A DNA stretch of 64,000 nucleotides from the NCBI RefSeq assembly GCF_003431825.1, contig NZ_CP020084.1, positions 62,001 to 126,000 on the forward strand, in the 5' to 3' direction. Of the stretch, positions 1 through 64,000 are shown one piece after another. The position numbers and the translations under genes are program-made. This DNA is from Blastomonas fulva. GTDB taxonomy: Bacteria; Pseudomonadota; Alphaproteobacteria; Sphingomonadales; Sphingomonadaceae. Position 1 is the stretch's first letter; every line of letters begins with the position of its first letter. The notes below the pieces were generated by a model that saw only the letters and a program-made list of their open reading frames with translations, was not told the origin of the DNA and did no database searches.

Positions 1-495
1 CCATGTTCCGTCGTCCGTCAGCCTGATCCGCTGGAGAGCCGTCAATTTGTGCCCAGTTCGGACAGCGACCAGCAACGCGGGCCGGAAGGTGGTTTCGGGC
101 TTGCGGCCGAACGGGCACCTTGGATGAAAGCGTAAGTCGGGGAGATCGACTGACAGTCGCCTCGATCGAAGGTAGACTTCGCCGAGCGTTCCCCGGATTT
201 CTATGCCCTGATCCCAGATCCTTCTGACATTGGGCGCAGTTCCTTCTGGACTGTAAGTCGGGGGAGGGGAGTGCAGGATCGGTCTGGTCCGACCGATTTC
301 GCGCAGGACATCCTCGCTGCGGCAGCCCGCGAAACAATGAACCAGAATACCCCGCTCGCCCTGCCGGACAGAAAGGGAAGGGGTTCTGTCTGCGTGCGCG
401 GGGCAGACGCACATCGCGTAGGAACCGTGCCAACGGCCCTTCAGTGCAGCAACGATGTCGATGGTCTCCTGGGTGGGTTTGAGCGCAATCAACAT
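1..495 (-). CDS. Primase-like protein with CHC2 zinc finger (partial, runs off left edge)
   Basis: Open frame of 165 codons from ATG at 495 to the window edge, so the 3' part is missing. A GAGGAG ribosome-binding site lies just upstream of the ATG. The N-terminus carries a CHC2-type zinc-finger pattern (C29, C31, H34, C54, C58) in a context typical of plasmid DNA-primase or TOPRIM proteins related to TraC primases and DUF7146. Such proteins make primers for replication or for priming transferred single-stranded DNA. The TOPRIM catalytic part would lie beyond the edge and cannot be checked. It is divergent from the lytic transglycosylase gene, in keeping with a conjugative backbone. Family call from the zinc motif and overall look. 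Confidence 0.75.
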   Translation of the reverse strand, partial: MLIALKPTQETIDIVAALKGRWHGSYAMCVCPAHADRTPSLSVRQGERGILVHCFAGCRSEDVLREIGRTRPILHSPPPTYSPEGTAPNVRRIWDQGIEIRGTLGEVYLRSRRLSVDLPDLRFHPRCPFGRKPETTFRPALLVAVRTGHKLTALQRIRLTDDGTW

Positions 496-682
496 AAACC
501 CGCTCCTCTCAGCTAAGCCTCACCATCTTTCCCCTTTGGATCGACCCGACCTTCTCCTGCACGGCTCGCGATGGCCAACGCCCCTTTCGTCTGTGCGATG
601 CCAGATTGTACGCGATTGCCATGCGGCGCGTGTTCATTTAGAAAAGTAGGGCGATATCCGAACCACGCCGAAAGGTGTGGTC

Positions 683-1564
683 ATGAAAAATCTTCTATTT
701 TTCCTGGTTGCTTTGACGCCGACGCCATCGTCGGCGCGCGAAGCCATTCTCGACGTGTTTTCGCCAGAGGCAAAACCGGACTTCGCTGTGCTCGCCCCAC
801 AGTTGCGCGGGAAGGTCGATCTCGAGCAATCAGTGGAACCGCCTCCGGCTCTAGTGGATGCGTTTTCACCAGAGTTGAACGGCGACTTTGAGTTGATCCC
901 GCACAGCTTCACGATCAATCCCTATGCCGCGCGTCCCGCTGTTCCTTCGTGGATGCGGGCAGGTGCATCATTCATGGGCCCTGCTTCTTCACCTTCCCGC
1001 CCTGTGCAGGATGACCCACTCTGCCAGTCCCGCAGCTTCTTCCCGCGATATGGTATCAGCAGGGATGCCCAGGCTCGCCGGACAGCCTATTTCAACCTGA
1101 TCGTCGACGTCGCTTGTGCTGCCGGCGTGCCCGTTGTTCTGTTTGACGCCTTGCTGGCGCAGGAAAGCAGATATCGTCCCTTCGCCCGAAGCAGTGCCGG
1201 TGCGATGGGCATGGCGCAGCTGATGCCCGGTACGGCTCAGTATCTGCGTGTCAGCGATCCTTGGGATGTTCGGCAAAACCTTGTCGGCGGTGCGCGGTAT
1301 CTGCGCGAGCAGCTGGATCGCTTCGGGACATGGGAGCTTGCACTGGCTGCCTACAATGCAGGCCCGGGACGCGTTGACCAGTTTGGCGGTATCCCGCCGT
1401 TTCGTGAGACCCGCAACTATGTGCGCACGATCATGGGTTCGATCGGCAATCCGAATTCGACCGGCGGCGTGTCGCTTGCCTCGGCAGCACTTCCCGCGCC
1501 CAATCCGTTTCGCCGGGTGATGCTTGCCTCGTTCGAAGGACGATCAGACGTTCCAGAACACTGA
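683..1564 (+). CDS. Lytic transglycosylase, VirB1-like (SLT domain)
   Basis: Soluble lytic transglycosylase that opens peptidoglycan so the transfer apparatus can cross the wall. The N-terminus has a hydrophobic signal segment. The SLT domain occupies roughly residues 140-260 of the longest frame, with catalytic glutamate E163 in the AQES motif, followed by GAMGMAQLMPGTA and the AAYNAGPGRV motif, all diagnostic for this family. A GTG at 677 would add two residues; the ATG at 683 is preferred because AAAGG sits 7 nt upstream of it. It is close to the transfer genes, as VirB1-like enzymes usually are. Export to the periplasm is inferred. Confidence 0.9.
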   Translation: MKNLLFFLVALTPTPSSAREAILDVFSPEAKPDFAVLAPQLRGKVDLEQSVEPPPALVDAFSPELNGDFELIPHSFTINPYAARPAVPSWMRAGASFMGPASSPSRPVQDDPLCQSRSFFPRYGISRDAQARRTAYFNLIVDVACAAGVPVVLFDALLAQESRYRPFARSSAGAMGMAQLMPGTAQYLRVSDPWDVRQNLVGGARYLREQLDRFGTWELALAAYNAGPGRVDQFGGIPPFRETRNYVRTIMGSIGNPNSTGGVSLASAALPAPNPFRRVMLASFEGRSDVPEH

Positions 1565-1819
1565 GAACCCAACGTGCCACGCATAGTACACACTGATCGC
1601 CAGGATGACGGGCGCGCCCTTGAGGTAGTTGAGCTGCCAGCGCAGCCAGAGCTTCGGGATGACCAGAGCTTTCTGGAGCCCCGTTTGGTGCGTGGGTCGC
1701 CATCTGCCACTGCGCCAGTCGTCGGCAGTCACTACTACCGCGAGCACTGCGCAGATCAGCGCCATCATTCCCACGCCGATGTAGAGCGATGTCCAAGCGA
1801 TAAGGGCTTCCTGCTTCAT
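1544..1819 (-). CDS. Small two-helix membrane protein of unknown function
   Basis: A 91-residue frame with a long hydrophobic segment at about residues 10-32 and a second at about 68-86, separated by a basic, Trp-rich loop, so probably a two-pass inner-membrane protein. Its start lies 10 nt after the repC-like stop, so the two are probably co-transcribed. Its 3' end overlaps the end of the convergent transglycosylase gene by 21 bp. No family is recognised. Only a weak AGG is seen as ribosome-binding site, so translation may be coupled to repC. Confidence 0.55.
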   Translation of the reverse strand: MKQEALIAWTSLYIGVGMMALICAVLAVVVTADDWRSGRWRPTHQTGLQKALVIPKLWLRWQLNYLKGAPVILAISVYYAWHVGFSVFWNV

Positions 1820-1828
1820 GAGTCGGAC

Positions 1829-3307
1829 CTAGTGCAGCGATGATCGAAGAGAGATACGCACTTTCGAAGCTCTTGTATCCCCCTGGCCGAATACTGCCTT
1901 TCTGCGGCCGAGCAGCGTGTGGCCGAGATTGAGTTCACCGCTGCGGGCGCGCCGCACCAGCGCCTGCATGTATGCATCGGGCGTCTTGCGGATTTGTCCG
2001 TTGGCCAAGTGATGCCCGGTGATCAGAGCGCACAGGAGTGCGACCCCTGTGCCCAGTGTCGCACTTGCCCGCGCGGCCGTAGCCTGGCCTATCTGGCAGA
2101 CCCGAGCGACCTCGTGGAGCTCGGTCAGGCCCGGTCGGGTTCCAATTTCGACCATGCCGTCGATAAAGGGGAAGAGGGCAGGGGCTTCGGCCCAAACGAA
2201 ACCCGATCGATGGATGCCGTAGACATCATGCGCGTCGGCCGAGACCTGCGCGTTCTGAAAAGCATCGGCTGTTTCTTGCTTCACCCTGTCGGCATCAGGT
2301 GTGGCTGGAATGTTATCAGGTTCTTGGCGGCAAACGCCCTCTGCCAAGCCGTATACAGATTCAAGAGCTTCTTCAGGGCTGTATTGATGGTGGTCATCCC
2401 GGCGCACCGTAGTGTCCCCGGAAGGTGTCAGCGACGAAATGTCGTCGAGCGATATGCGCTCTGACAACCGATCAAGCAGCCGGGTCGCGACCTCGGCGAG
2501 GCGGCCGAGCACTGCGATCGCGTCCATGGATCCTTTCCGCCTCTGGTATGTGCGCCGCGCCGCAGCGATCGCATCGAGCTTCGTTCTGGTCTTGTCAGCC
2601 CAGAGGTGGCCCTGCTCGAACGGCCGCAGCAGCCGGTACGCGCTGCTTGTTGCCCTTCGAATTTCATTGGGCAGTATCAGGTTTTGCGCGGCCAGGGCCT
2701 TCTCGGTGGCGGCCAGTTGTGTGAGGTAATCCTCAAGGAGGAGCAGCGGCGCCAGCGACCATCCTGATGCGTCGGAGCGATCCTCGCTGTCTCGTGACCC
2801 AAGAAATCGCTTGCCGTTGCCGGCGAGGCAATGGGGGATGATCAGGCCGTATTCGGCAAGGCGCCTGATGTTCTTGCGCGCGGCGGTCCACCCGATCCGG
2901 CATTTGAGATGGTCGTTCGAGGCGGCAATGAGCGGGCCGCAGCGGCTGTCCCAGTCGATATTCATGGCCGCGATGTTCGCGGCGGCATCGTAAAGATCGC
3001 GCCAGACGATTCTCGGAACATCGATCGTCACGGGCGGCATCCTCGCGAAGGTCTCGATGATGTCGAGCAGTTTGCGCCGACGCTGCCTGCCTGCGTTTTC
3101 GGTCCCGGTATGTCCGAACCCCCGCATCATCTTGCTGACGCGCGCTGCATGTCTAGCCCGATCTGCCGGGTCTTCCATGAAAGTGATCTTGGTCAGCTGG
3201 TCGGTCTCGAGCGTCCCCAGGTTTGGCAGACAGGCGCCGATCGCTGCTGGCCCTCCCCGGCGGCGGCTATTCACCTCCGAGGCTGCCTGATTTTTGACAA
3301 TAGTCAC
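1829..3307 (-). CDS. repC: RepC-like plasmid replication initiator
   Basis: A 492-residue protein resembling the RepC initiators of alphaproteobacterial repABC plasmids. The winged-helix region (about residues 100-190) has a WTAARKNIRRLAEYGLI recognition-helix stretch, a following NGKR motif and a GWSLAPLLLLEDY stretch, all positioned as in RepC. The C-terminus has the family-like tail AYMQALVRRARSGELNLG. It would bind and open the origin, which in RepC plasmids lies inside the gene itself. No repA or repB is adjacent, unlike classical repABC operons. The leader (3308-3500) holds a terminator on the opposite strand, suggesting antisense-RNA control. Family assignment is by pattern, without alignment. 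Confidence 0.8.
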   Translation of the reverse strand: MTIVKNQAASEVNSRRRGGPAAIGACLPNLGTLETDQLTKITFMEDPADRARHAARVSKMMRGFGHTGTENAGRQRRRKLLDIIETFARMPPVTIDVPRIVWRDLYDAAANIAAMNIDWDSRCGPLIAASNDHLKCRIGWTAARKNIRRLAEYGLIIPHCLAGNGKRFLGSRDSEDRSDASGWSLAPLLLLEDYLTQLAATEKALAAQNLILPNEIRRATSSAYRLLRPFEQGHLWADKTRTKLDAIAAARRTYQRRKGSMDAIAVLGRLAEVATRLLDRLSERISLDDISSLTPSGDTTVRRDDHHQYSPEEALESVYGLAEGVCRQEPDNIPATPDADRVKQETADAFQNAQVSADAHDVYGIHRSGFVWAEAPALFPFIDGMVEIGTRPGLTELHEVARVCQIGQATAARASATLGTGVALLCALITGHHLANGQIRKTPDAYMQALVRRARSGELNLGHTLLGRRKAVFGQGDTRASKVRISLRSSLH

Positions 3308-3455
3308 CCCTTCGCTCCCTCAGTCCTGAGGTGCGGCACAGACAAAGAACATTGCCCGCAAAATTTGCGAAAAATGCTTGTAAGTTGTCAGGGAGCAGGT
3401 AGCTTGCCGGTGTCTCTCGCCACGCTTTGGCGCGGCAAATTACAGCTTCCTTCGA

Positions 3456-3482
3456 AAGGCCCGGGCGCTGCCCGGGTTTTTC
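3456..3482 (+). terminator. Rho-independent terminator in the repC leader, antisense to repC
   Basis: Perfect 7-bp stem CCCGGGC/GCCCGGG with loop GCT, extended by G-T and A-T pairs, followed by a run of five T on the plus strand. It would end a transcript running away from repC, complementary to the repC leader RNA. Confidence 0.75.
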
Positions 3483-3640
3483 ATGTCTGCGTCGCTGACC
3501 TCCCTTTCATATGCACCAGCTGGTGCTGCGATCCCTGGCAGCGTTCGGGCGCGCTTCATCGCGCGCAGAAGCGCTTGTTTGCCATTCGGTCTGTTGCTAG
3601 AAAGCGAGGTGAACTTGGCGCTCTGGCAACAGGATGCGTT

Positions 3641-3672
3641 AAAGGGGGTCCCGTTGGCGCGGGGCCCCCTTT
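3641..3672 (-). terminator. GC-rich hairpin after the RHH gene
   Basis: A 12-bp stem (AAAGGGGGTCCC paired with GGGGCCCCCTTT, one T-G wobble) with an 8-nt loop, starting a few bases after the stop of the minus-strand RHH gene. The A/T ends make it usable in both directions, though the U-tract is short. Confidence 0.6.
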
Positions 3673-3677
3673 CAATT

Positions 3678-3953
3678 TCAGAGCATCATCGGTTGTCCTT
3701 CTGATGGTTCAGGCGATCTGAAGCTGAGCGTTGTCGCCACAATCGCTGCGATGACCGCTTCCCTGGACGAAAGATCATCCCTTTTCAGCTGGTCAATCAT
3801 CTCGATCATGGCTGCTGGCAGCCAGATTTCGAGGGGGTGCAGACCGTCCTTGCGGCGCCTGCGTCTTTGCTCCGCTTTCCGGTTCCGGGCGCCTTCCGCT
3901 GCCGGCGCACCGTTAGCGGCTAGGTGTTCGTGACCAGTCACGCGCTCCATCAT
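3678..3953 (-). CDS. Ribbon-helix-helix DNA-binding protein
   Basis: A 91-residue protein: a basic, Ala-rich N-terminus (RKAEQRRRRRKDG) followed by a clear strand-helix-helix pattern, LHPLEIWLPAAMIEMIDQ then LSSREAVIAAIVATTL, typical of RHH (MetJ/Arc/CopG-type) proteins. It probably binds DNA as a dimer through the LEIW strand. It is the last of three small minus-strand genes divergent from the transfer operon and separated from it by the 22-bp repeat array. A role in controlling transfer or marking the array is inferred. The second Met is an equally good start. Confidence 0.65.
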   Translation of the reverse strand: MMERVTGHEHLAANGAPAAEGARNRKAEQRRRRRKDGLHPLEIWLPAAMIEMIDQLKRDDLSSREAVIAAIVATTLSFRSPEPSEGQPMML

Positions 3954-3983
3954 GAAGCGTTGTCGTCCTTCGTGACGAACGGA

Positions 3984-4475
3984 TCATGCGTAGGCATGTT
4001 CAAATCCGCCGCCGTTATGCCGGTTCTCGAGTGACATATGGTGTTTCGCGATGGCGGTGGATGTCTTCTTCGCGATCGTTTCGCACAGGCTTTGACGGAT
4101 AGTTTCGAATTGCCCCTCGCATGCTGCCAGCTCGCTCGGAAGGCGAGCAGCGAGCGCGACCGCTACCAGGGCAGTCGTCTCGCAGCATGGGTCTTCGTAT
4201 GAGCTTGCGCTGTTGTAGCAGAGCAGAACGAGGCCGGCTCTGATTGGGTCAATCTCGAGGTGAACAAGGACCCTCTGGAATTCGTCTATTGTGAGGCTGC
4301 CGGCTTCGAGCCTTTCAAAAAAGCCTGCACGGCGGCTCCGTTTGAGGACTCCTTCGTCGGCCATCTTCCTGAGGCTCGTATGACGCAGCTGCATCTGTTC
4401 CTTGATCAGAGCAGCGTACATTCTGTTTACGCTATGGGCCTTTACTCCCAAGACCTCGGGCGTCCCCTTGCACAT
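3984..4475 (-). CDS. Small helix-turn-helix-like regulator candidate
   Basis: A 163-residue protein with a GGAGG ribosome-binding site 6-7 nt before ATG 4475. Residues about 25-80 contain SLRKMADEGVLKRSR, then FFERLEAGSLTIDEFQRVL, which look like helices of a Cro/XRE-type DNA-binding domain, though the match is weak. The remainder is helical with several Cys. It lies in a probable operon between two other DNA-binding candidates and upstream of the transfer genes. Function unknown beyond that; a transcription regulator is the most economical reading. Confidence 0.5.
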   Translation of the reverse strand: MCKGTPEVLGVKAHSVNRMYAALIKEQMQLRHTSLRKMADEGVLKRSRRAGFFERLEAGSLTIDEFQRVLVHLEIDPIRAGLVLLCYNSASSYEDPCCETTALVAVALAARLPSELAACEGQFETIRQSLCETIAKKTSTAIAKHHMSLENRHNGGGFEHAYA

Positions 4476-4506
4476 TCATGCCTCCGCCATGCCACACCAT
4501 GCAATT

Positions 4507-4896
4507 TCATAGTGTGATCTTGCCAGCGGGAATTTTGCAAGTGGAAAATTCGCCCTGCGCAACGAGTAAGGCACAGAACACAAGGGTTTCTCGTACGCCG
4601 CAATGGACTTTCGTCTTGGCGTTCAGCTCCCCTTTCAGGCGTTCGACAGCCGCATTTTCCTTCGAATTGAGCCGCACGTAGATGCGGATGGGGCCGTCCA
4701 CCGGGAGTTGAGCCACCAAGCCAGCTGCATGATCTTCCTTCGGTTCCTGATATCTCGCCAAGGCATAGAGAAGGACGTCTTTGAATTTTACGAAGCGGCC
4801 TCGTTCCAAGCTTAGCGAGGCTATGGCCTTTACGATCTGTTCGAAGGCCACATTGCTCACGGCGATTTCGTGCGCCACATGCGTGTTCTGCTCCAC
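4507..4896 (-). CDS. Putative ribbon-helix-helix regulator next to the 22-bp array
   Basis: A longer in-frame extension exists up to 5130, but it would read through the repeat array. GTG at 4896 is chosen because AGGAAGG lies 9 nt upstream and the protein becomes sensible there (129 residues). The C-terminal half has a strand (RIYVRLNS) followed by two helices (KENAAVERLKGELN and VRETLVFCALLVA), the order expected of an RHH fold. The N-terminal half is helical. It is the first gene of the minus-strand regulator operon, reading directly out of the 7 x 22-bp array, so it is the prime candidate to bind the array and autoregulate. The fold call is tentative. Confidence 0.55.
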   Translation of the reverse strand: MEQNTHVAHEIAVSNVAFEQIVKAIASLSLERGRFVKFKDVLLYALARYQEPKEDHAAGLVAQLPVDGPIRIYVRLNSKENAAVERLKGELNAKTKVHCGVRETLVFCALLVAQGEFSTCKIPAGKITL

Positions 4897-5251
4897 GTCC
4901 AACCACCTTCCTGTGTTTCCCGAAGGGTTGCCCCTTCGTCCGCTTCCGACACGGGTTCGAATCATTTTTCTGGCGGGCGGGAAGCCCCTGGTCAGAATTC
5001 CTGACCAGGGTGGTCGGAAATCACGACCGGGGTGGTCAGGAATCTCGACCGCCCCGGTCGGGAATCCAGACCGGGGTGGTTGCATATTCCGACCGGGCTG
5101 GCCGCGAATCGCAACCACCCTGGTTGCCAATTCCGGACCAGTCGCACGAATCGGCGTTCAGTTTCGAATCTAATGTTTGAGAAAAGGTGTCCCCCGGGAG
5201 GACTTTGGCTGTGGCGGTAGACGCCAGCATCCAACCGAAAGGGAAACCTCA
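4897..5251. other. Divergent intergenic region between regulator operon and traA
   Basis: 355 bp with no gene. It is dominated by the seven-unit repeat array (4990-5139). Downstream of it, AT-rich sequence (5157-5185) could hold the tra promoter, though no confident -35/-10 pair was assigned. GAAAGGGA before ATG 5252 serves as ribosome-binding site. Confidence 0.6.
4990..5139. repeat. Seven imperfect palindromes in tandem, period exactly 22 bp
   Basis: Units begin at 4990, 5012, 5034, 5056, 5078, 5100 and 5122. Each is a 17-18 bp imperfect palindrome of the form GGTCnGnAATnnCGACC (unit 2 is GGTCGGAAATCACGACC), separated by GC-rich spacers of 5 bp. Units 1-4 match the consensus best; units 5-7 drift (GGTT or GGCC left arms). 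Regular two-turn spacing is the hallmark of cooperative protein binding: operator, centromere, iteron origin, or oriT accessory sites. Confidence 0.9.
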
Positions 5252-5569
5252 ATGACCACTCTCGATCTGAAGAATCGCAGCGGCACGCTTGCTGTTGCGA
5301 TTGCGGCGCTCGCTGCCGCCAGCGTGTTCGGCGCTGATGCCGCAATGGCGGGAGCCGACTCGACCTTCAACACTGCTCTCGCCCGGTTCACCGGCTTCCT
5401 TGAAGGCTCCGGTGGCCGGATCATCACCGTGCTCTCGCTCGCCGGCGGGATCGTTGCGCTGGCGTCGGGCCGCTTTTCGCTGGGTCAGGTCGCAATCCCT
5501 GTGGGCGTCGGCGTCGGCGCCGGGACTGGCATTCCGATCGTCACCGCCTCGGTTACCGGCACGGTCTGA
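5252..5569 (+). CDS. traA: TraA-like conjugative pilin precursor
   Basis: A 105-residue protein. The N-terminal signal peptide is hydrophobic and ends in AMA at residue 33, leaving a mature pilin of about 72 residues, close to F pilin. The mature part has two hydrophobic segments (about 56-72 and 80-100) around a short polar turn. It is the first gene of the transfer operon, directly before traL, as in F-type clusters. The frame is open upstream to 5177, but ATG 5252 has the better ribosome-binding site and gives a proper leader. Pilin identity rests on position, size and topology rather than on sequence motifs. Confidence 0.75.
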   Translation: MTTLDLKNRSGTLAVAIAALAAASVFGADAAMAGADSTFNTALARFTGFLEGSGGRIITVLSLAGGIVALASGRFSLGQVAIPVGVGVGAGTGIPIVTASVTGTV

Positions 5570-5658
5570 ACGCTGCGCCCTCGCTTCATGATGGCAAGGC
5601 TACCGCAGTTCACCCTTCGGGCTGCCGCTCCTTGTCCTCCCTCTGGCGGAGTTGATCC

Positions 5659-5943
5659 TTGGACCAGTATTCGATCCCAAAACATCTCGACGATCCAGAA
5701 CTGATCGGGTTCTGGACCCTCGATGAATTCCTGGTGATGGTCATACCCTTCACCTGGGGCATCCTCGCTCAGCACGTTGTCATCGGGCTTCTTTTGGCCC
5801 TGGCTGCGTGGTTCGGCTATCGCAAAGTCAAAGCTGGGCGTTCGATGCATTGGGTCCTGCATTTTGCCTATTGGCATTTGCCGGGAGAATTCTTCGGTCT
5901 GAAGGTCGCTCCGCCATCTCATCTTCGTGTGATGGCGGGCTGA
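5659..5943 (+). CDS. traL: TraL, F-type pilus assembly membrane protein
   Basis: A 94-residue inner-membrane protein with the TraL signature: an N-terminal IPKHLDDPELIGFWTLDEF stretch, a central pair of hydrophobic segments and a basic C-terminus. It is needed for pilus extension in F-like systems. It starts with TTG at 5659, preceded by GGCGGAG. traE follows after one base. The order traA-L-E-K-B is canonical for MPF_F. Confidence 0.9.
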   Translation: MDQYSIPKHLDDPELIGFWTLDEFLVMVIPFTWGILAQHVVIGLLLALAAWFGYRKVKAGRSMHWVLHFAYWHLPGEFFGLKVAPPSHLRVMAG

Positions 5944-5944
5944 T

Positions 5945-6511
5945 ATGGAAATCTCTTTTGCCCACGAGGCGTCTCAGCGGACCCTCAAGCAACGCAACCT
6001 GCTTGCGCTCATCTGTGTCGTGCTCGGCATTCTCGTGGTGGTCATGTTCACCGCGGCATCGACGCGGGACCGCGAGGTCGTGCTGCAGCCCATCTTGCCC
6101 AGCCAGATGACGCTGAGCTCTGCGGCGCTCACGCCCGAATATCTTGAGGCCGCGACGCGCGACACCGCGCAGCTCGCGCTCAACCGCTCGCCCGAAACAC
6201 TCCAGTACTGGCTTGATAGCATCGTGGCCATTTCCGCTCCGGAGGCGCGCGGGGCTCTCAAGGCCAAGCTCCTGCGGATCGTGGCTGATCAGGAGGGGTC
6301 GCAGGTGACCCAGTTTGTCACGATCAACTGGATCCGCACCGATCCGGAAAACCTCACCAGCCAGGTCGGCGGCGTCCTTCATACCATCGTCGGATCCAAG
6401 GACGTGCGCCGCGAGCACAAGATCTTCGAATTTCACTGGACCTACACCGGCGTGTCGCTGCGCCTGAAGGGGTTTGGTGTCGTCGTTAAGAAGGAAGGAC
6501 CGAACCAATGA
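5945..6511 (+). CDS. traE: TraE, type IV secretion protein (VirB5/VirB8-like position)
   Basis: A 188-residue protein with one N-terminal transmembrane segment (about residues 18-40) and a periplasmic domain containing SPEALQYWLDSI-like and VTQFVTINWIRTDPENL-like stretches seen in TraE. Part of the F-type envelope-spanning assembly and pilus formation. It starts one base after the traL stop and overlaps traK by 4 bp, so they are translationally coupled. Confidence 0.9.
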   Translation: MEISFAHEASQRTLKQRNLLALICVVLGILVVVMFTAASTRDREVVLQPILPSQMTLSSAALTPEYLEAATRDTAQLALNRSPETLQYWLDSIVAISAPEARGALKAKLLRIVADQEGSQVTQFVTINWIRTDPENLTSQVGGVLHTIVGSKDVRREHKIFEFHWTYTGVSLRLKGFGVVVKKEGPNQ

Positions 6512-7308
6512 CCTTCTCTGTCTCGACGCTCTGCCTTGCCTCGGGCGCGCCGCTGCTTTTCCGCATCGACAGCCATCTTGTTCGAGGGTTTGGCGCTGCA
6601 CTTTTCACTGTCGGCTTCGTCATGGCGGCCACGCCAGCTTTTGCTGACGAAAGCATCCTCGCCGTCGATAATGGAGAGGTTCGCTGCCGGGCATCCAAGG
6701 CCGACCTGACGCGCATTTCGCTGAAGGATGACCGGTTCGTATCGGTATCCCGCGTGCAAACTGGCGTCGAGGGCCAAGACTTCTCGATCGTCCATGAACC
6801 CACCCGCGGCGATATCTACATCTCGGTCCCCGAAGCTTATTCGAAGCCGAACATCTCCTTCTTCGGGACGACGCAAAAGGGCCTTGTCTACAAGTTCGAC
6901 TGCCAGATTGGCGGTGACAGCGCCGTGCAGGTTTTCGTGGGCAACGCCGATATCGAAAATCCGTCCGCCAAACCTGAGGTCCTTACAGCATCAGGTTCGT
7001 TGCAGGATCGCGCTGTCGGGCTTGTCAGGGCGATGTTCGAACAGCGCCCCGTAACCGGCTTTGAGATCCGCGACGCGGCTCGTGCCCCGGTCAATGTCGG
7101 GGACATGAAGGTCCAGCTCATCACCGAGTACCGCAGCCCGACGATGACCGGGAAGGTCCTGCGCATCGAGAATACCAGCGCCTCACCGATCGCGCTTCGC
7201 GAAGAACTCATCGCCGGGGACGGTGCAATCGCCGTCACTATTTCCAACCCCAACCTCGCAAGCGGGCAGGCGACTGCTGCTTATGTGGTCGTGCCTGCAG
7301 GAAGGTAA
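6508..7308 (+). CDS. traK: TraK, outer-membrane complex component (VirB9-like)
   Basis: A 266-residue secreted protein; the signal region is long and ends near TPAFA. TraK forms the outer-membrane core with TraV and TraB and corresponds to VirB9. The C-terminal segment YRSPTMTGKVLRIENTSASPI resembles the family. Starts inside the last codons of traE (ATGA overlap). Confidence 0.88.
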   Translation: MTFSVSTLCLASGAPLLFRIDSHLVRGFGAALFTVGFVMAATPAFADESILAVDNGEVRCRASKADLTRISLKDDRFVSVSRVQTGVEGQDFSIVHEPTRGDIYISVPEAYSKPNISFFGTTQKGLVYKFDCQIGGDSAVQVFVGNADIENPSAKPEVLTASGSLQDRAVGLVRAMFEQRPVTGFEIRDAARAPVNVGDMKVQLITEYRSPTMTGKVLRIENTSASPIALREELIAGDGAIAVTISNPNLASGQATAAYVVVPAGR

Positions 7309-7313
7309 GCCTC

Positions 7314-8603
7314 ATGGATTTTCTTAAGCGCAAGCCCAAGGATCTGGATGGCGCCGAGGCCGATGGCCGCGATGCGGTCGATGAAACGGGCTCGATCATC
7401 GACAATGACAAGGCACAGAAGCGCCAGAGAATGCTGTTTTTCGGGCTGGGTGGTGTCGCGGTCGTGGCTTCGACCATGTATGTCTTGCGGACGGAAACCG
7501 CGGTCGAAGAGGCAACCAAGCCTGGGCATGAGACCGAGGTGTCAACCGATGCCCTGATGAACCGACAGCGCGTCGATCAGGAATGGATGGCCATCTACGA
7601 GGGTCAGGTTAACTCCCAGGATCAGCGTCTCAAGGGCGTCGAGGCGCAGGCTGGTCAGGTTGCGCAATTGCAGAGCGAGATTCAGGCATTGCGCGGTGAA
7701 AATGCCGCGATGGCGCGCGACGGGCAGCAGGTGCTCGAGGCCTATGAGCGTGAGAACCAGCAACTGCGCCAGCAGGTCACCAGGGGCACCCCCCGCCCGA
7801 CTGCCCCCGGGCCGGTCGCGGCTGCCCGTGAGATGGGCGTGCCTTCGCCGGCTGCGTCCGGCGCACCTTCCGCCACATTGCCCCGCCGCGGCAACGATGT
7901 GCAGATGGTGTCTTTCGCGCAAGCGGGCGGGACGGGCTCGCGCATTGATCCGGCCAAGGCCCCTGCGGTTTACACCGACTCGCCGAACTACCTCCCGCCC
8001 AACTCGATCGCGAATGCCACCGTGGTGGTCGGCGTTGATGCCACGACCAATACCCGCAGCCAGAGTGACCCTCTTCCGGTTCTTCTGCGTATCACGGGGC
8101 CGGCGCGCTCGGTCTATGGTGACGGTAAGCTGCTCGCGACCCGTGTGCAGGGCTGCATGGTCAATGGTGCGGCTTACGGCGATCTCTCCAGCGAGAAGGT
8201 CTATGTGAAGCTGCAGCGCATGACCTGCGCGCAGCCCGGCGGGCGCTTTGCGGTGTCCGAGGTCAAGGGCTTCATTGCCTTCGGCGGCAAAGTCGGCGTT
8301 CGCGGACGGGTTGTCAGCCGTGAAGGATCGCTGACCACGCAAGCGTTTCTCGCAGGGCTGGTGAGCGGGGTGGGCAACGCCTTTCAGGGTGCCAACCAGA
8401 TCCCCCGGATTTCCCAGGATCCCGTGCTCCCGTCAGCTTCCGATGTCGGCATTCAGGCTATTGGCGGCGGCGCGGCCAACGCTGGGAACACGCTCTCCGA
8501 CTATCTGATCGAACGGGCCGAGCAATATCAGCCGGTCGTCGAGATGCCCACCGGTGCTGCGGTCGAGGTCGTGTTCCTCGACGGCACCTTCATCAGGAAT
8601 TGA
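7314..8603 (+). CDS. traB: TraB, VirB10-like core complex scaffold
   Basis: A 429-residue protein: cytoplasmic N-terminus, single transmembrane segment (about residues 42-60), a coiled-coil stretch (about 85-150), a Pro/Ala-rich linker and the VirB10/TraB C-terminal beta domain with the GDGKLLATRVQGCMVNGAAYGDLSSE-like region (shown in part by VQGCMVNGAAYGDLSSE). It links inner and outer membranes and senses energy from the ATPases. Followed with overlap by the DsbC-like gene. Confidence 0.92.
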   Translation: MDFLKRKPKDLDGAEADGRDAVDETGSIIDNDKAQKRQRMLFFGLGGVAVVASTMYVLRTETAVEEATKPGHETEVSTDALMNRQRVDQEWMAIYEGQVNSQDQRLKGVEAQAGQVAQLQSEIQALRGENAAMARDGQQVLEAYERENQQLRQQVTRGTPRPTAPGPVAAAREMGVPSPAASGAPSATLPRRGNDVQMVSFAQAGGTGSRIDPAKAPAVYTDSPNYLPPNSIANATVVVGVDATTNTRSQSDPLPVLLRITGPARSVYGDGKLLATRVQGCMVNGAAYGDLSSEKVYVKLQRMTCAQPGGRFAVSEVKGFIAFGGKVGVRGRVVSREGSLTTQAFLAGLVSGVGNAFQGANQIPRISQDPVLPSASDVGIQAIGGGAANAGNTLSDYLIERAEQYQPVVEMPTGAAVEVVFLDGTFIRN

Positions 8604-8611
8604 GGCCCGTC

Positions 8612-9457
8612 ATGGAATTCAAATGGACCACATGGAAGGTGGCAGGGGCCGCCCTCGCGCTCACTGGCTCCCTCGCTGCAATTGCAGCAGCCGCTCATGC
8701 CGCGGCGGCAGACGACGCTGCGACGATCAAGGCAGCGCTGGTCAAACGTCTCCCCAAGACCGAGATCACCATGATCGACTGCGACAAGATCGAGGGCGTT
8801 TGCGAAGTTCAGGCACGCCAGAACCTCTTCTACATCGACCGCTCGGCGCGCTATCTCATCATTGGCCGTGTCTACGACATGGAGACCAAGCAGGATCTCA
8901 CAGCTGCCCGGTTGCTCGAGATGAACCCGGACATGCTGGTTGGGGCGGGGGGCGCTGGCGAGAGTCAGGACGGCGCGGCCGAACCAACACAGGCACGTCA
9001 GGCAGGGGCGGGCGACGCGGGGCCACTGCCACGGATCGATCCTGCAGCGCTCGCAGCTCTGCCCTCGAGCGGCAGCGTTGTGATGGGCAAGGGTGGCCGG
9101 ACGCTCACCGTCTTCAGCGATTTCCGGTGCGGGTATTGCAAACGCCTCCACGAAACCCTCGCGACGCTCGACGTTAAGGTCGTTGAGCGCCCGATTTCGG
9201 TTCTCGGCACCCGTCCAATCTCAGAGGCGGTCATCTGTGCGAGCGACAAGCGCCGCGCGGTTAATGAAGCCTATGACGGAGGCGCGATCACGAGCGGTCG
9301 GCGCTGCGACACCTCGGGCCTCGATGCCAATGAGGCCTTTGCGAGGAAGCATGGCTTCACCGGCACCCCGGTCATTGTGCGCGACGATGGCGCTGTCCTT
9401 CACGGCTTCCGCCCTCGCGAGTTCCTCGAAACCTGGCTGAAGGAGAAGGTGTCATGA
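8612..9457 (+). CDS. DsbC-like periplasmic disulfide isomerase of the transfer cluster
   Basis: A 281-residue protein with a signal peptide, a DsbC-type N-terminal dimerisation region and a thioredoxin fold with active site CGYC (C173 and C176). It would correct disulfides in Cys-rich transfer proteins such as TraU, TraN and TraH. An in-frame TTG at 8600 overlaps the traB stop, but ATG 8612 has a better AGG spacing. DsbC homologues between traB and traV/traC are typical of SXT/IncA/C-like MPF_F clusters. Confidence 0.88.
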   Translation: MEFKWTTWKVAGAALALTGSLAAIAAAAHAAAADDAATIKAALVKRLPKTEITMIDCDKIEGVCEVQARQNLFYIDRSARYLIIGRVYDMETKQDLTAARLLEMNPDMLVGAGGAGESQDGAAEPTQARQAGAGDAGPLPRIDPAALAALPSSGSVVMGKGGRTLTVFSDFRCGYCKRLHETLATLDVKVVERPISVLGTRPISEAVICASDKRRAVNEAYDGGAITSGRRCDTSGLDANEAFARKHGFTGTPVIVRDDGAVLHGFRPREFLETWLKEKVS

Positions 9458-10164
9458 ACACCAAAGGCGCAATGGCAATCGCGGCGGTGACGTTCTCCCT
9501 GTCGGCCTGTACGACGCTCGGTACCAATGTCAGCGGCAAGTTTCGCTGTGAGGCTGCAGACGGTATCTGCGCGCCTTCGCTGGTGATCGATGACAGCGCA
9601 ATTGCGCGGATCGAGGAAACGACCTCGGCGGATCTTCTGAACCCTGCAGGCCCGTTCCGGATGGACGACGGGATCTCCGCGCCTGTGCGGGGCCAGTCGC
9701 TCGGTTCGGAAGCACTCGTTGCGCGTTCATCGCCGAGTTACGAGCTGTCTGTCGTGTTTCCGGGCTACACGGATGCCGCAGGCACAGCCCATGCCCGCAT
9801 CGCGTTGCCAGTTAAGGCGATGCTCCCGGGCCGGGGCGATGCTCTCGAGACAATTGCGCTACGAGGTGCAAAGCCTGCGCGTGCTCAGGGGCTGTTGGCG
9901 GCCGCCGAGAGCGCACCGCAATTCATGGCGATTGCCCCTGGCATCTTGGATGACGGTCAGCCGGGTTCTGTGGGCGCTGAGACTGCCATGGCGTCCAATC
10001 TTCCAGAGACCCCAGCGCCGATACATCAGGCCCCAGCCCAGCAAGCGGCTTCCCAGCCTGCCAACCCGATCGCTGAGATCGAGGCGAAGGTCTCCGAGCG
10101 CCTCGCATCACAGCAGCGATTGCCGAGGCGCGAGGCTGCCTCATTCCCTGCAACGCCGGAGTAA
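9454..10164 (+). CDS. traV: TraV, outer-membrane lipoprotein (VirB7-like)
   Basis: A 236-residue protein with a lipobox LSAC near residue 19, so probably an outer-membrane lipoprotein. The TraV signature GKFRCEAADGICAPS, with two Cys, follows. TraV anchors TraK and TraB in the outer membrane. The C-terminal half is Pro/Ala/Gln-rich and low-complexity. ATGA overlap with the DsbC-like gene. Confidence 0.88.
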   Translation: MNTKGAMAIAAVTFSLSACTTLGTNVSGKFRCEAADGICAPSLVIDDSAIARIEETTSADLLNPAGPFRMDDGISAPVRGQSLGSEALVARSSPSYELSVVFPGYTDAAGTAHARIALPVKAMLPGRGDALETIALRGAKPARAQGLLAAAESAPQFMAIAPGILDDGQPGSVGAETAMASNLPETPAPIHQAPAQQAASQPANPIAEIEAKVSERLASQQRLPRREAASFPATPE

Positions 10165-10170
10165 TGCGCC

Positions 10171-12744
10171 ATGCTGCAGGCCCTCACCAACATCATCGAT
10201 CTGGTAACCGGCGATGCTCGCAAGCCTGAGCAGAACGCCCGGCCTGCCAGCGTGCCAATGCTGTCGCATTTTCTCGGATATCGCTCGTTCGATGAGGAGA
10301 AGCGCATCTTTCATCAGGTCCGCTCGAAGGGTTTCATCATCGAGCTCGCCCCGCTTGTCGGCGCAAACGACCGGGTCAATGACGTGATCGGGTCGCTCTT
10401 CTCCGACATTCTTCTGCCCGGCACGAAGTTCTCGGTCACGAACTATTCGAGCCCGCGCGTTGCCGAGAAACTGCAGACCTGGGCGTTGCCGCGCTACAAG
10501 GCTTCGGGGGTTTTCCAGACGCTTGCCCGCCACCGCGTCGACAAGTTGCGCAATGGAGCATGGTCCACGCTTGCCAGCGATGGCCCGTTCTTTGTGCGGA
10601 GCTTTCGCGTGTTGCTGGCAGTCGGGATAAGTGATGGTTCGGGCCTTTCGACCGATGACCTCCTGACCATGCGTGAGGGAATCATTTCTGCCCTCGATTC
10701 CATCGATGTCCCGGTCAAGGAATTCGCTCCGACCGACCTCATCCGCTTCTTCGATGAGATCCTCGCCCCGTCCACGGGCGCTGGCGATGAAGTGCCGGGA
10801 TACAACCGGTTCGATCCCATCAATGAGCAATGTATCAGGCGGGATCTCGTCACCCATGTCGGGCGTGACCGCCTCGTGCTTGAGGCACAGTCGTTGCGGC
10901 CAACCGGCTCATCAGTCGATGGCGTGCCCGAGTTGAAGGACTACGTGCCTGAGCGCTTCGATGTGCGCACCATGGCGGTGCGCAATTTTCCGGATCGCTG
11001 GGCACCCTGGGATAGCCAGAAGGTGATTGGGGACATCTTCAACCCCAAGCTCTCTCTGCCTTGTCCCGTCTTGCAGACGGCTTGTGGGGTGATCCCCAAC
11101 CAGGAGTCTTCTGAAGCGAAGGCCGGCTACAAGTTCGTGCGCACAAGCTCGCTTGCGGAAGGCAAGGGCGTGAAGCTTGTGCCCAAGTTGCGTACCGAAG
11201 CGGCTGAGTGGCAGTTCGTGGCCGACCGGGTCAAGCAGGGCGAGAAGCTCGTGTCCTGCTACTACGCTGTCACGATCATTGCGCCGAAGGGCCGGGGCGA
11301 GCCCTGCGAGCGCACGCTGAAGGCTCTCTACAAGGCGAGCGGGTGGGATCTGATTGACGAGACCCATATCCAGCTTCCCGCCTTCATGGCACACTTTCCG
11401 CTGCTGCTGGCTGACGGGCTCGATAGCGACCTCAAGCGGATGAAGCGCATGCGCACCATGCGCTCGGCGAACCTTGCCGCGATTGCGCCGATCCAGGGCG
11501 AATACATCGGCGGTAACATCCCGCACCTGCTCTTCATAGGACGCCGGGGGCAGCCGCAATTCTGGTCACCCTTCCAGAACAGTGCCGGCAACCACAATGT
11601 CGCGATCTCGGGCAAGTCCGGCTCGGGCAAGTCGGTGCTCCTACAGGACCTCACGGCAAGTTTTGCAGGGGTGGGAGCCAAGACCATCGTGATCGATGAC
11701 GGCCGCAGCTTCGAGCATATGGCCAAGGCGCTGGGCGGGACCTTCACCGAGTTCAAGCTGTCTTCGGGCATTTCGATCAACCCGTTTCGCATGATCGACG
11801 AGACCCTTGCCGAAGGGGACGACGACTATCTGGTCGACTGCCTTGCGATGCTCAAATCCATCGTGTCGCAGATGGCGCGCAACGAGACCCGGCTCAATGA
11901 CACCGAACGCGGGCTTATCGACCAGGCGGTCAATCTTGTGTGGGACACCCATGGGCGGGACGGCACAATCGATCACGTGATGCAGGCCCTCAAGGGCCAC
12001 GAGCATCCCTTCGCCTATGATCTGGCGACCTCGCTGCTGCCGTTCGCGGCCAAGGGCACCTACGGGAAGTTCTTCCTTGGCGATGCCAACCTTGATCTGT
12101 CGGCCGATCTTACCGTGTTCGAGCTCTCGGACCTTGCGACCCGGGTGGAGCTGCGCGGTGTCGTGTTGACCTCGATCATGTTCATTGCCTCGCAGGTTAT
12201 GCGCCGGATGGACCGCGCGATCCCGAAACCGCTGATCATCGATGAAGCCTGGCAGATGCTGAAGGGCGGGGCGATGGCCGACTTCGTCGAGACCTATTCG
12301 CGCACCTGCCGCAAATATGGCGGCGCGCTGATCACCGCGACGCAGTCGATTCACGATTACTACAAGTCCGAAGGCTCGCGGGCCGCCCTCGAAAACTCCG
12401 ACTGGTTCCTCATCCTCCAGCAGAAGGGCGAGACCATCTCGGATTTCCGCAATTCGGACCGCTTCGAGATGGACAACATGACCGAGGCTTTGCTTCGGTC
12501 GCTGAAGCGCAATGGCACCGACTATTCGGACATATTCATCCGGGGGCCAGAGACCGAATGCGTCGCTCGGCTCGTCCTCGACCGGTTCTCAGGCACGCTC
12601 TATTCATCGAGCCCGCATGTCTTCGCTCAGATCGAGGACTATGTGCATCGTGGCTACCGGATGCCCGAAGCGATCGAGGCGGTGGCTTTCCCTGAAGATC
12701 ATCGAGAGCCTGAAGGACTTCCGATGAGGGAGGCTGCGGAATGA
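10171..12744 (+). CDS. traC: TraC, VirB4-family ATPase
   Basis: An 857-residue cytoplasmic ATPase that powers pilus assembly. Walker A is GKSGSGKS (residues 481-488); Walker B is LIIDEAWQML with D691. The AAA domain is preceded by the VirB4 N-terminal domain. TRSIHDYY-like sensor stretches (TATQSIHDYY) and QQKGETISDFR near the C-terminus fit the TraC subfamily. Starts 6 bp after the traV stop and overlaps the next gene by 4 bp. Confidence 0.95.
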   Translation: MLQALTNIIDLVTGDARKPEQNARPASVPMLSHFLGYRSFDEEKRIFHQVRSKGFIIELAPLVGANDRVNDVIGSLFSDILLPGTKFSVTNYSSPRVAEKLQTWALPRYKASGVFQTLARHRVDKLRNGAWSTLASDGPFFVRSFRVLLAVGISDGSGLSTDDLLTMREGIISALDSIDVPVKEFAPTDLIRFFDEILAPSTGAGDEVPGYNRFDPINEQCIRRDLVTHVGRDRLVLEAQSLRPTGSSVDGVPELKDYVPERFDVRTMAVRNFPDRWAPWDSQKVIGDIFNPKLSLPCPVLQTACGVIPNQESSEAKAGYKFVRTSSLAEGKGVKLVPKLRTEAAEWQFVADRVKQGEKLVSCYYAVTIIAPKGRGEPCERTLKALYKASGWDLIDETHIQLPAFMAHFPLLLADGLDSDLKRMKRMRTMRSANLAAIAPIQGEYIGGNIPHLLFIGRRGQPQFWSPFQNSAGNHNVAISGKSGSGKSVLLQDLTASFAGVGAKTIVIDDGRSFEHMAKALGGTFTEFKLSSGISINPFRMIDETLAEGDDDYLVDCLAMLKSIVSQMARNETRLNDTERGLIDQAVNLVWDTHGRDGTIDHVMQALKGHEHPFAYDLATSLLPFAAKGTYGKFFLGDANLDLSADLTVFELSDLATRVELRGVVLTSIMFIASQVMRRMDRAIPKPLIIDEAWQMLKGGAMADFVETYSRTCRKYGGALITATQSIHDYYKSEGSRAALENSDWFLILQQKGETISDFRNSDRFEMDNMTEALLRSLKRNGTDYSDIFIRGPETECVARLVLDRFSGTLYSSSPHVFAQIEDYVHRGYRMPEAIEAVAFPEDHREPEGLPMREAAE

Positions 12745-13106
12745 GCACGCCTTCTCGTCCTTTGGTCCGTTCCAGGGCCCGCCGCTCGGCCGCAGCGCGC
12801 CGCAAGCAGGCCGCTCAGGATCTTCTCGTTATCGCCCTTCGGCTCAGCGGTTGGCTTGCCACCAGCGCGCTTGCGACCCTCGGCATCGCCACCCTGTTCT
12901 TCCTTGTCCTTGGCGGCTTCACTCTCGATGGCCTGATGCTCCAGCTGGACAATCTCGCGTCGCGCTTCGTTGCAGCAGACGCTTCGAGACGCGGCCAGTT
13001 CGCGGCCATCAGCTTCGGCGTCATGCTCACAGGCTTTGTGCTGATCGCCTTCTTCCGCCGCGCGAGCCTGATTTCAGCCTTCTTTGTAGCCGGAGATGAC
13101 CAATGA
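12741..13106 (+). CDS. Membrane protein of unknown function between traC and trbI
   Basis: A 121-residue protein with a strongly basic N-terminus (RSRARRSAAARRKQ) and two hydrophobic segments (about 27-55 and 88-112), so a two-pass inner-membrane protein with the N-terminus inside. It overlaps traC and trbI by 4 bp each and is clearly part of the operon. No F-plasmid counterpart is recognised. Confidence 0.75.
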   Translation: MSTPSRPLVRSRARRSAAARRKQAAQDLLVIALRLSGWLATSALATLGIATLFFLVLGGFTLDGLMLQLDNLASRFVAADASRRGQFAAISFGVMLTGFVLIAFFRRASLISAFFVAGDDQ

Positions 13107-13669
13107 CGGACCTTTTCGACCATATGGCTGCGCCTGCCACACCCGCGTCGGCAAAGGCCTCGCAGGTCAAACCTCGCGGTCGCTTTGCCGCGCTGTCGGC
13201 TCGCGAAATCCTCCTGTTCGCTGGCGCTGCGACGACCTTTGTCTGGGGGGCCTGGGTCACCAAGAGTGTTGCCGCACAGGGGTCAGGGCAGCAGGAATTC
13301 GTCCAGCTTCAGCTGCAGGGCATCATCGGGGAGTATCTCCAGGCACAGGCACGCTCGAATGCCGACGAGCAGACCGCCGCCCGGCAAACCGCTGTCTTCA
13401 TGGCAGCGCTGGATGAGACGGTCTCCGGCCTGTCGAAGTCCGGGAAAGTCGTGCTCGTTCACGAGGCGATCGTAGGGGGCGAAGTTCCCGACGTTACGCA
13501 GAGCGTGAAGACTGCCGTTTACGCAAAGGTTCCGCGTCCCCAACCGGCGCAGGCGCAATCTTCCCAGTCGCTGGGGGCTGCTCCTCAGGGTCAGGCGGCC
13601 CGCGTTGAACAGGAGATGCAGGCCTTTATGGCTGCCAATCAGGGACGTCAGCGCGATGGCAAACCCTGA
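13103..13669 (+). CDS. trbI: TrbI, F-type conjugation protein
   Basis: A 188-residue single-pass membrane protein (segment at about residues 35-55) with a periplasmic C-terminus. The stretch KVVLVHEAIVGGEVPDVTQ matches the F-type TrbI core. TrbI influences pilus extension and retraction. The tail is Gln/Ala/Pro-rich. It overlaps the peptidase gene by 14 bp. Confidence 0.85.
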   Translation: MTDLFDHMAAPATPASAKASQVKPRGRFAALSAREILLFAGAATTFVWGAWVTKSVAAQGSGQQEFVQLQLQGIIGEYLQAQARSNADEQTAARQTAVFMAALDETVSGLSKSGKVVLVHEAIVGGEVPDVTQSVKTAVYAKVPRPQPAQAQSSQSLGAAPQGQAARVEQEMQAFMAANQGRQRDGKP

Positions 13670-14255
13670 TCAGTTCCTTCGTTCGGCTCAGCGCAAGGGG
13701 TTTGCTCGGCTTTTGTCGGACGGCGAGCCTCCTGCGACGACAGGCAGGACCAGACGCCTTTCGACCGGCGGCAGGCTTATGGCGATCGCTGCTATCTGTC
13801 TCGTTGCAGGTGCCCTCAGCGCAGCTTCGAAGTGGAGCGAGAACCACGCGCTGATGATCAACGTGACGGACTCGCTCCCGAACTGGGCGTTCGTGGTCGA
13901 AGCCAGGCGTTTTCCGGTGCGCGGGGACTATGTGGTTTTCCATCCCGGTCATGATCCCATTACGGTCAAGTATTTTGGGGCGAAGCCGGCGGCTTTCACC
14001 AAGATCGCTCTTGGTCTGCCAGGCGACACGGTGACGCGCATCGGCAATGATGTGCACGTCAACGGGAAGCGCGTGGCGACGATCAAACCTATGACGAAGC
14101 GAGGCGATCCTCTTGCCGCTGGCCCGCTTGGAGTTGTGCCGGAAGGCTGCATTTTTGCAGGCACTCCGCACAAGGACGGGTTCGACAGCCGCTATGCGCA
14201 TATCGGCTTTGTGTGCCGCGACCGGCTTGTCGGCACCGGGCAGCCAATCCTGTGA
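13656..14255 (+). CDS. TraF/TrhF-type S26 signal peptidase
   Basis: A 199-residue serine peptidase of family S26 with an N-terminal membrane segment (about 40-57). Motifs: SLPNWAF with probable nucleophile S73, RGDYVVFHP, and the lysine motif TKIALGLPGDTV with probable general base K116. In conjugation clusters such enzymes process or cyclise the pilin. ATG 13656 is chosen; the frame is open upstream only inside trbI. Unlike many homologues, the residue after NW is Ala rather than Gly-Leu. Confidence 0.85.
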   Translation: MANPDQFLRSAQRKGFARLLSDGEPPATTGRTRRLSTGGRLMAIAAICLVAGALSAASKWSENHALMINVTDSLPNWAFVVEARRFPVRGDYVVFHPGHDPITVKYFGAKPAAFTKIALGLPGDTVTRIGNDVHVNGKRVATIKPMTKRGDPLAAGPLGVVPEGCIFAGTPHKDGFDSRYAHIGFVCRDRLVGTGQPIL

Positions 14256-14914
14256 GGGTCGCTTTCTCCTTCCTCGTTGCTGGCGGACTTGCGGTGTCAG
14301 CGACCGCCTCGAGCGGCGGGGCAGTGTCGGGGCAAAGCGTCGATCACGGGCAAATAGGCCAGACATGGTCCATTGCTGAGCCAGATCTCCTGAGCGTTAT
14401 CAAGGCGCGGCTCGACCATGCGGCTGCCACTGGAAAACTCGATCAGATGAATCGTCAGTTCGCCGAGAAGGTGAAGGCGAGGGTGATGCGCCCGGTCCCG
14501 GTCTCCGGGATTTCGCCTGCGGAAGAGACCCGGAGTTGGGAGTTCGATCCGTCGATCCGGATCGACAAGGACATCCGTGATCACAAGGGGAACCTGATTG
14601 CTGTGGCGGGTCAGCGCGTCAATCCGCTTACCGCCGCTGCGCTTAGCAAGAAACTTCTCTTCGTTGATGGTGACGATCCGGCAGAAGTCGAATGGGCGAT
14701 GAAGCACGGCGGCGATGCGCGCGCCAAGATCATCTTCGTTGATGGCTCTCCGTTCGAGCTGATGAAGGCTCACCAACGCCGGTTCTACTTTGACCAGGAC
14801 GGCCGTCTTACCAGCTATTTCGGGATACGCCGGACCCCGGCGCTGGTCGAGCAGCGCGGCGACGTCCTCATAGTCACTGAGCAAGCCATTGCGCGCAAGG
14901 GGAGGGGGGCATGA
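14252..14914 (+). CDS. traW: TraW, pilus assembly protein
   Basis: Periplasmic protein of 220 residues with a signal peptide, starting with GTG at 14252 that overlaps the preceding TGA. The TraW core is visible: a YPI/W-like EPDLLSVIKARL start, the FDPSIRIDKDIRDHKGNLIA region and the KKLLFVDGDDPAEVEWA segment. TraW works with TrbC and TraU in pilus assembly. Confidence 0.88.
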   Translation: MRVAFSFLVAGGLAVSATASSGGAVSGQSVDHGQIGQTWSIAEPDLLSVIKARLDHAAATGKLDQMNRQFAEKVKARVMRPVPVSGISPAEETRSWEFDPSIRIDKDIRDHKGNLIAVAGQRVNPLTAAALSKKLLFVDGDDPAEVEWAMKHGGDARAKIIFVDGSPFELMKAHQRRFYFDQDGRLTSYFGIRRTPALVEQRGDVLIVTEQAIARKGRGA

Positions 14915-15183
14915 ACTCCTGGCGCAATCTGGTTCCGGCTCCCCTTGCTGCACCCGAAACGCGCGCGCTCAAGGCGGCACGTTTGCGCACGATGGCGGGT
15001 CTCTTTCTGGTCGCTGCCCTCGTCGTCTCGTTCGGGGCACTTCGGGCGCTTACCGGCATATTTGCTGTCGCACTGTTCGCAGGCGCTACGACCTTCGCCC
15101 TGCTTCAGGGGTTCCTTTGGGTCCGGGCCAAGAATGCGGCGGATGATGCCTGGCTGATGAGGGAGAGAGACGATGCGCTCTAG
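14911..15183 (+). CDS. Small two-helix membrane protein between traW and traU
   Basis: A 90-residue protein with two adjacent hydrophobic segments (about 27-45 and 48-68) and charged ends. It overlaps traW by 4 bp and traU by 11 bp, so it is operon-internal and probably coupled. No family recognised; likely an accessory of the mating-pair apparatus specific to this branch. Confidence 0.7.
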   Translation: MNSWRNLVPAPLAAPETRALKAARLRTMAGLFLVAALVVSFGALRALTGIFAVALFAGATTFALLQGFLWVRAKNAADDAWLMRERDDAL

Positions 15184-16213
15184 GCTCCTTGCGCTCCTCC
15201 TGGGTTTTGCGTCCCTGTTCATGGCGGCATCCGTGCTGGCTCCCCCGGTTCTGGCTCAGGGTCTTCCCAGCGGGCCTGGTCGGTGCTCAGGCAGTTTCGT
15301 CAATCCGGTGACCGATGTGTGCTGGGGCTGCATGTTCCCCTTGTCGCTGGGCTCGCTCAAGATCTGGCCATCATCGCGTGCCGACACCGACAATCCGGAT
15401 CTTCCGATCTGCGCCTGCGGCACGCCGGTGCCGCGCATCGGCCTTGCGATCGGGTTCTGGGAACCGGTCCGGCTGATTGATGTCTCGACCAAGCCTTGGT
15501 GCTTTCCGAACCTTGGCGGGATCAAGCTCGACCCCGGTTTTCCGATCGGTAACGGTTACGCCTCGGACGGCGCGCAGCTAGGGGGCCAGTCTCAGCGCAC
15601 CGCCAAATACCACGTGCACTATTACATCTACCCGCTTCTGTATTGGCTCGAAGTGGTGACCGATTTCCTGTGTCTCGAGGCGAGCTCGTTCGACGTTGCC
15701 TATATGAGCGAGATCGATCCGCTTTGGCAGGACGACGAGCTAGCATCTCTCCTCAATCCCGAGGCAGCGCTTTTCACCTCAGTCATCGCGCAGGCCGCCT
15801 GCTCAGCCGATTGCATCTCGGCCAGCGCAAGATTGCCTATGGATGAGCTGTTCTGGTGCTCTGGTTGCCAGGGTTCGATGTATCCGATGAACGGCAATGT
15901 TGGAGCCAATATCGGCATCAAGCAGTCATCGCGGCTCGCGGCTGAGCGCATGGTCTACAAGCTCCACCGTCAGGGTCTCGCTTGGGGCACCAGCGGATCG
16001 AAAGCGCTGTGTTCCAAGTACATCATGCCGATCCTCAAGAAGAGCCAGTACCGGATGCAGCAGGTAAATCCGACGCCCATGGTGAGTGGCCGCGAAGCCT
16101 GTTCTCCGATTGGAGCGACTACGATCTTGCCCAAATCTGGGCAGGTCTATCCCGTCAAAGGCGAGGATGTCGGCTTCCTCCTCTGGCGCAAACGCAATTG
16201 TTGCATGCTGTGA
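15173..16213 (+). CDS. traU: TraU, mating pair/DNA transfer protein
   Basis: A 346-residue periplasmic protein with a signal peptide and many cysteines. TraU features: GRCSGSFVNPVTDVCWGCMF near the mature N-terminus, HVHYYIYPLLYWLE in the middle, and the Cys-rich end. It is required for DNA transfer more than for pilus formation in F. Followed by trbC, its assembly partner. Confidence 0.93.
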   Translation: MRSRLLALLLGFASLFMAASVLAPPVLAQGLPSGPGRCSGSFVNPVTDVCWGCMFPLSLGSLKIWPSSRADTDNPDLPICACGTPVPRIGLAIGFWEPVRLIDVSTKPWCFPNLGGIKLDPGFPIGNGYASDGAQLGGQSQRTAKYHVHYYIYPLLYWLEVVTDFLCLEASSFDVAYMSEIDPLWQDDELASLLNPEAALFTSVIAQAACSADCISASARLPMDELFWCSGCQGSMYPMNGNVGANIGIKQSSRLAAERMVYKLHRQGLAWGTSGSKALCSKYIMPILKKSQYRMQQVNPTPMVSGREACSPIGATTILPKSGQVYPVKGEDVGFLLWRKRNCCML

Positions 16214-16223
16214 GGTCGCGCCA

Positions 16224-16961
16224 ATGAATCGCAGAGGACTCTTCCCCGCTCTCGCCGCCAGCCTGCTGCTTGGTGTGACCGCCGTCGTCGCTCAGGATTT
16301 GACGGACTTTGATCCCAAAGCGATCGAGGCGCGGGCCGATACATTCAAGGCCGACGCCCAAGCGCTCTTCGACTATGCTACCGCCAACGCGCAAACCCAA
16401 GGCGAAGAGGCGCAGACGGTTGTCGCGCAAGGCTATGAGGCAGCCGGCGGCCTCAATGTCTCGCAGATCGCCGGGAAAGATGGCCCCGTCGACTTCGACG
16501 AAATGGTGGCTGGCGCCAAGGCCGGCATGGCTCGCCCGAAGGGTGCGCCGCTGTTCGTGGCATTCGCGAGCCTGTCGATGCCCGAAGAGGCGCTCGCACA
16601 GATGATCGCTGACACGACCAGGGCAGGCGGCGTTGTCGTTTTCCGCGGCTTCTCCACCGGAAATCGGCAGACCTTCATCAGTGGTATCCGAAAGGTTGTC
16701 GACCAGTCTGGCGCAAGCAATGTGGCAATCGATCCCCGGCTGTTTCGATCCTTTGGTGTCGACCGAGTTCCCACCTATGTGGCTCTCGCGACCGATTTCG
16801 AGCCCTGCGATCAGCTCGATTGTGGGACCGCGCCGCCGCCGCATGATCGCATCTCAGGCAATACCAGTGTGGCTTATGTGCTCGAGACCTTCGCCGGGGC
16901 AAACGGGCCGGGCGCGCCAGTTGCCCGTCTCGCTCTTGCCAATCTGAGGGGGAAAAGGTGA
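16224..16961 (+). CDS. trbC: TrbC, F-type pilus assembly protein
   Basis: A 245-residue periplasmic protein with a signal peptide and the TrbC core LFVAFASLSMPEEAL, GGVVVFRGF and VDRVPTYV. The fold is thioredoxin-like without a CxxC. It works with TraW and TraU. ATG 16224 is chosen from the signal peptide and because longer frames run inside traU. Confidence 0.88.
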   Translation: MNRRGLFPALAASLLLGVTAVVAQDLTDFDPKAIEARADTFKADAQALFDYATANAQTQGEEAQTVVAQGYEAAGGLNVSQIAGKDGPVDFDEMVAGAKAGMARPKGAPLFVAFASLSMPEEALAQMIADTTRAGGVVVFRGFSTGNRQTFISGIRKVVDQSGASNVAIDPRLFRSFGVDRVPTYVALATDFEPCDQLDCGTAPPPHDRISGNTSVAYVLETFAGANGPGAPVARLALANLRGKR

Positions 16962-18694
16962 ATGGCCTGCGCATCCTTGCTGTCTCCCTTGCGCTTGCGC
17001 CATGCGGTCATCTTGCGCACGCCCAGATGGCGGCCAGTGATGCGAGGGTAGAAGGCGAAGCAATCGCAAAGGGTGTCCGTGACACCACGTCATCGGGCAT
17101 TCTTGGCAATGGTTCGGCGGCAAACGTCCCCGGCTTCCAGGGCACTGATGTTCCTTCGCGCGATTATGTCGACGATCCTGTCGGGCTGACGGCGGCGGGA
17201 GAAGCGCAGCGGTATCGCGATGAGTACCGCGTGATCGTCGATCCCTACAGGACCCGGTTCGATTCCGACACTGTCGACCTGTCTGCCGGTCGCCTGATTG
17301 AAGCTGACCCCGACGCATATCTAGGCGCTGGTGGTGGGCCCGGAGGAGCAGCAGGAGCCTGCAACCCCTTGCCTCCGGGAGGGACGGGCACCACGACTTA
17401 TCTCGAAAGCTGCAATGCCGGCTCGCAGCCCTTTGCGGAGGCGCGCAGCTGTAATGCGTCGTTGCAGATCCAGACCGAGGGACGGCGCACCTGGGAGTAT
17501 TCTTGCGAAACCGAAGAGTTTGCTGATCGCAATGAGATGTGTCCGATGCTTGCCCAAGCGCAGGGCTCCAGCTCATGCACGCTCGAGCGCACCGTTAGGG
17601 TAGGGCAAAGATGTCTGCAGTGGGTGCAAGAGGAATTCGGTCGCAGGTGGTGTTCTGAGCCAGGCGAGCCAATCTTCCGCCAGGTCTGGCAATGCCCGTC
17701 TCGGCTTGGTGGCGTACCGGGCGGGATTGAACGCAACACCTCGCGGATCATTGGCGAGACCGTCGACGAGGCCGCCTGCCAGAGCGCCACGAATGGTGCC
17801 ACCTGCACGCTTGCAAGCGAGGTCTGCACTGCGCCCGGAGAGACGCGGGTCGTCAATGGTCTTTCGGTGACGCGCAGCTGCTGGGAGTGGCAGCGTACCT
17901 ATCAGTGTGAAGGGGTGGCTCCTGCCAATGACTGTGGTGCCCTTGAGGCGCGTGGCGATTGCAGGTTCAGCCATGACGAGTGCCTGAGCTTTGACGCAGA
18001 TGGTGTGACCTGCAACGTCCATGATCGCTGGTATCAGTGCGCCATTCCCGGCGCGGGATCGCAGCCGCCGCCCGCCTATGTGTGTGCAGGGGATCTCTAT
18101 TGCATCAATGGGGAATGCACTCAGGTCGAGCGCGAGGCATCACCTGAGTTCAAGGACGCCATGGTCGCCATGAACGTCATGGGCGAGCTGCGGGACGGGT
18201 TTGATCCTGATCGGCTGAAGATCTTCAGCGGCGAGCATTTGCGCTGCACCCGCAAGGTCTTTGGCCTTTCGAACTGCTGCAGCGGCAAGGGCGTGCCGCT
18301 TCTCACGCCGTTCCTGTGCGACCGCGAGGACCGTGAAGTCGACAAGCGGGATGATGCAGGCCTGTGCCGCTTTATCGGGACCTATTGCTCATCCCGCGTG
18401 CTCGGTGTCTGCGTGACCCGCAAGCAGTCATACTGCTGCTACGGCAGTAAGCTCGTCCGTATTCTGAATGAACAGGGCAAGGCCCAGCTTGGGATGCGGT
18501 GGGGGACGCCGCAGCGCCCTGACTGCGAGGGCTTCCTGATCGCCCAGTTCCAGCAGCTTGACTTGAGCCGCATGGATTTTCGGGAAGTGTATGCCGAGTT
18601 CGTTGATGCGGCAAAGCTGCCTGACGAGATCGATATGTCGATCCAGATCCAGCAGAAAATTCAGAACTATTACAATACGAACGGTGGGACCTGA
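16958..18694 (+). CDS. traN: TraN, mating-pair stabilisation adhesin
   Basis: A 578-residue outer-membrane protein with a signal peptide and dozens of Cys in pairs (YSCETEEF, KSYCCYGS-like and LSNCCSGKG stretches), the usual TraN signature. It contacts the recipient cell and stabilises mating pairs. Starts with GTG overlapping the trbC stop. Confidence 0.9.
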   Translation: MNGLRILAVSLALAPCGHLAHAQMAASDARVEGEAIAKGVRDTTSSGILGNGSAANVPGFQGTDVPSRDYVDDPVGLTAAGEAQRYRDEYRVIVDPYRTRFDSDTVDLSAGRLIEADPDAYLGAGGGPGGAAGACNPLPPGGTGTTTYLESCNAGSQPFAEARSCNASLQIQTEGRRTWEYSCETEEFADRNEMCPMLAQAQGSSSCTLERTVRVGQRCLQWVQEEFGRRWCSEPGEPIFRQVWQCPSRLGGVPGGIERNTSRIIGETVDEAACQSATNGATCTLASEVCTAPGETRVVNGLSVTRSCWEWQRTYQCEGVAPANDCGALEARGDCRFSHDECLSFDADGVTCNVHDRWYQCAIPGAGSQPPPAYVCAGDLYCINGECTQVEREASPEFKDAMVAMNVMGELRDGFDPDRLKIFSGEHLRCTRKVFGLSNCCSGKGVPLLTPFLCDREDREVDKRDDAGLCRFIGTYCSSRVLGVCVTRKQSYCCYGSKLVRILNEQGKAQLGMRWGTPQRPDCEGFLIAQFQQLDLSRMDFREVYAEFVDAAKLPDEIDMSIQIQQKIQNYYNTNGGT

Positions 18695-18697
18695 CCC

Positions 18698-18988
18698 ATG
18701 AGCGGTGCTGATATTCTTGCCTTCCCGCATAGCGAGCCGTTTCCGCCCGCGCAGGTGCTCGATCTCGCGGTCAGTGTCGCCATTGGTCGTGATCTGGCGC
18801 GCAGCGAGACCGAGATGTTCGCGCTCATCAAAGACTGGTTCTTGCGGCCTGCGACGGTCGGTGAACTCGCAGCATCGATCAAGCGTCTTCTTGATCGCGG
18901 CTCCATCACTCGGATGAGTGATGGTGATTTCGACTTCTGCCTCACGCCAGCAGGTGTGGAGGCGACCACCACCCTGTCGGGGGGATGA
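18698..18988 (+). CDS. Small soluble protein between traN and traF
   Basis: A 96-residue, acidic, mostly helical protein with a winged-helix feel (ATVGELAASIKRLLDRGSITRMSDGDFDFCLTP in pieces: helix, turn, helix, strand pair). No signal peptide. It starts 3 bp after traN. Function unknown; a cytosolic regulator of the operon is possible but not shown. Confidence 0.55.
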   Translation: MSGADILAFPHSEPFPPAQVLDLAVSVAIGRDLARSETEMFALIKDWFLRPATVGELAASIKRLLDRGSITRMSDGDFDFCLTPAGVEATTTLSGG

Positions 18989-19064
18989 TCCGGATGATCG
19001 ACCGGGGCCGCGGTTATTTCAAGACTGCTTTCCTCTTGCAGATGCTCGACCTTGAAAAAGGAAA

Positions 19065-19874
19065 ATGCCCATGACGAGATTAGCGCTCCTGAGCCTTGCG
19101 GCAGCCCTCGGGGCGGCGGCTGTCCCCTTGCTCGCCCAGCCACCGGCTGATGCCAATCGCGATGCGTTCTACTGCGACGAGCGCAAGCTTGGGAGCTGGT
19201 TTTACTGCAACTCGGAGGAAGCCAAGCGCAAGGCACGCGAGAGGGCAAGGCCCGCATCGCCAGCCATTCCTGCGACCGAGCGCATGGCTCAGATTACGGC
19301 GCAGCTGGATGAGCTCAAGGCACGTGCCATTCTTGAGCCAACGTCCGAAAACATCGTCAGCTACATCCGGTTTCAGCGTGAGCAGCTCGACCGTGCTTCG
19401 ACATTCGCGGATGTGTGGGGCCGCTCGATCTGGCAGAATCCCGATCTCGACTATACGCTCGAACGGCCTGTTTCAACCCTGGCAAAACAGACCTGGGCAG
19501 AGGATCGCAAAGCCCAGCGTGAAGGCTCAATGGCAGCGCTCACCGAGCGCTACGGGGTCTTCTATTTCTACTCCTCGTCCTGCTCGGCTTGCCGAACCTT
19601 TTCGCCGGTAATGCGGGCGCTTTCCGACACATACGGGCTCGAGGTGCTCGCGGTCTCGATGGATGGCGGGCCCAACGAAGCGTTCCCCAATTATGTCGTC
19701 GATAGCGGCCAGTACCAGCGCATGGGTCTGCAAGGTGGAGCTGTGCCGGCCCTGGTCCTTTTCGACACCCAGACACGCAAGCCAATTCCGATCGGCTACG
19801 GCGTGATGGCAGCCGACGATGTGATGCAGCGCATTTTCTACCTCACCCAGATCGAGCCCGGGAGTGACTACTGA
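19065..19874 (+). CDS. traF: TraF, thioredoxin-like pilus assembly protein
   Basis: A 269-residue periplasmic protein with a signal peptide. The C-terminal thioredoxin domain keeps a CxxC pair, SCSAC (C173 and C176), unlike F-plasmid TraF which lacks it, so it may be redox active. A second ATG at 19071 has the better spacing to AAAAGGA and may be the true start. Overlaps traH at TGATG. Confidence 0.9.
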   Translation: MPMTRLALLSLAAALGAAAVPLLAQPPADANRDAFYCDERKLGSWFYCNSEEAKRKARERARPASPAIPATERMAQITAQLDELKARAILEPTSENIVSYIRFQREQLDRASTFADVWGRSIWQNPDLDYTLERPVSTLAKQTWAEDRKAQREGSMAALTERYGVFYFYSSSCSACRTFSPVMRALSDTYGLEVLAVSMDGGPNEAFPNYVVDSGQYQRMGLQGGAVPALVLFDTQTRKPIPIGYGVMAADDVMQRIFYLTQIEPGSDY

Positions 19875-21316
19875 TGGCACGCCAGACCAAGCGCGGCGTT
19901 GCCGCCCGCCTCTTCCGCTCGTCGGGGACGGCCCTTGCCGTGCTTGCCGCAGCGAGTTTCGCTGCTGCCCCCGTCAGTGCCAATGTCGGCTCGGAGCTCA
20001 ATAGCTTCTTTGACGATATGGGCGCCGCCGCCAATGCCACCGGCCCCGTCGCCTATCAGGGCCAGTCGGCAGGCTATTACTCGGGGGGCAACATCTGGAC
20101 CCGCTTTCCGCAAAAGAACGTGAACCCGGTCAATCTCCAGCTGCCCGGGGTCAAGGCTGGGTGCGGAGGCATCGACGTCTTCTCCGGCAGCTTTTCCTTC
20201 ATCAACACCGATGAGATCGTGGCGATGCTGAAAGCGACGGCCAACAACGCGCTGGGCTTTGCCTTCCAGCTCGCGATCAAGTCGATCAGCCCTCAGATCG
20301 CCTCGACCATCGAGGAGATGGCACAGAAGGTTCAGCAGATGAACCAGTTCAACATGAACAGCTGCGAGGTGGCGCAGAATCTGGTCGGCGGCTTGTGGGG
20401 CAAGTCCGATCGGATGTCCTCGGAGATTTGCAAGTCGGTTGGCAACAGCCAGGGGCTGTTCTCCGATTGGGCCAAGAGCCGCCATGAATGCGGGACCGGG
20501 GGGCAGCGAGCCTCGACGATCGCGGCCAACAGCGATCCCGACATTCCTGCACAGAGTTACAACTTCACCTGGGAGATGCTCAAGCAAAGCTACCCCAGTT
20601 TCTCGACTGAGTTTCGTGAGTACCTCATGACCTTCGTCGGAACGGTGATCTTCTACCAGGATGGCGATGCCAGTGGCAAACGCGGGTTCCAGTTCGTGGG
20701 GCAGGGCGACCGCGCCCTTCTGACCGCGCTTCTGGACGGCACCAGCTCGGTCACGATGCTGAACTGCGATACCAACGACAAGTGCCTCAACCCGACCACG
20801 CAGGCCATGTCGATTTCGTCATCGCAGGCGTTGAAACCCAGGGTCCGGGCGATGATCGAGAGCATGAACGCGAAGGTTCGAAGCAATGCCGCGCTCACAA
20901 GTGACGAGATCGGTTTGCTCGGGGCGACCACGATACCGCTCTACAAGATCATGACGGTCAACGCTGCCGCAACCCTTGGCGGCATGACCAGCAACGACAT
21001 GAATGACCTCGCCGAAATCGTGGCTATGGATCTCCTCGATGCGCTTGCGCAGCAATATTATGGCTATGCCTCGCGCGGGGTAGGGACCTTCCAGAACGCC
21101 AATGAAGAAGCTCTTTCGCAGTGGCGCGATCAGATCAATTCGGTGCGACAGGTCCTCGACACATACTCTCAAGGCATGAAGCTGCGCCTCGACCGGACCC
21201 AGCATGTGGTTCAGCGCGCGGTGTTTCTTGAGGGCACGCTCAGGAACAATTTGTCGCCGCAGATGTCGGCCGCGCTGTCATTCAGCACGTCGCTTTCGCG
21301 TCAGGGCATCCAGTAA
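19874..21316 (+). CDS. traH: TraH, F-type pilus assembly protein
   Basis: A 480-residue periplasmic protein with a signal peptide and the TraH core: NVGSELNSFFDDMG at the mature start, FSGSFSFINTDEIVAML, and coiled-coil stretches near the C-terminus. It interacts with TraF and TraU in pilus extension. Start overlaps the traF stop. Confidence 0.93.
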   Translation: MARQTKRGVAARLFRSSGTALAVLAAASFAAAPVSANVGSELNSFFDDMGAAANATGPVAYQGQSAGYYSGGNIWTRFPQKNVNPVNLQLPGVKAGCGGIDVFSGSFSFINTDEIVAMLKATANNALGFAFQLAIKSISPQIASTIEEMAQKVQQMNQFNMNSCEVAQNLVGGLWGKSDRMSSEICKSVGNSQGLFSDWAKSRHECGTGGQRASTIAANSDPDIPAQSYNFTWEMLKQSYPSFSTEFREYLMTFVGTVIFYQDGDASGKRGFQFVGQGDRALLTALLDGTSSVTMLNCDTNDKCLNPTTQAMSISSSQALKPRVRAMIESMNAKVRSNAALTSDEIGLLGATTIPLYKIMTVNAAATLGGMTSNDMNDLAEIVAMDLLDALAQQYYGYASRGVGTFQNANEEALSQWRDQINSVRQVLDTYSQGMKLRLDRTQHVVQRAVFLEGTLRNNLSPQMSAALSFSTSLSRQGIQ

Positions 21317-21328
21317 GGACCGCGTGCC

Positions 21329-24115
21329 ATGGTGGAGATCTTCACGATCGGCGGGGGCGAATACATCGTCAATGTCTTCAATGCGGTATCCGCCTGGACA
21401 GGGGGAGGGGGGTTTCGCTCGCTGCTGCGCGTCGTGATGGTCATGGGCCTGATCTACACGCTCCTGGTGGTGGCGTTCAGCCTCGATTGGCGTGCCTGGT
21501 TCAACTGGTTTCTGGGGGCGACGCTCATGTATGGCGCCCTCATCGTACCTACGATGACGGTGAGGGTAACCGACCGCCTCAATCCCTCCCTGGCACCCGC
21601 TACGGTCGCAAACGTCCCTCTGGGGCTGGCAATGATAGCCTCGGTCAGTTCGACCGCTGGCGATTGGCTCACGCGCACGGCTGAGACGGTTTTCGTGATG
21701 CCGGGTTCGCTGCAGATGTCGAGCAACGGCATGATCTATGGCGCGCGCCTTTGGGATCGCACCCAGGACTTCCGGATCCGCGATCCCCGCATCAGCGCCA
21801 ATCTTGAAGAGTACATGAAGCAGTGCCTCTTCTATGACATTCTGCTCGGCTTCAAATCCTTCGACACGATCGCGAACTCCAACGATATTCTGACGGAGAT
21901 GGGGCCGGGATCGCCTGCGCGGGGGATGAAGTTCATCCCCGAAAGCGGTGCTCCTACCATCGTCACGTGTCAGGCCGGTTATACGGCGATCGCCACCGGC
22001 GTTACGACCTATTCCGACACGGCACTCGAGGAAGAAGGTCGTAAGATTTTCCCAGGGTTAACCCCAGCGCTCGCGCGCTCGAAGCTGATTGCGGACCTTC
22101 CGATTGTCGCCAACCATTTCCATGGCAGTTCACAGTCCGCCCAGCAGATTTTTCAACAGCGCTCGCTCGTCAACGCCTTCCTGCAGGCGCGCGCCAACCT
22201 CGGCGCGGCCGATGGTGACACCTTTGCTGTCCTGCGTGCAGAGGAGCAGGCGCGCAACACCTATACGTCGATAGCGGAGCAGGCCATGACCTGGGTCCCG
22301 CTGCTCAACATCGTGCTGACGGTTGTCTTTTACGCGATGTTCCCGGTGATCTTCCCGCTCTTCCTCATGCCGCGCAGCGGCACGCCTGCGTTGAAAGGAT
22401 ACTTTACCGGCTTCTTCTACCTGGCCGCCTGGGGACCGCTCTACGTGGTCCTGCACATGTTCATCATGGACCGGACCGCTGATGCGATGAACGCGACCTC
22501 GCCGGGCGGGGTAACGATGGCCGGGATGGCCGGCATCGATGCCGTCAACACGGATACGGCAACGATTGCAGGCTTCCTCATGATGTCGATCCCGTTTCTG
22601 GCGGCAGGCATGGCCAAAGGCGCGATGGCGGTTTCGTCTCAGGCAACGTCGATGTTGGCGCCTGCCCAGTCTGCGGCCGAGGCTGCCGCGGTGGAGCGCA
22701 CGACCGGGAATTATGCCTACGGCAACGAGAGCTACATGAACCTCTCGAGCTCCAACCGGCAGTCTGACCAGTGGAACACGGCGCCGTCTTTCTCGGGGGG
22801 CGCGCCGATCATGTCGAGCGTAGGTGCGAATGCCGCGATCACCCGAACAACATCAGATGGGTCGACGGTTTACGATACCTCACCTGCGATGAGCCGCCTC
22901 GCGTTTGCATCCTCTGTCAGCCAATTCGCGAATGCTGAGCGCCAGCAGACGCTGTCCGAACTGGAAACTGCACGCAATACGCTGAGCGAAGAGCGTTCCC
23001 GCGCGCTATCGTTGGCTGATCGGACTTCGAGCCGGCAAACGACCGGCACCCGCAATTCCAGTGGTTCCGAGAGTTCTGCAGGGTTCCGGTCGGGCGAGAA
23101 CCTGCAGCGGTTTGACAACCAGTCGCTTGATGCACGCGACACGGTCTCGGAGAGCGATCGTGTGAGTTCCTCGCAGGGAGCCCAGCAAAGCAATACTGAT
23201 CGTCTCGAAACAACCAAAGGTGGCTCGCTTAGCGTTGGTGGTTCAGCGGGACGAGGCGGCAATCGCGCTGCCAATGGTGAGGGCGGCAGTGGTGTAAATG
23301 GTGCCATTGGAGGCAATGTCCAAACCGGCATTAGCGGCGGACGGTCGAGATTTGACACCGTAAGCCGAGGAACTGAAGCCAATCAGAGCCAAGGCTTCGA
23401 TTCCTCTACATCGGATAATCGGTCGAATGGATCCAACGCGACGCAGGACAGCGGCAGCTATGCGCAGAGCGGCAATTTCAGCCGGAGCGAGGGGTACTCG
23501 GAGGCGGCCTTCTCACGCGAGCAAGCGCTTGAGGAGGTTCGGCGGATTGATCAGCGCATTGCGGCGATCGATGAGGTCTCGAAATCCCTCAGTAGCAACA
23601 CTTCGAGCAGGGATGGCTATGGGTCCAATCTCTCCTTTGACCTCAGCCAGATTATCGCAAGCCGGTACCAGGAAAAGGCGGCTGAACTGGGGCTGACGGC
23701 ACCGAGTCTGGCACGCACAGATCTCAGCCCCCAGGAGCAGGCGACTGCTGAAGTGGTCGCGCGGGCCATCATCGCCGATTACTATGATCAGCGCGTGGCA
23801 CCATTCAATGATCTGATACCGCAGCCCGGTTCGCTCGTTGGCAATGTCTCGGGCCCAGGCGCATTTACGGAGACAGACTTACGAGGACAGGGGCCTCGCC
23901 GCTCAGTCGGATCACCACGCAATCTCGCCGAGGGGGCGACAGACAGCGCGATCAGCGATCGAATCGATGAAGGTGGTCAGACTCTGGGTCAGCGCTATGA
24001 GACCAATGTCACCCGATCTGGCCAGCGCCGTCAGGAATTTCAGCAGGACCGGAAAGGTGAGGGCGGTGCCGACGAACGCTTCAATCAACGCTTCTATGAC
24101 AAGGATCAGCGTTGA
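21329..24115 (+). CDS. traG: TraG, mating-pair stabilisation and entry-exclusion protein
   Basis: A 928-residue protein. The N-terminal half (to about residue 450) holds several transmembrane segments with the TraG-N pattern; the C-terminal half is hydrophilic, Ser/Gly/Asn/Gln-rich and repetitive, typical of the TraG tail that contacts TraN or enters the recipient. It is the last gene of the operon. No clear terminator follows; a small convergent gene begins 30 bp away. Confidence 0.92.
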   Translation: MVEIFTIGGGEYIVNVFNAVSAWTGGGGFRSLLRVVMVMGLIYTLLVVAFSLDWRAWFNWFLGATLMYGALIVPTMTVRVTDRLNPSLAPATVANVPLGLAMIASVSSTAGDWLTRTAETVFVMPGSLQMSSNGMIYGARLWDRTQDFRIRDPRISANLEEYMKQCLFYDILLGFKSFDTIANSNDILTEMGPGSPARGMKFIPESGAPTIVTCQAGYTAIATGVTTYSDTALEEEGRKIFPGLTPALARSKLIADLPIVANHFHGSSQSAQQIFQQRSLVNAFLQARANLGAADGDTFAVLRAEEQARNTYTSIAEQAMTWVPLLNIVLTVVFYAMFPVIFPLFLMPRSGTPALKGYFTGFFYLAAWGPLYVVLHMFIMDRTADAMNATSPGGVTMAGMAGIDAVNTDTATIAGFLMMSIPFLAAGMAKGAMAVSSQATSMLAPAQSAAEAAAVERTTGNYAYGNESYMNLSSSNRQSDQWNTAPSFSGGAPIMSSVGANAAITRTTSDGSTVYDTSPAMSRLAFASSVSQFANAERQQTLSELETARNTLSEERSRALSLADRTSSRQTTGTRNSSGSESSAGFRSGENLQRFDNQSLDARDTVSESDRVSSSQGAQQSNTDRLETTKGGSLSVGGSAGRGGNRAANGEGGSGVNGAIGGNVQTGISGGRSRFDTVSRGTEANQSQGFDSSTSDNRSNGSNATQDSGSYAQSGNFSRSEGYSEAAFSREQALEEVRRIDQRIAAIDEVSKSLSSNTSSRDGYGSNLSFDLSQIIASRYQEKAAELGLTAPSLARTDLSPQEQATAEVVARAIIADYYDQRVAPFNDLIPQPGSLVGNVSGPGAFTETDLRGQGPRRSVGSPRNLAEGATDSAISDRIDEGGQTLGQRYETNVTRSGQRRQEFQQDRKGEGGADERFNQRFYDKDQR

Positions 24116-24144
24116 TCGTCTGACTGTTGCAACATTCCACAAGG

Positions 24145-24369
24145 TTACCAGCTGAAATAAGCGACCACGAGAAAGCCAACCGACAGCAGCAGGGCAATGA
24201 TTGAACTGGTGCGTGTTGCGTATCCGCCATGATTCAGAGGGCCGGTCGATGCGTCCAACTCACCGACGCGGGTAAGATGGTCACTGGGCGGGTAACCGCG
24301 AGATGGGTCACCCGTTCTGTAGTAGTGCTCTATCGGTCCATCGTTGCCATGCGGGTCTAGGAATCCCAT
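24145..24369 (-). CDS. Small tail-anchored membrane protein
   Basis: A 74-residue protein with a polar, Gly/Asp/His-rich N-terminus and one C-terminal hydrophobic segment (about 55-73). GGAGAAC lies 7 nt before the ATG, a good ribosome-binding site. Convergent to traG. It could be an entry-exclusion-like protein given its place after traG, but there is no sequence support for that; function unknown. Confidence 0.55.
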   Translation of the reverse strand: MGFLDPHGNDGPIEHYYRTGDPSRGYPPSDHLTRVGELDASTGPLNHGGYATRTSSIIALLLSVGFLVVAYFSW

Positions 24370-24545
24370 CGCCGTTCTCCTAGCCTTTCCGTAGCGTTTT
24401 TACGCCAGAAAGACAATCATAGGTTCAACGCTGCGAGGGGTTAGGAGTCGATTGCCGATTCGATTTGTATGCGCGATTGCGCTGGCTGCCGGAATCATAC
24501 CAGAAGGGGAGCGGTTACGCCGAATTCAAGCGAGCCGTTGAGAGC

Positions 24546-25331
24546 ATGTTATCGAAGACTGACGCGACATATCTCGATCTTCGAGAGCGCATTCTATTTG
24601 GCGAGCTCAAGGCTGGAGCACCGTACTCTGCCCCGGACATGGCTGCGCACTATGGGCTTCATATCAACAGGGCGCGCAGACTGCTGGTCGCCTTGAAGGT
24701 TGGTGGCTATCTTACCCGCTCGGGCACGTCCTATGTCATCTCAACATTCTCGCAGAGCCAAGTTGAGGAATGGCGCCTTTCGTTGGGCGCCATCGTCGAG
24801 ATCGGGGCAGTCCGATTGGCGCAGTCCGGGGGTGGAACTCTTGGCCCTCTCGCGGCATTCATTGACGAACGCATTCGAAACGTCCCTGTGAACCATGAGG
24901 ACTTCTTTCTCGGTGCAATGTGGCTCACCCATATCGTCCTGGGTGGCAAGGAAAGTACCTTGGCCAACCTGGTTTCGCAGTTCATCCCCCAGGCGTTCTT
25001 CCGCCTCCTTTGGATGGCAGACTCTTATGCTGTCCGCACAGGGTTTCTGGTTGAGGCAAGCGACCGGTTCCTTGATGCAGCGAGGTCAGGCGACCTTGCG
25101 GGCGTTCGCGCGGCTAGCCGGATATTCTTCGATGGCATCGCCCCTTCGCTGCAAACGCTTATCGAAAAGATGGGCGAGGGCATCTATCCGGTCAATGACC
25201 GCCAGAATGGATTCCAGACGATCGAGGACAACATCGCGGGCTATCCAACCTATGCGGGCAGCTCCCGTACACTCACGCCGATTATCGAGCCTCTGGAGGA
25301 GATCGGTCAGGCAGCCTTGCCGCTTCGCTGA
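24546..25331 (+). CDS. GntR/FCD-like transcription regulator
   Basis: A 261-residue protein from ATG 24546 (a TTG at 24465 would add 27 residues without a good ribosome-binding site). The N-terminal winged helix reads LRERILFGELKAGAPYSAPDMAAHYG then RRLLVALKVGGYL, the GntR pattern. The C-terminal part is all-helical like FCD ligand domains, but the metal-binding Asp/His set is not obvious. Its 3' end overlaps the next, convergent regulator by 50 bp. Target and ligand unknown. Confidence 0.7.
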   Translation: MLSKTDATYLDLRERILFGELKAGAPYSAPDMAAHYGLHINRARRLLVALKVGGYLTRSGTSYVISTFSQSQVEEWRLSLGAIVEIGAVRLAQSGGGTLGPLAAFIDERIRNVPVNHEDFFLGAMWLTHIVLGGKESTLANLVSQFIPQAFFRLLWMADSYAVRTGFLVEASDRFLDAARSGDLAGVRAASRIFFDGIAPSLQTLIEKMGEGIYPVNDRQNGFQTIEDNIAGYPTYAGSSRTLTPIIEPLEEIGQAALPLR

Positions 25332-26001
25332 GTGGGATGCCTCGCGCGTTCACGGGCTCTCTCGGGTGGAGCCGCATGGCGACAGCTTCGGCTGCGCAGT
25401 CTCGCGGTTCGGTCGTCCCGATGAGGTCCACAATGACATTAGCTGAACGTTTCATGCCCTCGAGGTCGGCAGCCTCAAGTCGAGCCGCAACTGCATAGGC
25501 GACCGCCACACTGGCGTGTTTGACGTAATCTTCCATGAGGCGAAGCTCGCCGGTGGCGCTGACGATCGCCAGCATCATCCTGTTATGAGCAAGGCTCGTC
25601 GCAATCGTGTCCCCTCCATCCGCTTCTTCGAGGAAGTTCTCAGCCAAGGCGCGGATAGCAGGTAGCGCCGGCGCGCAGTCCATGGACGACAGCCTAATGA
25701 TTGCCGCAGCTTCGATTGCCGCTAGCTCGGCTATTTTATCATCGAGTTCCTTGCCGCTGGGCTGGTACCATTTGAAACGGGCCCAGTCCGTCTTGATGAA
25801 ACCGGTACTCCGCAGTTCCGCAAATGCAGCGGCACCCCAGTCTGCGTCCATTTCCACGATCGCGGCAAGCGACGCCGGGTCAGCGCTCTCATATCCGAAT
25901 TTGGAACTGATGCTGCAGCGCCGAATGCGCTCCATGCGAGCGTCCTGGCTGATTGCCATGCGCTTGGACGCTTCCTGGTAGAGATCAATCCGTTTGGCCA
26001 T
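25282..26001 (-). CDS. Second FCD-like regulator, convergent
   Basis: A 239-residue protein; an upstream ATG at 26025 would add eight residues. The N-terminus (LYQEASKRMAISQDARMERIRR, then AAFAELRSTGFIKTD) resembles a divergent winged helix, and the rest is helical like an FCD domain (AIRALAENFLEEA, MLAIVSATGELRLMEDYV). Its tail overlaps the convergent GntR-like gene. The DNA-binding domain is much less typical than in its neighbour, so regulator function is tentative. Confidence 0.55.
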   Translation of the reverse strand: MAKRIDLYQEASKRMAISQDARMERIRRCSISSKFGYESADPASLAAIVEMDADWGAAAFAELRSTGFIKTDWARFKWYQPSGKELDDKIAELAAIEAAAIIRLSSMDCAPALPAIRALAENFLEEADGGDTIATSLAHNRMMLAIVSATGELRLMEDYVKHASVAVAYAVAARLEAADLEGMKRSANVIVDLIGTTEPRDCAAEAVAMRLHPREPVNARGIPLSEAARLPDRSPPEAR

Positions 26002-26031
26002 GCAGGAATAGTAGCATGGCAGCATTTCTCA

Positions 26032-26241
26032 TCAATCGGCCTTTGGCCAATCGCCTCCGTGTACCTCACGTTCGTATTTCGAAATGCGTTTCCACTCGAT
26101 GGCCACTTCGTCAAACCCGTCGTCCGAGAACAGACGCTCGCAGAGGCGGTCGATTTCGTGCGGGTCGTCGGGCAAACTATCGTCCTCACGGTACTTAGCG
26201 ACCGCTTCCATTACTCTCAGGGCGTCGTCGTAGTTTGCCAT
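26032..26241 (-). CDS. Small acidic protein of unknown function
   Basis: A 69-residue, strongly acidic, helical protein (SLPDDPHEIDRLCERLF, FDEVAIEWKRISKYE). It lies 30 bp upstream of the FCD-like gene on the same strand and is probably co-transcribed with it. No signal or membrane segment, no family recognised. Confidence 0.5.
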   Translation of the reverse strand: MANYDDALRVMEAVAKYREDDSLPDDPHEIDRLCERLFSDDGFDEVAIEWKRISKYEREVHGGDWPKAD

Positions 26242-26533
26242 TAGGTTCTCGCTTCGACCACTAGTTCGGTCGCATTGCTACGTGCTCGGTGTCAAGACCG
26301 TATCAATGGGTACCAAAGGTCTTTGAACCATTGAATTGAGGCGATTTTGCCAACACGGTGATCGTCTGTCGCAGCGTGCAAGGCGAGGGATTTGAGACGG
26401 AAGACGTCTTGCCTGATTTTATAGTAGAACCAGCTGCATGCGTACCTGCCGCTTCGGCTCGGCTTGAAGCCCGGCACATTTGTGCGCTCTCTTGGCATGA
26501 GAAGGCCGGACTGGCTCAGGAAGGAGGGCCTGC
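26242..26533. other. Non-coding region upstream of the resolvase, with a 32-bp dyad
   Basis: No gene seen. Positions 26303-26334 form an interrupted dyad: outer arms TCAATGG/CCATTGA and inner arms CAAAG/CTTTG. It could be a resolvase binding (res) subsite or an operator. AGGAAGGAGG precedes the resolvase start. Confidence 0.5.
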
Positions 26534-27187
26534 ATGCCCGAGAACGTCTCAATGATCGGCTACACCCGCGTATCCAAGGCCGATGGCAGTCAGGTCCATC
26601 ACCTGCAGCACGATGCGCTGATCGCTGAAGGCGTTGATCCCAAGCGGATCTATCAGGACAGCATCTCGGGTGCCCGCGACAGCAGGCCGGGGCTGGATGC
26701 ATGCCTCGCCGCATTGGCGCCCGGGGACACGCTGGTGATCTGGAAGCTCGACCGGCTCGGCCGCAGCCTTTGCCATCTGGTCAACACCGTCGGGGAGCTG
26801 ACCGCCCGCGGCATCGGTCTCAAAGTCCTCACCGGAGAGGGGGCGATGATCGACACCACCACAGCCAGCAGCCGCCTCATGTTCGGGATAGGCGCCGCGC
26901 TCGCCGAATTCGAGCGCGAGCTGATTGTCGAGCGTACGAGGGCTGGCATCGCCTCGGCACAGGCAAGGGGCAAGCACTGCGGCCGCCCACACGAGCTTAG
27001 CCCAAAGAAGATCCGCCTGCTCCAGAGGGCCATGCGCAAGCGCGAGAAAGTCGTCGTCGATTTCGTCGCAGAGTACGGCATCTCGAAGGCAACTGCGTAC
27101 CGCTATGTCAGCCCGGACGGTGAGCTTCGTGCCTCAGCCAAGCGCGTGCTGGAGTTGCAGGCGGAGGGGCAGGGGAAGCGATCGTAG
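26534..27187 (+). CDS. Serine recombinase, Tn3-type resolvase family
   Basis: A 217-residue small serine recombinase: catalytic domain with the YTRVSKADGSQ motif (probable nucleophile S14), GDTLVIWKLDRLGRS, the AEFERELIVERTRAGIASA hinge helix, then a C-terminal helix-turn-helix (YGISKATAYRYV). Such enzymes resolve cointegrates and multimers or invert DNA at short sites. Preceded by a strong ribosome-binding site and a dyad 200 bp upstream. No transposase is adjacent. Confidence 0.9.
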   Translation: MPENVSMIGYTRVSKADGSQVHHLQHDALIAEGVDPKRIYQDSISGARDSRPGLDACLAALAPGDTLVIWKLDRLGRSLCHLVNTVGELTARGIGLKVLTGEGAMIDTTTASSRLMFGIGAALAEFERELIVERTRAGIASAQARGKHCGRPHELSPKKIRLLQRAMRKREKVVVDFVAEYGISKATAYRYVSPDGELRASAKRVLELQAEGQGKRS

Positions 27188-27509
27188 GTAAAGTTGGACT
27201 GTTGACGGGTCTGGATGACAGACTTTGGGATCTAGCTACCGTTCGCGGTGCTGATTCAAATGCTGAGCTCACGTGGCACTGGAATTGCCTCGACCGACCG
27301 GTCATCTGCGACCGGTCTGCCTAGAGTGCTATGTTCGTATGCCCTTCTGCCGATGTGCAGTTTACCCGGCTGTCCTGATTCATCGGACGCGGGCGACCTG
27401 TCAGAACCGGACACTGGCGTCTATGCGCGATCGGACATAGAAGTCCGGTCGGCATCCGTTGCAAGTAGCCGAACATCGACGCATATTGTGCTCAACGAGG
27501 TAACGCAAC
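27188..27509. other. Non-coding region before the winged-helix gene
   Basis: 322 bp without a credible gene; the 110-codon frame at 27248 has no family-like features. Two copies of the palindrome GACCGGTC (27296-27303 and 27310-27317) lie 14 bp apart and might be operator sites. Confidence 0.45.
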
Positions 27510-28007
27510 ATGGTCAAAATCGTTTCATCTATCAAGCCCACGAAGGTCGTGCCGATCAAACCAAAGGCGGACACGCGTAAGGCATCGGAGAAGAAATACG
27601 GCAAGCCGGTCATGGACCTCGGCTTCTGTATTGTGCCGTCGCTGCTCATGCAGGCGCAGGCACGGCTTGGCATCAACCCGGTGCAGTTCAATATCATCAT
27701 GCACCTGGCCGACATTTGGTGGGACGTCGCGCAGCGGCCTTGGCCGAAAAAGCAGCTGCTGGCTGAGCGCATGGGCATGAGCGAGCGGCAGGTGCAGCGG
27801 CAGATCGCTGAGCTGGAAAGTGCGGGCCTTGTTCAGCGCATCGAGCGCACCCGGCCTGGGCGCGGCAAGACCAGCAACGAATACGACCTCTCTGGTCTGG
27901 TGAAGCGTTTGAAGGAGCTGGAGCCTGAATTCACCGAGATGAAGCAGGAGAACCAGAAGCGCCGTAAGGCGGTTGCCCTGCCCAAGCATCGCCGGGCATC
28001 GACGTAA
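27510..28007 (+). CDS. Winged-helix DNA-binding protein
   Basis: A 165-residue basic protein. Residues about 50-120 form a winged helix: FNIIMHLADIWWDV, then LLAERMGMSERQVQRQIAELESAGLV with a clear recognition helix, then a wing RIERTRPGRGKTSNEYDL. The C-terminus is a charged helix. It resembles helix-turn-helix proteins common on proteobacterial mobile elements, sometimes linked to replication. Regulator or replication role not decided. Confidence 0.7.
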   Translation: MVKIVSSIKPTKVVPIKPKADTRKASEKKYGKPVMDLGFCIVPSLLMQAQARLGINPVQFNIIMHLADIWWDVAQRPWPKKQLLAERMGMSERQVQRQIAELESAGLVQRIERTRPGRGKTSNEYDLSGLVKRLKELEPEFTEMKQENQKRRKAVALPKHRRAST

Positions 28008-28045
28008 GGTTTGAGGGCTGCGGTCCACCGCAGCCTGTTAGGGCG

Positions 28046-28114
28046 TAGGACGTGGCGCTTCGGCCAGAAGCATCGGCCCCTTCCATAAGGGCAGGATGAC
28101 GCCGCCACGTCCTA
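28046..28114. repeat. 12-bp inverted repeat (45-bp centre)
   Basis: TAGGACGTGGCG at 28046-28057 and its exact complement CGCCACGTCCTA at 28103-28114. It lies between the winged-helix gene and the TIR-associated pair, so it could form a large stem-loop, a bipartite protein site or the ends of a small mobile piece. No U-tract, so not a simple terminator. Confidence 0.65.
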
Positions 28115-28263
28115 TGTCCGACTATGTAGCGCTGTGCGCGGGATTTGCGAGGTTTTCCTGCAACAGCAATCTATCCACGATCCCGCCTCGCAGGGGTCCC
28201 CTGACATATCCGTTCGTCCGGCCATGGGCGTAGGATACTGCAGGCTCATCCAAGGAGCACCCC

Positions 28264-28551
28264 ATGGTTAAGATCACTGGTCTCGACAAATTTACCCGCA
28301 CGCTCGACGATGCCCAGAAAGCCTTCGCCGAGATCGACGGCGAACTAGGTGCCGTCAATTTCAAACCCAACGATCCGGGCAGCATAGAGGCGGCCATCGC
28401 CCAGATGGAAGCCATGATCGACGAGCGCCTCGGAGACTACGCTTCCAATCCCATTGTCGTGCAGATGATGGAAGGTATGAAGGAGCGTTATCGCGACGCG
28501 ATTATTGAACGTGCCGCGCAGGCCCGTATGGAGGGCGATAGCGACCAATGA
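28264..28551 (+). CDS. Small protein preceding the TIR-like effector
   Basis: A 95-residue, acidic, helical protein with a good AAGGAG ribosome-binding site. It begins VKITGLDKFTRTLDDAQKAF and has an amphipathic helix AIAQMEAMIDERL. It overlaps the TIR-like gene by 4 bp, so the pair is translationally coupled. Function unknown; a partner or inhibitor of the TIR protein is a reasonable guess from the coupling alone. Confidence 0.7.
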   Translation: MVKITGLDKFTRTLDDAQKAFAEIDGELGAVNFKPNDPGSIEAAIAQMEAMIDERLGDYASNPIVVQMMEGMKERYRDAIIERAAQARMEGDSDQ

Positions 28552-29450
28552 GCACCGGTCCCGACCTGTTTGAACAAATCAATAATGCGGTTCTCGATCT
28601 TCAGGGTGCCCAGTATCAGAGCTACGACCGTCCGCTGAAGACGCTGGCGCGTTTGCTGAAGAGCCCGGAGTTGGTGCCTTATAACGAGCAGTTGACCGTC
28701 GGACTGGACCTCGACGCATTCCTCGATGAAAATGCACCGCGTGGCGGCAGGGTTGGCGGTGACAAGCTGGCTTGGCCGTTGGAACCTGAGAAAGTGCTGG
28801 GCCTGACCCTGCTGCTCATCGAGCGATTTGCAGAAAAGCCGCACGACATGGCGAGTTTCGGGCACACCTTTTATAATACGGGCCGCAAGATCATCGGCGA
28901 TGTACGCGCCGTTACGTCCCAAGTCATCATTCCCTTCGTCCGAGATTATAAGGCCTATGTCATGAGTCACGGCAGCTCTGCCCCGGCGCTGGCGCTCCCT
29001 TCGTCACACAACAACAAAGTGTTTATCGTCCACGGCCATGACGGCGAGGCGCGCGAGACGGTTGCGCGCTATTTGGAGAAAATCGGGTTCGCCCCGATCA
29101 TCCTGCATGAGCAGGCCAATCGCGGCCGCACCGTGATCGAGAAGGTGGAGGCCAATAGCGATGTCGGATTTGCCGTCGTTCTGCTGACCCCGGACGATGA
29201 GGGCTGCAAGAAGGGAGAGACCCCGGAACCCCGCGCCAGGCAGAACGTCCTTCTTGAGCTGGGCTATTTTATCGGCAAGCTGGGCCGCGACCGCGTGTGT
29301 GCCTTCCAGCGTGGCAAGGTCAATATCCCCAGTGACTTCGCCGGAGTGGTTTGGACCGTCATGGATGAAAGCAATGGCTGGAAGCAGGAGCTGGCGCGCG
29401 AACTTTCGGCTGCCGGTTACACGATCGACTGGAATACGGTCATGAAGTGA
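28548..29450 (+). CDS. TIR-like nucleotide-binding protein (PF10137-type)
   Basis: A 300-residue protein with an N-terminal helical sensor-like half and a C-terminal TIR-like domain (about 157-290). Motifs: KVFIVHGHDGEARETVARYL (157-176), IILHEQANRGRTVIEKVE (184-201), FAVVLLTPDDEG and RQNVLLELGYFIGKLGRD, where E237 is the likely catalytic glutamate. Related domains act as NAD-degrading or signalling effectors in antiphage systems (for example Cap12/TIR-STING). The defence role here is inferred from the family and neighbourhood. No cyclase gene is nearby. Confidence 0.85.
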   Translation: MSTGPDLFEQINNAVLDLQGAQYQSYDRPLKTLARLLKSPELVPYNEQLTVGLDLDAFLDENAPRGGRVGGDKLAWPLEPEKVLGLTLLLIERFAEKPHDMASFGHTFYNTGRKIIGDVRAVTSQVIIPFVRDYKAYVMSHGSSAPALALPSSHNNKVFIVHGHDGEARETVARYLEKIGFAPIILHEQANRGRTVIEKVEANSDVGFAVVLLTPDDEGCKKGETPEPRARQNVLLELGYFIGKLGRDRVCAFQRGKVNIPSDFAGVVWTVMDESNGWKQELARELSAAGYTIDWNTVMK

Positions 29451-29582
29451 CCAAATGTCTGGCCGTTCACGTGCGCGTTGGATTGCCAACTTCCTGAGAG
29501 CAACCTGCGGAAGTTGGCGAACCCTCGTCTCTTGGCCAGTGACCAAAATTGGGGCGCAAAGCTGACATCGGCCTTGGGCCTG

Positions 29583-30692
29583 TTACGCCGCTTCCGACAC
29601 TTCCAGGAATAGCCGGACCAGCTCAGTATTAATGTAGTAGTTGTGCTTGCCGGCGCGCTGCTTCACCACGAACCCCTGCTCTGCCAGTGCATCGAGGTAC
29701 TTGGCGGCGGTCTGTCGGGCCCTCAGACCAAGATCCCGCTGGACGTACTCGATGCGTGTGTAGGGGTGCCGGAAGAGGTTGTTGAGCAGCTCCTGACTGT
29801 AAAGCCGCGGTAGCTCGGCACGCATCCTGTGTTTGGCCCTGGCCATTTGGTCGCGGATCCCTTCCACGATGCGGAGCGTGGTGGCCGCCGTCTCGGCGAC
29901 GCCCTCGAGCATATAGATCACCCAAGCCTCCCATGCCTCCTGCGCCCCGGCGCTGTCACGCACAGCCTGAAGCAGGCGGTAATAGTCGGCTTTGTGCCGG
30001 GTGACGTGACGGGAAAGGTAGAGGACAGGGATGTCGAGCAGACCAGTGCGCGTCAGGTATAGGACGTTCAGGATGCGGCCAATGCGCCCGTTCCCGTCGG
30101 GGAAGGGGTGTATGCTTTCGAACTGATGATGGATCAGCGCCATCTTGATCAGGGGATCGAGGTCGCTCACGGTATCGTCGTTCACAAAACGCTCGAGCGC
30201 GGTCATTTGCTCGACGATGTCCCGCGCATCTTGTGGCGGAACATAAACGATTGCCCCGGTTCGGTCATGTTTCAGGGCAGTGCCGGGCGTCACCCGAAAC
30301 CCGTCGTCGCGCCCCTTCAGCAGTCTGAACATATCGATGAGAACGGAATTAGGGATCAGGCCCCCGGTCTCCAGAATTCGGGCATAGCCGAGCCGGAGGG
30401 CATCGCGGTAGAGCGCCACTTCCTTCGAGGCAGGTGATTGCGGGTCATCAGGAAAGAGGTCGGCCTGAAAAAGCTCGTCCTGGGTGGTGACGATGTTTTC
30501 GACTTCGGACGATGCCTTCGCTTCCTGAAGGGCAAGCGTGTCGATGAGGATCCCCTGATTGGGGATTGTGCGCGCCTGCCCCTTGAGGTCGGCAAGAGCC
30601 CGACTTGCGGCATTGAGTGCCTTGAGGATGGGCACGGTTTCGAGGTCGACGCCCGGAGGAAGTGGTGGGATGATGTAGGTCGGCGCTAACAT
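29583..30692 (-). CDS. Fic-family AMP-transferase, class II, with winged helix
   Basis: A 369-residue Fic protein. The active motif is HPFPDGNGRIGR (H195-R206). An inhibitory motif of the S-x3-E-N type lies at S61-N66 (SSEVEN), so it is class II, self-inhibited. The C-terminus (about 300-369) is a winged helix (YVQRDLGLRARQTAAKYL then EQGFVVKQR), as in many free-standing Fic proteins that transfer AMP to targets and may regulate themselves. Its promoter carries an inverted repeat over the -10 box. Confidence 0.92.
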   Translation of the reverse strand: MLAPTYIIPPLPPGVDLETVPILKALNAASRALADLKGQARTIPNQGILIDTLALQEAKASSEVENIVTTQDELFQADLFPDDPQSPASKEVALYRDALRLGYARILETGGLIPNSVLIDMFRLLKGRDDGFRVTPGTALKHDRTGAIVYVPPQDARDIVEQMTALERFVNDDTVSDLDPLIKMALIHHQFESIHPFPDGNGRIGRILNVLYLTRTGLLDIPVLYLSRHVTRHKADYYRLLQAVRDSAGAQEAWEAWVIYMLEGVAETAATTLRIVEGIRDQMARAKHRMRAELPRLYSQELLNNLFRHPYTRIEYVQRDLGLRARQTAAKYLDALAEQGFVVKQRAGKHNYYINTELVRLFLEVSEAA

Positions 30693-30703
30693 GACACTCG
30701 CAA

Positions 30704-30735
30704 CGTGTTAAAGAAATCGCGATTATCCTAACACG
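30704..30735. promoter_or_regulatory. Operator-like inverted repeat in the fic promoter
   Basis: CGTGTTA at 30704-30710 and TAACACG at 30729-30735, perfect 7-bp arms with an 18-bp centre. It covers the -10 box of the minus-strand promoter and lies 12 bp before the fic start. The Fic winged helix is a natural candidate to bind it. Confidence 0.6.
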
Positions 30736-30753
30736 ACAATGTGCACATGTCAG
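30725..30753 (-). promoter_or_regulatory. Promoter of the fic gene
   Basis: Minus strand: CTGACA (30753-30748), 17-bp spacer, TAGGAT (30730-30725). About 33 bp from the -10 box to the ATG at 30692. Confidence 0.5.
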
Positions 30754-30898
30754 CGTTCTGCCAATCGCGCTTACCCGAAATATACGCCCACCCCCACTCC
30801 GCGACGCCAGCGCAGCAGTTAGCGCCCGCCGAAGCGAGTGTTCTGAGACGTGAAGCGGGCCCCCTCCTTGCCCCACGTCCAAATCGTAGGATATGCTC

Positions 30899-31942
30899 CT
30901 AGGTGTCCAGGAAGTCCCATTCGCTGCCGGTGACCCAGCGCAATGCGCTCAGCTTGCCGTTGAGCATTCCCCATTCGAAATCGTCCCAAGGCCCGAGGTT
31001 TTCTTCGCCAATCTCCTTCCTGGCCTGTTCACCGGCGGCGAGGGCTGCCTCCAAAGTGCCACGCGTAATCTGGTCCTGACGGTAATGGCCCTTCTCGGTC
31101 TTGCCCAACTCGTCCACGATCTCGATCTCGCCACTCTCCACGCGACACATTAGATTGAGATGGCGGTTGTACCAGACTTGGCGGAAAAGGAGGTGCTCCG
31201 CCTCCAATATCTCGCTCAAGCTGCGTGGCTTTTCCTCATACTCAAACTCCCACTTCAGGTCTTCCATCCAATCGGGAGCATAAGCGTTTAGCACCTCCCC
31301 GAGAGCGAGGGCATATGTGGAACCGTCTGCCGCAAATAGCTCGGCAATATCGGGATGTGGCGCTCGCTGATCGGCGTTCATGTCCGAGAAGTCGTGCTTA
31401 TTGTGGGTCACGAAGGCAAGGTGATCGTCGTCGCCCTTGCCAACCAGCATGTCGCGGTAGATTTCCAACAAGACCGCATCTGCCATACTGTTCTTGTTTT
31501 TGTGAAAAGGGCAGAGCTTGTCGATTGCGCGCTGCGCGGCCCTGATTTTCACGTCATCCGAAGTCTGAACAATTGCCCCGTCGGTCAGCAGCTTCTCAAT
31601 GCGATCGATGTTGAAATTGGCATATTCTCCTTGTTTGCTGATGCGGTAATCCATGTCGCTCAACTGCCTCAACAAGGTGTCGCGGCCTTCCTCTCCGCCG
31701 TGATCGCGAATGGCGTCGCTGACCCGCTTGAAGACCGCGCTGATGCTTTGGCTGGCTTCTTTGACCAAGCGGCCCTTGTTACGCTCGAACTCGTCCAGCG
31801 TCTGTTGAGGAACGACTAGTTCGACGTCGCCATCGCGGATCAGGTCGACGAGCACGTCTAGAGTTTTCAGGTGGCGATAATCCTTGGCAATGTCGAGCCA
31901 CACGCAGGTATCGATCAGAATTCTCAGCATGACGCCTCCCAA
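30899..31942 (-). CDS. PIN-domain protein (DUF4935-like)
   Basis: A 347-residue protein. The N-terminal PIN domain shows ILIDTCVWLD at the start, TLDEFERNK, NSMADAVLLE and FVTHNKHDF, which supply the acidic residues of a metal-dependent RNase. The C-terminal 150 residues are of unknown type and acidic. The length fits DUF4935-type PIN proteins of defence regions rather than VapC (about 130). No antitoxin gene is adjacent. Starting at the second ATG (MLRILID) would be equally sensible. Confidence 0.8.
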   Translation of the reverse strand: MGGVMLRILIDTCVWLDIAKDYRHLKTLDVLVDLIRDGDVELVVPQQTLDEFERNKGRLVKEASQSISAVFKRVSDAIRDHGGEEGRDTLLRQLSDMDYRISKQGEYANFNIDRIEKLLTDGAIVQTSDDVKIRAAQRAIDKLCPFHKNKNSMADAVLLEIYRDMLVGKGDDDHLAFVTHNKHDFSDMNADQRAPHPDIAELFAADGSTYALALGEVLNAYAPDWMEDLKWEFEYEEKPRSLSEILEAEHLLFRQVWYNRHLNLMCRVESGEIEIVDELGKTEKGHYRQDQITRGTLEAALAAGEQARKEIGEENLGPWDDFEWGMLNGKLSALRWVTGSEWDFLDT

Positions 31943-32002
31943 ACTGCTTGTTATGGTAGGCGCAGAAGTTGGCGCGAAAAACCGGATTTAGGACTGGCCT
32001 AG

Positions 32003-32818
32003 TTAATCGGACTGAACAGGCCTCTGGGATACGCGGCATTCGCGTCTTCTATCAGCCAATGCATCGAGCTGCCGGAAAAGGTTCTCGCCTATTTCTACTA
32101 CCGTGGCGATGTCGCAGATCAGCTGGGCATGGAAGCGCACCGGCTGCGCCGCTTCACCGTAGGAATGCATTATGTGCGGTTCGAAGGAGCCAAGCTGGTC
32201 TTGCATGCCTCCTAGTTCATCGAAACGGATCCAGTCGCCTTGTGCAGCGGCTTCGCCGCGTTGAGCTTCGATAGCAGCGAAGCTGTGTTGATCGGCGGTG
32301 CCAAGTTGCCTTGGCGGAATATATAGGGGGATGCGGTGTGCAAGCGCATGCCTATAGTTCTCAAGATAAGCAAACCATTGTTGATGCTCGGCAAGGTAGG
32401 CCTGAAGGTCCGCCGGTAAAGACATCCAGACAATCTCGTTGTCCGGCTTTAGCCCAATCCGACTCGGTGCAAGCGGGCGTTTGCGCTTATCTCTGATATC
32501 CCATTCGGCACACCAAATGTGAGCCAAGTTGTCGATCGCGCCGTACACGTTGATTACGAACGTGTGGATGAATGCCGTAGAGTCCATTAGCGATACGCGT
32601 GATGGGGATGCCTCGTCCGGTGGGATGCTTTCGAAAACACGGTCGATGCAGTGTTCAAGCATATTGAGCCGTCTGCTCAGGCCATGCACGCCGAACTCTC
32701 TGGCACGCTGGCTGCTATACGGGCGGCTTATGGTGGCCGCAGTTAGATCGCGGCACCTATCCGTCCATTTCTGGCTTTCGGCCAAAAGCCCAGCAATCTC
32801 GTCAGGTGTGTAGGGCAC
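32003..32818 (-). CDS. HEPN-like protein of unknown function
   Basis: A 271-residue helical protein. The stretch ENYRHALAHRIPLYIPP contains an R-x4-H motif (R156, H161), the signature of HEPN RNases. The rest has a conserved-looking FVINVYGAIDNLAHIWC helix. No signal or membrane part. It could be a free-standing RNA-cutting toxin or an accessory; the assignment is by motif only. Confidence 0.6.
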   Translation of the reverse strand: MPYTPDEIAGLLAESQKWTDRCRDLTAATISRPYSSQRAREFGVHGLSRRLNMLEHCIDRVFESIPPDEASPSRVSLMDSTAFIHTFVINVYGAIDNLAHIWCAEWDIRDKRKRPLAPSRIGLKPDNEIVWMSLPADLQAYLAEHQQWFAYLENYRHALAHRIPLYIPPRQLGTADQHSFAAIEAQRGEAAAQGDWIRFDELGGMQDQLGSFEPHIMHSYGEAAQPVRFHAQLICDIATVVEIGENLFRQLDALADRRRECRVSQRPVQSD

Positions 32819-33021
32819 GGGATCCTTTCGCTGGCTAGTGGGATAACGATCTTTGTTACAGCCATGTTCGTTGCAAGCGCTGTGGATATCGAGCGTTCTC
32901 GTTCGTTAACGCGGCAATTTCGTTTTCCAACAAGGTCGTAATTCGGCTGCGGCGGATGGAAAACCGATATGGTCCGGATCAAGTCGATCTGACGTGAGCC
33001 CCAGCTTTCCCCCAGCTGGGA

Positions 33022-33933
33022 TTAGAGCCGAGCGGTTGTTTTGCGCATCAGCGCGGTTGAAGCAATGGGCTGCATAGCGGAGCCCGTAGGGCGTAGCGAA
33101 GCAGGCCATTGCTTATCCAGTTTGGCGGCGAACGCCGCCGGGGTTGCATAGCCAAGGGACGAGTGCGGTCTCTCCCGGTTGTAATCCTCGACCCAGGCAG
33201 CGATCTCGACCCGGGCGTGGGCGAGGCTCATGAACAGGGTCTCGTTCAGCAGCTCATCGCGCATGCGGCCGTTGAAGCTCTCGACGTAGCCGTTCTGCAT
33301 CGGCTTGCCCGGCGCGATGTAATGCCACTCGACCCCGATCTGCGCTACCCAAGCGAGCACGGCATTGCTGGTGAGCTCGGTGCCATTATCGCTGACGATC
33401 ATGCCGGGCTTGCCCCGCTGGGCGATCAGCCGGGTCAGCTCGCGCACGACGCGGTGTCCGGAGATCGAGGTATCCGGCACAGCCGCCAGGCACTCCCTGG
33501 TCACGTCGTCGACCACATTGAGGACGCGGAACCGTCTGCCAGAAGCCATCTGGTCATGGACGAAGTCCAAGCTCCAGCGCTGGTTCGGTAGCGCCAGCAC
33601 CGGAGCCGGTGCCCTGGTCCCGACAGCACGCTTGCGGCTGCGCCGCCGCCTCACCGCCAGACCTTCCTCACGATACAGCCGCTGGGTCTTCTTGCGGTTG
33701 ATCATCACACCCTCCCGGCGCAGCAGGATATGCAGGCGGCGGTAGCCGAACCGGCGTCGCTGGTTGGCTAGCCCGCGCAGCTTCTCGCGCAGGGCACCGT
33801 CATCATCCCGGATGGAACGGTAGCGCACGCTCTTGCGATCAGCATCGATGACGCGGCACGCCCGCCGCTCGCTCATCCCATGGCACGCTTGGAGATGAGC
33901 GGCAGCTTCCCGCTTCGCGGCGGGCGTCACCAC
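33022..33933 (-). CDS. IS3-family transposase OrfB (DDE integrase domain)
   Basis: A 303-residue rve-type integrase: SLDFVHDQ with the first Asp, [13 protein letters not shown] with the second Asp, and [15 protein letters not shown] with the Glu. The N-terminus has the HTH_21 region. Read as a fusion with OrfA through a -1 frameshift at AAAAAAG (33934-33939 on the minus strand), since the GTG start has no separate ribosome-binding site. Confidence 0.92.
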
Positions 33934-34193
33934 TTTTTTGAAAGCAAATCCTTCAGAGCCACGTTGTCCAGCATCGCATCGGCCAGCAGCCGCTTGAGCT
34001 TCGCGTTCTCGCTCTCGAGCTCCCGCAAACGCCGGGCCTCCGACACCTCCATCCCCCCATACTTGGCCTTCCAGTTGTAGATCGTCGCTTCCGACACACC
34101 GTGCCGCCGAGCAAGATCAGCGGTCTTCGCACCCGCCTCCGCCTCCTTCAGCACGCCAATGATCTGCTCTTCTGAAAACCTCATACGCTTCAT
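33927..34193 (-). CDS. IS3-family transposase OrfA (HTH and leucine zipper)
   Basis: An 88-residue protein: [16 protein letters not shown], then helix-turn-helix [17 protein letters not shown], then a leucine-zipper-like helix [20 protein letters not shown]. Ends in ...SKKW across the slippery A6G, overlapping OrfB by 7 bp. Binds the IS ends. Confidence 0.92.
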
Positions 34194-34346
34194 CGTCTGT
34201 CCTTCCTTCAGGCCAGACTCTAATCGCTCGTGGAGGAAAATCAGGGGGTCACGTCAGATCAGTTTCCAGAACCAAATTGCTGCCATCGGGTAGTTGGCCG
34301 TGCCCGATTGGTGCTTGAGTGAGCCGATCAGATCGGGTTGATCGCA

Positions 34347-34739
34347 TCAAATCCCGCGAAGCCGTTCGCCCTTCGCGCCGATTTCATAGAACCCACTGGA
34401 AACGGACTCGGATATGCTGACCAATGTTGGCCAGAGCGTCAGAATGCGTGCGCACTGTCGCTCGGCGGACCACTTGGCAACCGCTGGAGCAGGGAAGAAA
34501 CCGACCAGCCCGGCCTGCGCAAAAAGGTGTCTGGATGGCCGCTTCTTGGCGATATTGCGGTCAGCTGTCAGTACGCACCACCGACCCTCTTTCCCGAGAA
34601 GCTCGATCCATTCTTCGTCCTTGAGGCTCCCAGTGCCAAATTTGTCCTTGATGTGGACAACGGTGTGAATGCCTTCGAAAAACGCACCCAGTCCCCGGCC
34701 AAGCCTTGGGGGCAGGTTGTTGTCTACCAGCAGCTTCAT
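34347..34739 (-). CDS. DUF5615-type PIN-like toxin candidate
   Basis: A 130-residue protein beginning MKLLVDNNLPPRLGRGL, with VVHIKDKFG and RWCVLTADRNIAKKR following: the DUF5615/Mut7-C-like PIN pattern. Overlaps the upstream DUF433-type gene by 4 bp, the usual order (antitoxin first). Probable RNase toxin of a toxin-antitoxin pair. Confidence 0.75.
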   Translation of the reverse strand: MKLLVDNNLPPRLGRGLGAFFEGIHTVVHIKDKFGTGSLKDEEWIELLGKEGRWCVLTADRNIAKKRPSRHLFAQAGLVGFFPAPAVAKWSAERQCARILTLWPTLVSISESVSSGFYEIGAKGERLRGI

Positions 34740-35416
34740 GCAGCCTTTCGTGCACCGAGACTTGCTTCGTACTCGAGGGCATCGCGGATGAGTTTCGGCT
34801 TGATGTCATAGACCTTGGCGGCCTGATCGACGGAGCCTTCTGCGGCCACGATCTCGGCGATCCGCGCGGTCGAGATTCCAGGGTCGGCTAGGATAGGTTG
34901 GCCAAAGGACCGTGCCGGGTCCGCCACGACAGTCTTCTTTCCGTGAAGCAGCCACCAGCGTTCGGCACCAGCTGGCCCGAAGTCCAAATCCTCAAGGCTG
35001 GGCTCGACGACCCGCTTGAAAACACCCTGGCTTTTCTTGAGATCGATGAACTCCGGTTCATCGATGTTCCGGGTTATCTCGAGAAAAATGGTTTTCCCAT
35101 CGGTCCGAAATTGCTGGGTTGAAAACGGCCGTTCGTCACCGACGATGACCCTCGCTCGCTCAATGCATTGGCGGATTGTGGTTAGCCCAATGCGGCGCTT
35201 TCGCAAGGCGTTGACGATGCGTGCTTCCACCAGATCCCGGAAACCGAGCAGCACACCGTCTTCATCAGGTTCGTATTGGGGTTGCCATAACGCCGGCTCG
35301 TCTTTGTTGTCGTGATGATAGCCGAGTAGCCAGCGACGCAGGGTAGCCTGACTCATCCCGACCATTCGGGATGCCTCAAGTGCCGTGTAGGCGCCGATGC
35401 CATATTCTCCTTCCAT
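34736..35416 (-). CDS. DUF433-type antitoxin with MerR-like N-terminus
   Basis: A 226-residue protein from the ATG at 35416 (the frame is open to 35503, but that extension looks spurious and AAGGAG-like spacing favours neither strongly). N-terminus: GAYTALEASRMVGMSQATLRRWLLGY, a MerR-like helix-turn-helix. C-terminus: GISTARIAEIVAAEGSVDQAAKVYDI then IRDALEYE, the DUF433 pattern. Coupled to the PIN-like toxin gene. It would bind both the toxin and its own promoter. Confidence 0.75.
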   Translation of the reverse strand: MEGEYGIGAYTALEASRMVGMSQATLRRWLLGYHHDNKDEPALWQPQYEPDEDGVLLGFRDLVEARIVNALRKRRIGLTTIRQCIERARVIVGDERPFSTQQFRTDGKTIFLEITRNIDEPEFIDLKKSQGVFKRVVEPSLEDLDFGPAGAERWWLLHGKKTVVADPARSFGQPILADPGISTARIAEIVAAEGSVDQAAKVYDIKPKLIRDALEYEASLGARKAA

Positions 35417-35596
35417 GACGGCCTTATAGTCACAAGCTGTGACGCTGGGCCAAGAATTTTTGCAATGAGGGCCGGGCAGTTTCGCCGACACCGTGCACTG
35501 CAACCAGCCTAGCTACGACCGGCCGATCTTGATCCAATCGCGCAGCTCAACCAGCGTAAAGGTATGCCCCCGGCCAATGATATCGCCATCCCAGTT

Positions 35597-36064
35597 TCAG
35601 TACTCGCTGCGATAGTCCGAGGTTAGGCCTGTTTGATCGGCAAGATCATCCAAAACGCATATCGTGGTTTGCAGCAGCAGCTTCATTCTGTCCGCATCAG
35701 TCCAATAGGCGCTGCCGTGCTTGCCACCGTGAAACAGATTGTTGCGCACGGCGTTTGCGAGCCGAACGACGCGCTCGAGATCGCTTGCCCCGGGATTGAA
35801 GCCGACGTCTCGAAAATCGAGGCCTGTCTCGGTTACGATTTGTCGCTTCGGGTTCGCTGCGATCAGTGCCTTGCCCGCTGCATTGATCTGATAGCCGTCC
35901 TTGTGCGCGTTGATGAAGCGGGTCCAGTCTGCCTCAGCCTTTTCGCCTGGCTCGAGCTTCTTCAGCATTCGCGCCTCTTTCAGCGCATATTCGAAGCGCG
36001 AGAACCAGAAGAAGAAGTCGTAGACGAGCGGACGAAGCTCGTCAGGGATTTCATCGTGTCGCAT
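35597..36064 (-). CDS. HEPN-like protein coupled to the Mrr-like nuclease
   Basis: A 155-residue helical protein. AVRNNLFHGGKHG carries an R-x4-H motif (R107, H112) typical of HEPN RNases. The ATG at 36064 overlaps the stop of the nuclease gene (ATGA-type), so the two are coupled. Function inferred only from the motif; it may be a toxin or a structural partner. Confidence 0.65.
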   Translation of the reverse strand: MRHDEIPDELRPLVYDFFFWFSRFEYALKEARMLKKLEPGEKAEADWTRFINAHKDGYQINAAGKALIAANPKRQIVTETGLDFRDVGFNPGASDLERVVRLANAVRNNLFHGGKHGSAYWTDADRMKLLLQTTICVLDDLADQTGLTSDYRSEY

Positions 36065-37044
36065 TAGAACGGCACATCGTCGTCGAGGTCGTCCCACGCC
36101 GGAAGCTTCGATGGAAGCGCGCCTTTGGGCAGGGGCAGATTGCTGACGACGAACAGATTGAGGATGTCGTCCCTGTCCATGAACATCACCTGCGACCGCT
36201 TGCTTGCATCGAGCTTGTTACCAATCCAGTTGCGCGCCTGCTTGGTGATTTCGCCTCCAGCAACGATGAACGCGTGATCAACCAGCACCCGGCGGTTCAG
36301 CTCGGGATCGAAGATCTCGTGGCCAAGCATCATCATCACCTGGTTGTGGATCTCAGCGACGTTGGAGGTGCTCACGCCGGAAGCATCGAGCTTTCCCTTC
36401 TTTGCCTGAATGCCGAAATAGAGGACGTGAAGGGTCGGCAGCGTGTATTTCATCCACACATCCTTCCCATATTCCAGTGCCTTGTCCTTGTGCCCTGCGG
36501 ATGTGATTCGGTGGAAGCCGAGCTGGCGGAAGAGCGGCAATAGCACTTCCTCAATCAACTCATCCTCGGAGCACTTGCCAAGATAGGCGAAGAGCTGATC
36601 GCGGCGCTCGACCTCGGATGGCGTGAATGGGCGATGGGGATTGGCCATCTGCGCGATGGTATTGGTTGCAACATGCCGAAGCTGTGCGAGGCCGTCCTCA
36701 TCATAAAATGCGGCCCAGCCTTCATGAAGTAGAACGATATTGAGTGCCGAAAGCGCTTTCGAGCGATCGATGTCATCGCCCTCGGCTTCGCACTTGTCGA
36801 GAAGGCGGCGGATAATCCGCAGAAAAGCGTCGGGCATGGATGTCTGGGTGGGGCCGGGCATGGCCAGCACTTCTTCGAGCCGCTCTGCTACCCAGACCGG
36901 GCGCGTTTCGCCATTATGAACGAACTCAAGATCACAGTCCTCGAAGAATTCGGTGATGTATTTGCTTGAGCGATACTGAAAATGCTCAACGTCGCCCACG
37001 ATCATTCGGCTCAGATCGCGCAGGTTGCGAGGCTTCCATTTCAT
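36064..37044 (-). CDS. Mrr-like PD-(D/E)xK nuclease candidate
   Basis: A 326-residue protein. The C-terminal half has the restriction-endonuclease-like pattern: ALEYGKDVWM with D195, about 17 residues, then LYFGIQAKKGKLD with Q213 and K215, which fits the D...QxK variant of Mrr enzymes. The N-terminal half is helical, function unknown. It is divergent from the helicase-methylase operon with a shared 217-bp promoter region that contains an 18-bp palindrome. Confidence 0.7.
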   Translation of the reverse strand: MKWKPRNLRDLSRMIVGDVEHFQYRSSKYITEFFEDCDLEFVHNGETRPVWVAERLEEVLAMPGPTQTSMPDAFLRIIRRLLDKCEAEGDDIDRSKALSALNIVLLHEGWAAFYDEDGLAQLRHVATNTIAQMANPHRPFTPSEVERRDQLFAYLGKCSEDELIEEVLLPLFRQLGFHRITSAGHKDKALEYGKDVWMKYTLPTLHVLYFGIQAKKGKLDASGVSTSNVAEIHNQVMMMLGHEIFDPELNRRVLVDHAFIVAGGEITKQARNWIGNKLDASKRSQVMFMDRDDILNLFVVSNLPLPKGALPSKLPAWDDLDDDVPF

Positions 37045-37189
37045 CGCCAGAACATATGCTTACGTCACCGACTCATCAAGGTGAGTAGCTGCGTGAAGAT
37101 ACCCTTCAACCTTTGATTTGAGGACGTCGCGACTGGGCAGCTCGCCTCGATGCCCGGACAAGGCGCAGATTGGCGCAGAAAAGCTCGCG

Positions 37190-37207
37190 ATACGAAGGCC
37201 TTCGTAT
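37190..37207. promoter_or_regulatory. Perfect 18-bp palindrome between the two divergent defence operons
   Basis: ATACGAAGGCCTTCGTAT reads the same on both strands. It lies 55 bp upstream of the helicase start and 146 bp upstream of the nuclease start, in the shared regulatory gap (37045-37261), so it is a likely operator. The binding protein is unknown. Confidence 0.7.
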
Positions 37208-37261
37208 GGCTGATGAGTTTCGGGGGCTAGTCTGATTTACAGGCCATGCTACCCAGTCTGG

Positions 37262-40138
37262 ATGCGGATTACCGATTACCACGCCCGACTTTTCTCGTAC
37301 CAGGTGACTCGGCAGGCGCCATCCGGTGCTGAGGATAACCTGTCGATGTCGTTGTTTGACGCATCGGTTGATCTCAACCCGCACCAGATCGAAGCCGCAA
37401 CCTTCGCGCTGCAATCGCCATTGTCTCAGGGCGTCATACTTGCCGATGAGGTGGGCTTAGGCAAAACCATCGAGGCGGGGATTGTGCTCTGCCAGAAGTG
37501 GGCGGAGCGCAAGCGCCACCTGATCATCATCTGCCCCGCCGCCATCCGCCAGCAATGGGCGAACGAACTTCAAGAGAAGTTCAATCTGCCGGCGTTTGTT
37601 CTGGACGCAAAAACCTACCGTGAGCTGCGCCGAGAAGGCCATGCTTGGCCTCTTGAGCAGAAGGCTGTGCTGATCACTTCCTATCATTACGCGGCGAGGC
37701 TGCAGGACGAGGTACGTGCGATCGAATGGGACCTCGTGGTGATCGACGAGGCCCACAAATTGCGGAACGCCTACAGGCAGAGCAATCGGCTTGGGCAGGC
37801 GATCCGATGGGCAACCGAGGGTCGCAAGAAGCTTCTGCTGACCGCCACCCCGCTTCAGAACAGCCTGCTTGAACTTTATGGCCTGTCGACGTTGATCGAT
37901 GAGGATCTCTTTGGCGACCAATATGCCTTTCGCGCGAAGTACATGAACGCGGGCGGCAGCATCGCGGAACTGCGTGGCCGCCTGACCGAATTCTGCAAGC
38001 GGACGTTGCGCCGCCAGGTCATGGAGTACGTTCGCTACACGGCAAGGCATGCCCTGACCCAGCCATTCTATCCCACCGATGCAGAGCAGGAGCTCTACGA
38101 TCTGGTTACGAAGTTTCTCGAGGAAGAGGGGACGTATTCGGTGCCGGATCGGCAAAGGCATCTCACGGTGCTGGTGATGCGCAAGTTGCTCGCGTCATCG
38201 TCGGTTGCAATTGCCGGAACCCTCTCGACTATGAAATCTCGGCTAGAGGAACTCCGCAAGAGCGAAGCCGATTCCGGCAGTGATTTGCTCGAGGCCCTGC
38301 TCGAAGATGAGGAATTCGAGCCTGAGTTGCTTGAGGAGTGGGAGACGGAGAGCGATCCGGAAGATCGAGAGCTGGTCATCCAACCGATCAAACTGCGCAA
38401 GGAAACCGAAGAGATTGCTGCGCTGGTTGACCGGGCGAAGGCGATCCAGACCGACAGCAAGACTTTTGCGCTCCAAAAGGCGCTGGATATCGGTTTTGCC
38501 AAGCAGGCCGAAATGGGCGCCAAGCGCAAAGCGCTGATCTTTACTGAGTCCCGTCGGACCCAGGATTATCTTAGACGATTCCTCGAAGATAACGGACACC
38601 GAGGGAAGGTCGTCAGCTTCAGCGGCACCAACGCTGGCGAGGACAATCAGGCGATCTACGAGCGCTGGATCGCCGAAAATGCCGACAGCGGCCGTTCCAC
38701 CGGGTCTCGCGCGATCGACATGCGTAGTGCCTTGATCGACCATTTCCGTGACCATGCCGACATCATGATCGCGACCGAGGCGGCGGCCGAGGGCGTCAAC
38801 CTCCAATTCTGCTCGATGGTCATCAATTATGACCTGCCCTGGAATCCGCAGCGGATAGAGCAGCGGATCGGACGGTGCCACCGCTACGGCCAGACCCACG
38901 ACGTCATCGTCATAAACTTCCTCAACGAGCGCAACGCGGTCGATATGCGCGTGCATGAATTGCTCCGCGACAAGTTCAAGCTGTTCGACGGCGTTTTCGG
39001 CGCGTCGGATGAGGTGCTCGGCGCCATCGAGTCAGGTGTCGATTTCGAGCGCCGGATCCTGGCGATCTATGAGAAGTGCCGGACTGAGGACGAGATCAAG
39101 TCGGCCTTTGATGCCTTGCAGGCCGAGCTTGAGGAGCAAATCGCCTCTCGGATGGACGAGACCCGCGCCACGCTGTTGGAGCATTTTGACGAAGATGTTC
39201 ACGCCCGGCTGAAGCTGCGTCTGGATGAGACCAAGGCTCAGCTCGACCGGATCAGCAGCAAGTTCTGGGACGTCACGCGGCACATGCTGGACACGGCAGC
39301 GAAGTTTGATCCTGCCAGCCTCACTTTCGACCTCCACCAGCCACCAGCGCCTGAAATCCCCCGCGGCCGATACCATCTGATTTCAAAGCTGCGCGAAGAC
39401 GGGCTGGAGACAAACGCCTACGGTAGCTTCCTGTACCGGCTGTCTCATCCGTTGGGTGAGCATGTGCTCGATGCGGCGAAGGCCCTTCCAACACCCACGG
39501 CCGAACTGCACTTCGATGTCAGCGGGCATCCGGTTCGCAACGCCGTCATGGAGGAAATGCGGGGGACCAGCGGGTGGCTCAGTCTGCGCCGGCTGACCAT
39601 TTCCGCATTCGAGGATGAGGAGCATCTCCTGCTCTCGGGCATGGATGATGACGGGCGCTCGCTCGATGCCGAAGTCTGCGAGAAGATGTTCTCCATCGGC
39701 GCCACGGTGGGGCGTCCGATCTCGGTGCCCGATGGAATCGCTGCGCGGCTTCAGGCCGGTGCCGAGCGTCTCGAAAAGGCGACGCTCAATCAGGCTGCCG
39801 AGGCCAGCGGCAAGCACTTCGCCCAGGCGCGAGAGAAGCTGGAGCAGTGGGCTGAGGACAAGATCTTCGCGGCAGAACGGGCGCTCAAGGACACCAAGGA
39901 GCAGATCAAGGCGATGCGCCGGCAGGCGCGGAACGCCGCCACCGTCGAGGAGGAGCACGAGGCTCAGAGAAAGTTGCAGGAGCTGGAGCGCAAGCAGCGT
40001 AAGCAGCGGCAGGAAATCTTTGACGTTGAAGACGAAATTGCCGAACGTCGGGACAGCATGATCGATGCGCTGCAAAAGCGCATGGCTCAGCGCACGCAGT
40101 CGGAAACTCTGTTCACCATTCGTTGGTCGGTTATCTGA
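37262..40138 (+). CDS. SNF2-family helicase of the defence operon
   Basis: A 958-residue superfamily 2 ATPase. Walker A in DEVGLGKTIEAG (K68), motif II DEAH at 162-165, motif III LTATPLQN, and motifs V-VI ATEAAAEGVNLQ and QRIGRCHRYGQ. The last 150 residues are a charged coiled coil. It resembles HepA/DrmD-type helicases that translocate on duplex DNA in restriction-like systems. It is the first of four tightly packed genes. Confidence 0.9.
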   Translation: MRITDYHARLFSYQVTRQAPSGAEDNLSMSLFDASVDLNPHQIEAATFALQSPLSQGVILADEVGLGKTIEAGIVLCQKWAERKRHLIIICPAAIRQQWANELQEKFNLPAFVLDAKTYRELRREGHAWPLEQKAVLITSYHYAARLQDEVRAIEWDLVVIDEAHKLRNAYRQSNRLGQAIRWATEGRKKLLLTATPLQNSLLELYGLSTLIDEDLFGDQYAFRAKYMNAGGSIAELRGRLTEFCKRTLRRQVMEYVRYTARHALTQPFYPTDAEQELYDLVTKFLEEEGTYSVPDRQRHLTVLVMRKLLASSSVAIAGTLSTMKSRLEELRKSEADSGSDLLEALLEDEEFEPELLEEWETESDPEDRELVIQPIKLRKETEEIAALVDRAKAIQTDSKTFALQKALDIGFAKQAEMGAKRKALIFTESRRTQDYLRRFLEDNGHRGKVVSFSGTNAGEDNQAIYERWIAENADSGRSTGSRAIDMRSALIDHFRDHADIMIATEAAAEGVNLQFCSMVINYDLPWNPQRIEQRIGRCHRYGQTHDVIVINFLNERNAVDMRVHELLRDKFKLFDGVFGASDEVLGAIESGVDFERRILAIYEKCRTEDEIKSAFDALQAELEEQIASRMDETRATLLEHFDEDVHARLKLRLDETKAQLDRISSKFWDVTRHMLDTAAKFDPASLTFDLHQPPAPEIPRGRYHLISKLREDGLETNAYGSFLYRLSHPLGEHVLDAAKALPTPTAELHFDVSGHPVRNAVMEEMRGTSGWLSLRRLTISAFEDEEHLLLSGMDDDGRSLDAEVCEKMFSIGATVGRPISVPDGIAARLQAGAERLEKATLNQAAEASGKHFAQAREKLEQWAEDKIFAAERALKDTKEQIKAMRRQARNAATVEEEHEAQRKLQELERKQRKQRQEIFDVEDEIAERRDSMIDALQKRMAQRTQSETLFTIRWSVI

Positions 40139-40151
40139 GAGCCCTCATACT

Positions 40152-40661
40152 ATGCCAACCAAACCCTCGGACATTGGATGGTATCCGCGCGATCCGAACT
40201 ATCGCAAGACCTATGAGGACGCCATGCGTGCGGCTCTGCGCCACTATGCGAGGCATGGTGACGTGACGCAGGTTCAGCAACTGCTGCAGCTCGTTACAGA
40301 CAAGGAGGCCCGGTTCGTCATTGCGAGGCGGGTCGCTGCGCAGTTTCCAATTCGGGTCAATCAAAGCGGAAAGCTCTCACGCGATAAGGATCGCTCGCCA
40401 GATTTTGATTGGAGTGCGATCGAAACTGCCAGCTTTTGGCCCCGACGAATTCAAAGCGATGCCGGGCACATCTCCATTCGGAATGAAGATTTCTCGCTCT
40501 CAGAACTCATCGACGAAGTGATTGATGTGCTTGTGCTTCACCGTCATACCATAGCGGACGGCGACCTCGAGCGGTTGCAGAATGCGGTCGACACTGTAGC
40601 TAAGCGTCGACGATCAACGGCACCGTCCGAGTCAGGGCTGCCGACGTCCCCCGAGGAGTGA
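40152..40661 (+). CDS. Small protein of unknown function in the defence operon
   Basis: A 169-residue protein from ATG 40152, 13 bp after the helicase stop. Mixed composition; helical parts YEDAMRAALRHYARHGD and SLSELIDEVIDVLVLH. No family, signal or catalytic motif recognised. Its last bases overlap the methyltransferase ribosome-binding site, so coupled expression is likely. A structural or specificity partner is possible. Confidence 0.75.
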   Translation: MPTKPSDIGWYPRDPNYRKTYEDAMRAALRHYARHGDVTQVQQLLQLVTDKEARFVIARRVAAQFPIRVNQSGKLSRDKDRSPDFDWSAIETASFWPRRIQSDAGHISIRNEDFSLSELIDEVIDVLVLHRHTIADGDLERLQNAVDTVAKRRRSTAPSESGLPTSPEE

Positions 40662-40663
40662 AT

Positions 40664-43600
40664 GTGAGCAAATTCGACGAACTCGTCACCAAGCTGCGCG
40701 AGATTTTCCAGATTGACCGGCCGGAGCTTGATTTCGGCGTCTACCGCATCCTCAATGCCCGCGCGGACGAGATCAACGAATACCTGACCAAGCGACTTCG
40801 GGAGCAAGTAGAAGCGGCGCTGGCTACGGGCTCCGCCGCCAACATGGAGGCCCAGCAGCGCGAGCTTGAGGAGGCGATCAAGGCTGCTAAGGCGCTCGGC
40901 GCAGACCCCGAAACGCTCCCCAAGGTCAAGGAATTGCGCGCCGCGATCGCCGGTGCGGCATCCGGCGCGTCCGATCACGAAAACGCTGTGTTCTCGCACC
41001 TGCTGGCGTTCTTCTCGCGCTACTACGACAAGGGCGATTTCATCAGCCAGCGCCGGTACAAGGGCGATACCTATGCCATCCCCTATGCCGGGGAGGAGGT
41101 GGTGCTGCATTGGGCCAACAAGGACCAGTACTACACCAAGTCCGGCGAGGCGTTCAGCAACTACGGCTTCAAGCTGCCCGATGGCCGCGCGGTCCGGTTC
41201 CAGCTGATCGCCGCGGACACCGCCAAGGACAATCGCAAGGACAATGACAAGGACCGCCGCTTCGCGCTAGCCGAGGCGCGCACTGTCACCCGCGTCGATG
41301 ATGAGGGCGAGCCTTACGAGGAAGAGATCGTCCCCATTGGCGAGGAAGACGGCGATCTTGTCATCCGGTTCGAATACCGGGCCTTCCCGGCCAAGACAAA
41401 GCAGGAAAGCCTCGTCGATGCCGCGGTGCAGGCCGTGCTGGCTGATGAGGCGGTGAAGGCGAGCTGGCTGGACCTGACCACCCGCGCGCCGACGGACAAG
41501 AACCCGCAGCGCACCGTGCTGGAAAAGCACCTGACGACCTATACCCAGAAGAACACGGTCGACTACTTCATTCACAAAGACCTTGGCACGTTCCTCCGGC
41601 GGGAGCTCGATTTCTACATCAAGAACGAGGTGATGAACCTCGACGATGTGCAGGATGCCAAGAGTTTCGCCGCGATCGAGGCCAACCTGCGAATGATCCA
41701 GTGCCTGCGCAAGATTGCGCAGGATCTAATCACCTTCCTTGCCAGCATCGAGGATTTCCAGAAGAAGCTGTGGCTCAAGAAGAAGTTCGTCGTGGCGGCG
41801 CATTATTGCGTCACGCTCGATCGCGTGCCCGAGGCGCTCTATGACCGGATCGCAGCCAACCCCGCACAATGGGCGCAGTGGCACGATCTGGGCATGCGCG
41901 ACAGCGCTGCACTTGGTACCGCCGCAGACCTGAAAGCCCAGCCCTATCTGATGGTGGACACCGCGCTGTTCGACGCCACTTTCCGCGCTGACCTGCTCAA
42001 GGCTATTCCTGATCTGGATGCCTGCACGGATGGCTTGCTAGTGCATGGCGACAATTTCCAAGCGTTGGCGTTGTTGGATGAGCGGTATCGGGAAAAAGTA
42101 AAATCCGTTTATATCGATCCGCCATATAATACTGGCGACGATGGATTTGCTTACAAAGACTCATATCGCCATTCTTCTTGGATGACTATGATTGCCAATC
42201 GCATTCCATTGATGAAATCGGTCATGAAATCGAACGGGATATTCTCGGTAAGCATCGATCGGGACGAGAACAGGAACCTATTACCATTGCTTTTTTCCGA
42301 ATTTGGAGAGGGTAACTTCCTCGAAGAAGTCGTTTGGAAAAAAGCCTATGGCGGCGGTGCTAAGACAAAGCACATCAACAATTTGCATGAATATATTCAC
42401 CAGTTTGCGATCGATAAGGGTGCCGTCCCCTTTCTCGATCTTCCGCCCGATCCGGATGCTGTCAAATATTATAAATTGAAGGATGGAAAATTCGAAGTGC
42501 GAGGGAAGCACCGGCTTCAGCCTTTGAACACCAACAGCAATGATTTTCGAAAATCTCTCACGTATCCAATCCCAGTTCCTCCGATTTCCACTTTAGGCTC
42601 AAAGGGTTGGTCGGATGAGGCTAAGCGGATTGCTGGGTGCTTGGATCGCAATGAAATTCAATTAACCGGCTCCTTTGAAGAGGGATGGCTTCTTGCCAAC
42701 GAAGACGGCTCGCCTTGGCAGGGTGAGTTCGTCAAGCCGGAAAGGCAGTGGCAATGGAGCTGGGACAAAGTGCGCCAAGCGCTCATCGACGATGAGATCG
42801 TGATCACCTTGTCCGACGGCGTTCCCATTGCAAGCTACAAGCAGTATCGGTTTAATGAAGCTGGTGAAGAACGCGGCAGAAAGCCCGCTAGCGTTCTAAT
42901 TGGGCCATATACACAGAGCGGGACTGATGCGGTCCGAAGTCTCTTTGGTTTTGATGCGGCAAAGTTTCCAAAGCCCGTTGGCCTAATCCAGGATATCATT
43001 GGCATTGGATACAAAGACAGATCTGCTCTTGTTGCAGATTTTTTTGCTGGCTCTGGCACAACCGGCGAGGCGACGTTCACGCTAAACCGTTCTGATGGCG
43101 GAAGCAGAAGGTATATCTTGTCTGACCAAGGTGCATCGTTCGACACAGTGCTTAAGCCGCGAATGCAAAAGGTCACGTATTCAGCAGAATGGGTCGACGG
43201 AAAGCCCACGGCTCCCAACACGGGCATCAGCCACGCTTTCAAGGTGCTGAAGATCGAAAGTTACGAGGACACCCTGAACAACCTGACGCTCAAGCGTGAC
43301 GCTGCTCAGCAGGGCCTGCTCGAGCGCATGGGTGAAGGTGCGCGCGATGAATATCTGATGCGATACATGCTCGACGTAGAGGCGCGCGGATCGTTGCTCT
43401 CGGTCGAGGATTTCAAAAAGCCATTCGATTACGAGTTGGATATTGCGGTCGACAGCGCCGGTGCCACCCAGCGCACCAAGGTCGATCTTGTCGAGACGTT
43501 CAACTACCTGATCGGGCTCACGGTCAAGGAATATGATTCCGACATCCGTCGTGGTTACGTTCGTGTGACGGGAACGCTGCCTGACGGAAAATTGGCCCTT

Positions 43601-43840
43601 ATCATTTGGCGAGATTGCGAGGTCATTGATCACGACCGGCTGCAACGCTTGATACCTCGCTTCGATCTGGATCTCGCCGAGAGGTCGAGCAAATACGAAG
43701 TGATATACATCAATGGCGACCACAACATTCCGCTCATCTACAGTGGAGCGGAAGGTGACGGCGTCGTTGAACGAACGCTGAAGCTGCGGCAGATCGAACC
43801 GGAGTTCCTTTCCCGCATGTTCGATGTGGCGGATGCCTGA
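40664..43840 (+). CDS. Beta-class adenine DNA methyltransferase (type III Mod-like)
   Basis: A 1058-residue enzyme. GTG 40664 is chosen since GAGGAG lies 5 nt upstream (another GTG at 40658 is too close). Catalytic motif DPPYNTGDDGF (D485-Y488) comes before the SAM motif FAGSGTTGEAT (794-804), the beta-class order of type III Mod enzymes. The first 450 residues and the last 250 are extra regions. It probably marks host DNA by N6-adenine methylation, but the DNA target is unknown. The centre (about 42050-43230) is markedly AT-richer than both ends. Confidence 0.9.
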   Translation: MSKFDELVTKLREIFQIDRPELDFGVYRILNARADEINEYLTKRLREQVEAALATGSAANMEAQQRELEEAIKAAKALGADPETLPKVKELRAAIAGAASGASDHENAVFSHLLAFFSRYYDKGDFISQRRYKGDTYAIPYAGEEVVLHWANKDQYYTKSGEAFSNYGFKLPDGRAVRFQLIAADTAKDNRKDNDKDRRFALAEARTVTRVDDEGEPYEEEIVPIGEEDGDLVIRFEYRAFPAKTKQESLVDAAVQAVLADEAVKASWLDLTTRAPTDKNPQRTVLEKHLTTYTQKNTVDYFIHKDLGTFLRRELDFYIKNEVMNLDDVQDAKSFAAIEANLRMIQCLRKIAQDLITFLASIEDFQKKLWLKKKFVVAAHYCVTLDRVPEALYDRIAANPAQWAQWHDLGMRDSAALGTAADLKAQPYLMVDTALFDATFRADLLKAIPDLDACTDGLLVHGDNFQALALLDERYREKVKSVYIDPPYNTGDDGFAYKDSYRHSSWMTMIANRIPLMKSVMKSNGIFSVSIDRDENRNLLPLLFSEFGEGNFLEEVVWKKAYGGGAKTKHINNLHEYIHQFAIDKGAVPFLDLPPDPDAVKYYKLKDGKFEVRGKHRLQPLNTNSNDFRKSLTYPIPVPPISTLGSKGWSDEAKRIAGCLDRNEIQLTGSFEEGWLLANEDGSPWQGEFVKPERQWQWSWDKVRQALIDDEIVITLSDGVPIASYKQYRFNEAGEERGRKPASVLIGPYTQSGTDAVRSLFGFDAAKFPKPVGLIQDIIGIGYKDRSALVADFFAGSGTTGEATFTLNRSDGGSRRYILSDQGASFDTVLKPRMQKVTYSAEWVDGKPTAPNTGISHAFKVLKIESYEDTLNNLTLKRDAAQQGLLERMGEGARDEYLMRYMLDVEARGSLLSVEDFKKPFDYELDIAVDSAGATQRTKVDLVETFNYLIGLTVKEYDSDIRRGYVRVTGTLPDGKLALIIWRDCEVIDHDRLQRLIPRFDLDLAERSSKYEVIYINGDHNIPLIYSGAEGDGVVERTLKLRQIEPEFLSRMFDVADA

Positions 43841-46800
43841 TGACACGTGCGCCCGCCAGGAAACGCAGCTTCCATCAGGAGCTGGTGCTCAATCGCTGGA
43901 TGCTCTCCCACTTCCGGGGGAAGAGCCTCGCCGTGCTCAAGGAACGCCTGGGTGCTGACCGGCATGAAGGGCTGGACGATGACGGGCAGACGCGGTTTTT
44001 CCACGAACTGGTGCGCGACCTGTTCGAATATGACCGCATCAGCAATACCGAGCTGCGCCGCTATGACCTGAACATCGTTGCTCATTGGAAGGCGATCACC
44101 GAAAAACGCAACGTCGCCGAGGGCGCGGTGCTGACGATGAAGTACTTCCAGTACCTCAGCCTGCTGTTCAGCGAAATCTACCTCGACTGGTATTTCAACC
44201 ATCGGCAGGACTTGCTCGATGGCCTGAACGCCGAGCTGAAGGCGTACAGTGAGGAAGAGGGGGCCGAGCCGTTCCGCCCCTATACCGCAGACGATCTCAA
44301 CAAGATCGCCTATTGGAGCGCGACCGGGAGCGGCAAGACGTTGCTGCTGCATGTCAACATCCGGCAGTATCTGCAATACTATCGCGGCGGCAACGCCGGC
44401 ACGGCTTCCGGAACATACCCCGACAAGATCATCATCCTCACCCCCAATGAGGGCCTGTCGCGCCAGCATCTTGAGGAGCTGTCGCTCTCCGGATTCTCGT
44501 TCCATCGCCTATTCGACAAGAACCGTGCCCCCGACTTCCCCGGCACGATCGAGGTGATCGACGTCAACAAGCTCGGGGATGAGGGCGGCGACAAGACTGT
44601 CGCCGTGGACGCCTTCGAAGGCGACAATCTCGTGCTGGTAGACGAGGGCCATCGCGGAACCAGCAGCGGTGCAGGCGCATGGCTTGCCCGCCGCGAGAAG
44701 CTGGTGAGCAAGGGCTTTGCCTTCGAATACAGCGCAACATTCTCGCAGGCTGTCGGTAAGGGAATGACGGTCGAAAAGGCGGAAGAGGAACTGCTTAAGC
44801 GCAAGGCCAAAAGGATCTTCCCGGAGCGCCAATGGCGCACCTTGACCGGTGACGAACGGGCGCAGCTGAGCCTCAGCCTCGCAGAGCAGAAGCGGGCGCG
44901 CAGCGATGCCGTGAAGGAGACTTACGCCAAGGCAATCCTGTTCGATTACAGCTACAAGTTCTTCTACGCTGATGGCTACGGCAAGGAGCACCTAATCCTC
45001 AACCTTGCGGACGACCGCGATGAGGAGACCCGCGCGCTCTATTTCACGGCATGCTTGCTGGCCTTCTACCAGCAGCTCTACCTGTGGGAGACGAAGCGGT
45101 CCGTCATGGCCGACTTCAATATCGAGCGGCCACTCTGGGTGTTTGTCGGCCATACTGTCGCTGGGGAAGAGAGCGACCTTATGGCGGTGCTCGGCTTCCT
45201 CGCCGGGTTCCTGAACAATGACGAACGCGCCAAAGGCTGGATCGCAGAGCTGATCGCCGACCGAGCCCAACTGCTTGATACCAAGGGGCGTAGTATCTTC
45301 GCCGGGCGCTTCACTCCACTTCTCGGGCAAGATGCAGAAGCCGTCTATGCCGATATCCTGCGCCGCGTTTTCAATGCGGAATCGCGCCAGCGGCTGAAGC
45401 TCATCAACCTCAAGAGCAGCAAGGGCGAGCTTGCGCTGCGTGTTGGCAGCTCAGAGCCATTTGGCCTGATCAACATCGGCGATGACAGCGGCTTCTTCAA
45501 AACGGCCGATGAGGCCGAAACCGGGTTCGATACCGAGAGCTACGATTTCGCTGGCAGCCTGTTTCATCAGATCAACCTGCCTGACAGCCGCATGTCGATG
45601 CTGGTGGGGTCGCGCAAGTTCACCGAGGGCTGGTCGAGTTGGCGGGTGTCCACCATGGGCTTGCTCAATATGGGGCGGGGGGAGGGCTCGCAGATAATCC
45701 AGCTCTTCGGCCGCGGCGTTCGCCTGAAGGGGCGTGACATGTCGCTGAAACGGTCATTGCCGACCGAGCGGCCGAAGGGAAGCTACCTGGAAAAGCTGGA
45801 GGCGCTCAACATTTTCGGGGTGCGGGCCGACTACATGGCCACTTTCCGCGAATATCTGATCGAGGAAGGGATCACGCCGAGCGACGAGATCATCACGCTC
45901 GATTTTCCGACCCGCAGCAACCTGCCGACTGGCAGGCGCCTGAAAACCCTCAAGCTGCGCGATGGCTACAAAGACAATCAGGCCAAAGGGTTCAAGCGAG
46001 TCCATTTTCCATGGCTCTACGAGGTGCCTGCAGAATTCGAAGGCAAGATCAAACCGCCGCATGTCACGCTGGACCTCTACCCACGCGTTGAAGCCATGGC
46101 CTCCGACGGCAAGGGGCAGACGGATGACGGTAACGCGCGCCACATCGGCAAGATCGACCGGGCCTTGATGGCCATGTTCGACTGGGATCGCCTTTTCCTG
46201 TCGTTGCAGCAGTACAAGCTGCAGAAGAGTTGGAGCAATCTGCGCCTCGAGAAGGCACGGCTTCGTCAATTCTGCGAGAGCCGCGACGACTGGTACACCT
46301 TGTTCATGCCAGCGAGCGAGCTGACGTTCTCGGGCTTTACGACGGTCCTGAAACTTCAGGACGTCCTGCTCCAGCTGCTGTGCGACTATACTGATCGTTT
46401 CTATCAGGGCCTGAAAGCGGCCTATGAAGGTCAGTATTTCGACCTCGATGAGGTGACGGAAGAGCATGGCTCGATGCTCAAACTATACCAGTTCGAGATC
46501 GAGAACAGCGACGCCGGCGAAACCTACCTGAACCGTTTAAAGGCGCTGCAGGAGCTTGTTGCGGCGGGGAACATCGGCGAAGCCAGCAAGTGGCATGCGG
46601 CCAATATGGTAGCGATCAGCTTCGATCGGCACCTGTTTTATCCGCTGCTTTGCCCGGTCAAGGACGGCACCCTGCCGTTGAAGATGAGACCGCTAGGCCT
46701 TGGCGCGGAGAGTGAAGTCAGGTTCGTGCACGACCTCATGGCCTTTTACGAATCCGATGCTGGGCGCAAAGCAATAGGGAAACGGAGCCTTTACCTGCTT

Positions 46801-47178
46801 CGAAATGCTGACAGTAAAGCCAAAGGGCTGGGCTTCGCCCTGGCTGGAAATTTCTACCCGGACTTCTTGCTGTGGCTCATTGATGATGAAACTGGCCATC
46901 AGAACCTCAGCTTCCTTGACCCCAAAGGCATTCGTAATCTGGATCTCGACGATCCCAAGTTCGGCCTCTTCCGGGAGGTCAAGAAGCTCGAGGGTGAGAT
47001 CGGGGATGGCTCACTTAGCTTGAACGCATTCATCCTGTCCGAAACTGACTTTGGGGATCTGCTCAACTCGCGGCGGCTGAACCGTGCGGACCTCGAGGCG
47101 AGGAATGTCCTCTTCATGGAGAAGAGCAACAGCAACTATATCGACCAGCTATTCAGGGCCATCGCTGCGCCCCAGTAG
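43840..47178 (+). CDS. Res-type helicase-nuclease
   Basis: An 1112-residue protein. Helicase motifs: ATGSGKTLLLH (K166), motif II DEGH at 268-271, and SRKFTEGWSSWRVSTMG with QLFGRGVRLKG for motifs V-VI. The C-terminus has a PD-(D/E)xK nuclease site: FYPDFLLW with D1008 and FLDPKGIRN with D1027 and K1029. The layout is that of type III restriction (Res) subunits. The start overlaps the methyltransferase stop (TGATG). Confidence 0.9.
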   Translation: MTRAPARKRSFHQELVLNRWMLSHFRGKSLAVLKERLGADRHEGLDDDGQTRFFHELVRDLFEYDRISNTELRRYDLNIVAHWKAITEKRNVAEGAVLTMKYFQYLSLLFSEIYLDWYFNHRQDLLDGLNAELKAYSEEEGAEPFRPYTADDLNKIAYWSATGSGKTLLLHVNIRQYLQYYRGGNAGTASGTYPDKIIILTPNEGLSRQHLEELSLSGFSFHRLFDKNRAPDFPGTIEVIDVNKLGDEGGDKTVAVDAFEGDNLVLVDEGHRGTSSGAGAWLARREKLVSKGFAFEYSATFSQAVGKGMTVEKAEEELLKRKAKRIFPERQWRTLTGDERAQLSLSLAEQKRARSDAVKETYAKAILFDYSYKFFYADGYGKEHLILNLADDRDEETRALYFTACLLAFYQQLYLWETKRSVMADFNIERPLWVFVGHTVAGEESDLMAVLGFLAGFLNNDERAKGWIAELIADRAQLLDTKGRSIFAGRFTPLLGQDAEAVYADILRRVFNAESRQRLKLINLKSSKGELALRVGSSEPFGLINIGDDSGFFKTADEAETGFDTESYDFAGSLFHQINLPDSRMSMLVGSRKFTEGWSSWRVSTMGLLNMGRGEGSQIIQLFGRGVRLKGRDMSLKRSLPTERPKGSYLEKLEALNIFGVRADYMATFREYLIEEGITPSDEIITLDFPTRSNLPTGRRLKTLKLRDGYKDNQAKGFKRVHFPWLYEVPAEFEGKIKPPHVTLDLYPRVEAMASDGKGQTDDGNARHIGKIDRALMAMFDWDRLFLSLQQYKLQKSWSNLRLEKARLRQFCESRDDWYTLFMPASELTFSGFTTVLKLQDVLLQLLCDYTDRFYQGLKAAYEGQYFDLDEVTEEHGSMLKLYQFEIENSDAGETYLNRLKALQELVAAGNIGEASKWHAANMVAISFDRHLFYPLLCPVKDGTLPLKMRPLGLGAESEVRFVHDLMAFYESDAGRKAIGKRSLYLLRNADSKAKGLGFALAGNFYPDFLLWLIDDETGHQNLSFLDPKGIRNLDLDDPKFGLFREVKKLEGEIGDGSLSLNAFILSETDFGDLLNSRRLNRADLEARNVLFMEKSNSNYIDQLFRAIAAPQ

Positions 47179-47199
47179 GGGGGCTCGCGACCGCCAGCC

Positions 47200-47502
47200 T
47201 TAATGCCTCCAGGCAACGGTGATTATCGAGCTGTCCTCGGCCACGACGATGTAGACGTTCCGGAACCGCTCATGTCCTGCGATCGCTGGGCCCATGTATC
47301 CTGCAAAGGTCTTCCATGTGGCTTTGGTGAAGCTGTATGATCTGCAAGCGCCGCCTACGAAGCGTTCGTCGCCAAAGTCGATTAGCGCGTCGATTATAAA
47401 CTGCGGGACACTCCGTTGAGCTTGTCGCCGATGCCCATGGCGTGAGAAGCGAAGATCACCGCGGCCGGAAATCATGCCATTGACGAACGGGGTTTTGTCC
47501 AT
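47200..47502 (-). CDS. Small protein downstream of the XRE regulator, possible toxin
   Basis: A 100-residue protein, 10 bp after the XRE gene. The C-terminal SYSFTKATWK, then NVYIVVAEDSSIITVAWRH, gives a strand pattern resembling RelE/DUF4258-type folds. Convergent to the Res gene. Toxin function is suggested only by the pairing with an XRE protein. Confidence 0.55.
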   Translation of the reverse strand: MDKTPFVNGMISGRGDLRFSRHGHRRQAQRSVPQFIIDALIDFGDERFVGGACRSYSFTKATWKTFAGYMGPAIAGHERFRNVYIVVAEDSSIITVAWRH

Positions 47503-47512
47503 AGCGGCCTCC

Positions 47513-48445
47513 TTACACGTTCACATTGATGAGCAGGTCGCCGAAGAGCCCTTGAAGCTTCTGGTCATGCTTGGCTTTCTGCTCCCGCATCCAAGCAATT
47601 CTCGCTTCTGCGTCATCGGAAGTGCGAAGGGCTTTCGGGAGTTTTGCAAGGGGCACAGCCCCGGATAGAATTGCCCTTGCCAGATCCTCGTCCCCGCGTG
47701 CGATGGCTAGTGCCTCCTCGCTGCCAATTTCATACGACGGGCTTCGCCAAACCGGCCAAACATCTAGCGACGGGGCTGTGTCACCATCTGGCCTCACAGC
47801 TGAAAGGCGGCGATTGAGATAGTCCACGAAGGGGTTATTGCACTCGTCGTCGTAGTCCGCCGGCACGAAGGCGTCTTCGAGGCTGTCATCGGCAAGGACA
47901 TAGGCAGCGCGAATATCCCTATTCCTGATCGAGGCCTCCTCCCGGCTCTCGACTTCTTCGGCTTGCCAGTCGTGAAGAAACCTGCCGCCTAGGTGGGAGT
48001 AGCGCTCGCCCATGCTCGCGACCGCGTCTCGGCGGAGCCAGAGTTCTGCCAGGTTACGGCTGCGCTCGAGTAGGCTTTCGCGGGCCAAAAGATCAAACAG
48101 CAGGGGGGCGAGTTCGAGGATGGTCTCGCGTGTTTCGTTGTAGCGCAATGCCACGAGCTCAAGGGCATTCTGTGCCGCGCTCGATATGCTGATGTTAAGC
48201 GGTACGCGATCGTTGAAAAGCGATTGAGATTGTTCAGCATCGGGAGGTGTGAACAAGTCCGCAACCTGGCATTTGAGGGCATTTGCCAGCCTTTTCGCGG
48301 TCTCTGCCCGCGTGGTGCCTGCTGTTCCATTTTCGAGTCGAGTGATCGTCGCGCGACCGACGCCCGCTTCGACAGCTAGCGCTTCGGCGGTAAGTTTTGC
48401 TCCCTTGCGCAGGAAGATCAATTTCTGTGGATTGATGGTGCTCAT
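47513..48445 (-). CDS. XRE-family regulator with long C-terminal domain
   Basis: A 310-residue protein. The N-terminal Cro/C1 helix-turn-helix is clear: LTAEALAVEAGVGRATITRLENG (in two parts, LTAEALAVEAG and RATITRLENG), then ETAKRLANALKC. The 240-residue C-terminus is unknown, without an ImmA/IrrE HExxH motif. GGAGG precedes the ATG. It may act as antitoxin for the downstream small protein or as regulator of the island. Confidence 0.8.
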   Translation of the reverse strand: MSTINPQKLIFLRKGAKLTAEALAVEAGVGRATITRLENGTAGTTRAETAKRLANALKCQVADLFTPPDAEQSQSLFNDRVPLNISISSAAQNALELVALRYNETRETILELAPLLFDLLARESLLERSRNLAELWLRRDAVASMGERYSHLGGRFLHDWQAEEVESREEASIRNRDIRAAYVLADDSLEDAFVPADYDDECNNPFVDYLNRRLSAVRPDGDTAPSLDVWPVWRSPSYEIGSEEALAIARGDEDLARAILSGAVPLAKLPKALRTSDDAEARIAWMREQKAKHDQKLQGLFGDLLINVNV

Positions 48446-48462
48446 AACGTCCTCCTGCGGCT

Positions 48463-48491
48463 AATAATGACGCATAAGGGGCCTATTTCAA
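48463..48491 (-). promoter_or_regulatory. Promoter of the XRE gene
   Basis: Minus strand: TTGAAA (48491-48486), 17-bp spacer, ATTATT (48468-48463), 18 bp before the ATG. Confidence 0.5.
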
Positions 48492-48716
48492 CAATCAAAT
48501 ATGGATCAAATGAGGGCCTTCGCACTCTTCTCCGCCCAAGAATGGGTTGGCTTTGGCTCATGCAGCGAGCCAAGTGGTGGGTGCTTCTGGCAGTTTATGG
48601 ATCACGCGCCGCTTTGACTTGATCCTTTGGCTCACGCGCTCCGAGCACCAGCGACGGCGCGGAATCGGGCAGGATTGGGAAGCTGGTCGCGGATGGTCTT
48701 GATCAGGCGGCAGACG

Positions 48717-49301
48717 CTACGCTTGTGAATGCTCACCCCGCCGGATCGTCCGATACACCGTTGGCCGTGAGACCTTGAACAGCTTGCCGAGGTCGCTGAT
48801 CGAGTATTCGCCGGTTGCGTGCATCTTGAGCAGTTCGCGCTGCTGGAGGTCGGAGAGCTTGGGCGGCTTGCCGCGGAGCTTGCCCTTGTCCCGGGCGATC
48901 TTCATGCCCTCGCGGGTGCGGAGGCGGATGAGGTCGCTCTCGAATTCGGCGAAGGTGGCGAGGATGTTGAAGAACATCCGGCCCATGGGGTCGTTGGGGT
49001 CGTAGACCTGCTTGCCCAGCGCGAGGCTGACGCCGCGCTTTTCCAGTTCATCGGCGATCGCGCGCGCATCCGGGACTGACCGGGCGAGGCGGTCCAGCTT
49101 GGGTACGACCAGCGTCTCGCCGGCGCGGACCGCGGCGAGTGCCTGGGCGAGGCCGGGGCGATCGCGGTTGCGGCCGGTCAGACCGTGGTCGGTGTAGATG
49201 CGGTCTTCGGGCACACCGAGCTCGATCAGCGCCCGGCGCTGGGCGGTGAGATCCTGCTTGTCGGTTGAGCAGCGGGCATATCCGATGAGAGTGTTGGTCA
49301 T
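48717..49301 (-). CDS. Serine recombinase, Tn3 resolvase/invertase family
   Basis: A 194-residue enzyme, of usual length: GYARCSTDKQ with probable nucleophile S12, TLVVPKLDRLARSV, FAEFESDLIRLRTREG and a C-terminal helix-turn-helix YSISDLGKLFKVSRPTVYRTI. No transposase is present beside it, so it may be a remnant of a Tn3-like element or a plasmid multimer resolution enzyme. It differs clearly from the other resolvase at 26534. Confidence 0.92.
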   Translation of the reverse strand: MTNTLIGYARCSTDKQDLTAQRRALIELGVPEDRIYTDHGLTGRNRDRPGLAQALAAVRAGETLVVPKLDRLARSVPDARAIADELEKRGVSLALGKQVYDPNDPMGRMFFNILATFAEFESDLIRLRTREGMKIARDKGKLRGKPPKLSDLQQRELLKMHATGEYSISDLGKLFKVSRPTVYRTIRRGEHSQA

Positions 49302-49645
49302 TTGTAACGGATGAGGCCCCTGTGTGAGAAAATAAAGCGTACCACCTTAATGAGAGAGCAGGCAAGCCGGATTTGTGGAGGGGAGGAGGGTCTGACCTCT
49401 GGCCGCCAGAATGTGTCCGGTGAGCGATCCCTTTCGAACAACCATCGGCAAAGCTCCATTGCTGTTGCAGAGGAGTGCTTCTGATGGCGGAAACCGCTCG
49501 TTGAGACGCATTGAGGTAGCTATGCCACGCGGGTGCTCATGTGGCTAATTTGCTCACTTGTGCCTAAGTTTGCATTTTGTTGAATTTCAGGGGCTCTCCG
49601 GCTAGAGTGTTGTCCTCGACCAATTCAGCAGGAGTGGGAGCCCGC
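49302..49645. other. Non-coding region between the resolvase and vapBC
   Basis: 344 bp with no credible gene. It holds the vapBC promoter at its right end. A res site for the resolvase would be expected here, but no clear dyad was recognised. Confidence 0.45.
49580..49608 (+). promoter_or_regulatory. Promoter of vapBC
   Basis: TTGAAT (49580-49585), 17-bp spacer, TAGAGT (49603-49608). The vapB ATG follows 37 bp later. Confidence 0.5.
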
Positions 49646-49891
49646 ATGACAGTCCAAGTCAACATCACGCCAAACGGCCGGATGAGCCTCCCAGCGGACA
49701 TCCGAAAGCGACTCGGGCTCGTCGGCGGCGGCGCGGTCTATCTGGATGAGACGCCGGATGGTCTCGTGCTACGAACAGCCGCACAGGCTGTTGCCCGCGC
49801 TCAGGCTTTGGCGAAGCAGTACACCGAAGGAAACCCAGAAGCGTCGGTCGAAGCATTCCTGGCCAAGCGCCGCGAGGATAGCGGCGAGTGA
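49646..49891 (+). CDS. vapB: VapB-type antitoxin (AbrB fold)
   Basis: An 81-residue protein starting VQVNITPNGRMSLPADIRKRLGL, the swapped-hairpin AbrB/MazE pattern, with a C-terminal helix for toxin binding. An in-frame ATG at 49577 is less likely, as it lies before the promoter. Overlaps vapC by 4 bp. Confidence 0.85.
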   Translation: MTVQVNITPNGRMSLPADIRKRLGLVGGGAVYLDETPDGLVLRTAAQAVARAQALAKQYTEGNPEASVEAFLAKRREDSGE

Positions 49892-50277
49892 GCGAGATCG
49901 TACTGGACGCCTCCGCCCTCATTGCCATGCTGAAAGGGGAGAAGGGCGCCGACAAGGTTGCCGCCGCCATAGCAGACGCCCGGATCTGCACGATCAACTA
50001 CGCCGAGGTGGTCACCCACTTCATCCATCTTGGCATGCCCGAGCGTGAGGTCGACGCGATGCTCGACCCACTGCCAATGACGATTGTGCCGACCGACAAG
50101 GCCTTGGCGCAAATGGCCGGGCGATTGCGAGCGGTCACTGCCGATCACGGGCTATCGCTCGGCGACCGCTTCTGCCTTGCGCTGGCGCAGCGTGACGGTC
50201 TTCCGGCATGGACCAGCGACCAGAGCTGGAAGGCGGTAGCCGATGCCGTCAAAACCAAGGTCGTTGCTATCCGATGA
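49888..50277 (+). CDS. vapC: VapC-type PIN-domain toxin
   Basis: A 129-residue PIN RNase: IVLDASALIAMLKGE with the first Asp, NYAEVV with Glu, and LSLGDRFCLALA with Asp, in the standard order and length of VapC. GTG start inside the last codons of vapB. Confidence 0.88.
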   Translation: MSEIVLDASALIAMLKGEKGADKVAAAIADARICTINYAEVVTHFIHLGMPEREVDAMLDPLPMTIVPTDKALAQMAGRLRAVTADHGLSLGDRFCLALAQRDGLPAWTSDQSWKAVADAVKTKVVAIR

Positions 50278-50522
50278 TGCTCAGCCTGCGAGGGAAGGGC
50301 GGTCGCCGGCTGATCCTGCCTTTGTGGCAGTCCTCAGGACCTGCGCCCTTATAAACCTGCCTGGCAGATTCGACGCATTTCTCGCCAAAACACTACATTC
50401 AGGAAACGACCCCGAAACGGACGGCACCTGGTTGCCAAGCTTGCACAGTGATCGGGCGAATGTGCCGCCCGGGCAACACGAGCGTCGGCACAAGCCAGCT
50501 CCGCACAGGCGTCATTTATGAG

Positions 50523-50559
50523 ATTCATATTATTGTTGCGTTATCACAACAATTCATAT
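50523..50559. promoter_or_regulatory. Operator-like repeat before the small XRE gene
   Basis: Inverted repeat ATTGTTG/CAACAAT (50532-50553, 8-bp centre) framed by two direct copies of ATTCATAT (50523-50530 and 50552-50559). AT-rich and 12 bp before the XRE start, so probably promoter and autoregulatory site. Confidence 0.6.
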
Positions 50560-50570
50560 ATCAGATCGCC

Positions 50571-50816
50571 ATGTCGAGGGAAATTCACAATCGAATCGCA
50601 ATGTTTCGAGCTGATGCTGGGATGAGCCGACGCGAGCTTGCGGAAGCCGTCGGGGTAAATCCCCAGACGATCGGCTTCCTTGAACGTGGCGATTACAAGC
50701 CCAGCCTTGAACTGGCGCTGTCGATTGCCGAACTGTTCGGCGTTTCGGTCGAACTACTGTTCTCGTTCGAACCGTTCCCCTCGCTTTCGCAGACGTTGCA
50801 GAAGGGACGCGAATGA
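50571..50816 (+). CDS. Small XRE-family regulator
   Basis: An 81-residue protein that is almost all helix-turn-helix: IAMFRADAGMSRRELAEAVG, then NPQTIGFLERGDYKPSLELA and FGVSVELLF. Typical of the short regulators encoded before a membrane-protein gene. Longer frames upstream are not supported. TGATGG overlap with the next gene. Confidence 0.85.
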   Translation: MSREIHNRIAMFRADAGMSRRELAEAVGVNPQTIGFLERGDYKPSLELALSIAELFGVSVELLFSFEPFPSLSQTLQKGRE

Positions 50817-51316
50817 TGGCTTATGGAAAGAATGGAGTGGTCACCGGCATGGATAGGGTCGCTCTTGCCGTGACCGGCCAGGATGCGGCGACTGGAATTG
50901 CCAGGCGCCTTGCGATTTTTGGTAATCTTGTGTTCATGGCTGCTAGTATCGTAGGCCTCATTCTCACTGTACAAGGGCAGAGCGGCCGTTGGCTGGTGTT
51001 CGTCGCGATGATCTCCTCAAGCGCTTACTCGGGTGCCGTGGAGTACCAGCAACGCGGCAAGGCCCCGCGCGACGAACGCGAGCGGGCCGTTTTCTGGAAG
51101 GCTTTGGGCATCGGTGCCTTTGTGCCCTGCGTGCTGGCGGGGCTATGGGCCGTGCTACTAGGGCATTTTGCCGATCAAGGGATGTGGTATCCCGACCGCT
51201 CGCAAGAATGGGAAGCCGCGGGGCTGTTCATCCTAGGACTGATGATCCAGATCACCAACATCGCCAAAGCCTGGTTGACCCCCGCTTACGCGGCCGAGTT
51301 GCTGGACGATGACTGA
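50813..51316 (+). CDS. Four-helix membrane protein paired with the small XRE regulator
   Basis: A 167-residue protein with hydrophobic segments at about 35-53, 60-78, 100-120 and 135-152. The loop QQRGKAPRDERERAVFWKA is basic. Coupled to the XRE gene by overlap. Function unknown; such pairs are common in proteobacteria. Confidence 0.75.
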   Translation: MMAYGKNGVVTGMDRVALAVTGQDAATGIARRLAIFGNLVFMAASIVGLILTVQGQSGRWLVFVAMISSSAYSGAVEYQQRGKAPRDERERAVFWKALGIGAFVPCVLAGLWAVLLGHFADQGMWYPDRSQEWEAAGLFILGLMIQITNIAKAWLTPAYAAELLDDD

Positions 51317-51620
51317 ACCATCGCCCTCAGGCCATGCTCGACGAAATCATCTCGGTATCGGGCGGGTTTACGCGGGACATTATGGTTCGAGCGTCGGTCA
51401 ACGATAGCAGACATTCGCCTTCCCGCCCATGAGCGATCATGAGCGGGGCCAAGTCGCGACACCGAAAGCGGCATGTCGGCTTTGCCCTGATCGTGAAAAA
51501 TTTCTGCCGTTCAGCAATCGACCCCATTGCGGTCATCAACCGCGCCGCCTCCGGCCGGTAACTTGCCGTTCACAAAAAGCGGTGACATTGTAGGCCTCTA
51601 GGGTCTTCAAGGGGGTCGTC
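51317..51620. other. Non-coding region with first copy of an intergenic repeat
   Basis: 304 bp, no gene. It carries one copy of the 88-bp repeat (51441-51528). Confidence 0.6.
51441..51528. repeat. Intergenic repeat, copy 1
   Basis: Aligned without gaps to 53131-53218: 52 of 65 bases identical over 51464-51528, and about 67 of 88 over the whole stretch. The core begins GAAAGCGGCATG and ends CGACCCCATT. Same orientation as copy 2. Confidence 0.75.
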
Positions 51621-53054
51621 GTGGGGTCGCAACCACTGTCCGGTTTGTTCCTGCGCCTCGCCGCATTGTGCCTTGCCGCGCTCACCGCTGGCTGCAGCCT
51701 GTTCGGTGACGACTGGCTGGACAAGGCGGAGAAGGCGGCGTCCGGGCCGCAGGCGATGTGGTACCGGGTCCAGTTCGAGGCGGACTACGGCTCGCAGCGG
51801 GTCAAGATCGATCAGATGGTGACCTGCACCACCACGTACATTTCCGGTGGCTTCCTCGGGCAATCGCCCAATTCTGCCGTGACCGAGGCCTATCCGAAAA
51901 CCGCCGGTGTCGATCTTGCCGATGGCAGCCGGGTGGTGGTGCGCGTGCCCGACATGTGCCGGCGCAATCGCGCCTTCGTCACTGCTGCCGACGGCGATCT
52001 CGAAATGGTACGTGGGTGGGAGAAGGTCGGATCGTTCGATGTCATGCCGCTCGTCATCTGGTCGGAGCGGTCGCGCGATCCGGAGCGCATGGAATCCTAC
52101 ATCTCGCGCGACTATTACCTGCATCCCGAGGCGCGGTTCAAAAATGCCAAGGGCACGCTGACGCTGTGGGAGGTGGGGCGCATCCCGGAGAACGTGCGCG
52201 AGATCCTGTCTGCGCCGCCGTTCGAGCCGTTCTCGCCCAACCCGTGGGTGGATCCGGAGCGGGCCAAGAGGGTCTCTATGGAAGAGCGCCTCAAAGGCTA
52301 CGATCGCGAGGGGTATCACGGCAATGGACCCCGCTATGCCGCCTACACGATCACGGAAATCGACAGTGTCGAGGAGTGGTGGACGAAATACCTCGACTAC
52401 GCGCAGCGCATAGGGTTCCGGCTTGAGGACGTACGGAACAAGCCCGAGCCTGAGCCGGACTACGAGACAAAGGATGTATCAGTCTGGCCAACAGCTTCCG
52501 ACATTATGGGGCGATGGGTTGGCGATCCCGACTTCGTCTATGCCGATTGCCCTCGTCGATACATTTATGACCTGATGGTCGGCGTTCCGCGGATGAGCGA
52601 CCTGCCGTTCAACTCGCAGGATGGCGGAGCTATCATTTCGGGCATTACGATCTCCGAGAACGGCCCCTACGTGCCGGACTATAAGAATCCGGATTACAGG
52701 CTGAAGGCAATGCAATCACGAGCCTGTGCCAAGCGCGCGGCGGAGACCCGCACGTTCGATATCATCGATGGTCACCTGGATGCGTCCAAGGCCATCCCCG
52801 GCGTGCTTGTCTATCGCAAGTGGGGATTTCAGGCTGGTATTGGTACCGGAACTCCGCCGGTGCTTCGGGATACAGGAGTGATCGTTTCTGCAAGCCCTTG
52901 GGGAATGAGGCACCGTCTATTGGGTATCTCAACACAGACGAACAGTTACGATCTCCGCGATACAGTCGTAAAAATGAAGCCCAGCAAAAGATGGTTCGTA
53001 CTCGGGCATCAACATCATATTTATACCGGTCGAACGGAAAATTCTCATTTTTAG
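51621..53054 (+). CDS. Lipoprotein of unknown function
   Basis: A 477-residue protein starting with GTG. The signal peptide ends in lipobox LTAGC (Cys at about residue 25), so it is probably a lipoprotein. The mature part is acidic, rich in Trp/Tyr and without repeats; no enzyme motif is recognised. It stands alone between two copies of the same intergenic repeat. Confidence 0.75.
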   Translation: MGSQPLSGLFLRLAALCLAALTAGCSLFGDDWLDKAEKAASGPQAMWYRVQFEADYGSQRVKIDQMVTCTTTYISGGFLGQSPNSAVTEAYPKTAGVDLADGSRVVVRVPDMCRRNRAFVTAADGDLEMVRGWEKVGSFDVMPLVIWSERSRDPERMESYISRDYYLHPEARFKNAKGTLTLWEVGRIPENVREILSAPPFEPFSPNPWVDPERAKRVSMEERLKGYDREGYHGNGPRYAAYTITEIDSVEEWWTKYLDYAQRIGFRLEDVRNKPEPEPDYETKDVSVWPTASDIMGRWVGDPDFVYADCPRRYIYDLMVGVPRMSDLPFNSQDGGAIISGITISENGPYVPDYKNPDYRLKAMQSRACAKRAAETRTFDIIDGHLDASKAIPGVLVYRKWGFQAGIGTGTPPVLRDTGVIVSASPWGMRHRLLGISTQTNSYDLRDTVVKMKPSKRWFVLGHQHHIYTGRTENSHF

Positions 53055-53370
53055 CCCTCATCGGCGAGGCGCGTCTCGGCAAAGAGCGGCGGAAAAGCCG
53101 CCCTTCCGCTATCCACCCAGCTGCCGCCATGAACGGGGCTGCGCCGCGATCCAGAAAGCGGCATGGCGGTTTTGCCTCGCTTCTGAAAAACTCCTGACAT
53201 TCAGAAACCGACCCCATTCCCGCCACCACCATCCGGCAATGGTCCCTACCAAGATGCCTTTCCCAGGCGGGTATTGATCGGTCGAGGCGCGGCCATTTGA
53301 TCGCTTCGCAACAGCCTGTGCATCGACCGTATCGTGACATACGGTCCCCGCAACGCTATGGGCATCTCGA
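53055..53370. other. Non-coding region with second copy of the intergenic repeat
   Basis: 316 bp, no gene. It holds repeat copy 2 and presumably the promoter of the copper module; no clear -35/-10 pair was assigned. Confidence 0.6.
53131..53218. repeat. Intergenic repeat, copy 2
   Basis: Direct repeat of 51441-51528 at about 76% identity (80% in the 65-bp core). The pair flanks the orphan lipoprotein gene. Confidence 0.75.
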
Positions 53371-53784
53371 ATGACCAGCCTTCGCACCCTGATCCGTGAC
53401 CATGCCCGGCTGACGCTGGTGCTGCTGGCGCTTGCGCTGGCGGTGAAGGCCCTGGTGCCGGCGGGGTTCATGCTGTGGGCGGGCGGTGACCGGTTTCTGA
53501 CGGTGACGATCTGTTCGGATGCGAGCGGGACCCCCAAACAGATGCAGATCGCCATTCCGGGCAAGCAGGATACGGGCGGCGATCATTCCGATGCGGGCGC
53601 CAAGGCGACTCATTGCGCATTCTCGGGCCTCGGCCATTCTGCGCTCGGCGGGGCCGATCCGCTGCTGCTGGCGGCTGCGCTGGCCTTCATCCTGCTGACC
53701 GGGCTTGCCCCGCTCCCTGCGCTGCCCCGGCGCGACCTTCCTTTCCTGCGCCCGCAACTGCGCGGGCCGCCAGCTACCGTCTGA
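53371..53784 (+). CDS. DUF2946 family membrane protein
   Basis: A 137-residue protein with two hydrophobic segments (about 12-35 and 98-118). The ALVPAGFMLW motif and the Asp/His-containing loop (GDHSDAGAKATHCAFS) fit DUF2946, a family often found with copper genes. Metal handling is inferred from context. Confidence 0.8.
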   Translation: MTSLRTLIRDHARLTLVLLALALAVKALVPAGFMLWAGGDRFLTVTICSDASGTPKQMQIAIPGKQDTGGDHSDAGAKATHCAFSGLGHSALGGADPLLLAAALAFILLTGLAPLPALPRRDLPFLRPQLRGPPATV

Positions 53785-53858
53785 CACACTGAACCCCTTG
53801 TGTCGGTAAGCCCGGCTCTGCGCCCTTGCGGCGCGGCGGGCTGTCGGAGCTTCTTTCC

Positions 53859-54389
53859 ATGTATGCCATTCATAGCTGCCCCTCAGGGCAGCCAGACGCG
53901 GGCCATCCCGCGCAGCGCGTCGATCATGGCGGGCTGATCCTGCACTTGCAGGAGAACCGCTCGCACCTATCGCAGGACGCGCGCGTCACCTTTACCGTGC
54001 TGATCGCCGTGTTCATGGCGATGGCGATCCTGCCTGCGCTGCGGGGCCAGTGGCTGGTGCCCGGCTTTGCGATCGGAACTATGGCACTGCTGGTCGGCAT
54101 TCTCGACTGGCACCGCCGGACGCGGCCCGCCACCGAGTGGCTGGCCCTCGATGGCGGGCGGTTGCTGTGGCGCAGCCTTGCGCACGAGACCGTCGACTGG
54201 CCGCTCACTGCAACGCGCTTCGTCATCGACGATGCGGTGCCTGCGCGCCTGCGCCTGTTCCTCGAACACCGCACCCGCCGCATCGAGATCGCGACCTGCC
54301 TCGGCCTCGATGAGCGCCGCGCTGTCGCCGATCTCATCACCCGTGAACTTGCCACCGCCCGCCGAGGCAGCGCGCGCCTGTCCCTGTAA
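53859..54389 (+). CDS. DUF2244 family membrane protein
   Basis: A 176-residue protein: two close hydrophobic segments (about 45-82), then the DUF2244-like tail with EWLALDGGRLLWRS and RLFLEHRTRRIEIA. ATG 53859 preceded by GAGC only. DUF2244 proteins are often next to cytochrome oxidase or copper genes. Function unknown. Confidence 0.7.
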   Translation: MYAIHSCPSGQPDAGHPAQRVDHGGLILHLQENRSHLSQDARVTFTVLIAVFMAMAILPALRGQWLVPGFAIGTMALLVGILDWHRRTRPATEWLALDGGRLLWRSLAHETVDWPLTATRFVIDDAVPARLRLFLEHRTRRIEIATCLGLDERRAVADLITRELATARRGSARLSL

Positions 54390-54406
54390 TCCCTGGAGAC
54401 CTTGCC

Positions 54407-54931
54407 ATGATCCGTCATTCTTTTGCCGCCGCCCTGCTGGGCTCCGCCGCCCTCCTCGCAGGCTGCAACGCTGCGCCCGAAGCCGATGCTCCCGGCGCTG
54501 CCGAAACCGCCGCCAGCAGCATTGCCGTCACCGAACCCTGGTCGCGCGAGACGGCGCAAGGCCAGAACGCGGGCGGGGCCTTCATGACCATCGCCAACAC
54601 CGGCACCGCCGCCGACCGATTGACGGGCGGCATCACGCCGGTGGCGGGGCGGGTCGAGATCCACACCATGACGATGGAGGGCGACGTTATGCGGATGCGC
54701 CAGCTCGAAGAGGGGCTGGAGGTGCCGGCGGGCGGCGCAGTGACGCTCAAGCCGGGCAGCTTCCACGTGATGCTGATGGACCTCAAGCAGCCCCTGAAGG
54801 CTGGCGACACAGTGCCGCTGACGCTCACGTTCGAGGGCGCGGGCACCGTCGAGACCGAGCTCGAGGTCTGGGCTGCGGGAACCATGGCCCCCGCCATGAA
54901 GCAAGGCGAGGAGGATAAGCCCCATGGCTGA
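54407..54931 (+). CDS. PCu(A)C-family periplasmic copper chaperone
   Basis: A 174-residue protein with a lipobox-like LLAGC signal. The copper site pattern is present: EIHTMTMEGDVMRMR and, about 50 residues on, SFHVMLMDLKQPL (H-M ... H-x-M). Such chaperones deliver Cu(I) to the CuA or CuB centre of cytochrome oxidase, together with SCO. Overlaps sco by 8 bp. Confidence 0.9.
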   Translation: MIRHSFAAALLGSAALLAGCNAAPEADAPGAAETAASSIAVTEPWSRETAQGQNAGGAFMTIANTGTAADRLTGGITPVAGRVEIHTMTMEGDVMRMRQLEEGLEVPAGGAVTLKPGSFHVMLMDLKQPLKAGDTVPLTLTFEGAGTVETELEVWAAGTMAPAMKQGEEDKPHG

Positions 54932-55583
54932 TCCTTTTCCCGAGCTCGAGGATGAACCCTCGCCCGAGCGCAAGGCCGAAGGGCTCAAGACCCTGCGCCT
55001 TGCCCTATGGGGCGTTGTGGTGCTGGTGGTGGGGATCGGCCTCGTCGCCATGATCGCCCCCGACCGCACGCCGCCGGAGGGCGATCAGGCGAGCTATGCC
55101 AATCTGATCGGCGGGCCCTTCGCGCTCACCGCGCCCGATGGTTCGCGGGTGACCGACCAGACCCTGAAGGGCACACCCTTCGCTATCTTCTTCGGCTTCA
55201 CCCGCTGCCCCGATGTCTGTCCGACCACGCTCTCGCGCATGGCGCAACTCAGGAAGCAGCTCGGCCCGGACGGCGACAAGTTCCGGATCGTCTTCGTCTC
55301 GGTCGATCCGGGCTACGACAGCCCCGAGGACATCGGCCGCTACGTCGAACTGTTCGGTACCCCGATCCTCGGGTTAACCGGAACCGACAAGGAGGTCGAC
55401 GCGGCGGTGAAGGCCTACCGCGCATTCTACCAGAAGGTCCCGACCAACGCGGGCGCGGATTACACCATCGACCACACCGCCAGCGTCTATCTGATGGACG
55501 CATCCGGCAAGCTCCAGTCGATCATCGCCTACGACGAAGCCGATCCCAGCGCACTCGCCAAGCTCAAGCGCCTGGTGGGCTGA
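54924..55583 (+). CDS. sco: SCO1/SenC-family copper protein
   Basis: A 219-residue protein with one N-terminal membrane anchor (about 24-44) and a thioredoxin-like domain. Copper ligands: RCPDVCP (C95, C99) and the His in TIDHTASVYLMD. It assembles the CuA centre of cytochrome oxidase with the neighbouring PCu(A)C protein. Confidence 0.92.
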   Translation: MADPFPELEDEPSPERKAEGLKTLRLALWGVVVLVVGIGLVAMIAPDRTPPEGDQASYANLIGGPFALTAPDGSRVTDQTLKGTPFAIFFGFTRCPDVCPTTLSRMAQLRKQLGPDGDKFRIVFVSVDPGYDSPEDIGRYVELFGTPILGLTGTDKEVDAAVKAYRAFYQKVPTNAGADYTIDHTASVYLMDASGKLQSIIAYDEADPSALAKLKRLVG

Positions 55584-55613
55584 CTCTCATTTCCCCAACA
55601 GGACGGATCAACC

Positions 55614-57734
55614 ATGAAGATCTCTCATTTGCTTCGAACTACTCTGCTCGCCGGGTGCACACTCTCCATCGCTTGCCCCGCGCTGGCAGAGCACGGCACC
55701 ACACCCGAAAGCCGCGAGGACACCCTCACCGACACCATCATCGTCACCGCCCAGCGCCGTGAGACGATGGCCAGCGATGCTGTCGCCGCACCGCGCCAGA
55801 TTGCGCTCCCTGCCGATGCGGCCGCGATTGCCGCGCGTGTGGCCGGGGGCGACATCTTCGGCAATGGCGCGCTGTCCGGCCAGCTCAGCTATCGCGGCCT
55901 TGCGGGCGAGCGCGTGCTGGGACGCATCAACGGTCAGCGCTTTGCCACCGGCGGCCCCAATGCGATGGACCCGCCGCTGCACTACGCGCCGTCCATCCTT
56001 GTCGAACGGATTGACGTCGCCCGCGGCGTCGCGCCGGTGGCCGAGGGGCCGTCGCTCGGCGGGGCGATCAATGCCGAGCTGGTGCAGGCGCAATTCACCG
56101 ATAGTGCCAGCCTCTCGCCGCAAATGCGCGCCGCAAGCCAGTATCGCAGCGTTGACGACAGCTATGCCGTCGGCGCCCTTGCCGCGCTGGCGAGCAATCA
56201 GTGGCGTTTCGGCCTCGTCGCCAGTCGCGAGCAGGGCGAGGATTACCGCTTCCCCGGCGGCACGGCGGTCGGCACATCGTTCGAGCGCAATCTCTACGGT
56301 GTCCATGCGGGCTTTCAGACCGGCGCGGGCGAGCTGTTCGTCGAATATCGCCGCAGCGAAACGGACCCCTCGGGCAACCCGCCGTTCGCGCTCGACATGG
56401 TCTATTTCGACACCGACTTCGTGCAGGGCGGCTTTCGGGGCCAGATCGCCGAGGACGTGGGGCTGACAGTGCGATTTGGGCATGTCGCAGTGCGTCACCT
56501 GATGGACAACCAGACCCTGCGTCAGCCGCGCGCGGTTCCGGCACAGGCACGTGCAAGCTTTGCCGAAGCTGACACCATGACAGCGGAAGCCGCGCTGCGT
56601 TTAGGCAGCAGCCGCGCCTATCTCGAAGTAGGTGCCGATGCGGAGCTGACTGATCGCTTTGTGACCATCACCAACCCCACCAACGCTGCTTTCTTCATCG
56701 ACTCCCAGCCCAATGTGCGCTCCGACCGCATTGGGGCCTACCTGCAATGGCGCGGCAGCTCCGGCTCGGCGCAGTTCGAGCTCGGCGGGCGGGTCGACCG
56801 GATCGAGCAGTCGGCGGGCACCCCGCAACTGGGCGCCGCCGTGCCGATGGGGCCGCGCGGGCTGGCGGCAGCCTTCATCGCCTCCGGGCGGCAGGCTGAC
56901 GATACCACGGTCGATGCCGTGGCGCGCCTCTGGATAGAGGGCGGCGCACTCGTCCCGCGCCTCACCCTTGCGCGCAAGACCCGCGTGCCGAGCGTGCTCG
57001 AACGCTTCGCGTGGCTGCCGACCGAGGCCAGCTTTGGCCTCGCCGATGGCAATATCTATGTCGGCAACCAGACCCTGAAGCCCGAAGTCGCGTGGATTGC
57101 CGAGGCCGGGTTCGATTTCGCGAATGACTGGCTGACGCTGCGCCCGACGGTCTATTATCGGCGGATCGAAGACTTCATCCAGGGCACGCCCTTCGATGCC
57201 ACGCCCGGGGTCATCAATTCGCCGGTCGAGATGGTGGCGAGCATGAGCGGCGATACTACCCCGCTGATGTTCCGTAATACCGATGCCGAGTTGTACGGTG
57301 CCGATCTGGATTTCGTGGTCCGCCCGCTCGCCAGCCTCGAACTGGCGGGCACGGCGAGCTTCGTTCGCGGCCAGCGGCGCGACATCGCCGATGATCTCTA
57401 TCGCATCCCGCCCGCTAATCTCAGGCTCTCGGCAACATGGGCCACCGGCGATCTGTCGTTGGGGGCCGAGGTGTTCGCCGCAGCTGACCAGAACCGCGTC
57501 TCGCTCACCAACAGCGAGCTTCCCGGTGATGGTTATGCCACCGTGGGCCTGTTCGCGCGCTATACCTTTGCCGAAGGGCTGGCGATCGAGGCGGGCGTCG
57601 AGAACCTGCTGGACGAGCGCTATGCCCCGTACCTTGCCGGACGCAGCCGGGTGGGCGCGTCAGACGTTCCGGTCGGCGAGCGCCTGCCCGGAGCAGGGCG
57701 CGGCGTCTGGGCAAGGCTGACGGCGCAGTTCTGA
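55614..57734 (+). CDS. TonB-dependent receptor, probably for copper
   Basis: A 706-residue outer-membrane receptor: signal peptide, TonB box-like DTIIVTAQR, plug domain (about 45-160) and beta barrel ending in LTAQF with terminal Phe. The plug segment NAMDPPLHYAPSILVERIDVARG recalls OprC/NosA-type copper receptors. Copper as substrate is supported by the DUF2946-PCu(A)C-SCO genes just before it. Confidence 0.88.
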   Translation: MKISHLLRTTLLAGCTLSIACPALAEHGTTPESREDTLTDTIIVTAQRRETMASDAVAAPRQIALPADAAAIAARVAGGDIFGNGALSGQLSYRGLAGERVLGRINGQRFATGGPNAMDPPLHYAPSILVERIDVARGVAPVAEGPSLGGAINAELVQAQFTDSASLSPQMRAASQYRSVDDSYAVGALAALASNQWRFGLVASREQGEDYRFPGGTAVGTSFERNLYGVHAGFQTGAGELFVEYRRSETDPSGNPPFALDMVYFDTDFVQGGFRGQIAEDVGLTVRFGHVAVRHLMDNQTLRQPRAVPAQARASFAEADTMTAEAALRLGSSRAYLEVGADAELTDRFVTITNPTNAAFFIDSQPNVRSDRIGAYLQWRGSSGSAQFELGGRVDRIEQSAGTPQLGAAVPMGPRGLAAAFIASGRQADDTTVDAVARLWIEGGALVPRLTLARKTRVPSVLERFAWLPTEASFGLADGNIYVGNQTLKPEVAWIAEAGFDFANDWLTLRPTVYYRRIEDFIQGTPFDATPGVINSPVEMVASMSGDTTPLMFRNTDAELYGADLDFVVRPLASLELAGTASFVRGQRRDIADDLYRIPPANLRLSATWATGDLSLGAEVFAAADQNRVSLTNSELPGDGYATVGLFARYTFAEGLAIEAGVENLLDERYAPYLAGRSRVGASDVPVGERLPGAGRGVWARLTAQF

Positions 57735-57752
57735 GGCTGGAACGGCAAATGG

Positions 57753-57785
57753 CTCCCTGCCCGCAATGCGTTGCTGGGCAGGGGG
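57753..57785. terminator. Bidirectional terminator hairpin
   Basis: CCCTGCCC/GGGCAGGG, perfect 8-bp stem with a 13-nt loop, between the convergent receptor and DUF2490 genes. No strong U-tract. Confidence 0.55.
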
Positions 57786-58529
57786 CTAGAAATGATAGGA
57801 TAATGTGAGGCTGGCAATCTGATCGTGGCGGTCTTTTCCAGGGCGAAACACCATCTGATCAAGGTAGGCCGGCTCGATCATGAGGCCTTGTGCAATCGGA
57901 ATATCAACCCCGATCAGATTCCGCCAGCGGTCAAAACCTGCGCGCGGGCCCCAGTCTGCATCGTTGAGATTGTAGAATGCCTCGGTCCATACAACCAGCT
58001 TCGGATCATCCTTGTCGCCAAGCCGCATCTGCGCGCGCAGCTGCTGGCGAAACCGTACCGAGAGATCTTCGGCGCCGACGACCATCCGTTCTTCGATACG
58101 CGTGCGAGCCGTGATGGAAACTTCGCCGATCTTGCCGACCGGAAAGATGACGTGCTGGAATATTCGGTTTTCGTTAGTGGCCGGGCGATCCACGGGGTCC
58201 GTGTGGACGTACATGTAGCCGAGGAAGAAGGTGGTTTTCTTGCTGACTTTGTAACCGATCGACGGGCTCAACTGAAACTGCCCCAGTCGGCTCGCATTGT
58301 TGGTCATGCGCGGCTGCACATCGACTTGCACCACCATGTCATCTGCGACCTGCTTTTGCGACACAAGCAGGGTCCATTGCTGGATATCTTGATCCTGCGC
58401 AAAGGCTGGGGTGGCCGAGACCAGCCCGACAAAGGCGCATCCAGCCAAGTGCGACAAGGAATTACCGATTTTTCGGGCGCCAAGCAGCCCGAGCACGGCA
58501 GTCCGGCGCTCTTCTGATCGAGATGCCAT
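57786..58529 (-). CDS. DUF2490 outer-membrane-like protein
   Basis: A 247-residue protein with a signal peptide ending near TPAFAQ, and alternating strands to a C-terminal LTLSYHF ending in Phe, as in small outer-membrane barrels. The FFLGYMYVHTD and TEAFYNLNDADWGPRAGFDR parts fit DUF2490. Convergent to the receptor. Function unknown. Confidence 0.8.
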   Translation of the reverse strand: MASRSEERRTAVLGLLGARKIGNSLSHLAGCAFVGLVSATPAFAQDQDIQQWTLLVSQKQVADDMVVQVDVQPRMTNNASRLGQFQLSPSIGYKVSKKTTFFLGYMYVHTDPVDRPATNENRIFQHVIFPVGKIGEVSITARTRIEERMVVGAEDLSVRFRQQLRAQMRLGDKDDPKLVVWTEAFYNLNDADWGPRAGFDRWRNLIGVDIPIAQGLMIEPAYLDQMVFRPGKDRHDQIASLTLSYHF

Positions 58530-58579
58530 CTATCGTCCTTGTGCGCACGCCGCCGGTCCGAAGCCGATGAAGCAGAAGG

Positions 58580-58927
58580 TCAGAACATGCGAGCGAAGTT
58601 TGCCACGCCAGGCGCGGGCATTTCGGTGGGCGCCGAGCGGTCCGGCGCTGCATTCCCACCCGGCACAAGCGCGGCAATACGTCCGAGCGTCTCAACGATC
58701 TGCTCGTTGGCGAGCGCGTAGAACACCAGCTTCGCTTCCTTGCGGGTTGCGACGAGCCCCGCCTTGCGCAGCACGCCGAGCTGCTGTGACAGGCCGGGCT
58801 GGCCGATGCCCGTTGCCGCCTCGATTTCGCCAACATTGCGTTCGCCAGCGACCAGCGATGACAACATGCGCCAGCGCAGCGGGTGGGCAAGAGCCTTCAG
58901 CGTCTCGATCAGATCATCCTCGCTCAT
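58580..58927 (-). CDS. ArsR-family regulator without cysteines
   Basis: A 115-residue winged helix: LAHPLRWRMLSSLVAGERNVGEIEAATGIGQPGLSQQLGVLRKAGLV (in parts; recognition helix QPGLSQQLGVLRKAGL) and TRKEAKLVFYALA. It resembles the BigR/SqrR regulators of sulfide genes in place and length but has no Cys at all, so it cannot sense persulfide by a dithiol. Overlaps the peroxiredoxin gene (ATGA). Confidence 0.88.
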   Translation of the reverse strand: MSEDDLIETLKALAHPLRWRMLSSLVAGERNVGEIEAATGIGQPGLSQQLGVLRKAGLVATRKEAKLVFYALANEQIVETLGRIAALVPGGNAAPDRSAPTEMPAPGVANFARMF

Positions 58928-59589
58928 CAGTTTTCTTCTCCTGTGTCGCGGAGGAACCAGCTCGTGGCATCTTCGGCGCCAAAGACCTCGTCCAGATCGT
59001 GCGTCGGGGGCCTGAGTAGTGCCTCGCCCTGCTGCCAGTTGGCCGGCGCGAGGCCGCCACTGGCGTCGATCGCCTGCAGGCCATCGACGATGCGCAGCAT
59101 CTCTGGGATCGAGCGGCCGAGGTTCGCCGGATAGCAGGTCATCGCCCGGATCACGCCCTTGGGATCGATGAAGAAGGTGGTGCGCACTGTCGCGCTGTCG
59201 CTGTCCTGTGCTGACACCATGCCGAAAGCCCGGCCGATCACCAACGTGGGATCCTCGACGATGGGGAAGCGCACCTCCACGCCGAAGCGGTCGCGGATCA
59301 TGCGCAGCCAGGCGAAGTGCGAGAACAGGCTGTCGACCGAAAGCGCCATCAACGCGCAGTCCCGCTTCGCGAAGCTTGCGGCTTCCTTGGCCAGTGCGAC
59401 GAACTCAGTGGTGCAGACGGGCGTGAAATCGGCGGGGTGGGAGAACAGGACAAGCCAGCGCCCGCGGAATGCGGAGAGGCGGATCGGACCGATCGTGCTG
59501 CGGGCTTCGAAATCGGGCGCGAGGTCGCCGATGCGCAGGCCTGCACAAGGAGCAGCACTGGCGGGGGCGGTTGGGGTGGGTTGGCTCAT
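58927..59589 (-). CDS. 1-Cys (Prx6-type) peroxiredoxin
   Basis: A 220-residue protein from ATG 59589 (a longer frame to 59634 would overlap the divergent promoter). The active-site stretch is SHPADFTPVCTTEF with C59. The tail FPIVEDPTLVIGRAFGM and ANWQQGEALLRPP fit Prx6. It would remove peroxides, perhaps those formed during sulfur oxidation. In operon with the ArsR gene. Confidence 0.9.
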   Translation of the reverse strand: MSQPTPTAPASAAPCAGLRIGDLAPDFEARSTIGPIRLSAFRGRWLVLFSHPADFTPVCTTEFVALAKEAASFAKRDCALMALSVDSLFSHFAWLRMIRDRFGVEVRFPIVEDPTLVIGRAFGMVSAQDSDSATVRTTFFIDPKGVIRAMTCYPANLGRSIPEMLRIVDGLQAIDASGGLAPANWQQGEALLRPPTHDLDEVFGAEDATSWFLRDTGEEN

Positions 59590-59605
59590 GGCGTCCTCAT
59601 ACCAC

Positions 59606-59633
59606 TTGACATGAGGATTGCAATACATATACA
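59606..59633 (+). promoter_or_regulatory. Promoter of the persulfide dioxygenase operon
   Basis: TTGACA (59606-59611), 16-bp spacer, TATACA (59628-59633). It predicts a start near 59640, so ATG 59664 (after AGGAGG) is the right start, not the ATG at 59640. Confidence 0.65.
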
Positions 59634-59663
59634 CGATTTATGAAATCAAATAGGAGGAATGTC

Positions 59664-60596
59664 ATGTTTCAGGCTGATGTTGCGCTTCAGGCGGCGGCTG
59701 AACAGGTTCTGCAGGCTGCTTCTGACGCTGCTCTGCGCCCCGAGATTGCAAGCTTTTTTGACCCCGCCACTTACACGGTCACCTACGTTGTTCACGATCC
59801 GGAGACCATGGAGGCGGCAATTGTCGACTCGGTGCTGGACTTCGATCCCAACTCGGGCCGCACCTCGACCCTGTCGGCTGAAAAGGTGATTGACTACGTC
59901 AATTCGCATAATCTGAAAGTGACTTGGTTGCTAGAGACGCACGCTCACGCCGATCATTTCTCGGCCGCACCCTATCTTCAGGAGAAGCTGGGCGGGAAGA
60001 TCGCGATCGGTGCGGAGATCACGACAGTGCAGAACGTGTTCGGCAAGCTGTTCAACGCCGGCACTGATTTCGAACGTGACGGATCGCAGTTCGATGCACT
60101 CTTCAATGATGGTGACACTTTCACCATCGGTAATTTGCCGGTTACGGTCATGCATGTCCCGGGCCACACTCCTGCCGACATCGCCTATGTCGTGGGCGAG
60201 GCAGTGTTTGTGGGCGATACCATGTTCATGCCCGATTACGGCACCGCGCGCGCTGATTTTCCCGGTGGCGATGCACGCCAGCTGTTCCGTTCGCTGCGCC
60301 GTATTCTTTCGCTCCCGCCCGAAACCCGGCTGTTCATGTGCCACGACTATCTCCCCAAGGGTCGCACCACCTATGTGTGGGAGACCACGGTGGCTGCCGA
60401 GCGTGAGGGCAACATCCACGCTCATGACGGCATCACCGAGGACGAGTTCGTGGCTATGCGCGAGGCGCGCGATGCAACGCTCGATATGCCGCGCCTGATC
60501 CTGCCTTCGGTGCAGGTCAACATGCGCGCCGGGCACCTGCCGCCGCCTGACGAGAATGGGGTCACCTACCTCAAGATCCCGGTCAACGCGGTATGA
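59664..60596 (+). CDS. Persulfide dioxygenase, metallo-beta-lactamase fold (ETHE1/Blh-like)
   Basis: A 310-residue enzyme. Metal motif THAHADH with H93, H95, D97 and H98; HVPGHTPADIAY gives the later His, and VGDTMFMPDYGTARADFPGG is the family signature. Oxidises glutathione persulfide to sulfite. First gene of the sulfide operon. Slightly longer at the N-terminus than ETHE1. Confidence 0.92.
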   Translation: MFQADVALQAAAEQVLQAASDAALRPEIASFFDPATYTVTYVVHDPETMEAAIVDSVLDFDPNSGRTSTLSAEKVIDYVNSHNLKVTWLLETHAHADHFSAAPYLQEKLGGKIAIGAEITTVQNVFGKLFNAGTDFERDGSQFDALFNDGDTFTIGNLPVTVMHVPGHTPADIAYVVGEAVFVGDTMFMPDYGTARADFPGGDARQLFRSLRRILSLPPETRLFMCHDYLPKGRTTYVWETTVAAEREGNIHAHDGITEDEFVAMREARDATLDMPRLILPSVQVNMRAGHLPPPDENGVTYLKIPVNAV

Positions 60597-61027
60597 ACCT
60601 GCCGGGGTTCCCTGATGCGGCGCCGCTCGCCGGTCTTGCGGGCGGGGTGCTGATCGGGCTGGCGGCGGCAATCATGCTGCTGGGGGTAGGGCGGATCGCC
60701 GGGGTGTCCGGTATCGCGGCCCGCGCTTTTGGGCTGGCGGACAGCTCGATGCCTCGCGCTGGGGCTTGGGCCTTCGTTATCGGCCTGCCTTTTGGTGCGC
60801 TTGTTGTAACGAGTCTGATCGGTGCCCCGACGCCCAGCTTTGCCGCGCCGGTTACGCTTGTGATCGCTGGGTTGATCGTCGGTGTCGGCACGCGGCTCGG
60901 CTCAGGCTGCACCAGCGGACACGGCGTGTGCGGGATGAGCCGGCTCTCGCAGCGCTCGCTCGTTGCCACGGCCACCTTTATGGTCACCGGCTTTGCCACT
61001 GTCGCGCTGATGAACGCGGCGTTCTGA
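60593..61027 (+). CDS. YeeE/YedE sulfur-transport protein, half-size (first)
   Basis: A 144-residue membrane protein with four hydrophobic segments and the RLGSGCTSGHGVCGMSRLS motif of the DUF395/YeeE family, with the two Cys that handle thiosulfate-like sulfur. Together with the half-size partner at 61229 it probably makes one full channel. Overlaps the dioxygenase gene by 4 bp. Confidence 0.9.
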   Translation: MNLPGFPDAAPLAGLAGGVLIGLAAAIMLLGVGRIAGVSGIAARAFGLADSSMPRAGAWAFVIGLPFGALVVTSLIGAPTPSFAAPVTLVIAGLIVGVGTRLGSGCTSGHGVCGMSRLSQRSLVATATFMVTGFATVALMNAAF

Positions 61028-61040
61028 GGAGGAATTGGAC

Positions 61041-61244
61041 ATGCAGAAGAACATGGGGGCTCTCGACAAGACCCTGCGCCTGATCGCCGCGATCATTGCC
61101 ATCTCGCTGGCAGGGACGGGAGTGCTGACCGGCACTGCGGCGATTATCGCCTATGCAATCGCCGGGGTGTTCTTGGTGACGAGCCTCGTCTCCTTCTGCC
61201 CGCTCTATCGTCTGATTGGTCTGCGCACATGCGCCAACTGCTGA
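61041..61244 (+). CDS. DUF2892 (YgaP-type) membrane protein
   Basis: A 67-residue protein starting MQKNMGALDKTLRLIAAI, with two hydrophobic segments and SFCPLYRLIG, the DUF2892 pattern. AGGAGG lies 8 nt before ATG 61041. In other proteins this domain is fused to rhodanese; here it is separate. It ends in RTCANC. Confidence 0.85.
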   Translation: MQKNMGALDKTLRLIAAIIAISLAGTGVLTGTAAIIAYAIAGVFLVTSLVSFCPLYRLIGLRTCANC

Positions 61245-61645
61245 TCCCCCTCGCTGCGGGCACGATCTTCGGTGCCGGGCTCACTATCGGCGGGATGACC
61301 GATCCTGCGCGGGTTCGCGGCTTCCTGGACTTGTTTGGCGCGTGGGATCCGACCCTTGCATTCGTGATGGGCGGGGCGGTGCTGGTGATGGCAATTGCTT
61401 GGACCGCACAGCGCCGGATGCTGCGCCCAGCTTTTGCCGATGCGTTTTCGCTGCCTGATCGCAACGACCTGACCCCGCGCCTTATCGGTGGTTCGGCGCT
61501 GTTCGGGATTGGCTGGGGGATCGCGGGCCTGTGCCCAGGGCCGGGCTTTGCTGCACTCGCAATTGCGCCCGCATCGGCGGCGATCTTTGTGGCCGCGATG
61601 CTCGCCGGAATGCTGGCAGTGCGCCTTTTGGAAGGACAGGGCTGA
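61229..61645 (+). CDS. YeeE/YedE sulfur-transport protein, half-size (second)
   Basis: A 138-residue membrane protein with AAGTIFGAGLTIGGMTDPARV near the start and GWGIAGLCPGPGFAAL, the second-half motif of YeeE with one Cys. It overlaps the DUF2892 gene by 16 bp and touches the next start. Confidence 0.9.
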   Translation: MRQLLIPLAAGTIFGAGLTIGGMTDPARVRGFLDLFGAWDPTLAFVMGGAVLVMAIAWTAQRRMLRPAFADAFSLPDRNDLTPRLIGGSALFGIGWGIAGLCPGPGFAALAIAPASAAIFVAAMLAGMLAVRLLEGQG

Positions 61646-62064
61646 TGGAACTCAAAACTATCGACGATACCCTTGCTGTCGCAGCGCAAATGCAGCCCGA
61701 GGACCTCGCCGCACTGGCCGGAGAAGGCTTTGCGGCTGTGATCTGCAACCGCCCCGATGGCGAGGAGCCGGGTCAACCCACGCTCGATGCCATGCGCGCG
61801 GCGGCGCAGGATGCAGGCCTCGCCTTCCATCACTTGCCCGTCGCAGGCGGTATCTTTCCGCCTGCTGCGGTCGCGGCTTTTGGCGCGATCCGGCGCGGCA
61901 CGCACGGCAAGGTTCTCGCCTATTGCCGCAGCGGCACACGCGCCGCGACGCTCGACGCGCTCGCCAACGTGCACGGCCTGAGCGTGGCCCAGCGGCTCAG
62001 CCACGCCGACGCTGCCGGATATGACCTGTCGGCACTCGCTGAACGGATGGAAGCGAGCGGCTAG
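61645..62064 (+). CDS. DUF442/TIGR01244-type sulfurtransferase or phosphatase-like protein
   Basis: A 139-residue protein with the phosphatase-like loop YCRSGTRAAT and VICNRPDGEEPGQP, a pattern found fused to, or beside, persulfide dioxygenases of the Blh group. The Cys in CRSGTR may carry persulfide. ATG 61645 overlaps the YeeE stop. Confidence 0.88.
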   Translation: MELKTIDDTLAVAAQMQPEDLAALAGEGFAAVICNRPDGEEPGQPTLDAMRAAAQDAGLAFHHLPVAGGIFPPAAVAAFGAIRRGTHGKVLAYCRSGTRAATLDALANVHGLSVAQRLSHADAAGYDLSALAERMEASG

Positions 62065-62091
62065 AGTTGCGCACTGAGGGAGGGAGAGGAC

Positions 62092-63318
62092 ATGACCAAC
62101 ACCAAGCACACCGTCGTCGTGATCGGCGGCGGCGCAGCCGGGATCGCCACGGCATCCTCGATGCTGAAACGCCGCTCGGGCCTCGACATCGCGATTGTCG
62201 AGCCGGCTGAAACGCACGCCTATCAGCCGGGATGGACGATGGTGGGTGGCGGCGTTTTCGATGTCGCTACCACCACCCGCCCGATGCATTCTGTCATGCC
62301 CAAGGGGGTTATCTGGATCAAACAGGCCGCGGCCAGCTTTCAGCCTGATGATAACCAGGTTACCCTACAGGATGGCAGCACATTGCGTTATGATGTGCTG
62401 GTTGTTGCCCCCGGTATCCGCTTGGCGTGGGAGAAAATCGCCGGGCTGAACGAAACCCTCGGGCAGAACGGCGTCACCTCCAATTATCGCGGGGACATTG
62501 CTCCCTACACCTGGCGCCTGGTGCAGCAGATGCAGGGTGGGCGAGCGATTTTCACTCAGCCGCCGATGCCGATCAAATGCGCCGGCGCGCCGCAAAAGGC
62601 GATGTATCTTGCCTGCGATCACTGGCGCCGTGCGGGCGTGCTGGGTGATATTGACGTCCAGTTCCACACCGCCGGTGCAGTGCTGTTCGGCGTGGCGGAT
62701 TATGTCCCGGCGCTGATGAGCTATGTCGAAAAATACGGCATCAATCTCGAGCTCGGCAGCACCCTTGTGGCTGTGGATGGCCCCGCCCGTCAGGCCACCT
62801 TCGCCACCGCCGATGGCGAGGTGACGACCACGTTCGACATGCTGCATGTCGTGCCGCCGCAGGTCGCGCCGCAATGTGTGGCCGACAGCCCGCTTGCCGC
62901 CGCCAGTGGGTTCACAGACGTCGATCAGCACACGTTGCAACATGTGCGCTATCCCAATGTGTTCGGCCTAGGTGATGGCGGATCCAGCCCCAATGCCAAG
63001 ACGGCTGCGGCCGCGCGCAAGCAGGCCCCTGTGGTCGCCGTCAATGCGCTGAGGCAGCTTGATGGCAAGGGGCCGACCGCCGGCTACGATGGCTATGGCT
63101 CCTGCCCGCTCACGGTTGAGCGCGGCAAGATCGTGCTCGCTGAGTTTGCCTATGGCGGCAAGCTCGCGCCGAGTTTTCCGACATGGCTGGTAGACGGCAC
63201 CAAGCCCGCCCGCCTGTCATGGATGCTCAAGGCTGATGCGCTGCCGTGGATCTACTGGAACGGGATGCTCAAGGGGCGCGAATGGCTCGCCGGACCCGGC
63301 GGGCTGATCGCAACATAA
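62092..63318 (+). CDS. sqr: Sulfide:quinone oxidoreductase, type II
   Basis: A 408-residue flavoprotein. FAD motif VVVIGGGAAGIAT at the N-terminus. Redox cysteines C163 in MPIKCAGAPQKAMYL and C338 in YGSCPLTVERGK, the set expected of type II (eukaryote-like) enzymes, with no third Cys near the N-terminus. Oxidises sulfide to persulfide and passes electrons to quinone; the dioxygenase upstream handles the product. Confidence 0.93.
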   Translation: MTNTKHTVVVIGGGAAGIATASSMLKRRSGLDIAIVEPAETHAYQPGWTMVGGGVFDVATTTRPMHSVMPKGVIWIKQAAASFQPDDNQVTLQDGSTLRYDVLVVAPGIRLAWEKIAGLNETLGQNGVTSNYRGDIAPYTWRLVQQMQGGRAIFTQPPMPIKCAGAPQKAMYLACDHWRRAGVLGDIDVQFHTAGAVLFGVADYVPALMSYVEKYGINLELGSTLVAVDGPARQATFATADGEVTTTFDMLHVVPPQVAPQCVADSPLAAASGFTDVDQHTLQHVRYPNVFGLGDGGSSPNAKTAAAARKQAPVVAVNALRQLDGKGPTAGYDGYGSCPLTVERGKIVLAEFAYGGKLAPSFPTWLVDGTKPARLSWMLKADALPWIYWNGMLKGREWLAGPGGLIAT

Positions 63319-63329
63319 AGACACAGACA

Positions 63330-64000
63330 ATGCTCCAACGCTATTTCCCCATCCTCGATTGGGGCCGCACCTATGATCGTCCTGCGCTGACCAGCGACCT
63401 GATGGCGGCGGTGATCGTCACCATCATGCTGATCCCGCAGAGCCTTGCCTATGCGATGCTCGCCGGTCTTCCGCCGGTGGTCGGCCTGTATGCCTCGATC
63501 CTGCCACTGTTTGCCTATGCGATCTTCGGCACGAGCCGGACGCTCGCCGTCGGTCCGGTCGCGGTGGTCTCGCTGATGACGGCGAGCGCCGCGGGAGCGG
63601 TCGCGGCACCGGGAACAGCGGAATACTGGGAGGCGGCCATCACGCTCGCGGCACTCTCGGGTGTGATGCTGGTGGTGCTGGGGCTGTTGCGCCTCGGGTT
63701 CCTTGCTAACCTGCTCTCGCACCCCGTCATCAGCGGGTTCATTTCGGCCAGCGGCGTGCTGATCGCCACAAGCCAGCTAAAGCACATTCTGGGCGTGAAG
63801 GCCGGGGGTGAGACCTGGCCTGAGATGCTCCACGGGCTTGCCAGCAATCTGGGCAACATCAACCCTGCGACCCTCGCCATTGGTATCCCTGCCACGCTGC
63901 TCCTGTTCTGGGTGAGGAAGGGATTGAAGCCTGCTCTCCAAAAGCTCGGACTGAGCCCGCGCGCTGCCGACATGAGCGCGAAGGCGGGGCCAGTGGTGGC
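63330..64000 (+). CDS. SulP-family anion transporter (partial, runs off right edge)
   Basis: 223 codons are present without a stop. MLIPQSLAYAMLAGLPPVVGLYAS is split by the typical SulP signature (here IPQSLAYAMLAGLPPVVGLY), followed by SRTLAVGPVAVVSLM and SHPVISGFISASGVLI. Probably exports or imports sulfate or sulfite, fitting the end of the sulfide pathway. The C-terminal STAS domain would lie beyond the edge. Confidence 0.92.
   Translation, partial: MLQRYFPILDWGRTYDRPALTSDLMAAVIVTIMLIPQSLAYAMLAGLPPVVGLYASILPLFAYAIFGTSRTLAVGPVAVVSLMTASAAGAVAAPGTAEYWEAAITLAALSGVMLVVLGLLRLGFLANLLSHPVISGFISASGVLIATSQLKHILGVKAGGETWPEMLHGLASNLGNINPATLAIGIPATLLLFWVRKGLKPALQKLGLSPRAADMSAKAGPVV

Follow-up and report, generated by a model that had tools for sequence, protein, structure and literature searches.

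The F-type transfer operon on contig C2 (145,829 bp) of the two-contig Blastomonas fulva genome is preceded by a ladder of seven palindromic units spaced at exactly 22 bp, lying between the pilin gene traA and a divergent pair of genes referred to here as X and Y. Comparison with related traA loci shows that this ladder is real and widespread, and that its pitch and place are conserved while its letters turn over. Among the roles initially proposed for it – operator of the transfer operon, plasmid centromere, iterons of an origin, or accessory sites at oriT – the operator proves to be the best reading, and we consider it probable that the ladder serves as a cooperative multi-site operator for Y, a predicted Xre-type helix-turn-helix (HTH) protein, which from a position between the divergent X-Y and tra promoters would repress both. 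Coordinates below are those of the window, the entire 64,000-nucleotide stretch analyzed (positions 62001-126000 of C2), unless a contig or locus is named.

The ladder occupies positions 4990-5139 (no strand assigned), with units starting at 4990, 5012, 5034, 5056, 5078, 5100 and 5122 and with the word (T)GGTCNGNAATNNCGACC. Out of a maximum of eight complementary pairs per 17-bp unit, units 1 to 7 form 7, 6, 6, 7, 5, 6 and 3 respectively, and the sum of 40 out of 56 is the highest among all seven-unit chains of 22-bp pitch in the 64-kb window (mean 14.6, sd 3.33). The seven units and their pitch are as originally predicted, except that unit 7 is weak, with three of eight pairs as a 17-mer, and is better described as an 18-mer with its end at 5139. 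The originally predicted consensus fits without mismatch at two units only, and the proposal that drift is limited to arms and spacers does not hold, the unit centers varying as well. The genome contains many single matches to this consensus with no more than two mismatches (143 forward and 129 reverse, with 73 and 87 for the reversed pattern), and the signal is thus the array and not the single word.

On the left of the ladder, X (4507-4896, minus strand) has a GTG start, is the upstream gene of the X-Y pair and encodes a 129-aa predicted tandem ribbon-helix-helix (RHH) protein with an F TraY-like fold; the expectation of an array before the tra operon whose nearest gene encodes a predicted RHH-fold protein is supported. 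Y (3984-4475, minus strand) encodes a 163-aa protein with its HTH at about residues 14-89, and it is followed by a gene for a 91-aa protein (3678-3953, minus strand), a gene for a RepC-like protein (1829-3307, minus strand) and a lytic transglycosylase (SLT) gene (677-1564, plus strand), the outer member of a conserved block whose order is common to loci L009-L018 and L020. At the place of the RepC-like gene, L009 and L010 have an HTH protein of similar size, and L011-L018 and L020 have none; in L019, repC is annotated nearby. We note that a further small 91-aa protein with hydrophobic stretches is encoded at 1544-1819, overlapping the end of the transglycosylase gene, and that an ORF of the same length is present at that place in several relatives (e.g. 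L009, L011, L016). The order transglycosylase, Y, X, traA is seen in 11 of the 14 fetched plasmid loci, and is not fully visible in L008 (transposon), L019 (record end) and L021 (no annotation).

To the right of the ladder, the pilin gene traA (5252-5569, plus strand) is identified by sub-threshold matches to TrbC/VirB2 and to NCBIfam TraA, and is followed by traL, traE, traK and traB (TrbI) (5659-8603, plus strand), which begin an F-type transfer operon continuing with traU, traN, traF, traH and traG up to 24115. The traA leader contains a TTGAGAAA block (5177-5184, plus strand) that is identical in 14 aligned leaders of this clade, and a small hairpin at 5213-5225 with four consensus pairs, one of them changed on both sides; with so few pairs and no Rfam match, an RNA leader was rejected as the main feature. 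Elsewhere on the contig, MOBF relaxase matches in different frames lie near the contig end and beside a TraD-like ORF (C2:143744-144551, in L147, outside the window), which may reflect either a broken gene or a sequence error. The region 28548-47178, possibly a defence island, encodes a CAP12/Pycsar-type TIR protein, a Fic protein, a PIN-domain protein, an SNF2 helicase, an N6/N4 DNA methylase and a ResIII/DEAD protein; an integrase-type transposase gene is interspersed with these.

Related loci were taken from 84 matching plasmid records and from genome contigs, the latter being the best 80 of 392 candidates; a TraA match is present in 80 of 397 genomes of the family. Non-redundant sets held first 60 of 107 upstream regions and later 74 of 123, with L038 and L103 left out of all upstream sets together with loci having less than 300 bp before traA (less than 320 bp for the 74-locus set). 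Mean local self-identity across the 60 regions peaks at lags 21 and 22 (0.42 and 0.45, with about 0.34 elsewhere), and a second, lower peak is present at lags 42-44. When arrays are scored strictly, 49 of the 74 loci score above the 99th percentile of 148 control windows drawn from these loci, and 47 score above the control maximum. The first ladder unit lies a median of 244 bp before traA. The best period of these 49 arrays is 21 in 26 cases, 22 in 22 and 20 in one, such that the anticipated conservation of pitch in related tra loci is found, at 21 or 22 bp, in 48 of them; none of the 74 loci scores above 80 at periods of 17, 19, 23, 24 or 26. Twenty-five loci do not reach the strict threshold, and 18 of these encode both X and Y.

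Dyad symmetry is significant (p<=0.05) in 41 of 56 arrays, a generous array count in that refined scores are compared with an unrefined null (49 of 74 is the strict count). Palindrome chains alone are a weaker indicator than the repeat test, the 21-22 band being best in 32 of 60 regions and each of the four other bands in between 4 and 10. The words differ by lineage, with GGTC..GACC, TTCCCG..CGGGAA and TGCCCCG..CGGGGCA forms, of which the TTCCCG word is that of the pNL1 clade and is kept in L021. A search for the window's consensus next to traA in other plasmids had been suggested as a check on the ladder; pitch, place and, in 41 of 56 arrays, dyad symmetry are kept in these relatives but the word is not, and a refutation based on the word would thus mislead. 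By eye, L013 and its group carry the window's GGTC-type word although their Y recognition region differs, a recurrence that may represent convergence or may speak against a simple code. Loci in other genomes (L050, L126-L131), several of them on large contigs, have a 21-bp ladder with a distant relative of Y and no X, and are possibly integrated conjugative elements. We found no account of this ladder in the literature searched, which lay mostly outside subscription journals.

Y is predicted to adopt a five-helix Cro/C1-type HTH fold and X to contain two RHH units in one chain, with a fold like that of F TraY at 9-14% identity in structural alignments; protein searches recovered relatives of both (17 for Y, 12 for X), none with a functional name. 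Y is detected in 72 of the 74 loci and X in 59. Arrays accompanied by Y and by no detectable X number 12 with refined scores and 10 with strict ones (L126-L129 being close kin of one another), whereas no strict array has X but lacks Y. An X match is absent from the whole record of L021 and from the genomes of L048, L050, L061 and L072, and the L071 genome has a single X match, located elsewhere; the X-less L061 has no array.

Which protein reads the ladder was also examined by covariation with the word, for which the recognition region of Y was taken as residues 42-60, chosen after viewing the structural model, and clades were set by Y identity above 0.38, in a repeat of a test whose clades had been picked after the words were seen. 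In clade A (10 loci) the Y recognition region correlates with the word at rho 0.65 (p 0.002) and X at 0.23 (p 0.14), and in clade C (12 loci) the values are 0.73 (p 0.002) and 0.07 (p 0.39), with TraA not significant in either. Partial tests in clades A and C yield 0.63 and 0.73 for Y given X, and -0.13 and 0.09 for X given Y. Clade B (14 loci), in which the words are nearly alike, gives 0.50 for X (p 0.008), 0.38 for the Y recognition region (p 0.04) and 0.59 for the whole of Y, with partial values of 0.46 for X given Y and 0.06 for Y given X. The word follows the Y recognition region, not X, in two of the three clades.

A global test on the 31 loci with X, Y and an array also places X (0.45) above the Y HTH (0.32), with 0.35 for X given Y and 0.11 for Y given X; a TraE control was left out of it, as the ORF picked differs between loci. 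In a larger set of 42 of the 74 loci, X scores 0.49, the Y recognition region 0.41 and TraA 0.52, and when TraA is taken into account these become 0.20 for X, 0.31 for the X beta strands and 0.25 for the Y recognition region. Because X is equalled in score by TraA, a protein that does not bind DNA, we interpret the global result as a reflection of shared ancestry.

Six close pairs of loci were also compared segment by segment, with the codon row of L076/L091 excluded as out of register (their starts differ). The tra genes are 95-98% alike in two of these pairs: between the window and L008, traL-E are 98% and traA 96% identical, X is 70%, the recognition codons are 62% and the array region is 55%, and between L011 and L049, the latter with a score of 79.4 and so below the array threshold, X is 88%, the recognition codons 67% and the array region 58%. 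The window and L024 are alike at 97% in the array and 96% in the recognition codons, with 84% in the Y C-terminal codons. The array is the least conserved segment in L053/L055 and L069/L096 (79% and 69%), the recognition codons being less changed (88% and 82%), and in L076 versus L091 the X protein is 91% identical, the recognition region 58%, and the word similarity 0.65.

Taken with the occurrence of the two genes, these comparisons lead us to favor Y over X as the reader with reasonable, though not complete, assurance. The alternative, that X is the protein bound at the ladder, which would then be an autoregulated operator or an oriT-accessory platform resembling the train of three TraY proteins on F oriT, appears unlikely. 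The X gene lies closest to the ladder and its predicted product shares the TraY fold, F TraY is reported to bind several sites at oriT (PMC12117103), and the global tests and clade B are on its side; against it are the strict arrays lacking X, its failure to track the word in clades A and C, and the different words of L076 and L091 despite their well-conserved X. X probably acts beside Y, at oriT or a promoter, and does not read the ladder. Of the two proteins singled out in the original prediction for gel shifts, X is thus probably not the one that binds, and the more likely candidate, Y, had not been named; the other, encoded at 3678-3953, was rejected, having a weak MazE-like match below the cut-off and no gene annotated at its place in L011-L018.

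Quite improbable is a centromere-like stability site, or a dual site such as the stbDRs of R388, where StbA binding is described as both stabilizing the plasmid and limiting conjugation (PMC3098194). No Par family is represented among the ten ORFs scanned around the ladder. There is a general resemblance, in that a repeat ladder and a neighboring HTH gene lie at transfer genes and the stbDRs are reported to be two sets of five 9-bp repeats with 2-bp spacing and an 11-bp pitch (PMC3098194); but consecutive genes for a ParA-type ATPase, a SopB-type ParB and an RPA replication initiator are found on the contig at about 41.6-45.3 kb of C2 (L146:1604-5323), with 18-bp repeats downstream (L146:5468-5485, 5744-5761 and near 5777). 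This separate cluster weakens both the centromere and the iteron proposals, and either use of the ladder is unlikely. It is highly doubtful that the palindromes act as RNA or single-stranded-DNA hairpins – an attenuator, terminator or strand-transfer signal – in place of protein sites, since the strong single-stranded fold of 4985-5145 (z -7.3 against 200 shuffles) is what is expected of any palindrome array, hairpins would not need a strict helical pitch, no Rfam match occurs in the window, and the sole terminator-like site within 4860-5280 lies outside the ladder. Replication iterons are barely credible: the RepC-like gene is 1.7 kb from the ladder, but another initiator is present on the contig, and L011, L013 and pNL1 (L016) have strict arrays with no rep gene annotated in the fetched stretches.

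A second feature of these regions is a pair of GANTC peaks that bracket the array. In the window, GANTC occurs on the X side of the ladder at 4959-4963, on the traA side at 5148-5152 and again at 5166-5170, and three times inside units 3, 4 and 6 (5040-5110, starts at 5040, 5062 and 5106; no strand assigned to any of the sites). It is the most enriched of the 16 palindromic five-base patterns before traA in 60 loci (153 against 85.7, z 7.7), and its density is 25.1 and 14.9 per kb in the two flanking peaks, whose windows were chosen after viewing the histogram, and 1.54 elsewhere. All four letters are seen at the middle base, as expected for a methylation site. The X-side site is present in 63 of 74 loci, the traA-side site in 46 and both in 43, while the array stretch between them has GANTC in 14 of 74, compared with 185 of 1480 random windows. 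Since these controls consist mainly of coding DNA, part of the contrast may be general to intergenic DNA, although the two-peak pattern is less easily explained in this way.

The X-side site is independent of X, being present in 49 of 59 loci with X and 14 of 15 without. The traA-side site (80-150 bp before traA), by comparison, accompanies X in 44 of the 59 loci that have it and occurs in 2 of the 15 X-less loci (Fisher p 2e-5, kinship uncorrected). The placement of GANTC near the presumed flanking promoters is that of promoters responsive to CcrM and GcrA, and GcrA is encoded in this genome. No sigma-70 consensus promoter was found in 4860-5280. The pattern suggests that the flanking promoters may also be sensitive to CcrM methylation, perhaps through GcrA. 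F TraM is reported to bind GANTC motifs (PMC8136818), and by analogy X could be a reader of the traA-side GANTC beside CcrM/GcrA.

In the mechanism that we propose, each palindrome would be bound by one Y dimer, and because the pitch corresponds to two helical turns, neighboring dimers would line up along one face of the helix and their binding would be cooperative. We infer that the filled ladder would repress from between them both the X-Y promoter, by autoregulation, and the tra operon promoter, with relief through loss of Y or some signal. X, the TraY-like RHH protein, would probably act beside Y at oriT or a promoter rather than on the ladder, and CcrM methylation, perhaps via GcrA, could gate the flanking promoters. 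Each plasmid lineage would have its own Y recognition region and its own word, and the Y of one plasmid thus would not be expected to silence the transfer genes of another. As a more tentative proposition, which we regard as rather speculative, the sphingomonad F-type systems may form 'transfer immunity groups', in which the word of a two-turn ladder is rewritten repeatedly together with the recognition helix of its repressor, giving a private switch insulated from co-resident relatives; the CcrM sites at both ends could make transfer depend on the host cell cycle or on whether newly arrived DNA is hemimethylated, and the traA-side site, kept almost only with X, may be where X meets the methylation mark.

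If this is correct, F-type transfer in a large environmental group, including plasmids such as pNL1 and pCAR3 that are reported to carry xenobiotic-degradation genes (PMC3877037), would be governed by a ladder that is recognizable by its spacing despite the change of its letters. It would provide many natural repressor-operator pairs for studying the evolution of DNA recognition, would predict which plasmids silence one another, and would put forward host cell-cycle DNA methylation as a directly testable control of conjugation.

Several components of this arrangement have counterparts in known systems. In the F plasmid the traY gene adjoins traA, and X is likewise a predicted single-chain RHH pair whose gene adjoins traA, but it has 9-14% identity to TraY and is divergent to traA, and no oriT was located. 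The GANTC sites recall the GcrA/CcrM promoters of Alphaproteobacteria, in which GANTC lies near the promoter and for which an extended motif of YGAKTCK or YGAKTCG is reported (PMC7987155), although the targets described are cell-cycle genes and repABC (PMC11514494) and tra promoters are absent among the GcrA/CcrM targets in the literature searched. The StbA/stbDR system of R388 similarly combines a DNA-binding protein with helically spaced repeats beside the transfer region, but its direct 9-bp repeats at 11-bp pitch are described as adjoining oriT and as having a role in stability (PMC3098194), whereas in the window palindromes at 22-bp pitch lie next to traA, and the contig carries its Par cluster elsewhere. 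Along with StbA, the closest studied parallel is Rco of the Bacillus plasmid pLS20, an Xre-family repressor of conjugation reported to act at repeated sites at divergent promoters, of its own gene and of the conjugation operon, with the helical phasing of its operators being important (PMC4207663); Rco and Y are likened here by type and layout. The pLS20 operators OI and OII consist of CAGTGAAA motifs, are 75 bp apart and function by looping (PMC4207663), whereas the window has one continuous palindrome ladder with a two-turn pitch and words specific to each lineage. Multi-site HTH control of conjugation is thus of a kind already known, and what would be new, if confirmed, are two features: a fixed pitch on which the words are repeatedly rewritten, and the CcrM-type sites at both ends.
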